Position numbers and translations under genes: made by a program. The notes beneath the pieces are model-generated. The model made no database searches and was not told where the DNA came from. It was given only the letters and a program-made list of their open reading frames with translations. Below, piece after piece: positions 1 to 35,394 of a stretch of DNA of 35,394 nucleotides (within the stretch, counting starts at the first letter, position 1; each line of letters begins with the position of its first letter). The stretch is from Patescibacteria group bacterium (lineage in GTDB: Bacteria > Patescibacteriota > Patescibacteriia > Buchananbacterales > GWA2-38-13), in the NCBI GenBank assembly GCA_028712155.1, contig JAQTQO010000015.1, forward strand, positions 1-35,394, read 5' to 3'.

Positions 1-1
1 C

Positions 2-1510
2 CAGGCCGCCACGCCCAATCTCGATCGCTATGCCCGAACCTTCCCGTGGGCATCACTCAATGCTTCGGGAATTGACGTCGGCTTGATGTGGGGAGTGAGC
101 GGCAATTCCGAAACCGGGCATCTCAATATCGGCAGCGGCCGGGTAGTCTACCAGCAGCTCCCGCGCATTTTACTCTCCATTCAACAGGGAGGTTTCCGCC
201 GTAATCGCGCACTCCAATCGGCCGTCGCCTGGACGCGGGACCACGATTCCACCCTCCATATCGCCGGCCTCTACTCTTCGGGCACGGTGCACAGCTTCGT
301 GGACATTTTTTACGCTCTGTTGGATTTCGCCCGGGCCGAGAGAGTTTCCCGCGTGGCGCTTCACTTGTGGCTTGACGGACGCGACTGCTACATCCGGGAG
401 GCCGGCACGTCAATACTGAACCTCGAGCACCGCCTGCGTTCCATTCATCACGGGTTCATCGCCAGCATCATGGGCCGCAACTTCGCGATGGATCGCAATG
501 GCAACTGGGATCGCACCCAGCGCGCGTACGCATGCATGACAAGCGGCTCCGGCAGAAAAATTACCGATCTTGGAGCGTATTTGCAGGCCAACTATTCCCT
601 CGGTTTGACCGACGAGTTTATAGAACCGGCGGTAGTGGTGGATGATCATGGAACGCCGGTTGGTCCCATCCAGCCCGGCGATGCGGTTATTTTTGTGAAC
701 TTCCGTTCCGACCGCATGCGCCAAATTATTGAGGCCTACTGTGATCCGGCATTCACGGCATTTCCGCGGCAGATGATTGATGGCCTAAAAATCACGACGA
801 TCGGTGACTACGGCCTGCGGATGCCTCTTGAAATTGCTTTCCCCACTGACGGAATCAGCGACACGCTGACCGAAACGCTCAGTCGCGAAAATTTCCGGCA
901 ACTGCATATTGCCGAAACCGAAAAATACGCGCACGTGACCTATTTTTTCAATGGCCGGCGTGAAACTCCGTTACCCGGCGAAGATCGGATCATCATTCCT
1001 TCCTCGCATGATGTGAATTTCGATATGGCGCCGGAAATGCAGGCGGCGGAAATCAGCGCGCACGTGGTAGCCGATATCAAAGAGCAGAACCACGATTTCT
1101 ATGTCGTGAATTTCGCTAATGCGGATTTGGTCGGGCACACCGGGAACATTCCGGCGGCAGTAAAGGCCGTCGAGGCGTGCGATCAGGCTGTCCATGGCAT
1201 TGTTGAGGCCATTCTCGCGCAACGAGGAACCGCAATGATTACCGGCGACCATGGCAATGCGGAGGAACTTATCGACCGGATTACCGGCCGACCGCGACGC
1301 GAACACTCCCGTAATCCGGTTCCACTGTATCTTATCAACGAGCAATACCGCCGCAATGGAAAACTGCGCGCACCCAGCCTGTTATCAAGTCCGATCGGCC
1401 GGCTCGCCGATATTGCTCCAACGATTCTTGATATTCTTGGCACCAACATCCCGCAGGCCATGACCGGTACCAGTCTCGTACCAAAACTGTTGAACGACAA
1501 AAATATTTAG
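2..1510 (+). CDS. gpmI: 2,3-bisphosphoglycerate-independent phosphoglycerate mutase, 5'-truncated at window edge
   Basis: The frame is open from base 2 (QAATPNLDRYARTFPWASLNASGIDVGLMWG...), upstream of the ORF-track Met at 83. Motifs: GNSETGHLNIGSGRVVYQ, NFRSDRMRQI, VVNFANADLVGHTG, TGDHGNAEE. Confidence 0.93.
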   Translation, partial: QAATPNLDRYARTFPWASLNASGIDVGLMWGVSGNSETGHLNIGSGRVVYQQLPRILLSIQQGGFRRNRALQSAVAWTRDHDSTLHIAGLYSSGTVHSFVDIFYALLDFARAERVSRVALHLWLDGRDCYIREAGTSILNLEHRLRSIHHGFIASIMGRNFAMDRNGNWDRTQRAYACMTSGSGRKITDLGAYLQANYSLGLTDEFIEPAVVVDDHGTPVGPIQPGDAVIFVNFRSDRMRQIIEAYCDPAFTAFPRQMIDGLKITTIGDYGLRMPLEIAFPTDGISDTLTETLSRENFRQLHIAETEKYAHVTYFFNGRRETPLPGEDRIIIPSSHDVNFDMAPEMQAAEISAHVVADIKEQNHDFYVVNFANADLVGHTGNIPAAVKAVEACDQAVHGIVEAILAQRGTAMITGDHGNAEELIDRITGRPRREHSRNPVPLYLINEQYRRNGKLRAPSLLSSPIGRLADIAPTILDILGTNIPQAMTGTSLVPKLLNDKNI

Positions 1511-1562
1511 CGTGTAACGTGACTTCGGTAGAACGCCAATTGTAGTAATAAAACAATTTCGT

Positions 1563-1590
1563 TAGTACAATAGTATATACAATTGTACTA
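1563..1590. repeat. AT-rich inverted repeat between convergent gpmI and lepA
   Basis: TAGTACAAT...ATTGTACTA, 9-bp perfect arms in the convergent intergenic gap. Confidence 0.6.
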
Positions 1591-1639
1591 TAATCAAAAA
1601 TATCGCCTTTTGCGTGACGCATCATTACCCATCCGAACA

Positions 1640-3430
1640 TTAACGCCGCAGCACGGAAAGATACGCTTCGGGCGGCACTTCCACGCGCCCGACCCCGGAG
1701 GCCAGCATTTTTTTCTTGCCTTTTTTCTGTTTTTCGAGCAATTTGCGCTTGCGGGTGTAATCGCCGCCGTAGAGTTTGGCGGTGACGTCCTTGCGCAAGG
1801 CAGAAAGACGTTCCGCCGCGATCACGCGCCCAAGAACGGCCGCCTGCAATTTCACCATGAACTGCTGCTTGGGAATGGTTTCCTTCAATTTTTCGACGAT
1901 CCGCTTGCCCACATCGAACGCCTCGTCGCGATACACCAAACTCGCCAGCGATTCCTCTAGCTCATCGGCTACCAAAATATCCAGACGCACCACGTCGCAG
2001 GGCTGGTAGGTATCAAAATCGTAGTTCAGCGACGCATAACCCGAGCTGATGCCTTTCAGCTTATCGTAAAAATCTACCAGCAACTGGGTCAGCGGAATGC
2101 GGTAATGCAGCACCGCCAACTCTTCATCGAGGTACTCGGTATTAAGATACTCGCCGCGCCGGCTGGAAACCAGTTGCATCACACTACCGAGGTATTCCTT
2201 CGGCGTAACAACGTCGAGCTTCATCAACGGCTCAAGCACCTGCCGGTAGCGGTCCGGCGTCGGGAGTTCCTGCGGCGAACGGATGATGGAAGTCGCACCA
2301 TGCTGGTCCACGATTTGGTACGCGACCGACGGCACCGTCACGACCACCTCCTGTCCGTATTCGCGCCGCAAACGCTCCTGCACGATCTCCAGATGCAGCA
2401 ACCCCAAGAATCCGCAACGGAAACCGTAGCCGAGCGCCGGGGAATTTTCCGGTTCAAATTGCAGCGCGGCATCCGATAGCGCAAGTTTTTCCAGCGCCGC
2501 GCGCAAGTGCGGGTAGTCATCCCCTTCGCGGCAAAAAAATCCGGCAAACACCATCGGTTTAATCTGCCGGTAGCCGGGCAGCGCAGACACATCCGCACCG
2601 CTCCCGATCGTATCGCCGACGTGGCAATCGGCCACGCGTTTGAGGCCCGTTGCAACGTATCCGATCTCGCCGGTCGAAAGCCGTTCGGATTTTTTCAGTT
2701 CCGGCGCAAACGTCCCCACCTCAATCACCGACGAATCAATGCCGGTGGCGATGAACCGGACTTTATCCCCCACCCCGATCGCCCCGTCCACGATCCGCAC
2801 GTACGCGATGACCCCGCGGTAATCGTCGAATCGCGAATCGAAAATCAGCGCACGCGTCGCCGGGCTTTCGCTGACTTTCGGCGGAGGAATTTTCTCGATG
2901 ACGGCGGCGAGCAGTTCCGGCACGCCGCGGCCGGTTTTGCCGGAAATCAGCAATACTTCCTCGGGCCGTACGCCAAGCAGCCCCACCACTTCCTTGACGG
3001 CGCGTTCGACTTGAGCGGCGGGTAAATCGATTTTATTTACGGCCGGAATAATCGTGAGGTTCTGCTCGATGGCCAGATACAAATTCGCAATCGTTTGCGC
3101 CTGTACGCCCTGAGTTGCATCCACCAGCAAAATCGCGCCTTCAACGGCCGCTAAACTGCGGGAAACTTCATAGGTAAAATCAACATGGCCGGGCGTATCA
3201 ATCAGATTCAGTTGGTACGGCTGCCCTTTGTGCGCATAACGCATCCGCACCGGTTGCAGTTTGATGGTGATGCCGCGCTCGCGCTCCAGGTCCATTGTGT
3301 CGAGCATTTGGTCCTGCATGTCGCGCTTATCCACGGTACCGGTCAATTCTAAAAAACGGTCTGCCAGCGTGGACTTACCGTGATCGACGTGCGCGATGAT
3401 GCAAAAATTTCTGATCGCACTGGCGGCCAT
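1640..3430 (-). CDS. lepA: Elongation factor 4 (LepA) GTPase
   Basis: 596 aa. IRNFCIIAHVDHGKSTLADRFLE, DTPGHVDFTYEVSRSLAA, NKIDLPAA and the LepA C-terminal domain ending KKGKKKMLASGVGRVEVPPEAYLSVLRR. Confidence 0.97.
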   Translation of the reverse strand: MAASAIRNFCIIAHVDHGKSTLADRFLELTGTVDKRDMQDQMLDTMDLERERGITIKLQPVRMRYAHKGQPYQLNLIDTPGHVDFTYEVSRSLAAVEGAILLVDATQGVQAQTIANLYLAIEQNLTIIPAVNKIDLPAAQVERAVKEVVGLLGVRPEEVLLISGKTGRGVPELLAAVIEKIPPPKVSESPATRALIFDSRFDDYRGVIAYVRIVDGAIGVGDKVRFIATGIDSSVIEVGTFAPELKKSERLSTGEIGYVATGLKRVADCHVGDTIGSGADVSALPGYRQIKPMVFAGFFCREGDDYPHLRAALEKLALSDAALQFEPENSPALGYGFRCGFLGLLHLEIVQERLRREYGQEVVVTVPSVAYQIVDQHGATSIIRSPQELPTPDRYRQVLEPLMKLDVVTPKEYLGSVMQLVSSRRGEYLNTEYLDEELAVLHYRIPLTQLLVDFYDKLKGISSGYASLNYDFDTYQPCDVVRLDILVADELEESLASLVYRDEAFDVGKRIVEKLKETIPKQQFMVKLQAAVLGRVIAAERLSALRKDVTAKLYGGDYTRKRKLLEKQKKGKKKMLASGVGRVEVPPEAYLSVLRR

Positions 3431-3460
3431 GAAATCAAGTCTCCTTATCCCTCACACCGC

Positions 3461-5080
3461 TTAGGTCGGTGTGCTGTCGCCGACGACCTCGGTAACGGTA
3501 ACCGGCTTGTGGCGACCGCGCAGGCTATCCAGCAACGCGATCGCTTCCGGTGACTGGAGGATTAGACTGATGATGACATACGTCGCCAGTCCCGCGCAAG
3601 CGCTTAAACCTCCCTGCAGAGCAATTCCCAAAAAAGTCTCGGTCCCGGTTACCGGAGCGGCGACATATTTTACACCCTGCGCAACCAGCGCCATGCCCGT
3701 GGAGGCGACGGCAATTTTCACCGTTGAGGCAAGTACTCCCGCTTCATCCAGGTTGCCGAGACGGACATGGAGGAGCAACCACAATACCGCAAGCTGCGCC
3801 ACGTTGGCAATGGTCACCGCCAGCGCCAGGCCGACGACGCCCAAAGGCGGCGTCAAAATGATGGCCAGTACCACATTTGAGAGCGCCGCTCCCAGCGCCG
3901 TCAGCAGGGGCGTCACGCTGTCCTGCAGGGCGTAGTACGCGCGGATAATCAGCGGAATCAACGCCTGCGCAAACAAACTGATGGAAAAAACTGCCAGCGT
4001 TTCCATGGTTGCCACGGTATCCGGCCAGTCAAAACGTCCGCTCCCCAGCAGCACGCGCACGATCTGTGCCCGCAGCAAAATCAGCAGCGCCGAAGAAGGC
4101 ACCACCAAAAAGAGCACCTGCCGCAGCGTCTGTGAAAACGTCGAAATAAATCGCTCGCGGCGGCTGGCCAGTTCGGACAACGTCGGAAAAGCGGCGATGG
4201 CAAACGAAATGCCGAATATTCCCAGCGGCAGAGACTGCAGGTTATTGGCAAAGTTAAACGCGGTGAGACTGCCGGCGCTCAACAATGACGCCAGCACCGT
4301 GACCACGACCAAATTCACCTGGTTGACCGCCAGGCTGATGGTACGCGGCCACATCAGCCGCATCATCTGGCGAAAATCGCTATTGCGAAAATTCATCACC
4401 CAGCGGTAGCGGAATCCGATCACCGCTACGGCGGGTACCTGGATCAGAAAATGCAAAAACGCCCCCAGGACGACACCCCATGCCAAGCCGGTGATGCCGT
4501 ACTTCGGCACCAGAAACAGCGCGCCGCAAATGATGCCGACGTTGTAGAGAATCGGCGAAAGCGAAAAGATGAAAAAACGCTTCAGCGACTGCAATACGCC
4601 GCTGAGCACCGCCGACGCTCCCAAAAGCACCGGGGAAAGCAGCATGATGCGCATCAACGCCGCCGTCTGCGACAACTGGGCCGACGGGAATCCGGGGGCA
4701 AACAGCCGCATCAGCGGAACACTCCAGATCGCCATCACGGCGGACACAACGATCGCCGACAGTCCGATAACGTTGAGTGCGTTGTTGACGAGCCGCCAGG
4801 ATTCGCCATGCATGGCGTCGCGTTCACGCGAAAACACCGCCGTAAAAACCGGAATAAACCCGGCCGAGAGCGCGCCGACCACCAGCAGGTTATAAATGAG
4901 ATCCGGCAACCGGAATGCGGCATAGTAGCTGTCAAGCTCCGCGCCCGCACCGAATTCACCGGCCAATACCCGGTCGCGCAGCAAACCCAAAACCCTGGAA
5001 GCCAAAGACATCGCACCGACCACAACGGCAGCCGAAGCGATGGTCTTGTTGTTGTACGCGGCGAAGAAGCGGCGGAACAT
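3461..5080 (-). CDS. murJ: MurJ/MviN lipid II flippase
   Basis: 539-aa polytopic protein. SRVLGLLRDRVLAGEFGAGAELDSYYAAFRLPDLIYNLLVVGALSAGFIPVF is typical MurJ N-terminus. Confidence 0.93.
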   Translation of the reverse strand: MFRRFFAAYNNKTIASAAVVVGAMSLASRVLGLLRDRVLAGEFGAGAELDSYYAAFRLPDLIYNLLVVGALSAGFIPVFTAVFSRERDAMHGESWRLVNNALNVIGLSAIVVSAVMAIWSVPLMRLFAPGFPSAQLSQTAALMRIMLLSPVLLGASAVLSGVLQSLKRFFIFSLSPILYNVGIICGALFLVPKYGITGLAWGVVLGAFLHFLIQVPAVAVIGFRYRWVMNFRNSDFRQMMRLMWPRTISLAVNQVNLVVVTVLASLLSAGSLTAFNFANNLQSLPLGIFGISFAIAAFPTLSELASRRERFISTFSQTLRQVLFLVVPSSALLILLRAQIVRVLLGSGRFDWPDTVATMETLAVFSISLFAQALIPLIIRAYYALQDSVTPLLTALGAALSNVVLAIILTPPLGVVGLALAVTIANVAQLAVLWLLLHVRLGNLDEAGVLASTVKIAVASTGMALVAQGVKYVAAPVTGTETFLGIALQGGLSACAGLATYVIISLILQSPEAIALLDSLRGRHKPVTVTEVVGDSTPT

Positions 5081-5170
5081 AAACGGTGAAACATGAAAAC
5101 GGGAGTCGGGAGCACGAACCGGTAATTACCGCGCCGTCACTTTCGTATTCCCTCCCCTACTCCGAATTTC

Positions 5171-6442
5171 TTACGCCTTAATTTCTGGCGGCGAAACGTT
5201 TGCTGTTGCTTCAACGGGTAACAGCGCTGATGGTTTTTGATTTGACGGAGCAACATCTTTCGTAACCGGCCGGTGCCGCTGCACCATCCGCTGCGTCAGT
5301 TTGGCCATCATCAACGCTTCGTCCGTATGGATGGTCAGCGTTTTAAGGCGGGGAATTCCCCGCAGCCGTCGCCGCACCAAGTCGCGCACGATCGGGCTCC
5401 GCTCGCCCACCGCGCCGGAAAACACCAGCACGTCAACTCCGCCCAGCACGGTGGTAAACGCGCCGATGTACCTTACAATGCGGTACACAAATACCGCCAG
5501 GGCAAGCTTGGCGCGTCGGCGCTCATCCGCCGTAAATGCTTTCGGCGCAGGATAGCCGTCAACGGCGTACCCGGCCGCAGTCAACACGTCGCGCAGGTCG
5601 CTCGAATACCCGAACAACCCGCGCAAGCCGGATTGATGGTTGAGGATATCTTCCACTTCGCCGGCACCGATGTTGAGCGTTTTTTGCAAAAAGGTGACCA
5701 CCGCCGGGTCAACATCCCCGCTCCGCGTCCCCATCACCAAACCTTCGAGCGGAGAAAACCCCATCGAGGTATCCACCGCTTCACCGTACTTGGTCGCCGT
5801 AACGCTGCAGCCGGAACCGAGGTGGCAGGTAATGATCCGCAGCTTGTTTAGCGGAATGCCGAGTTTGGCGGCAGTGGCTTCGGCCAGATACTGGTGCGAA
5901 ATCCCGTGAAAACCGTACCGACGGATGCCGTACTTTTCATAATACTCATACGGCAGCGCGTAGAGGTACGCTTCCGGCGGCATCGTCGCGTAGTACGCCG
6001 TGTCAAACACGCCAAGGTTCGGCACCTCGGGAAAACGCGTCCGGACATGTTCCTCGATCTCCAGGTTGATCGGATTGTGCAGCGGCGCGAGCCTTTCAAG
6101 CTGGCGCAGATCGGAAATGACCGGCGGTGTCAGCCAGGTCGGTTTGCGATACTTCTCGCCGCCGTGCACCACCCGGTGCACCGCCGCCCGGACGCGTCCG
6201 GTCCAGTGGCCCAGGTGGCTGGCGAGCGCATCGAAAGCCGCGCGATGATTCGGCAATCCCGGCGGAAAATTCCGCCGGATCATCCGGCCGGAAGTAAGCT
6301 CGGACACTTCCAGCGTACTCCCGGGCAATTTCAACCGTTCGACACTTCCCTCGATCTGCACCGCCAGATCATCAAGCTTGAATATTTTTACTTTCAGCGT
6401 CGCCGACCCGGCGTTGCATACCATCAGACAGTCACGCGGCAT
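5171..6442 (-). CDS. ackA: Acetate kinase
   Basis: VCNAGSATLKVKIF, RVVHGGEKY, FDTAYYATMPPEAYLYALPYEYYEKYGIRRYGFHGISHQY, TCHLGSGCSVTA, DTSMGFSPLEGLVMGTRSGDVDP. Met at 6442 (MPRDCLMVCNAGS) fits better than the track start at 6478. Confidence 0.94.
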   Translation of the reverse strand: MPRDCLMVCNAGSATLKVKIFKLDDLAVQIEGSVERLKLPGSTLEVSELTSGRMIRRNFPPGLPNHRAAFDALASHLGHWTGRVRAAVHRVVHGGEKYRKPTWLTPPVISDLRQLERLAPLHNPINLEIEEHVRTRFPEVPNLGVFDTAYYATMPPEAYLYALPYEYYEKYGIRRYGFHGISHQYLAEATAAKLGIPLNKLRIITCHLGSGCSVTATKYGEAVDTSMGFSPLEGLVMGTRSGDVDPAVVTFLQKTLNIGAGEVEDILNHQSGLRGLFGYSSDLRDVLTAAGYAVDGYPAPKAFTADERRRAKLALAVFVYRIVRYIGAFTTVLGGVDVLVFSGAVGERSPIVRDLVRRRLRGIPRLKTLTIHTDEALMMAKLTQRMVQRHRPVTKDVAPSNQKPSALLPVEATANVSPPEIKA

Positions 6443-6485
6443 AACATAAAACGTAAAGCGCAAAACGCAAAACACCAACGCAAAA

Positions 6486-7085
6486 TTATATTAATTTCTT
6501 TTGCGCTTTTCGTTTTTCGTTTTTCACTACGATCGTCCCCCACTCCCCTCCTTCGATCCCCGCGGCATTCGCTTCATCGGTATCCAACTGACAGCGGAAG
6601 CGGTAGTCCGGATGCACGCGCACAATGACGCGGTGAAACGTCAGCGATCGCGGACCGCGCGTCTTGACCGACACTTCCTGGTGGTTGTGCAGATGCAAAC
6701 GCGCGGCGGTCTTGGGGTCGCTGTGGATATGGCGCTGTGTGATGATAACGGCTTTCCGCCGCACGCGCCCATTGGGGCCGATCAACTCGCACGAAACGTC
6801 GGCGGCAGCAGTGTGTTCAAAATAGGAGAGCGGCGGTTTGACATGAAATTTTTTGGCTTCAGTCAGCGAAATTTCAACCTGAGTTCTCTTGCGCACCGGT
6901 CCGACGATACGTGCGGTAAACTCCCCGCGGCCGATTTTTATGCGCACCACGTCGACCGCGGCGAACTGTCCGGGCTGGGAAACCGGACGGAGCACCCGCA
7001 GGCGATGGCCGGCGCCAAACAATTTTTCCAGATCGGATGCCGTAACGTGGCAATGATGTCCGGATACTTCAAGTCGCACGCGCAT
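6486..7085 (-). CDS. pduL: PduL-type phosphate acyltransferase (phosphotransacylase)
   Basis: VSGHHCHVTASDLEKLFGAGHRL, QPGQFAA, RIVGPVRKRTQVEISLTEA, AVIITQRHIHSDP and NHQEVSVKTRGPRSLTFHRVIVRVHPDY match PduL; adjacent to ackA. Confidence 0.85.
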   Translation of the reverse strand: MRVRLEVSGHHCHVTASDLEKLFGAGHRLRVLRPVSQPGQFAAVDVVRIKIGRGEFTARIVGPVRKRTQVEISLTEAKKFHVKPPLSYFEHTAAADVSCELIGPNGRVRRKAVIITQRHIHSDPKTAARLHLHNHQEVSVKTRGPRSLTFHRVIVRVHPDYRFRCQLDTDEANAAGIEGGEWGTIVVKNEKRKAQKKLI

Positions 7086-7115
7086 AAATGAAAATCAGTA
7101 GTGGGAAATAATTAC

Positions 7116-8138
7116 CTACTTCACGCGCTTGAGCTGCGACATCAGCTCCGCGCGGGTGAGGATCCCGTGCTGGGCACCGACCTCGGTCAGGACATTGGCG
7201 GAATTCACCACGCCCCACCGGAGCGCTTCGGCAACCGAACCTTTGCTGACATGCAAACCGGCAATGAACGCCGAACCGAACGCATCACCGACGCCGGTGG
7301 TATCCACTTCTTTACGCCGCAGGGCTTTTTGGTGAAACACCTTGCCGTTGTACAGCGCGTACGCGCCATGGACCCCGTCAGTGATCACGACGCACTTCGG
7401 CCCCCAATCGCTCAGAATGTTGAGCAGGTACAGCGGTTTGTTCAGAAAACTCGGGTTGCGCTTCCCCAGCTTGATGCCGGAGAGCGCCAGTTCGATCGCC
7501 TCATCCTTATTCAACTGCAGCACGTCCGTTTGACGCAAAAATTTATCCAAACCGCGCCGGCCCGCGGAGATCTGCTCCCCGCCCGGGTTCCAGGCGACCT
7601 TGGCGCCGCTCCGGACGCTGGCTGAAAAAATCTGGCGCAGGTTGTGCTGCCAGAAATTCCCGCACATGGCCGTCACGTAGTACCACCGCGTCGGCAACGC
7701 CCGGAGATTCGCGCTGTCGATGCGCAAACCGGCCGTCGCCCCGCGGTAGACGAACACGACATGATCGTGCTCGCCCCGGCTGGAAGCGACAATGGTGGAC
7801 ATTGCGGTATGCATGATCCGATCCACCTGCAGCTGCGTGATGTCGGTGCCATACTGCGCCAATGCCCCGCGCAAAAATGCGCCCTCCGCGTCATTGCCGA
7901 TCCGGCTGATCGTCGCCACGCGCAATCCCAATTTTCGAAACGTGACCGCACTGTTGCCCGCTCCACCGCCGGCGCCAAAATGAGCCTGCGGCACTCTCAC
8001 TTTCGCACCGTACTCAAACCCGATCACCCGCTGGGTGGTAATATTCTCCGGCGTGCGAAAAACGATCCCTTGGTTCGTGTACATCGTCACGTCACGAATG
8101 ACGGACCCCACTGTTACGACGTCGAAGCGCTGAGGCAT
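7116..8138 (-). CDS. PfkB-family carbohydrate/nucleoside kinase
   Basis: GAGGGAGNSAVTFRKLGLRVATISRIGNDAEG (PfkB signature 1) and DTTGVGDAFGSAFIAGL (signature 2). Confidence 0.9.
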   Translation of the reverse strand: MPQRFDVVTVGSVIRDVTMYTNQGIVFRTPENITTQRVIGFEYGAKVRVPQAHFGAGGGAGNSAVTFRKLGLRVATISRIGNDAEGAFLRGALAQYGTDITQLQVDRIMHTAMSTIVASSRGEHDHVVFVYRGATAGLRIDSANLRALPTRWYYVTAMCGNFWQHNLRQIFSASVRSGAKVAWNPGGEQISAGRRGLDKFLRQTDVLQLNKDEAIELALSGIKLGKRNPSFLNKPLYLLNILSDWGPKCVVITDGVHGAYALYNGKVFHQKALRRKEVDTTGVGDAFGSAFIAGLHVSKGSVAEALRWGVVNSANVLTEVGAQHGILTRAELMSQLKRVK

Positions 8139-8209
8139 AGTAAGCGTAATACGAAAAACGCCAAACGGAGAATCACGGTTCCGGTAAAACGGATCTTTAC
8201 GAGAATATT

Positions 8210-8611
8210 TTATTTTTTGCGTTTTGTGCTCTTCGTTGGCGCCAGCACCGCCTTCACCTTCTTGACCACCTCTTCGATACTGATATCCGCCTTGACCAGA
8301 TAATCCATGGCACCAAGCTCCAGACCGGTGCGAATTTCCTGTTCCTGCCCGAGATTGGACAAAATGATGACAGGAATTCCGCGCAGCGCCGGGTTGCTTT
8401 TGATCTGCCGCAATCCGTCAAACCCGCTCTCGCCCGGCAACAGAATATCCAGCATGATGAGATCGGGGATCATTCGCGCCAGCCGCGCCTTGGCCTCCTG
8501 CCAATCCAGGGCCAGACTCACGTCGTACGCCCCCTCGAAAGCATCCTTCAACAACCGCACCAGATTCTTGTCGTCTTCAACGACCAGTATGCTTTTCTTT
8601 TTGCCCGCCAT
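8210..8611 (-). CDS. Single-domain (REC-only) response regulator
   Basis: ILVVEDDKNLVRLL, PDLIMLDILLPGESGFDGLRQIK, PVIILSNLG, GAMDYLVKADIS; no output domain. Confidence 0.9.
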   Translation of the reverse strand: MAGKKKSILVVEDDKNLVRLLKDAFEGAYDVSLALDWQEAKARLARMIPDLIMLDILLPGESGFDGLRQIKSNPALRGIPVIILSNLGQEQEIRTGLELGAMDYLVKADISIEEVVKKVKAVLAPTKSTKRKK

Positions 8612-8686
8612 ATGAATTTTCTTTATGGATAAATTTTTTGCGGCCGAAATGCTATTTGCGCGAAAGAACGCCGGAGCGACCAGCCG

Positions 8687-10597
8687 CTACGCCAACGGGA
8701 GGCTGAAACTGAACGTTGAACCCTTGCCCATTGTACTGGTGCACCAAATGTCACCCTGGTGCAGTTCGACAATGGCCTTGGCGATGTACAGCCCCAACCC
8801 GGTCCCCTCGATCTTGGCTTTCAGTACGGCCTGCGACCGGAAAAACATCGTGAACAATTTCCGCATCTGATTGGGCGGAATACCCATGCCGCTGTCCTGC
8901 ACGGAAATGACCAGATAACCGTCTGGGCTGTCGGTGTGATTGATCGTGACGCCAAGTTCGCGCGCGACCTTGCGCAATTTCGGCCCGGGGATCCGGCGGG
9001 TCTTTATCCGTACGCTTCCTCCGGTCGGCGTATACTTGATGGCATTGCTCATCAGATTGGAAACCACCTGTGAGACGCGGCCGACATCGACGCGAACCTT
9101 CGGCAATTTCTGCCGCGACGACCATAAAATCCGCAACCGCTTCGCTTTTGCTTTGGTGCGAAAACCCGCGATCACGTCGCTCAGGATGGGAGTGATGCCG
9201 GTCATCTGCGGCAAAATGGAAAACCGCCCCTGCTGCAATTTCGCCAGATTGAGCAAATCTTTAACCAACACCAACTGACGATCGTTGTTGCGTTGCAGCT
9301 GATCGACCAAGCGCCGCTGTTCGGCATTCAATTTCCCCGTCGTTTCGCGGTGAAGCATTTCAATGCTCCACTTATTCACACTCAACGGGCCGTTCAGTTC
9401 GTGCACGGTGATGGAAACGAATTCGCGCTCACGGCGGATGCGCTCCGCCGCGACCACATCGGCCCGGTGGTGCGCAAACGTCTCCTTGATCATCAGCATC
9501 CAGGCGGTGATCACATCCTGCTGGCGTACCGGCATGAGGAAAAAGGTGAACGGCGTCGGTTGGGCATCTTCGGACAACCGCAGGGGTACCACCAGCGATT
9601 CTTCGCCGGCGGTCCGGCGCTTGAAGAAACGCCGCAGCTCAACCGTATCCACAATATCCCCGATGTGCCGGCCGGTCACATCACCATTCACGCCAAGAAT
9701 TTTCCGCGCGCTGGTGTTGATTTCCAGGATGCGAAATGCAGGGTCAAGAAACGCCATACCGTCGCTTAAGTGGTAGCTGAGCCGCCGCAGCTCCGTGGAC
9801 ACCACCCGCGATAACGACGGTACGGACACCGCGCCGCCATTCGGCCCGGAAGACCGGAGCGGAAGCGTGACGGTGAACGTCGTGCCTTTCCGGTAGACGC
9901 TGTGAAACGCGATCGTGCCGCCTAGCGCCGCCACGTAATGCTTGGCGATATACAGCTGCACGCCGAGCCCTTCGGTTTGCGAACGGATCGCGTTCTCCGC
10001 GCGGAAAAATTTCGTAAAAATATTATGCTGTTGGCGCGCCGGAATGCCGATGCCGCGGTCGCGCACGGAGATCACCACGGCGCCGCGCCGGCGCTGCAAA
10101 GCTACCAGCACGTGCCCTTCGCGCCGGCCGTACCGGATGCCGTTATCGACCAGTACGCCGATGACCTCTTTGAGTTTGAGCGCGTCGGTCACCACGGTCG
10201 GAAAGTTCCGCGGCGCACTTACCCGGAGCGTACAGTTGTACGCCCGCGCGAGCAGCGATTCATCACGCATGACGGTGTTGACCAGTGCGGTCAAATTCAC
10301 CGGCGCCGAAACGACGCTCACCCCCTCCTCATCAATCCGGCTGATCCGAAGCAAATCCCCCACCAGCCGCGCCATGAACAGATTCTGCTGGTATGCGCGA
10401 TCGAGGTACTCGCGCTGCTTGATGGAAATCCGCCCGCCGCGGCCCGATAGTACCATGTCGAGCGCCCACCGCATGATGGAAATGGGCGTACGGAGCTGAT
10501 GGCTCGCGACGGTCGCAAAATCCGCGCGCACGCGCTCGCGGTTTGCCAGCGACGGATCATCGGCGGCGGAAAGATTTGGTGTTGCTGTTCTCGGCAT
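8687..10597 (-). CDS. Soluble histidine kinase with two HisKA-HATPase cores separated by a PAS-like region
   Basis: Core 1: ASHQLRTPISIMRWAL, DNGIRY, VRDRGIGIP, TEGLGVQLYIAKHY. Core 2: ITVHELNGPLSVNKW, NLMSNAIKYTPTGG, VQDSGMGIP, IEGTGLGLYIAKAIVE. Middle: LSDGMAFLDPAFRILEINTSARKILGV (PAS-like). Confidence 0.9.
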   Translation of the reverse strand: MPRTATPNLSAADDPSLANRERVRADFATVASHQLRTPISIMRWALDMVLSGRGGRISIKQREYLDRAYQQNLFMARLVGDLLRISRIDEEGVSVVSAPVNLTALVNTVMRDESLLARAYNCTLRVSAPRNFPTVVTDALKLKEVIGVLVDNGIRYGRREGHVLVALQRRRGAVVISVRDRGIGIPARQQHNIFTKFFRAENAIRSQTEGLGVQLYIAKHYVAALGGTIAFHSVYRKGTTFTVTLPLRSSGPNGGAVSVPSLSRVVSTELRRLSYHLSDGMAFLDPAFRILEINTSARKILGVNGDVTGRHIGDIVDTVELRRFFKRRTAGEESLVVPLRLSEDAQPTPFTFFLMPVRQQDVITAWMLMIKETFAHHRADVVAAERIRREREFVSITVHELNGPLSVNKWSIEMLHRETTGKLNAEQRRLVDQLQRNNDRQLVLVKDLLNLAKLQQGRFSILPQMTGITPILSDVIAGFRTKAKAKRLRILWSSRQKLPKVRVDVGRVSQVVSNLMSNAIKYTPTGGSVRIKTRRIPGPKLRKVARELGVTINHTDSPDGYLVISVQDSGMGIPPNQMRKLFTMFFRSQAVLKAKIEGTGLGLYIAKAIVELHQGDIWCTSTMGKGSTFSFSLPLA

Positions 10598-10614
10598 AGA
10601 AACGCGCGTTCACG

Positions 10615-11919
10615 TCACAAGATGCGAAGCTCGTGACCGATCCGTTCGATGAAATGGATCTTGGTGAGCAGCAGGGCGACGATCAGTGCGATCACGGCCA
10701 TGCTCTGTAAAATCACGTCGGGATGCTGGATCCGAATGCGCACGAAAATGTTGAGCAGCAGCGCGATCGCTAGGAAAACCACCAGCGCGACCAGGAAAAA
10801 ATTGGAGAAGCGCAGCACCAGTTCCAACGGATCCCCCGTTGATGACTGCGCGCCCAGCACCAGGATCGGCTCATTGGATACGACCGGGTTGAGCATTTCC
10901 GGCGGCACGGTTTCTGCTTCCGGCGTAAGGGTAGGCGATGCGGACGGTTCCTCCGCGGGCGTGACCGTCGGCTGCGGTGCCCCCGGCGTTGCCACTCCCG
11001 CGGGCACGGCGGCCGGGCGGGATGCCGAAGGCGAGGCATACGCGATGGGCGTCGCCCGGGGCGCGACGGTTGCCGCCGGTACCGGCGTCCGCTGTGGCAC
11101 GGCCGCCACCGGCAGGGCATCCTCACGGCGGGAACCGAAGAACTGCACCAGGAGTTCCGTCTGATGACCGGCCATCGTGCCGCTGATGACGGCCACGCCG
11201 ATGTCCTCGTAGTGGCTGTTGAGAATGTTCGCGCGGTGCGACGGGCTGTTCATGAACGCTTCATGCACCGCTTCGGCGGAAGTGAAATCGATGGCGAGGT
11301 TTTCGCCCGCGTACACGTAATCGTATTGCGTGCGGTTGATCCAACTCCAGGGTTTGCGCCCCTCAGGAGTGTCGTGCGCGAAATAGTCGCGGGAAACCAT
11401 GTCGGCGCCCTTGGCCTGGGCGCTCGCCGCCAGGACGGGGTCAATCCGCAGCGCCGGCAATCCGACGGCGATCCGCGCCTGGTTGGTCAGCCCCACGATT
11501 TCCTTGGCGACGATCCGCGCCAGCCGCGCCGGGGTCGGGTAGCTGAGGAACAGCGCACCGCTCACCACGACTTTTACCAGCAGCGCGGCGACCAGGTACA
11601 TCGTCAGGCTCCTGGGCCGCAGCGCATGCGGACGGTGATCGTTACCGCGATGCGGGATGAAAAAATCATGGAGAAGCGCGTAGGAATCGTGGCAGTACTG
11701 CCGCCAGCCCTCCTGCCCCGTGAACAGCTCCCGGATTTCCCTGATCTCACCCCTGGCGAACCATTTCGCCCGCGGCGCCATCCCGGATTTTTTGGATTTT
11801 CCGCGCAGCCATGCCCATCCCCGGCCAAATGCATTTACCATCACGCCCAAAAATGCGAGCCGGCGCACAATGCGCATTTTCCCGGGTTTTTTCCGCCCAT
11901 TGAAGATGCTCATTGCCAT
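10615..11919 (-). CDS. Membrane protein with extracellular CAP/SCP (YkwD-like) domain
   Basis: EIVGLTNQARIAVGLPALRIDPVLAASAQAKGADMVSRDYFAHDTPEGRKPWSWI...AGENLAIDF...FMNSPSHRANILNSHYEDIGVAV, with flanking TM helices and a Pro/Ala/Thr linker. Confidence 0.88.
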   Translation of the reverse strand: MAMSIFNGRKKPGKMRIVRRLAFLGVMVNAFGRGWAWLRGKSKKSGMAPRAKWFARGEIREIRELFTGQEGWRQYCHDSYALLHDFFIPHRGNDHRPHALRPRSLTMYLVAALLVKVVVSGALFLSYPTPARLARIVAKEIVGLTNQARIAVGLPALRIDPVLAASAQAKGADMVSRDYFAHDTPEGRKPWSWINRTQYDYVYAGENLAIDFTSAEAVHEAFMNSPSHRANILNSHYEDIGVAVISGTMAGHQTELLVQFFGSRREDALPVAAVPQRTPVPAATVAPRATPIAYASPSASRPAAVPAGVATPGAPQPTVTPAEEPSASPTLTPEAETVPPEMLNPVVSNEPILVLGAQSSTGDPLELVLRFSNFFLVALVVFLAIALLLNIFVRIRIQHPDVILQSMAVIALIVALLLTKIHFIERIGHELRIL

Positions 11920-12024
11920 AAATTATATCAGATAATTGTTTTATAGGTAATGTTCATAAATCATTGTATTACATCACATATAAAATAATTTGTCAAATAT
12001 TATCAACTTTATTACCAACAAACA

Positions 12025-12045
12025 ACCAGCCCGGGTTGGGCTGGT
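12025..12045 (-). terminator. Candidate terminator hairpin downstream of the surface-protein cluster
   Basis: ACCAGCCC/GGGCTGGT 8-bp arms, followed on the minus strand by a T-rich TTGTTTGTTGG stretch. Confidence 0.5.
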
Positions 12046-12077
12046 GCTGTATAGCACGATCCGCGCGTCAAAAAAGA

Positions 12078-12158
12078 CTAGCGGTTCGCCAAATGTGATA
12101 TTTTTTTGCCCGCTTTTTTGCGGTGCTTCCTCAGCGCGATTTTCCTCTTCTTATTCAT
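12078..12158 (-). CDS. Micro-ORF: very basic 26-aa protein MNKKRKIALRKHRKKAGKKISHLANR (alternative start 12167, MTG-), AURKAIP1/COX24 (bS22-like) family candidate
   Basis: Below the ORF-track cutoff. The KKRKxALRKHRKKxxK pattern resembles the bS22/mS38 small ribosomal protein family. Confidence 0.5.
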   Translation of the reverse strand: MNKKRKIALRKHRKKAGKKISHLANR

Positions 12159-12190
12159 GCCCGTCATATTACGCGGATTGGCTTCAAACG

Positions 12191-15100
12191 TCAATCCGCG
12201 TATATCCGACTTTTAATGAATAAATATAGGAGTAGCACGACAAGCAGGAATAAACATATGAGAATAATAATGGAGAACAGGAACGGGCGGCCGGACTGCG
12301 ACAGACCGGCCATGAAGCCCGCCGTCGTCGTCGGAGCGTTCCCCGTCACGTCACCCAGCAACGTCGGCCCGCCGGAACCGGTTGCCGCACCCAGCACTCT
12401 TCCCGGCGGAAGCTGATTATCCGTGGTGGTCCCACCGGCTGGACCGCTAGTCCCATTTCCGCCCTGATTTCCAACACCACCGTCAAGACCGCTCCCCTGC
12501 CCGCCAACCGTCGGCCCGGTTCCCTCCGTAGGATTCCCCTGGTCTTGCCCGCCGCCAAGAGGTCCGCCCGTAAGGCCCCCTTCATGCGCCGTGCCCAGCG
12601 CATTTCCGCCCCTGACCTCAATGGATGCCGAGGCGACTGAAAGATTGCCCGGCAAATGGCCGTTGCTCACGGAAGTCGTGGCATGGTTAAAGTAGATGCC
12701 GGCTGCAACATCATCGGCGACATGCACGTCATATTGCACCGTCATGGTGTTGCCGAACGTTCCGATCGCCCCCAGCTGCCAAAAATGCTCCCGGGTTTTA
12801 GTGTCAACGAACGTAAAACCCGCCGGTAGCGTATCCTGCAGCGTGAGATCGTTTCCGACCGCCCAGCCGGCGTTCGTGATTTTCACGGTGAAACGAACGG
12901 TGCCGCCAGGATAAACAAACTGCTCGTCGGCCGTTTTTACCATGGAAAGTACCGGATTGGAACTTAACGAGGCACCGCCGCCGGAACCTCCGCCGTTACC
13001 ACCCGAACCGCCACCGCCGTTACCACCCGAACCGCTGTTGCCGGATGAGAGTGTATATGAAGAATTGTCCGAGGGCGTTGGGGAAGGCGTCGGCGTGGGC
13101 GATTGCGTTGTATTCGGGTCGGGCGTGGGGGGTCGGCGTCGGCGTTGGCGGGGGCGTCGGGGTCGGAGTTGGGGTCGGCGTCGATTCTCCAGAAGTTCCC
13201 GAATTTTCCAGCAGACAGTTGTTGCAGGTTTGATTGACACCCACACCGTCGCTGCCATCGCATGCTTCAGCACCGTTCTTTATCCCGTCGCCGCAAAACG
13301 GACCGACGACGGTGATGGGGGTGCACGTGGCCGAACAGTAGGTGCAGCTCTGCGCATACGCCGGCACGCACGCTACGCCGTTGTTTTCCGTACCATTATC
13401 GCACTGCTCGCCGGACTGGTTGACCGCATGGTCCCCGCAAAAAACAACGGGCCCTTGGGGCCCGCTCGTTCCTGTTCCATTGTCATCGCCTCCAGGCGGT
13501 CCGCCCGGCGGCCCCAGTACGATCGGATTGTTCGTGCAATCGTTATGGCAGGCATCCGTGTCAACGGTATTGGCATCATCGCACTCTTCCGGACCATTGG
13601 TAATGCCGTCGCCGCAGTATGCGCCGATCACGTTGGTCACCTGGCAGGTATTCGAGCAATATGTGCACGACAATTCATACCCCGGCGTGCAGGCGTTACC
13701 ATTATTGATACCCGCATCGCACGCCTCGCTGGACTGGTTGATCTTGCCGTCACCGCAGCGCGGATCCGGGCAGATATTGATGGCGATATGGCGGTAGATG
13801 GCGTCCAAGTCGCCGCTCGTGGGGCTGAAGTAGTACAACCCGCCGGTGGTCGAGGCGATCTGCTGCAGCATTGCGGAATTGATTTCCGTACCCAGACCGA
13901 TCGTGAAAATCTTGACGCCTTTCGCGGCGGCAGCCGTCGCCTGGTTGATGGCGTAGTTCACATCGCGGGGGTCTTCGCCGTAACCGATGCCGAATGGCTT
14001 GTTCGCGCGGCCGTCCGTCAGGAGAATCTCAATGTGCGCTGCGGTTGTCCGCGCGCGGCTCGAATCCAGCTCGGCGGTCGCGGCCTTGATCGCATCGCCG
14101 ATGTTAGTGGCGCCCAAGGCGGTAATCGCATCAATCTTAGCCGCCAATGTGGTCGTGCTGCTCGACAGCGTCTGGTCCAGCGTCACCTGCGAGGCGTAGG
14201 AAACCAACCCGCCCTTATCCACCGGTGACAGCATGCCGACCAGTCCTTTGGCCGCAGCCTTCGCGTCGGCCATGCGCTTACCGCTGTCGTATGCCATCGA
14301 ACCGGAACGGTCAAACACCAGCATCACGTCCACCGGCTTGCTGCAGCTCTCCACCGTCTGGCAGATCGCGTTGCAGGTGGAACCGGGCTGCCCGTTGCGC
14401 ACGCCAAGGTCGCATTCCTCGCCCTGCTCTACGTTTCCGTTGCCGCAGACCGGCGTGACGACATTGAGCGTGCAGTTATTGCGGCAACTGTCATTGTCAA
14501 CGGTGTTGCCGTCATCGCACTGTTCGTTGAAGCCGTCGCTGTTGGGCGTCTGCCGGATAGCGTCGCCGCAGTAGGTCCGCGTGTTGAGCGTGCAGTCATT
14601 ATGGCACGCGTCGGTGTCGATCGTATTGCCGTCGTCGCACTGCTCGGTCGTCTGGTTGACCGCCCCGTCGCCGCACCGCGGCTGGTTGGGGCACAGCTCG
14701 CCGGCGATCAGCGTGTAGATGTCGTCCAGGTCTGCGCTGGTCGGACTGAAGTAGAATTTCGCTCCGGTGGACGTCGCGATCTGCTGCAGCATTGCGGAAT
14801 TGATTTCCGTGCCCAGACCAATGGTGTAAATCTTGAACCCTTTGGCCGCGGCGGCCGTGGCCTGATTGATGGCGTAGTTCACATCGCGGGGGTCTTCGCC
14901 GTAACCGATGCCGAATGGCTTGTTCGCGCGGCCGTCCGTCAGCAGGATCTCGATATGCGCCGCGGTCGGCCGGGCACGAGTTGACCCCAGCTCGGCGGTC
15001 GCGGCCTTGATCGCATCGCCGATGTTGGTGGCGCCGCTGGCGGTGATCGCGTCGATCTGCGTCTTGATGCCGGTGAAATTATTGTCCAGCGTGTGCACCG

Positions 15101-15923
15101 TGTTCACGGTCGAAGAGAAAGTGACGAGCGCTTCCTTGTCTTTATCCGGCTGCAGGAGGTCGGTGAATCCCTTGGCGGCGGCTTTTGCCTCGGCTAACCG
15201 CGTGCCGCTGTCGTATGCCATCGAACCGGAGCGGTCGAACACCAGCACCACGTCCGTCGGCGTCGTGCAGTGCTGCACGGTCTTGCACTCCGCGTCGCAG
15301 ACCGAACCCGGTTGTCCGTTCTGCGCACCCAGGTCACAGTCTTCGCCCGGATCCACATTGCCGTCGCCGCAGAATCCGGTGATATTGACCGTGAGGTCGC
15401 AACCGTACTCGCCGTTGTGCGTGATAATGCCGCCGTCGTGGTCCTGAGACACGCCGCCGGTTTCGGGGTCGGCAATTGCCGGCGCGTCAAGCAGGACATC
15501 CCATGCGTCCTGCGCGTCCGCTGGCTTGGTCAGCGTCGCAGCGGTCACCACGTCACCCTCACCGGCCTCACCGGTGAGCGTCAGGAACGGACACAGGTCG
15601 CGGTAATAGCCGGGCATATCCGGATCGCCGCCGTTGGGGTACTCCGGATGCGTCGACGGCAAGGGTTTGCGCTTCATCCCGATCGTGTACGGCAGCGTCT
15701 GGCCGCTGAATTCCGGTGCCAGCGAAACCGTGTAATGCTCGGTCAGTCTTTCTCCCGGAAACACCGTACCGAAATCCAGGTGGTTGACGGACACCAATAC
15801 CGGCAGAATGGTCGCCGAAACCCCGATGACTGCCCCTTGCACCGACGCAAACGTCACGCTGCTGACCACTAAGGCCGCAACGATGCGTAAGGCGCGGTTC
15901 AGTTGTTTGCGGGAATACGTCAT
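12191..15923 (-). CDS. Large surface protein with an internal frameshift: divergent TasA-like N-module, DUF4215 Cys-rich repeats, two VWA domains, TP-rich linker, DUF11-like domain, C-terminal TM helix
   Basis: Track ORFs 13020..15923 and 12191..13273 (frames differ by 1) join when one C is removed from the C6 tract (G6 on +, 13127..13132), giving ...TPTPTPDPNTTQSPTPTPSPTPSDNSS.... VWA MIDAS: VFDRSGSMAYDSG twice. Cys repeats: CGDG..N...EQCDDGNT.DTDACHNDC. Confidence 0.82.
13945..14021 (-). repeat. 77-bp exact repeat, copy 1 (within second VWA)
   Basis: TTGATGGCGTAGTTCACATCGCGGGGGTCTTCGCCGTAACCGATGCCGAATGGCTTGTTCGCGCGGCCGTCCGTCAG is identical to 14866..14942. Confidence 0.9.
14866..14942 (-). 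repeat. 77-bp exact repeat, copy 2 (within first VWA)
   Basis: Identical to 13945..14021, offset 921 nt (307 codons). Confidence 0.9.
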
Positions 15924-15930
15924 GGGAATG

Positions 15931-18900
15931 CTAGGTAGTCGGGGTCAACAATCCGTCGGTGCTGGTCGGCGTAACTTCCGGGTTGGTAGTATCCGGCGGA
16001 GGCGGTGGCGTGTCTCCCCCGCTGCCCGTCGTCGGTTGAATTACGACCGTCGGATCAGTCACCTGTTCTTCCGTTTTACTCGACGAAGGACTGTCAATCG
16101 TCGAATCAGCGGGAACTACCGGATCTTCTTCGGGGAATAGCGCGGCCCATTGTTCGTCGGTGAGCGTTGCCGCATCCGGCGGAATATCTTCCGCCTGCGG
16201 CGGCTCTTCCGCGGCCGATGCCGCGATCAGTTCCGGTGCAATGACCGCCTCGTCAGCCGGCGTACCGTCGCACATCACGTCAACATTCTCTTCACCGAGC
16301 GTCGGGCACGGATCCACCCAGCTGCCGGTACCGTCCGGCACGCGCGCGTAGCTATTTCCTTCCGGTTTTGCCGTCGTCCATTCAAACGCATCCAGCAGGT
16401 CGCCACCGACGCTGATTTGCGCGTTGTACAGGCGCACGCGGTCACCGCTATTGGTCATCTCGAATTTCGTGTTGCCGTTGCGGTACACCACCAGCCGGCC
16501 GCCCGCGGCGATCGTCGTAGTTGCCACCGTCGTGCTGGTCGCCGTGATCGGCAGAACGTTGCTGTTCGATTTATCATAGAGCGCCCAGCCTTCCAGCGAA
16601 ATCGGTCTTGTGCTGAGGTTGAACAACTCAACCCACTCTCCGGCCGGCATCGGCGCACCATCAGAACCGGTCGGATTGGCCATGATCTCATTCAGTACGA
16701 CTTCGCTTGTTCCCGTCGGTGAACACCCGTCCCACGGGGCAAGATTGCCGTCGTCGCACTGTTCGCCTGGCTCAACAATGCCATTCCCCATGCCCGGCAG
16801 CACGCACTCGAACGGGTCCGTGTTCTCCTTTTCATAGAACGTATAAATCCGGGCAGCAATGTACTGGACATCCGCGAGCTGCGTTTTGGTTGAACCGGGA
16901 TCCGCAATGACCTGCTCCATGATGGTCAGGGCGTGCTGTATGGTCGTTGTCGCACTGATGCCAATAAGGGTGAATGCGGTATTACCGTCGTAGCCCCCGG
17001 CAACGAGCGCATCCGTGCGCAGGTGGCTTGATACCGCGTTCATTTCATCGGCGAGCGTGAACTTCTTGGCATCACAGCGCGCTTTGTCCACGTCGTTGCT
17101 GGTGCTGGTCGTGCAATTCACCGCCAGCTGCACGCACATCGCGTTGCCGTTCGTGGTCGCAAACACGTCCGACAACCCGTCAGAAAGCGTGTTGACCTGC
17201 GTCGCCCAGATGCTTGTGCCCGTGCCGTTATTGCAGCCGTCGTTGTTTTTGAAGTAACCCTGTGATTTGGCTTCGCACTGGTTTTGCTGCGGCTGGCAGA
17301 GTTTCGTGCAGGTGGACTCCAGAGTTCCGTTGCGCGCACCGTCGTCGCACTGCTCGTTTTGGCCGTAGCTGTTGGGGGTCTGCACCGCACCGTCGCCGCA
17401 GAACGTCGTCGGTTTGCAGTCGTTCTCGCAACCGTCGCCATTGACGAGATTTCCGTCATCGCATACCTCATCTTTTTCGATTCTGCCATTACCGCACTGC
17501 GAGCTGACCGTGCAATCGTTATCGCAGCCGTCACCGTTCACGAGGTTGCCGTCGTCGCACTGCTCATTTTCCAGGTTGACCTTGCCGTCGCCGCAGTACG
17601 GCAGCGGCGGGCAGAGCACCACCTCATCAATGCCGAAGCTGTCGTAGCCGCGCAGTTTCAGCATCCGGATCTTGGTCGTCTGGTCGCCGGAAATTTTCTG
17701 CACGGAATTGCCGTTCTTCGCGGGCACCGGGATCGAGAAGACCTGCGCCGTTCCGGTCGCGTCCGAATACCCGACGACGGCGCTGTTTGAACCGTGGTCC
17801 AGGTCAATGTATTTGACCGAGCTAAACGTCATCGGCTCATTGAACACAAACCGGATGGAACCGCCCGCCGGCTCGTCGTTGGGATCGTCTACGTAGCCGT
17901 CGGCCGGCGTGGTGTCCACGGCGTTATCGGGAATGATGAGCAAATTGTGGAGCGGCGTGTTGTTCGAGGGTTCCTTGCCGTCGCCGTTCTCGCTGTTGCC
18001 CGGCCCGCCGAACTGCAAATTGGGCGTACCGAGGTCAACATCCACGATCTTGTCGCCGTTAATGCCGCCGGACGGATGCGCCGAGTCAAAGATAATCGCT
18101 TTCTGCGGATGCGCCGCATTGTAGTTATGCGCGGACACGAGGATCCCCCATAGCGAATACTCGGTATCGATGAACTGCCCCTTGAGCATCGGGTTGCCGC
18201 TGGCATCATTTTCAAAATCCAAGGTAATGGCGTTTTGGCACACGCCCGTCTGGTAGTTTCCAAAGTTAACGCCGGTCTTAGTTTCGCCCTGCGCCAGGGT
18301 CACCGTGGTCGACGTCGGCGTCGAACCCAGCCACCCGCTGCGGGTTTCTTCCGTCACGGTGTAGCTGCCGGCATTCAGGTTGGTGAACGCATAGTACCCG
18401 GTCGCGTCGGTGGTCGCCAGGCCGCTGGAGTCGCCCGTCAGCGCCATCAGCCAGCCCGCGATCGGCGGTTCGGCCGGCTGCTGCCAGGTACCGTCGTGAT
18501 TGATATCGTGCCACTTGTAGCCGGACAGACCGCCCTTGAGAATCTCGTTCCGTTTATTCCCGAAATTCACCACCTCGGTGCATTCGTCGGTGGTGAGTGC
18601 GACGCTGACCGGCGTCGTCGCCGTCCAGCCCGTCTGCGTCACTTCGGTCACGATGTAATCGCCGAACTTCAACTGGGTCGGGAAAATATAATGGCCGTTC
18701 TCGTCGGTCATCTGATTGCCGAAATCGCGGGCCGCCAGCCAGTTCTGGAAGGCCGTCAAGTCGCCGGACGCTAACGCCAGCGACCCGTCGCCGTTGAAAT
18801 CGCAAATGGTTCCCAGCGGGCACGTCGCGCCGTCCACAATGACATCCTCAAGGATGCCATAATCGTTGCTGTCATTCTTGACGTTGCCGTTGTAATCGTA

Positions 18901-19185
18901 CTCCGGCGCGTACGGACCGCCTTTCAATTCGATGATCCAGTCCTTCAGTCCCGCCTCGCCGCCGTCGCGCACCCCGTTGCCGTTCGCATCGTTGAATTTC
19001 ACACCCTCAATGGTCACGTACTGGCAGGGGTCAATGCGCGCGATGACGTTGATGACGTGCGCCTCATAGGCGGTATAGATCGGCAGCTGCCCCAGCACGA
19101 CGGACACAGCCACCACCACCGCGCTCATGCGTTTGAGTGCGTTCAGCGTGCGCTTCTTCAAAATTGTCTTCCGTCGTTTGGTCAT
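15931..19185 (-). CDS. Large secreted multidomain protein: SipW-substrate-like N-terminus, SdrD-B/CNA-B-like repeats, dockerin-like Ca loop, LDFE domain, DUF4215 repeats, GYFKNN domain, lamin-tail domain
   Basis: Start MTKRRKTILKK at 19185 preferred over the track start at 19287. YTAYEAHVINVIARID; GVKFNDANGNGVRDGGEAGLKDWIIEL and GYKWHDINHDGTWQQPAEPPIAGW (SdrD-B-like); DFNGDGSLALASGDLTAFQNWLA; NEIMANPTGSDGAPMPAGEWVELFNLSTRPISLEGWALYD (LTD). Confidence 0.85.
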   Translation of the reverse strand: MTKRRKTILKKRTLNALKRMSAVVVAVSVVLGQLPIYTAYEAHVINVIARIDPCQYVTIEGVKFNDANGNGVRDGGEAGLKDWIIELKGGPYAPEYDYNGNVKNDSNDYGILEDVIVDGATCPLGTICDFNGDGSLALASGDLTAFQNWLAARDFGNQMTDENGHYIFPTQLKFGDYIVTEVTQTGWTATTPVSVALTTDECTEVVNFGNKRNEILKGGLSGYKWHDINHDGTWQQPAEPPIAGWLMALTGDSSGLATTDATGYYAFTNLNAGSYTVTEETRSGWLGSTPTSTTVTLAQGETKTGVNFGNYQTGVCQNAITLDFENDASGNPMLKGQFIDTEYSLWGILVSAHNYNAAHPQKAIIFDSAHPSGGINGDKIVDVDLGTPNLQFGGPGNSENGDGKEPSNNTPLHNLLIIPDNAVDTTPADGYVDDPNDEPAGGSIRFVFNEPMTFSSVKYIDLDHGSNSAVVGYSDATGTAQVFSIPVPAKNGNSVQKISGDQTTKIRMLKLRGYDSFGIDEVVLCPPLPYCGDGKVNLENEQCDDGNLVNGDGCDNDCTVSSQCGNGRIEKDEVCDDGNLVNGDGCENDCKPTTFCGDGAVQTPNSYGQNEQCDDGARNGTLESTCTKLCQPQQNQCEAKSQGYFKNNDGCNNGTGTSIWATQVNTLSDGLSDVFATTNGNAMCVQLAVNCTTSTSNDVDKARCDAKKFTLADEMNAVSSHLRTDALVAGGYDGNTAFTLIGISATTTIQHALTIMEQVIADPGSTKTQLADVQYIAARIYTFYEKENTDPFECVLPGMGNGIVEPGEQCDDGNLAPWDGCSPTGTSEVVLNEIMANPTGSDGAPMPAGEWVELFNLSTRPISLEGWALYDKSNSNVLPITATSTTVATTTIAAGGRLVVYRNGNTKFEMTNSGDRVRLYNAQISVGGDLLDAFEWTTAKPEGNSYARVPDGTGSWVDPCPTLGEENVDVMCDGTPADEAVIAPELIAASAAEEPPQAEDIPPDAATLTDEQWAALFPEEDPVVPADSTIDSPSSSKTEEQVTDPTVVIQPTTGSGGDTPPPPPDTTNPEVTPTSTDGLLTPTT

Positions 19186-19186
19186 T

Positions 19187-19738
19187 TCAATGGGATAATT
19201 TTTTTGCCACTCCGATGCTGATGAACCCGAGTCTCGGGATCCGCACCGGTTTGCCGCTGCCCCAGGTGAGCGCCCGGCCCACCACATCGGTAATCTTGAT
19301 CGGCTTATCGGACACGTTATTGGCGTCGCCCTGGGTGGTCAGCATGCCTTTCGCCGGATCGATCTCGATGATGCGGTGGATGGTATAACCGCGCTCATTC
19401 TCATACACCACGATATCGCCCACCTTCAGTTCGTCCGGCTTGACCCCCTGGACGAAGATGAGGTCCCCCACCTTGAGCACCGGCCACATGGAACCGGAGG
19501 TGATCGCCGCCATCGGGGTGTTGGTGTGCAGCGCCTTGCTCAACGCTATCGGCATGCCCCAGATGAGCACCGCCACGATCACCACGTAGATGACCAGCCC
19601 GCGCAGCACCCGGAGCGGCCGGTACCACCACTTCCGCTTCGAAATCTTTGGCACCACCGTTCCCCGCTCGATCGCGGCCGTTTTCGACGACGGGCCCGCC
19701 GCCGGCGGCGTCTCTTTTGTTTTTTGTTCGTCTGACAT
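19187..19738 (-). CDS. Signal peptidase I, ER/archaeal (S26B) SipW-like type with Ser/His dyad
   Basis: ITSGSMWPVLKVGDLIFVQGV (catalytic Ser), GDIVVYENERGYTIHRIIEID (His in place of Lys), LTTQGDANNVSD. Stop overlaps tightly with the downstream start (TGA-A-ATG). Confidence 0.9.
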   Translation of the reverse strand: MSDEQKTKETPPAAGPSSKTAAIERGTVVPKISKRKWWYRPLRVLRGLVIYVVIVAVLIWGMPIALSKALHTNTPMAAITSGSMWPVLKVGDLIFVQGVKPDELKVGDIVVYENERGYTIHRIIEIDPAKGMLTTQGDANNVSDKPIKITDVVGRALTWGSGKPVRIPRLGFISIGVAKKLSH

Positions 19739-19820
19739 TGCAAAGTGCGGTATCAGGTATCCGGTAGTCAGTATTTAGCTGTTATCATTTACCACCCGAT
19801 CCCCAAATATTTGATACTCA

Positions 19821-20375
19821 TTAGAACAACTTCGGCATCTTGAAGATGTACACCGTCCCCCCGTACTTCTGGATCGGCGCCGACACGGGAACTTGTACGC
19901 TGAACTCCACTTTCACTTCCTCACCCGGCTTCAGGGTAAACGACGTGCCCTTGTCGATCTTCATCATCTCGGCGATAGGGCCGGTTTTTACGATCCAGAT
20001 CTGCTTATTCATGCCGCCGGTATTCTTCAGGGTCACGTAGCGGTTGGCACCCGTGTCGCGGGACAGATCGCCGAAATCGAGCTTGGCTACGGGGTTGACG
20101 GCCACTTTGTCCTTACCCTCGATCACGTTCACCGTTGCCGCATACCGTTCCGCCGCCATCACCTGCACGCCGATAAACCACGCCACGGCCAGTACGATCA
20201 CCAGAATCACCGTATGCTTGGTCTTCCACTTTTTGCGTCCCGAGCCTTGCTTTGCCCCGTCGGATGACGGGGTCGAAGGACCGCCGTCCGTCCCTTGATT
20301 CTTAATACTCGATACTTGCTTCTCCGTCTGCGCGCCCGCTCCCGCTGTTGCGCCCGCTGGTTTCTGGTCTTCCAT
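19821..20375 (-). CDS. Membrane-anchored beta-sandwich protein, possible fibre anchor/accessory subunit
   Basis: 184 aa: cytoplasmic linker, TM (HTVILVIVLAVAWFIGVQVMA), then KLDFGDLSRDTGANRYVTLKNTGGMNKQIWI...FTLKPGEEVKVEFSVQVPVSAPIQKYGGTVYIF. Confidence 0.8.
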   Translation of the reverse strand: MEDQKPAGATAGAGAQTEKQVSSIKNQGTDGGPSTPSSDGAKQGSGRKKWKTKHTVILVIVLAVAWFIGVQVMAAERYAATVNVIEGKDKVAVNPVAKLDFGDLSRDTGANRYVTLKNTGGMNKQIWIVKTGPIAEMMKIDKGTSFTLKPGEEVKVEFSVQVPVSAPIQKYGGTVYIFKMPKLF

Positions 20376-20403
20376 ATATCAATGGGATTATCTTTATCTC
20401 TTA

Positions 20404-20412
20404 ATTATACCA
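20404..20412 (-). promoter_or_regulatory. Extended -10 promoter element (TGGTATAAT) upstream of the 19821..20375 gene
   Basis: Minus strand reads TTGGTATAATTAAG, about 29 nt before the ATG; TGnTATAAT match; no clear -35. Confidence 0.5.
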
Positions 20413-20439
20413 ATTTTCGTTTGGTTTGGCTTCCTATCC

Positions 20440-20466
20440 CCCAGCCCTTTCAGAGAAAAGGCTGGG
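20440..20466 (-). repeat. Intergenic hairpin CCCAGCC...GGGCTGGG
   Basis: Minus strand CCCAGCCTTTTCTCTGAAAGGGCTGGG, downstream of the 20487..21209 gene. Confidence 0.6.
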
Positions 20467-20486
20467 CGGATTGAAAGTCAATTTTA

Positions 20487-21209
20487 CTAGACGGGTTGGA
20501 GTTGGAGTTTGCTAATTTCGGTCGTTTCAATCCACAGGTCGCAACCAAAATTCTTGTGCTCGTTTTCAGCTGGTTGCACGTAGTTGGCCGGAACAACACC
20601 CTCCGGACCGTAGGTCTTCACGAAGGTATTCCAGTCCTGGGCGCACATACCGGCAAAGCACGGAACCTTGAGGTCAATGGTCCACGTATCTTCGCTGTCA
20701 TTGGCCTTTACCAGCACACCCGAGGCTTCCCATGCAGATGTGTCAGCCATTGTCCATCCGGTAATCGGGCCATGGAACGGCTTGACGCTTACATCGCCTA
20801 CACCGCCGTCGGAAGTCTTGGACAGGTAGGGGCAAAGTAGCAAGGCCTGGCGATAACCTTCCGGGCAAAGGAACTCACCTTGCGCATTCTCGCCGCTGAC
20901 CGGAACGTACTGCGGCTTTTCAGTCGTCGGCTCAATGATCTCACACTTCGGCTTCTGGCGGATGACGTACTCTACGACATCCACGCGATTCTGCGCGGCA
21001 AACGATTCGCTCAAGCCGATGGACAAGCTCTTATCAAGCTTTTCCTGCGGGAACACGGTGCCGTAATCAATGGCTTCCGGCCTCACGGACAGCGCGTTCT
21101 CGATTTTGGCTGTCACGTTGATGATGTGCGCTTCGAATGCCGCGAACATTGGAACCGTGGCGACAGCCAGGGCAATGGCGGAGGCGCCGATCGCAAGTTT
21201 CTTCAACAT
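20487..21209 (-). CDS. TasA/camelysin-like secreted subunit, minimal (module only)
   Basis: MLKKLAIGASAIALAVATVPMFAAFEAHIINVTAKIENALSVRPEAIDYGTVFPQEKLDKSLSIGLSESF, then the conserved Cys positions KPKC, FLCPEG, LLCPYLSK, VPCFAGMCAQDW, FGCDLWIE. Confidence 0.82.
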   Translation of the reverse strand: MLKKLAIGASAIALAVATVPMFAAFEAHIINVTAKIENALSVRPEAIDYGTVFPQEKLDKSLSIGLSESFAAQNRVDVVEYVIRQKPKCEIIEPTTEKPQYVPVSGENAQGEFLCPEGYRQALLLCPYLSKTSDGGVGDVSVKPFHGPITGWTMADTSAWEASGVLVKANDSEDTWTIDLKVPCFAGMCAQDWNTFVKTYGPEGVVPANYVQPAENEHKNFGCDLWIETTEISKLQLQPV

Positions 21210-21441
21210 AGTGTAATTCGAACAAACTTATTGATTTAGGTAATCGTTATGTCACCCTTGTGCTGACTTACCTCGTATCGGAAGGCTGCTTCCTCAACAG
21301 GTTTTTGCCTTTTCCGTCTCCCTCCGACGATAAGGCAAGTCACGCAAGGCATGCCGCATTCCCTCCGGCGTCTGCCGGAGAGTTCGACCTTTGGTGCGGA
21401 TGTAAGGTGCCAAACGTTTGGGAAAACTTTTCTTCCCATTC

Positions 21442-21465
21442 CCCGGCCCTTCGCGAAAGGCCGGG
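21442..21465 (-). repeat. Intergenic hairpin CCCGGCC...GGCCGGG
   Basis: Minus strand CCCGGCCTTTCGCGAAGGGCCGGG, downstream of the 21487..22692 gene. Confidence 0.6.
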
Positions 21466-21486
21466 TCAATGGACAGACAAGCCGGA

Positions 21487-22692
21487 TTACGGGTTCAGGA
21501 CGGTGCCTTCCGGCGTACCGCTGGTCAGGATGCGGGTGAATGCGACTTGGCCGAAGATGCCGAAGTCGGGCCACTCAACGCCGGTGGATTTCAGTTCAAC
21601 CGTCATCACACCCGAGACACTGACCGGAATGGCCACCGATGACCACTTCCAGACCTCGCTGACGATACTGCCGTCGTTGGCGTAGGACGCCACCAGGTTC
21701 CCGTTGATGTAGACCTCAAACGAATCGTCGGTTGCAATGCCGTCGAGGTTGCGCAGGTTCAGGTAACGTACACCCGCCGGGCCGGAGCTGATGGTGAAGG
21801 TTGCCGACCGCGTACCGTCGCCGTTTGCCTGTGACGCATACACGACGCGGCAGTTGCCGTCCTCACACGCACCGCCCCAGTTGCCGTTGTGGGTCGCCGG
21901 TTCGATCGGACCCCACGAGAGCAGGCTATGCCCGGATTCGCTGGTCGGATCGCCGATGTTGATCTCCTCGAACGGTTCCGAAGTCCGCGACACGCCGCTG
22001 ACTTCGATCCACAGGTCGCAGCCGAACAGCACGCTCTTGTTTGCCGCCGGCTGGACGTACGCGGCCGGGTCCGCCGTTTCGTTATTGGACTTCACGAACG
22101 TGGCCCAATCCTGGGCGCACTCGCCGGCAAAGCACGGCACGCGCAGATCGATGTTCCAGGTATCAGAGGTATCCTGTTCGGATTTCGCCAAACGGCCCTT
22201 CACTTCAGTCGTGAGCGTATCTCGCAATGTCCAATTCGTTACCGGGCCGTGGAACGCGTTGATGCCGCCGTCGTTATCCGGCACGCCATCGGCGGTAGTC
22301 TCGTGTTTGGAAAGGTACGGGCAGAGCACCGGCAGCTGGTGGTAGCCTTGCGGACAAACGAAAACGCCTTCCGCGCCATCGGTGACGGTTGCATATTCCG
22401 GCCCCTCAACACCCGGATCAATTTGGCATTTCGGCTTCTGACGGATCAGATAATCGACGTCATCCACGCGGCCTTCCTGCAAGAACGATCCCGAGAGCGA
22501 CACGTTCACTTGTTTGTCGATCGCTTCCTGCGGGAACACGGTGCCGAAATTGATCGGCGTGGTATCAACGGTCAGGGCGTTCTCGATCCGCGCGGTGACG
22601 TTGATGATGTGCGCTTCGAACGCCGCGAACATCGGGACGGATGCGACCGCCAACGCGATGGCCGAAGCGCCGAGCGCTAGTTTCTTCAACAT
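21487..22692 (-). CDS. TasA-like secreted subunit with C-terminal beta-sandwich/carbohydrate-binding-like domain
   Basis: Same N-module (MLKKLALGASAIALAVASVPMFAAFEAHIINVTARIENALTVDTTPINFGTVFPQE) plus ~160 aa SATFTISSGPAGVRYLNLRNLDGIATDDSFEVYINGNLVASY... Confidence 0.82.
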   Translation of the reverse strand: MLKKLALGASAIALAVASVPMFAAFEAHIINVTARIENALTVDTTPINFGTVFPQEAIDKQVNVSLSGSFLQEGRVDDVDYLIRQKPKCQIDPGVEGPEYATVTDGAEGVFVCPQGYHQLPVLCPYLSKHETTADGVPDNDGGINAFHGPVTNWTLRDTLTTEVKGRLAKSEQDTSDTWNIDLRVPCFAGECAQDWATFVKSNNETADPAAYVQPAANKSVLFGCDLWIEVSGVSRTSEPFEEINIGDPTSESGHSLLSWGPIEPATHNGNWGGACEDGNCRVVYASQANGDGTRSATFTISSGPAGVRYLNLRNLDGIATDDSFEVYINGNLVASYANDGSIVSEVWKWSSVAIPVSVSGVMTVELKSTGVEWPDFGIFGQVAFTRILTSGTPEGTVLNP

Positions 22693-22740
22693 ATCATTTT
22701 CTCATTGGTTATCATCGAGAAATTCTCGATTCCTCCCCAG

Positions 22741-22812
22741 TTGTCATTCCCGCGAAAGCGGGAATCCACACCTGGCTGTTGCTGGATTCCGGCTGGGACG
22801 CCGGAATGACAA
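22741..22812. repeat. REP/MITE-like palindromic element
   Basis: TTGTCATTCC-CGCGAAAGCGGGAAT...GGATTCCGGCTGGGACGCC-GGAATGACAA; 10-bp perfect terminal inverted repeats and two internal hairpins. Confidence 0.8.
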
Positions 22813-22903
22813 CAAGGACATTCGCAATCGTTCTCTGCATCCCTGCCTGACGGGCAGGTTCGACCTTTCATGCAGAAATTAAAATTCAGCTAAACTATGA
22901 CCA

Positions 22904-25027
22904 TTAATTGATCGTAAAGGTAATGTCGCCATCCATGACGGCCGTCCAGGTGCCAAACGAGCTCTGGTGGAACGATTCTTCGTTGAGCACCATCCCCAGC
23001 TGATACGTTCCGGCCGTGAATGTCGTGCCGCCGCAGCTGGAGCGCTCGATCTGTCCGGTGACGTTAGCGGCCGCGCACAACGGCAAGGTCGGATGTACCG
23101 GATCAAGCCCGGTGGCCAGTTGGGAGTTGTTCGACGTACCACAAGAACCGCCGCTGCACCACAGCACGTGGTAGCTGGAATCGGTGGTGACGGCCTTGGT
23201 CACACTGCCGCTCGCGTCCGCCGTCACAAATCCCCACACCAGGTAACCGGAAATGCAGTGGGTGCCGCCGTGGTAGACGGAATTCGCCAGGTAATCGGCG
23301 TCGCTGACGTTCGCGTTGGTCGTGTTGTCCCACCAGCGGCCCATGTACCCGAGCTTCTCGTTCAGCACATCGTCGCCGCCCGCATCCTGGCAGGTCGGCT
23401 TGCCGTTAAACTTCAGCTGGTAGGTCATCAAGGGCTTCAATCCGGTTGCTGTGAACGTGCCGGAAAGTTGTCCGCTCGCGGGCGTCTGGTAGGTGAACTG
23501 CGCCGAGGCCGTGCTGTAGTCGTGGACGTAGCCGTATTGTGATGCCGCCCCGATATTCAGCAGGGAAATCGTCGTTGGCGCCGCTACCGTTCTCTGATAC
23601 GTTACCAGATCGGCGTTCGTCGCATCGAAAAGGAATGTGGCGGGATTCCAGGTGGTGACGCTATGCGATGCAACGGTGTAGCTCGACGAAGGCACCAGCC
23701 ACACTTTTGCCTTGCCGGAAGCGAAATTCGCATCAGCCGAATCCGGCAGGCTCATCCCGATATCGGAATTGCCGGACAACGCGAGTGCGCCGCTGCCGTT
23801 AGTCGTCCCCTGCCCCAGCAACGCCCCCGGGTGATTGCCCGGCCAGCCGTCGCCGTAGTAGATCAAACTGTAACTTGTTCCCGCCGTCAAACCCTGTGCG
23901 GTAAACGAGTAATCAAACGTCGGACCGGATGGCTTGTAGGTAAGGCTGCCGGATGTGCCGTCAACAATCACGCTCCAATCCCCGCCCGTATCCTTATTTT
24001 CTAATGTCGCCGTAACCGGGCAAGCATTATTACCGGCGCAATCGCTGTCGCTGCAGTCAACGGCGCCGTCGCAATCATTGTCCAGGCCGTCGGTGCAGAC
24101 TTCCGTAGTCGGCGCACCCGCCGACACCGAGCAAACCGGCTCGCCAGACGGGTTTGACGCGTCGCACACGGTCACGCCGCTGGCGGCGCACTGGCCTTGG
24201 CCGGTGCCGCACGCCTCGCCCAGCGTCCAGCCTTCATCCGTTTGCCCGTCGCAGTCATTGTCCCGGCCGTCGCACACTTCTTCGGACGGCACGCAGGTCG
24301 CCGGCGGCGCTTCAAATCCCTTCACTTCGATCCACAGGTCGCAGCCGAACAATTCGTGCTCGCGTGCGGCCGGCTGAATGTAGAGGCTCGGCTCGATTTG
24401 CGGATTGCCGGATTCGCGGCGAACGAAATCATCCCAATCCTGCGCGCACGCGCCGGCAAAGCACGGTACCCGCAGATCAATGGTCCAGAGGTCGGAGGGA
24501 TCCTGGGTGGTCTTGTCCAAACGTCCCTTCACTTCCGTGGCCAGGGTTGCCGCCATGGTCCAGGGTTCCGGCATGCCGTGGAATGCGTTGAAACCGGCGT
24601 CGTCATTTTCATCCGCCGGGTCGGCGTCGTGTTTGGACAGGTACGGGCACAGCACCGGCAGCTGCGTAAAACCTTCCGGGCAAATGAATGCTCCGGCCTG
24701 ATTTTCCGTTGCCTGGGCGAATTCGCTATACGTCACGGGCTTGGATTCCGCCACCGCTTTGCCGCACTTGGGCTTCTGGCGAATGACGTAATTGGCGTAC
24801 TCCATCCGCTCGGCGCCCTGGAATGAATCGCTCAGTGCCACGGTCACCTGGCGGTCGAGCCGTTCCTGCGGAAATACCGTGCCGAACTCCATCGGCCGGG
24901 TATCCACCGTTAACGCGTTCTCGATCTTTGCCGTCACGTTGATGATGTGCGCCTCGAACGCGGCGAACATCGGGACCGTCGCTGCGGCCACGGCGACTGC
25001 GGATACACCGACCAAAAATTTTTTCAT
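22904..25027 (-). CDS. TasA-like secreted subunit with MopE-type metal-binding motifs and long beta-rich C-terminus
   Basis: Start MKKFLVGVSAVAVAAATVPMFAAFEAHIINVTAKIENAL at 25027. EEVCDGRDNDCDGQTDEGW and TEVCTDGLDNDCDGAVDCSDSDC match the DxDNDCDGxxD motif. Confidence 0.83.
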   Translation of the reverse strand: MKKFLVGVSAVAVAAATVPMFAAFEAHIINVTAKIENALTVDTRPMEFGTVFPQERLDRQVTVALSDSFQGAERMEYANYVIRQKPKCGKAVAESKPVTYSEFAQATENQAGAFICPEGFTQLPVLCPYLSKHDADPADENDDAGFNAFHGMPEPWTMAATLATEVKGRLDKTTQDPSDLWTIDLRVPCFAGACAQDWDDFVRRESGNPQIEPSLYIQPAAREHELFGCDLWIEVKGFEAPPATCVPSEEVCDGRDNDCDGQTDEGWTLGEACGTGQGQCAASGVTVCDASNPSGEPVCSVSAGAPTTEVCTDGLDNDCDGAVDCSDSDCAGNNACPVTATLENKDTGGDWSVIVDGTSGSLTYKPSGPTFDYSFTAQGLTAGTSYSLIYYGDGWPGNHPGALLGQGTTNGSGALALSGNSDIGMSLPDSADANFASGKAKVWLVPSSSYTVASHSVTTWNPATFLFDATNADLVTYQRTVAAPTTISLLNIGAASQYGYVHDYSTASAQFTYQTPASGQLSGTFTATGLKPLMTYQLKFNGKPTCQDAGGDDVLNEKLGYMGRWWDNTTNANVSDADYLANSVYHGGTHCISGYLVWGFVTADASGSVTKAVTTDSSYHVLWCSGGSCGTSNNSQLATGLDPVHPTLPLCAAANVTGQIERSSCGGTTFTAGTYQLGMVLNEESFHQSSFGTWTAVMDGDITFTIN

Positions 25028-25059
25028 ATCGCTTTGGGGGTTATCTTCCCTCCCCATTT

Positions 25060-25086
25060 CCCGGCCCTGCGTTGCGCAAGGCCGGG
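25060..25086 (-). repeat. Intergenic hairpin CCCGGCC...GGGCCGGG
   Basis: Minus strand CCCGGCCTTGCGCAACGCAGGGCCGGG between two TasA-like paralogues; flanks resemble the 21442 copy. Confidence 0.6.
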
Positions 25087-25110
25087 TCAACGGACAGGCA
25101 ATACAACAAT

Positions 25111-26409
25111 TTAGTTATTCGGGCACTCCGTCAATTGCTTCAGGATGTTATCGAGCGACGCGTAATCACTGGCCTGGTAGTAGTGGTCATCGCCGCTGGC
25201 AATGGTCTTCAAGTACGTCGGATTCACCTGGCTGCCAACGCCGACCACAAAGATTTGGATGCCGGCGGCTTTGGCCGCAGTGGCCGACGCCAACGCCACG
25301 GCGCGCGCGTTCGCGTCATCCGGCGGCTGGTTGGGCTGGCCATCGGTGATAATGACCATGTAATCCGGAATGGTCGGCCGGCCATTGGCGGCGATATCGC
25401 CGGCGGCAAGGTCGATGCCTTCCTTCAGGTTGGTCGTGCCGGAAGAAACCAGCGCATTGATCGCGGTGTGGACATCCGTTTCGTTACCCGTCAGCACCTG
25501 ATCAAGCGTTCCGGTATCGGCGAAACTCGACTCCCCGATATGGGTGCCGTCCGCGGACGGCGCGAGGGTCGTCACGAACGCATTGGCCGCGGTCTTGAGC
25601 AGCGTGATGTCGCTGCCGATGCTGCCGGAACGGTCGAGGACGAGTTCAAGGTCAATTTTACCCTTGCAGCCGAGTCCCGGGAGCGATACGCCGAACACTT
25701 CCACCCACAGGTCGCAGCCGAACAATTTGTGCTCGTTGTCCTTGGGCTGCACGTAGGCGTTCGGGTCAATGTTCGGGTTGCCGGATTCGGTGCGCACGAA
25801 CTGCGCCCAGTCCTGGGCGCACTCGCCCGCAAAGCACGGAACACGGAGGTCGATCTTCCACTGGTCGTCAACGTCCTGCTGGGACTTGGCCAGATGCCCG
25901 GTAACTTCCGTACCGAGCGTCGAGCTCAGGGTCCAGTCGGTTGTGCTGCCGTGAAACGCCGTGATACCCACGCTGTCGTTCTCCGACGCGGTTCCGTCCG
26001 GGGTCACCTCATGCTTGGAGAGGTATGGACAGAGTACCGGCAGTTGCACGTAACCCTCGGGGCAGATGAATTCGCCCTCGACGTTTTCGCCCGACGGCTT
26101 GAAGTCGCTGTATTCCACCGGATTCGTATCCGCGACAACCTTGCCGCACTTCGGCTTCTGCCGGATGGCATAGTCAATGTCGTCAACGCGCGTCGTGTCG
26201 CGGAACGACTGTGAAAGCGCCACCGTCACGAACTTGTCCAGCTTTTCCTGCGGGAACACGGTCCCGTACTGGATCGGCGTGGTATCCACGGTCAGGGCGT
26301 TCTCGATCTTCGCCGTCACGTTGATGATGTGCGCCTCGAACGCGGCGAACATTGGCACCGTGGCGACGGCCAACGCGACCGCGGACAGCCCGACGAGAAT
26401 TTTTCGCAT
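25111..26409 (-). CDS. TasA-like secreted subunit with C-terminal VWA domain
   Basis: MRKILVGLSAVALAVATVPMFAAFEAHIINVTAKIENALTVDTTPIQYGTVFPQEKLDK; VWA: IDLELVLDRSGSIGSDITLLKTAANAF, SSGTTNLKEGIDLA, YMVIITDGQPNQPP. Confidence 0.88.
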   Translation of the reverse strand: MRKILVGLSAVALAVATVPMFAAFEAHIINVTAKIENALTVDTTPIQYGTVFPQEKLDKFVTVALSQSFRDTTRVDDIDYAIRQKPKCGKVVADTNPVEYSDFKPSGENVEGEFICPEGYVQLPVLCPYLSKHEVTPDGTASENDSVGITAFHGSTTDWTLSSTLGTEVTGHLAKSQQDVDDQWKIDLRVPCFAGECAQDWAQFVRTESGNPNIDPNAYVQPKDNEHKLFGCDLWVEVFGVSLPGLGCKGKIDLELVLDRSGSIGSDITLLKTAANAFVTTLAPSADGTHIGESSFADTGTLDQVLTGNETDVHTAINALVSSGTTNLKEGIDLAAGDIAANGRPTIPDYMVIITDGQPNQPPDDANARAVALASATAAKAAGIQIFVVGVGSQVNPTYLKTIASGDDHYYQASDYASLDNILKQLTECPNN

Positions 26410-26473
26410 ACTCGGTTTGGTTAGGGATTAAACATTTTTCCACCAGTCTCTGCCAACTGTGTGGATGAATAAA

Positions 26474-27412
26474 CTATGCTTTCTTTTTCCTGAACGCGAA
26501 TACCGCAATGGCAACGATGCCGACCACGACCACGGCGATCACAATCCCGGTGTTCCCGACTAACAGCCCGGGCGTGCCGGTTGCCGTCGCTAATGCGCTT
26601 AGATCTTTTGCATTCTTATCTATGCTGAAGGTAAAATCCTGCTGCGCGAGTACCTGCTCTCCTTCCAGCGCGGTCACCTCGGCGATGTATTTGCCTTCGA
26701 CCAAACCGTTGGTCGGAACCGTGTAGGTCGCTTCGCCCGATTCCAGCGGTTTTACCGCCGGCTGACCGGCCGGGTAACCGAGCGTCACGTCCGACAACGC
26801 TTGACTGTCAATTTCCGCCTTGCGGATTTTTACCTGCAGTTTCGGCGTGATCTGGACATTGCCCTGGTTTTGGAACTGCACGCGAATGGACAGTGGCGCG
26901 TCCGGTTTGATGTCGTAGGCCTGCGGGATGACGGACACTTCCGCCTTGAACTCTTCTTTATCCGTAACGGAAATGCTCACAGGACGGGTGACCTGCTGCG
27001 AGACGACCGCGCCGCTTTCGCCGGTGCTGCTGCCCTGCGGTCCCTGCTCCACCACCAGCTCGCCCTCGTACGTGCCGTTCTTTGCGTCACCCCCAACCGT
27101 GATCACGGCAACCACTTCCCGGTTGCTGGTCGCTGTCATTTCGACTTCGGTAACCGCAGTCTTCATGTCTGAAGGCAAATAGTATTTCACCCACTCGGCG
27201 ATCGCACCCGTCGCTTTCAGTTGCAGTTTCAGCGCCAGTTTTTCTGTATTGTAGATGGTGAGCGTTTCATTTATGACCTGCCCGCGCCGCGCGTTTTTGA
27301 CCACGATCGGTTCGGTCATCATGCCAATGGCCAACACGAATGTTGGCGCAAACAATGCGAGAGTGCCCGCTACTCCCAAGAATAGTTTTGCCCGCTGTGA
27401 CAGTCGTTTCAT
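26474..27412 (-). CDS. Secreted/membrane-anchored beta-sandwich protein (COG1470/CARDB-like) with C-terminal TM
   Basis: Signal peptide; MTEPIVVKNARRGQVINETLTIYNTEKLALKLQLKATG; C-terminal NTGIVIAVVVVGIVAIAVFAFRKKKA. Confidence 0.75.
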   Translation of the reverse strand: MKRLSQRAKLFLGVAGTLALFAPTFVLAIGMMTEPIVVKNARRGQVINETLTIYNTEKLALKLQLKATGAIAEWVKYYLPSDMKTAVTEVEMTATSNREVVAVITVGGDAKNGTYEGELVVEQGPQGSSTGESGAVVSQQVTRPVSISVTDKEEFKAEVSVIPQAYDIKPDAPLSIRVQFQNQGNVQITPKLQVKIRKAEIDSQALSDVTLGYPAGQPAVKPLESGEATYTVPTNGLVEGKYIAEVTALEGEQVLAQQDFTFSIDKNAKDLSALATATGTPGLLVGNTGIVIAVVVVGIVAIAVFAFRKKKA

Positions 27413-27458
27413 GGAGTATGAATGATTACGGATTTAAGTATCAAATTCGCACGACCCC

Positions 27459-27499
27459 TTGGTCGGGGTGCCCGGCTTGCGCCGGACACCCCAAACCAA
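27459..27499 (-). repeat. Strong intergenic hairpin
   Basis: Minus strand TTGGTTTGGGGTGTCCGGCGCAAGCCGGGCACCCCGACCAA, between the 27512..28633 and 26474..27412 genes. Confidence 0.65.
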
Positions 27500-27511
27500 A
27501 GTCAGGATTCA

Positions 27512-28633
27512 TTAATCCTCACACACGAGCGCTGACTGCGCCACTGCGCCGAGCACCATGGTGCCGGTGTAGGACTGGCCAGTCTCGTACGCGGTCGGGA
27601 ACTTGTAGACCTCAATGGAGAAATCCATTTCGTTGGTCTCGGAAAGTTCCACGGTGTTGTTCAAGGTCTTGGTGACGTTCGGGTAGTAGACTGCGAACAA
27701 CGCATTGCTGCCGACGCGCGCATCGAACTTGACGTTCCAGGCGCCATCGGTCGAGCCCAAGCCCATGTCATCCTGCTTGACGGTCATCTTCAGCCGCGTG
27801 TTGCCGATATTGCGGACAGTCGGCATGCCATCGCCCAAGCTGAAGGTAAGGTTGCCGTTCTTGATCTGGTGGGTGTTGAGGAGGACTTTGCCGTAGTTCA
27901 CGGAAGTAAAGTCCGTCTCAAACGCAGTGATCGGCAGGTATTGCAAGACGTTGGACAGAATCGCGCTGCTGTTGCCGGCGTGGTCCTGCGCGAACACGTC
28001 AACGCGGTACGATCCGGCCGGATCCTCGTAGTAGAGGGTGCGGCTGCCGCAGAAGACGGCGGCGGTTTCCTTCATGAGTTCGCCATCCTCGGCGCAAACC
28101 TCATCGTAATTGTACAATCCCTCGCCAAACGGACCCCAGACTGGCAGGTTGTTGTTGTTGGTCCGAATGGAGTTGCACAGCAGGTTGTAGCCGTCGGTCT
28201 TGGACATCTTGGCGAGCTTGATCTCGTCGCCAACGCGTGTACCACAGCCCGGAGTTCCGAGTTCGGTCTCGGCGTTCACCCGGTGAATGCCAATTCCCTC
28301 TGGGTAGTAGACATCCGCGTAAACGGCATTGATATCGGCAAGGCCGTTCTCATCGGTTGCCACCGCACAGTAGGACACCGCAACGGTTCCCTGGTAGCTG
28401 ACCGGGGGCAGAATCTGCGCACCAGCCTTGGTGCTGTCATCCAGGCCCAGTGTGCCGGACTTCATCTCCCACTTCACTTTGATGACCGGCGGCTCTCCAC
28501 CTGGCGCGCTGCGGACAAAACCGGTGTTGACCAATCCGGAATTGGTGTTCACGGACACCTCCTGCGCCAACGCCGGCAAAACCGACATGGACAACAGGGA
28601 AACAACGGACGCAACGTGAATCAATTTCTTCAT
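27512..28633 (-). CDS. Secreted protein of unknown function, beta-rich
   Basis: 373 aa: MKKLIHVASVVSLLSMSVLPALAQEVSVNTNSG; AFETDFTSVNYGKVLLNTHQIKNGNLTFSLGDGMPTVRNIGNTRLKMTVKQDDMG echoes the xxYGxV beta-sandwich motif. Confidence 0.75.
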   Translation of the reverse strand: MKKLIHVASVVSLLSMSVLPALAQEVSVNTNSGLVNTGFVRSAPGGEPPVIKVKWEMKSGTLGLDDSTKAGAQILPPVSYQGTVAVSYCAVATDENGLADINAVYADVYYPEGIGIHRVNAETELGTPGCGTRVGDEIKLAKMSKTDGYNLLCNSIRTNNNNLPVWGPFGEGLYNYDEVCAEDGELMKETAAVFCGSRTLYYEDPAGSYRVDVFAQDHAGNSSAILSNVLQYLPITAFETDFTSVNYGKVLLNTHQIKNGNLTFSLGDGMPTVRNIGNTRLKMTVKQDDMGLGSTDGAWNVKFDARVGSNALFAVYYPNVTKTLNNTVELSETNEMDFSIEVYKFPTAYETGQSYTGTMVLGAVAQSALVCED

Positions 28634-28990
28634 AGTGTAATTCTCGTTTCGACCTTAGTGTGTTAATTCGTTTTGCCCTGCCTAATTCTTGGTCCCACAC
28701 CTTTCTCATGAGGTGGGCGGACCACATCCCTCCGGAAGCTTCCCGTAGTCTCCGACCCCTTTCCTCATGGAAGAGAGGCGGAACCGGGATTGGGCAAGGC
28801 AGTTGCGACCCATTCGCCCGCTCTGCGGACCCGACCTTTTCAATGGGTCACTTGAGTTCAACTCGGATCTACCTCTGACGGTAGCTCCCGGGTGTAAGCC
28901 AGCGTCACGCCGACCTGCACCCGGCAATCACCGTCCCGCCATCGAAATTCACGCACGCTCCACCTCTCGGCAATTGCCTCTTCAGTATAG
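28634..28990 (-). promoter_or_regulatory. Long structured 5' leader of the 27512..28633 gene (candidate)
   Basis: Minus strand contains GACGGT...ACCGTC, CCGGGTG...CACCCGG, GGAGCTACC-GTCAGA-GGTAGATCC, GACCCATT...CCGC-AGA-GCGG...AATGGGTC and GGTCCGCCCACCT...AGGTGTGGGACC. Confidence 0.45.
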
Positions 28991-29068
28991 AGTTTCTTTC
29001 ATTAATATTTGATGAAGAAATCTTTACTTTTGCCTCATAATTTTCAAAAGACACGGATTTTTTGCACG

Positions 29069-29102
29069 AAAAAACCGACCCGGACAATTACCAAAAGGTC
29101 GG
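29069..29102 (-). terminator. Intrinsic terminator
   Basis: CCGACC...GGTCGG stem followed by six T on the minus strand. Confidence 0.7.
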
Positions 29103-29264
29103 CCTGATATCGGCTACGGCTACTGCAATGAAATTGCTCCTTGCTGCGGACCCAACCATATGCATGGTGGCGGCGCAAAGATTATCGCCCACGCGTAAAC
29201 GCTGGACGTTTCCATCGTCGTTATGTGCCCCCGTTCCGGATTTTTGTGTTGGATTTGCGAATGG
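29069..29264 (-). ncRNA. Candidate ~195-nt small RNA with its own promoter and intrinsic terminator
   Basis: Minus strand TTGACA (29293..29298), 16-bp spacer, extended -10 TGCTACGCT, ending at CCGACC-N16-GGTCGG-TTTTTT. Confidence 0.35.
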
Positions 29265-29445
29265 GACTCCAGCGTAGCACGGTGTCATACGTTGTCAATA
29301 TAAATTTGTTTTTAATTCATCCCCCGTTTTTCCACAGTTTAGTTCCATGTTGTCCTCAGGCATTCCATCCGGTTTTTTGGCAGCGGTAAAACCTCCAGCG
29401 CCCTCCTGCGCCGTCCAGGTGGATAATTTTATTCGTTCCAAAACG

Positions 29446-31041
29446 TTAACTCTTCGGTTTATTGCTCTCACCTGATGCCTGCCCGGTACCGGCCTTCTTT
29501 CCCATCATCATGGCGTACAACATCGCCCCGATGCCAACGGCCGTAATCACCAGCCACCAGTTCAGCTCGCACGCGGGGTACCAGATGATCAACGGCACGG
29601 CCACCAGCAGCATCGCGATCACCCACCGGCTCTTGGCCTGCTCCGGGGTCTTCGCGGACTTCTGCTCCTGGCGCGCCAATAGCCCGACCAGCACCGCGTT
29701 CACGATCGCCAGCAGCCACAACCACGACGTGCAGCTGCCGAATGCGCCGGTTGTCGTCGCGGTCGTTGAGGCCGTGCTGGAGGTAAAGCCGCCGACCACT
29801 ACGGGTGAGGCATTTTCGGCGGGTGCGGTTGGCGTCGGCGTCACACTCTCCGTCGGCGTCTCGGCCGGCGTTTCTTGCGCTTCGGCCGGGCCACCAATGG
29901 GTTCTGGCGTAACTGACGTGGATGGGGTTCCCGACGGCTCGGACGGCGTGGCCGGGGTTGGAGTCGGGGTTGCCGTCGGCAGCTTCGGGGTCGGGGTCGG
30001 CTCTGCCGGAGTCGGCGAAGGTTTTGGCGTGGGTGACGCTTTTGGCGTCGGCGTTGGAGATTCGGTACCCAATACTCTGCCGCCGGTCACGTTGAAGTTC
30101 ACCGCTGAGCTCGCCACGCCCTCGGCGCCGCGGCCATTGGAAATCATCGCCACCACGTAACTGGTGAGTGTACCCGTCGCCACCGTCGCGTCTGCCTTAA
30201 CGGAATAGCTGATGACCTCGTTGCCGAGCGCACCGATCGCGCCCAAATCCCAGATACGTTCACGGCTGCCGTCGTCGCTAAAGGTCAGCCCCGGCGGCAG
30301 ATCCTGGACCATGGTCAGGTCAAACCCGACGGATTGGCCGAGATTGCGGATGGTCACGGTCACGTCGGCCATCTCGCCCGCATTCAACGTTGTGCGGTTG
30401 ACCGCGGTCTGCAGTGCGATCTGCGGCGACTGTTTGGTCACCGGTTTTGGCGAAGATAGCGGACAGAGGACAACCTGCGCGACGCCGCTGCCGGCGACCA
30501 GGTCAACGTCCAACCGCGTCGCTCCCCCCAGCATCGCCAGCTCTACGGAGCGCAGGGTTTTGGAAGCCTCCGCGGTAACCGGCACGCGCGCGGGGATGGT
30601 CGAATTCTGGTCATACACGCTCAGGCTCGCGCCGTCGCTGCTTACCCCGATCAGCTGCACCGCTTCCACGGAAACAAGATTATTGAACAGGAAGGTCAGC
30701 GTCCCGGCTTGCGTCCTGCCAAGGGTCGCGGCGTTGACGGGTCCGGTATCCGACGGAAGTTCGCGCACCACCGGGATGACCGGCTGCAGATCGGCCGTCT
30801 CACCGGCGACACTCACACCCCAGAGCTTGTACTGCGCCGACAGGGGGTTACCCGCGACGATGGTCTTGCCATTCGCGTCGGTGATGAAATCCAACACCAG
30901 CAGGCCGTCACAGGCGGTATCACCGCTGGTAGCGGATGCCCCGTCCGTGCCGTTCGCCAGCGCGTTTGAAAGCGGCGCGATAACGCCCAACACCAGGAGC
31001 AAAAAACCGGAAATCAATGGTCGCCCGACACGATGCTGCAT
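29446..31041 (-). CDS. Membrane-anchored surface protein: degenerate LDFE domain, DUF11-like domain, TP-rich linker, C-terminal TM helices
   Basis: LVLDFITDANGKTIVAGNPLSAQYKLWGVSV...VVLCP; AGEMADVTVTIRNLGQSVGFDLTMVQDLPPGLTFSDDGSRERIWDLGAIGALG; TPTPKASPTPKPSPTP; WLWLLAIVNAVLVGLL, WVIAMLLVAVPLIIW. Confidence 0.82.
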   Translation of the reverse strand: MQHRVGRPLISGFLLLVLGVIAPLSNALANGTDGASATSGDTACDGLLVLDFITDANGKTIVAGNPLSAQYKLWGVSVAGETADLQPVIPVVRELPSDTGPVNAATLGRTQAGTLTFLFNNLVSVEAVQLIGVSSDGASLSVYDQNSTIPARVPVTAEASKTLRSVELAMLGGATRLDVDLVAGSGVAQVVLCPLSSPKPVTKQSPQIALQTAVNRTTLNAGEMADVTVTIRNLGQSVGFDLTMVQDLPPGLTFSDDGSRERIWDLGAIGALGNEVISYSVKADATVATGTLTSYVVAMISNGRGAEGVASSAVNFNVTGGRVLGTESPTPTPKASPTPKPSPTPAEPTPTPKLPTATPTPTPATPSEPSGTPSTSVTPEPIGGPAEAQETPAETPTESVTPTPTAPAENASPVVVGGFTSSTASTTATTTGAFGSCTSWLWLLAIVNAVLVGLLARQEQKSAKTPEQAKSRWVIAMLLVAVPLIIWYPACELNWWLVITAVGIGAMLYAMMMGKKAGTGQASGESNKPKS

Positions 31042-31077
31042 AGGTTATTGAGAGATTTCTTGAAACGATAATTATCC

Positions 31078-31114
31078 AAAAAAATAATCCCGCCGCATCA
31101 AACGCGACAGGATT
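31078..31114 (-). terminator. Intrinsic terminator within the 5' leader of the 29446..31041 gene
   Basis: Minus strand AATCCTGTCGC-GTTTGAT-GCGGCGGGATT-ATTTTTTT: 11-bp stem with G-U pairs plus T-tract, only ~37 nt before the ATG. Confidence 0.8.
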
Positions 31115-31290
31115 GAATACCAAAACACGCCGGGAAAACCCACGGGCCCGCTTGAGCGAAAGTCGGACTTTGCTCACCTGCGTGTGTCCTTACCATAGGG
31201 TCACGCCCCTCGCATCGGACCGGCTCGTTTCCCCCGATCAGGAACGAAGCGCCGATCAAATGTTACCCGCTTAACGGTTTCTTTAGCCAA
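31115..31290 (-). promoter_or_regulatory. Candidate riboswitch/attenuator-like structured leader
   Basis: Three-way junction on the minus strand: ACACGC/GCGTGT closing stem (31180..31185 with 31125..31130), GAGCAAAGTCCGACTTTCGCTC and CGGGCCCGTGGGTTTTCCCG hairpins, further hairpins upstream. Confidence 0.45.
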
Positions 31291-31477
31291 ACAAAAAACC
31301 ACAAATCTTTCCTCCCTCCCCTTTCTCCTCTGCACCCGTGCCCGTGAGCAACGAGGGTTTTAAAGATTTTGGTTTATTCGTTTGTTCGTCCGAACTTCAA
31401 GCCGGAATATTTTGTTTCAAATGTCACGGACACTTTAACAGTCAATACCTAAATATGCAATAGAAATTCTCACCAAC

Positions 31478-31486
31478 TTATCCACA
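31478..31486 (+). promoter_or_regulatory. DnaA box
   Basis: TTATCCACA, exact match to the TTATNCACA consensus. Confidence 0.55.
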
Positions 31487-31624
31487 ACAAAATGCATTTT
31501 TGAACACATGTTATCCCTCAAATCTCTCTGACGTAATTTCGGATCAACGGTCACGGATAAAACCTCCGGCCGATGCAATTCTACGACAAACAGTTCCTGC
31601 ACTCCGTCCGATTTTTTTGTGGCA

Positions 31625-32695
31625 TCACCGTACGGCGGGCAAAAGTGCTTCCGCCGTGTACCGATTCGATGCATTCCATAACAGCCATCCGTCTGAACCC
31701 GAGTCATACGCCGCCTGAATTTGCTTGCGGACTTTTACTGAATCGTAGTCGGCACCGAGATCAAAATCTTGTATCCATGGCCTGACTTTTGTCATGCTTC
31801 CTGACAAAAATTTCTTTGATTTGTCTAGACTATTGTAGACAATTTCGTATGGATAATCAGCAGGATTTGCAAAACCTTCAAAATTATCCGGGTAATGCGA
31901 CGGATAAACCATCGGGCATATGTAGTCAAATCTACCCACCGCGTCACTGAATCTTTGTCCAATACCCAAGCCGTCATCCCTCCACAGCGTCATGCCAAAC
32001 AGATCAACCGATGTTCGAACTGGCAAATACGACATCTTTCGACTTAGGTACACAAAAAAATCTTTCATCGCTTCATTTTTTGTCTTCCCTACTGCCTGGA
32101 ATGGAAAATCGATCTCACTGATGTTTCCATCCGACGGAAACCGTATATAGTCAAAATTTATCTCATCAAAGCCAATTTTTGATGCAGCTACCGCAATGGA
32201 AATATTGTAATCCCACACCTCTTTCTTTGAACTATCTACCCAGGAAAGCCCCTTAAAATCCCTCCAAACCTTACCGGACTTTGTTTTAAGCGCATAACCA
32301 TCAACTTTTTCAGCAAGATACGGGTCCTGAAATACCGCTACCCTCGCGATCGTATATATCCCCTTCTTCTTTAGGTCAGAAACAATACCTTTAATATCCT
32401 TTATTAATGGCTTATATGAGCCAATTTTTATTGCATCTGCATTTTCAGAATGAATAAATATCCTTCCGGTGTAGTCCTTTACATCGATTACCACGGCATT
32501 GAGCTCTGTTTTATCCACCAAATCAACCAATCCTTTTAGCAGCCCCCTTTCGCTCGCGCTGTATGCCGTTATATAGATCGCTTTTGTTTGGATATCTTTT
32601 GGCTTTGTTGTGAGATTTGGCTCAAATCCTAAATAGCTGAAAATTGATGAATATATCATCAATAACTGAAAAATTATCACAAATATCGGGCCCAT
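31625..32695 (-). CDS. DUF4015-type putative glycoside hydrolase (TIM barrel)
   Basis: KAIYITAYSASERGLLKGLVDLVDKTELNAVVIDVKDYTGRIF, WVDSSKKEVWDYNISIAVAASKIGFDEINFDYIRFPSDG, MVYPSHYP; N-terminal hydrophobic segment. Confidence 0.87.
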   Translation of the reverse strand: MGPIFVIIFQLLMIYSSIFSYLGFEPNLTTKPKDIQTKAIYITAYSASERGLLKGLVDLVDKTELNAVVIDVKDYTGRIFIHSENADAIKIGSYKPLIKDIKGIVSDLKKKGIYTIARVAVFQDPYLAEKVDGYALKTKSGKVWRDFKGLSWVDSSKKEVWDYNISIAVAASKIGFDEINFDYIRFPSDGNISEIDFPFQAVGKTKNEAMKDFFVYLSRKMSYLPVRTSVDLFGMTLWRDDGLGIGQRFSDAVGRFDYICPMVYPSHYPDNFEGFANPADYPYEIVYNSLDKSKKFLSGSMTKVRPWIQDFDLGADYDSVKVRKQIQAAYDSGSDGWLLWNASNRYTAEALLPAVR

Positions 32696-32813
32696 ATTGA
32701 CAGCAATTCTGTATGTAAGCCAATACTCTGCAAAGTAAACGTATCTGTAAAATCAATATTAATCAATAATTACATAATGTGATACTATAAAATGCCATTT
32801 TTTGCCTAAGCTT

Positions 32814-32829
32814 AGTTTCACGTGAAACA
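32814..32829. promoter_or_regulatory. parS-like site (ParB-binding)
   Basis: AGTTTCACGTGAAACA: 15/16 match to TGTTTCACGTGAAACA, with a perfect 14-bp core palindrome GTTTCACGTGAAAC. Confidence 0.78.
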
Positions 32830-32903
32830 TTCATATTGCGTCGCAAAAATACTAATTGACAGCGTGGTAAGTAGATTTTTATCGTTTTTACACATCTATC
32901 CCC

Positions 32904-32912
32904 TGTGGATAA
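32904..32912 (-). promoter_or_regulatory. DnaA box, with a one-mismatch box (TTTTACACA) at 32886..32894
   Basis: TGTGGATAA is the reverse complement of TTATCCACA; AT-rich context. Confidence 0.6.
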
Positions 32913-33091
32913 CATTGAATTTTTTTCTGATTCTACTGTTGTAATATTTTCATTTTTCAGGTAATTAGGATGTGCACTTTACATCACCTGGAATAACCAG
33001 TAAGGTATTGGGTTGCGTGTCTTCTATATATAGGCATTCACAATCTGACATTCCATACTTTAAATTCTTTACTCAATCATCAGTATCCACT

Positions 33092-35394
33092 ATGCCGTCA
33101 AACCAGACGTCGTGCACAAGACAAAAACCAATCGGATTCCAAATAACCCGATTGGTGAAGCGCTCGCGACACCTGGGAAAACCTTTGGCGGTTTTTTTGA
33201 TCCCGGTCATTGTCGCCAACACCGTACTCAGTTCATTTCTTTATTTGCCGTTCGGCAAAAATTCCCCGACGCAAACAGCGTCGGCCTGCGAGACTCCTCC
33301 GGCGCCGACCTGCACGGCATTTTCCCCCGGCTACTATAAAAACAACGAGGGATGCGACAACGGCACTGGGGCAAGCACCTGGGCCGCACAGATCAACGCG
33401 CTCTCCGACAGTTTGTCGGACGTGTTTGCGGTATTTGACGGCGCAGCGATGTGCGTACAGTACGCGGATACCTGCAGCGGCGGCACCGACGTAGAAAATG
33501 CCCGATGCAACGGCAAAATTCATTTGCTTGCCGACGAAGCCAACGTGGCGTCCGGCCGGATGGGCTCGGGCGTGCTCATCGACGGCGCCAATGACGGTAA
33601 TGCGGCATTCGGCAGCCTCGGCATCGGCGCAACGACCACCATCCAGCAAGCACTCGCAATTCTTGAACAGGTGATCGCCGACGCCGGCTCAACCAAAGAG
33701 CAGCTCGATAACGCGCAGTATGTCGCCGCCCGCATCCACACGTATTTTGAGACCGCGGCGCTGACCGTGTGTCCCCTGCCGACCCCGACACCGACCCCCA
33801 CACCGACACCGACGCCCACACCGACCCCGACCCCGGTCTGCGGGAATGAAGCGATCGAGGCCGGTGAAGCGTGCGACGACGGCAACCTCATCAACTTTGA
33901 CGGCTGCAACGTGCACTGCGAAAAAGAAAACTTTACCTGCGAGCATCCGGTCATTTTAGATTTTGAACGCGACGGAAGCAGCACCCCCATTCAGTCCGGC
34001 CAATTCCTCAAGGATGCATACGCCGCCATTGGCGTGACCATCACCGCCGTCAACGCCAACACTTCCGGCCCGACCAGCACGATCGCATTCGACTCCATTC
34101 ACCCGACCGGCGGTGCGCCCAGCCTCGACCACGGTACGCCCAATGAGTTCTACGGGGGCCCTGGTGTCGGTGCCGGCGGCGTGCCGAGCAACAACGTGCC
34201 GCTTTACAACCACCTGATCATGCCCAAAAACGTCACGGACGCAAACCATGACGGTTATGTGGATGACCCCACGGAGGATGCGGCGGGCACCGTAGACTTC
34301 ACGTTCGCCAATCCCGTGACCGTGCAGCAAGTCACCCTGATCGATATTGACCACGGTGAGGGCCTGCATCGCGTTATCGGCTACCGCGACGGCTCTTCGG
34401 TCAGCACCAGCACCCCGCCGACGTTCGGCGACAACAACGTCCAATACTTCAACCTCGATGCGACCAATCCAGTGGACCGGCTGCAATTGCACCTGGAAGA
34501 CTCGTTCGGCATCGACAACCTGGTCTACTGCCAGCTCCCGCCGCCGAAAACCTATTGCGGTGACCATAAGATTCAAACGCCCAACGACGACGGTATCACC
34601 GAGCAGTGCGACGACGGCAACCTCATCAACTTTGACGGCTGCAACGCGCACTGCGAAAAAGAAAACTTCACCTGCGAAAAGCCGGTCATTGTGGACTTCG
34701 AACGCGACGGCGACGGAAATGAAATTCACTCCGGGCAATTCCTCAAGGACGCCTACGCGGCGCTTGGCATCACCATTACCGCCGTCAACGCCAACACTTC
34801 CGGCCCGACCAGCACGATCGCATTCGACTCCCTCCATCCGACCGGCGGTGCGCCCAGCCTCGACCACGGTACGCCAAATGAATTCTTCGGCGGGCCGGGC
34901 GTGGGCGCGGGCGGATTCCCGAGCAACAACGTCCCCCTCTACAACCACCTGATCATGCCCAAGAACGTCACGGACGCAAACCATGACGGCTATGTGGATG
35001 ACCCCACGGAAGACGGCGCCGGGACGGTTTACTTCAAGTTCCAAAACCCCGTCAACGTCCAGCAAATCACCCTCATCGACATTGACCATGGGGCGGGAAG
35101 CCACCGTATCATCGGCTACCGTAACGACGCTTCGGTGAGCACCAGCACCCCGCCGACGTTCGGCGACAACAACGTCCAATACTTCAACCTCGATGCGACT
35201 AACCAGGTAGATCGCTTGAAACTGCATCTCGAGGATTCCTTTGGTATTGATAACCTGGTGTACTGCGCGCCTGGGCCAACTCCGACGCCCACACCTACTC
35301 CGACGCCTACCCCAACTCCCACACCAACCCCGACACCGACCCCCACGCCGACACCGACCCCGACCCCGACTCCAACACCAACGCCCACCCCCAC
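33092..35394 (+). CDS. Large secreted multidomain protein, 3'-truncated at window edge: GYFKNN domain, TP linker, two (DUF4215 + LDFE domain) units, long TP repeat
   Basis: Absent from the ORF track because it has no stop in the window. Read by hand, the frame is open from ATG 33092 to the end (MPSNQTSCTRQKPIGFQITRLVKRSRHLGKPLAVFLIPVIVANTVLSSF...CGNEAIEAGEACDDGNLINFDGCNVHCEKENFTCEHPVILDFERDG...). Confidence 0.88.
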   Translation, partial: MPSNQTSCTRQKPIGFQITRLVKRSRHLGKPLAVFLIPVIVANTVLSSFLYLPFGKNSPTQTASACETPPAPTCTAFSPGYYKNNEGCDNGTGASTWAAQINALSDSLSDVFAVFDGAAMCVQYADTCSGGTDVENARCNGKIHLLADEANVASGRMGSGVLIDGANDGNAAFGSLGIGATTTIQQALAILEQVIADAGSTKEQLDNAQYVAARIHTYFETAALTVCPLPTPTPTPTPTPTPTPTPTPVCGNEAIEAGEACDDGNLINFDGCNVHCEKENFTCEHPVILDFERDGSSTPIQSGQFLKDAYAAIGVTITAVNANTSGPTSTIAFDSIHPTGGAPSLDHGTPNEFYGGPGVGAGGVPSNNVPLYNHLIMPKNVTDANHDGYVDDPTEDAAGTVDFTFANPVTVQQVTLIDIDHGEGLHRVIGYRDGSSVSTSTPPTFGDNNVQYFNLDATNPVDRLQLHLEDSFGIDNLVYCQLPPPKTYCGDHKIQTPNDDGITEQCDDGNLINFDGCNAHCEKENFTCEKPVIVDFERDGDGNEIHSGQFLKDAYAALGITITAVNANTSGPTSTIAFDSLHPTGGAPSLDHGTPNEFFGGPGVGAGGFPSNNVPLYNHLIMPKNVTDANHDGYVDDPTEDGAGTVYFKFQNPVNVQQITLIDIDHGAGSHRIIGYRNDASVSTSTPPTFGDNNVQYFNLDATNQVDRLKLHLEDSFGIDNLVYCAPGPTPTPTPTPTPTPTPTPTPTPTPTPTPTPTPTPTPTPTP
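33872..34531 (+). repeat. Internal tandem duplication, unit 1 (220 codons)
   Basis: Aligns with 34607..35266 at a constant 735-nt offset at both ends. Confidence 0.88.
34607..35266 (+). repeat. Internal tandem duplication, unit 2 (220 codons)
   Basis: CDDGNLINFDGCNxHCEKENFTCExPVIxDFERDG...DSFGIDNLVYC repeated. Confidence 0.88.
35276..35394 (+). repeat. Thr-Pro (TP)n low-complexity coding repeat, continues beyond window
   Basis: cca act ccg acg ccc aca cct act ...; hexameric TP codon repeat to the window end. Confidence 0.92.

Follow-up and report, generated by a model that had tools for sequence, protein, structure and literature searches.

In the tapA-sipW-tasA system of Bacillus subtilis, residues 28-38 of TasA form a donor strand that fills the next subunit (PMC9674648), and TapA, whose own Ig fold is complete, donates its N-terminus to TasA (PMC10151520). 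Similarly, the sipW-calY1-bc_1280-calY2 operon of Bacillus cereus combines SipW with several TasA-like paralogues, among them the camelysins CalY1 and CalY2 (PMC10151520). In other lineages, archaeal bundling pili and thread filaments are TasA-like or donor-strand fibres (cited in PMC9674648, PMC9715654). For Patescibacteria, the known filament class is the type IV pilus, which serves host attachment (PMC12206443).

Here, we describe an operon that invites comparison with these systems. The window, by which we mean the whole 35,394-nucleotide stretch analysed, is one contig of a 1.44-Mb, 96% complete patescibacterial genome, that of a tiny, probably symbiotic bacterium.

Four tandem paralogues and their family

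Four genes lie in tandem on the minus strand at 20487-26409 and share a module of ~215 aa that follows the signal peptide (Table 1). A first-pass annotation had read them as close paralogues with six invariant cysteines, and both the open reading frames and the alignment confirm this. Module identity across the four is 54-64% (54-61% to the 240-aa copy), and 103 positions are invariant, including the six cysteines, which in the numbering of the 240-aa protein are C89, C115, C126, C184, C189, and C223 (C1-C6 below). As paralogue E-values in a search within the genome run from 1e-75 to 1e-88, the relatedness of the modules is far beyond chance. The motifs quoted in that annotation are present, with small departures: FGCDLW continues as IET in the 240-aa module and as VEV in the 432-aa module, and YVQPA reads YIQPA or YVQPK in two of the four. 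For the third paralogue the reading frame spans 22904-25090 (728 aa), the ATG at 25027 (707 aa) being the better start.

Between two of the paralogue genes, 22740-22813 holds an imperfect inverted repeat (GTTGTCATTCCCGCG / CGCCGGAATGACAAC) that is REP- or MITE-like.

When the module was searched against Pfam, NCBIfam, and the sequences of the PDB, nothing matched, and no Pfam or NCBIfam entry has its cysteine pattern. The idea of a new six-cysteine variant therefore stands insofar as no curated family has the pattern; what does not stand is its local character, for this is the standard form across a patescibacterial family. The pattern recurs in ~40 modules from ~20 loci in scattered Patescibacteria (16 regions and four named loci were read, with three more modules in L099). 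By profile search, the module was found in 10/381 genomes sampled from the class, 7/380 from the phylum, and 5/49 from another class. A scan of 84,980 species for a sequence pattern returned Patescibacteria only (Parcubacteria GWA2_38_13, Taylor-, Portnoy-, Giovannoni-, and Doudnabacteria, and other MAGs); it rests on two short conserved peptides, and distant members elsewhere could escape it. All relatives found are patescibacterial, and their spread is patchy. One paralogue, at 14964-16696 of L066, is split over two frames, which suggests that the copy carries a frameshift or is decaying, or that the sequence contains an error.

The open-access literature yielded no account of TasA, SipW, camelysin, or lamin-tail proteins in Patescibacteria, CPR, or Parcubacteria, and the operon, which recurs across the Candidate Phyla Radiation, appears to be undescribed. 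Type IV pilins were ruled out as an identity for the modules, since all of them lack a prepilin motif and have their hydrophobic stretch ahead of the putative cleavage site.

Predicted fold and cysteine pairing

With the family alignment as input, AlphaFold2 models the 240-aa module as a beta-sandwich (pLDDT 92.6, pTM 0.86). This monomer model leaves mature residues 1-16 unstructured, with a pLDDT of 49 over residues 1-10. Among 350,542 PDB chains searched with Foldseek, the best match is the cryo-EM TasA fibre 8aur (probability 0.95, E 0.008, TM only 0.40), in an alignment that spans the module. AggA, a donor-strand type of fimbrial subunit, ranks third. We take the resemblance of the model to the TasA fibre as suggestive: it is indicative, not proof.

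The term "TasA-like," as first applied to these modules, holds tentatively for the fold, and holds for the dedicated SipW-type peptidase in the operon and for the anatomy of signal peptide and mature N-terminus, but not at the level of sequence. The modules match neither PF12389 (E up to 1), which is absent from the genome, nor NF046066 (E up to 10), to which TasA scores 513 bits. TIGR04088, the SipW signal model, gives TasA 38 bits and had no match in the full-length 240-aa protein and its relatives at E up to 10. In addition, apart from weakly aligning the signal peptide region, hhalign of the modules against TasA returned nothing significant. These defining sequence tests all came back negative, and membership of the TasA family is therefore not demonstrated; it is probable that the module system works like TasA.

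Three disulfides had been proposed from the six cysteines, and the way in which these are lost and replaced across the family lends support to that proposal. In a 36-row module alignment, C3 and C6 are both missing from three rows and never singly, and the same is true of C4 and C5. C1 has become Pro or Val with C2 kept in 11 rows, and every one of these has gained a cysteine a few residues before C3 (CYPxLC), an addition found in 0/24 rows that have C1; one of the 36 rows lacks C1, C2, and the extra cysteine alike. Since cysteines are lost only in pairs, or in the case of C1 with either a replacement cysteine or the loss of C2, these alignments support three disulfides: one joining C3 to C6, one joining C4 to C5, and one joining C2 to C1 or to the cysteine that replaces it. 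The diverged two-cysteine proteins of the same operons retain C3 and C6. Please note that independent changes on the tree number two to three per trait, too few for significance in a paired-change test. The genome encodes two DsbA-like thioredoxins; VKOR was sought in this 96% complete genome and was not found.

Operon partners and cargo domains

Where contigs are long enough, the modules cluster with a 184-aa protein, a signal peptidase, an LTD protein, and usually a two-cysteine protein. The genes often touch or overlap, and the arrangement recurs across many patescibacterial families; in L069 the same genes stand in a different order.

Table 1. Positions of the annotated features in the window
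Feature	Position	Strand	Basis or remark
967-aa protein: diverged two-Cys module (C3 and C6 only), two VWA domains, Cys-rich repeats	13020-15923	-	
LTD / SdrD_B / DUF4215 protein without sandwich module	15931-19185	-	Candidate initiator or cap
SipW/ER-type signal peptidase (S83, H121, D138)	19187-19738	-	TIGR02228, 1e-28, over cut-off
184-aa protein: N-terminal TM helix and one PapD/MSP/ASH-like beta-sandwich	19821-20375	-	Model, fold search
Module-only paralogue, 240 aa: signal peptide, N-terminal strand, six-Cys beta-sandwich	20487-21209	-	ORF, alignment, AlphaFold model
Putative donor strand AFEAHIINVTAKIENA, 240-aa protein, mature residues 1-16	21093-21140	-	Conservation rank, low pLDDT
Second paralogue, 401 aa: six-Cys module and ~160-aa C-terminal domain without Pfam match	21487-22692	-	
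Putative donor strand, 401-aa protein	22576-22623	-	Alignment
Third paralogue, 707 aa: six-Cys module, MopE / acidic double-disulfide repeats, long C-terminal part	22904-25027	-	
Putative donor strand, 707-aa protein	24914-24961	-	Alignment
Fourth paralogue, 432 aa: six-Cys module and C-terminal VWA domain	25111-26409	-	PF00092, 1e-22
Putative donor strand, 432-aa protein	26296-26343	-	Alignment
312-aa secreted protein, C-terminal TM	26474-27412	-	Orthologues beside modules in two other genomes
373-aa secreted protein without known family	27512-28633	-	Orthologues beside modules in two other genomes

Signal peptidases with a Ser-His pair are of the ER/SipW type. The Ser, His, and Asp motifs of the in-operon enzyme are invariant in 11 orthologues, and its similarity to SipW itself is weak; elsewhere, the genome encodes another signal peptidase, of the Ser-Lys kind (GASMEPNF, FFIKRI). 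The 184-aa protein has orthologues in 16/16 loci whose contig covers the place. Judging from its TM helix and modelled fold, it could plausibly be a membrane anchor or base, or a tethered chaperone. The module profile did not match this protein, and we do not claim homology of the two.

The LTD protein carries a signal peptide of the module type and an N-terminal strand, AYEAHVINVIARI, running from 19071 down to ~19024. It may be TapA-like, having a putative strand to give and no groove to receive one. The 967-aa protein begins with a fifth, diverged module, and its two VWA domains are nearly identical.

Some further observations concern these genes and their surroundings. At 2-2107 of L081, a signal peptidase and an LTD-type protein share one reading frame, a possible gene fusion. 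At 32972-35392 of our window, a large plus-strand reading frame, open at the contig end and closing on a long Pro-Thr repeat, has two copies of a domain (LDFERDG...GQFLKDAYA) that it has in common with the LTD protein. Close by, a 356-aa gene at 31625-32695 lies in a stretch of 36-46% GC against ~57-63% around it and was probably imported.

Cargo differs from module to module. In other genomes the C-terminal part may be VWA, SpaA-like repeats, or a beta-helix-like part. Whole domains are also inserted in loops: DUF642 after LSxSF in L066 and L077 (by profile), L076 (by similarity), and L099 (by spacing), and DUF1349 after KQK in L022. Such tolerance of the loops fits a subunit with outward-facing loops.

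Compared with the B. subtilis TasA system, then, the likenesses are a suggestive best fold match, an N-terminus beginning with AF after the signal peptide, an ER-type signal peptidase in the operon, and a module-less partner that bears the N-terminal segment, as TapA does. In contrast, the modules have six cysteines in three inferred disulfides whereas mature TasA has zero, and here we find several cargo-bearing paralogues, a membrane-anchored PapD-like partner, and an LTD-domain protein in TapA's place. The camelysin operon is similar in pairing several paralogues with a SipW, but its sequence family, PF12389, is not matched by the modules; to our knowledge, camelysins have no known cargo domains or disulfide pattern. 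The archaeal bundling pili and thread filaments differ in that they gave no PDB sequence match and are absent from the best 50 fold matches listed.

A proposed fibre and its alternatives

We think it rather probable that the four modules are subunits of a secreted, cell-attached fibre that works like TasA. The in-operon Ser-His-Asp peptidase would cleave after ...PMFA and expose the N-terminus AFEAHIINVTAKIENA. Outside the cell, disulfides C1-C2, C3-C6, and C4-C5 (89-115, 126-223, and 184-189 in the 240-aa protein) would staple the sandwich, and the N-terminal strand of one subunit would complete the sandwich of the next to give a linear fibre. The LTD protein, with a donor segment and no acceptor groove, may start or cap the fibre as TapA does, and the membrane-anchored PapD-like 184-aa protein may hold its base or chaperone the subunits. 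Paralogues with VWA, MopE, SpaA-like, DUF642, DUF1349, or beta-helix domains, C-terminal or inserted in loops, would be displayed on the fibre, probably so that it can adhere to surfaces or to the cells of a host. Polymerisation, strand exchange, and the attachment role are all things that we infer.

Much turns on the mature N-terminus, AFEAHxINVTAxIENA, which has the lowest entropy of all 201 windows of 16 residues in the family. Because a SipW-type signal can reach into the mature N-terminus, as shown by TIGR04088, which covers TasA residues 11-44, this segment may be conserved for the sake of cleavage and not of strand exchange. On that reading the proteins would be monomeric or wall-associated secreted adhesins, the module a scaffold for secretion and attachment, and the N-terminus an extended recognition motif for the SipW-type peptidase. 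The same segment opens LTD-type proteins in 15/15 loci read, with unrelated domains directly after it, and the cargo of the paralogues is strongly different, both of which speak for such adhesins. However, the stretch covered by TIGR04088 overlaps the TasA donor strand (PMC9674648), so that donor strand and peptidase recognition are compatible readings; the two-cysteine proteins keep a (V/L)xVxA-type strand without the AFEAH part; conservation extends to mature residues 16-19; and the best fold match is to the polymeric form of TasA. We therefore judge the adhesin reading unlikely, yet worth keeping in mind.

Pili of the chaperone-usher-like or sortase type, rather than TasA-like self-assembly, are very unlikely in our estimation. 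The fimbrial subunits AggA, DraE, and AfaE do occur among the Foldseek matches, and the 184-aa protein has a PapD/MSP-like fold, but the module-only subunit is without a C-terminal sortase signal, neither usher nor sortase was recognised among the scanned window proteins, and a SipW-type signal peptidase is present instead. Least likely of all is that the six cysteines bind metal or carry out redox chemistry in place of forming structural disulfides. Their high conservation, and the MopE-type putative metal-binding repeats behind the module of one paralogue, could be cited in favour; yet the cysteines go in fixed pairs, the remaining pairs persist when one is lost, and a lost partner is replaced nearby, as disulfides would behave. 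Moreover, the module alignment has no conserved CxxC or His-rich metal site, and the protein is exported.

Returning to the TasA-like fibre, we put forward a broader and more tentative proposal, namely that these operons may encode an undescribed class of patescibacterial filament: TasA-like fibres that are joined by donor strands, stapled by disulfides, and used for attachment beside type IV pili, and that have a SipW-type peptidase of their own, an LTD initiator, a membrane-anchored PapD-like base, and exchangeable cargo subunits. If this is true, donor-strand exchange with a SipW-type peptidase extends to Patescibacteria, and the disulfides set these fibres apart as a TasA design stabilised by covalent bonds. 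The fibres would then help cells that are reduced and often epibiotic to attach to a host or a surface. The operon is a concrete candidate for a second attachment organelle in these bacteria, one with interchangeable adhesive or binding domains.
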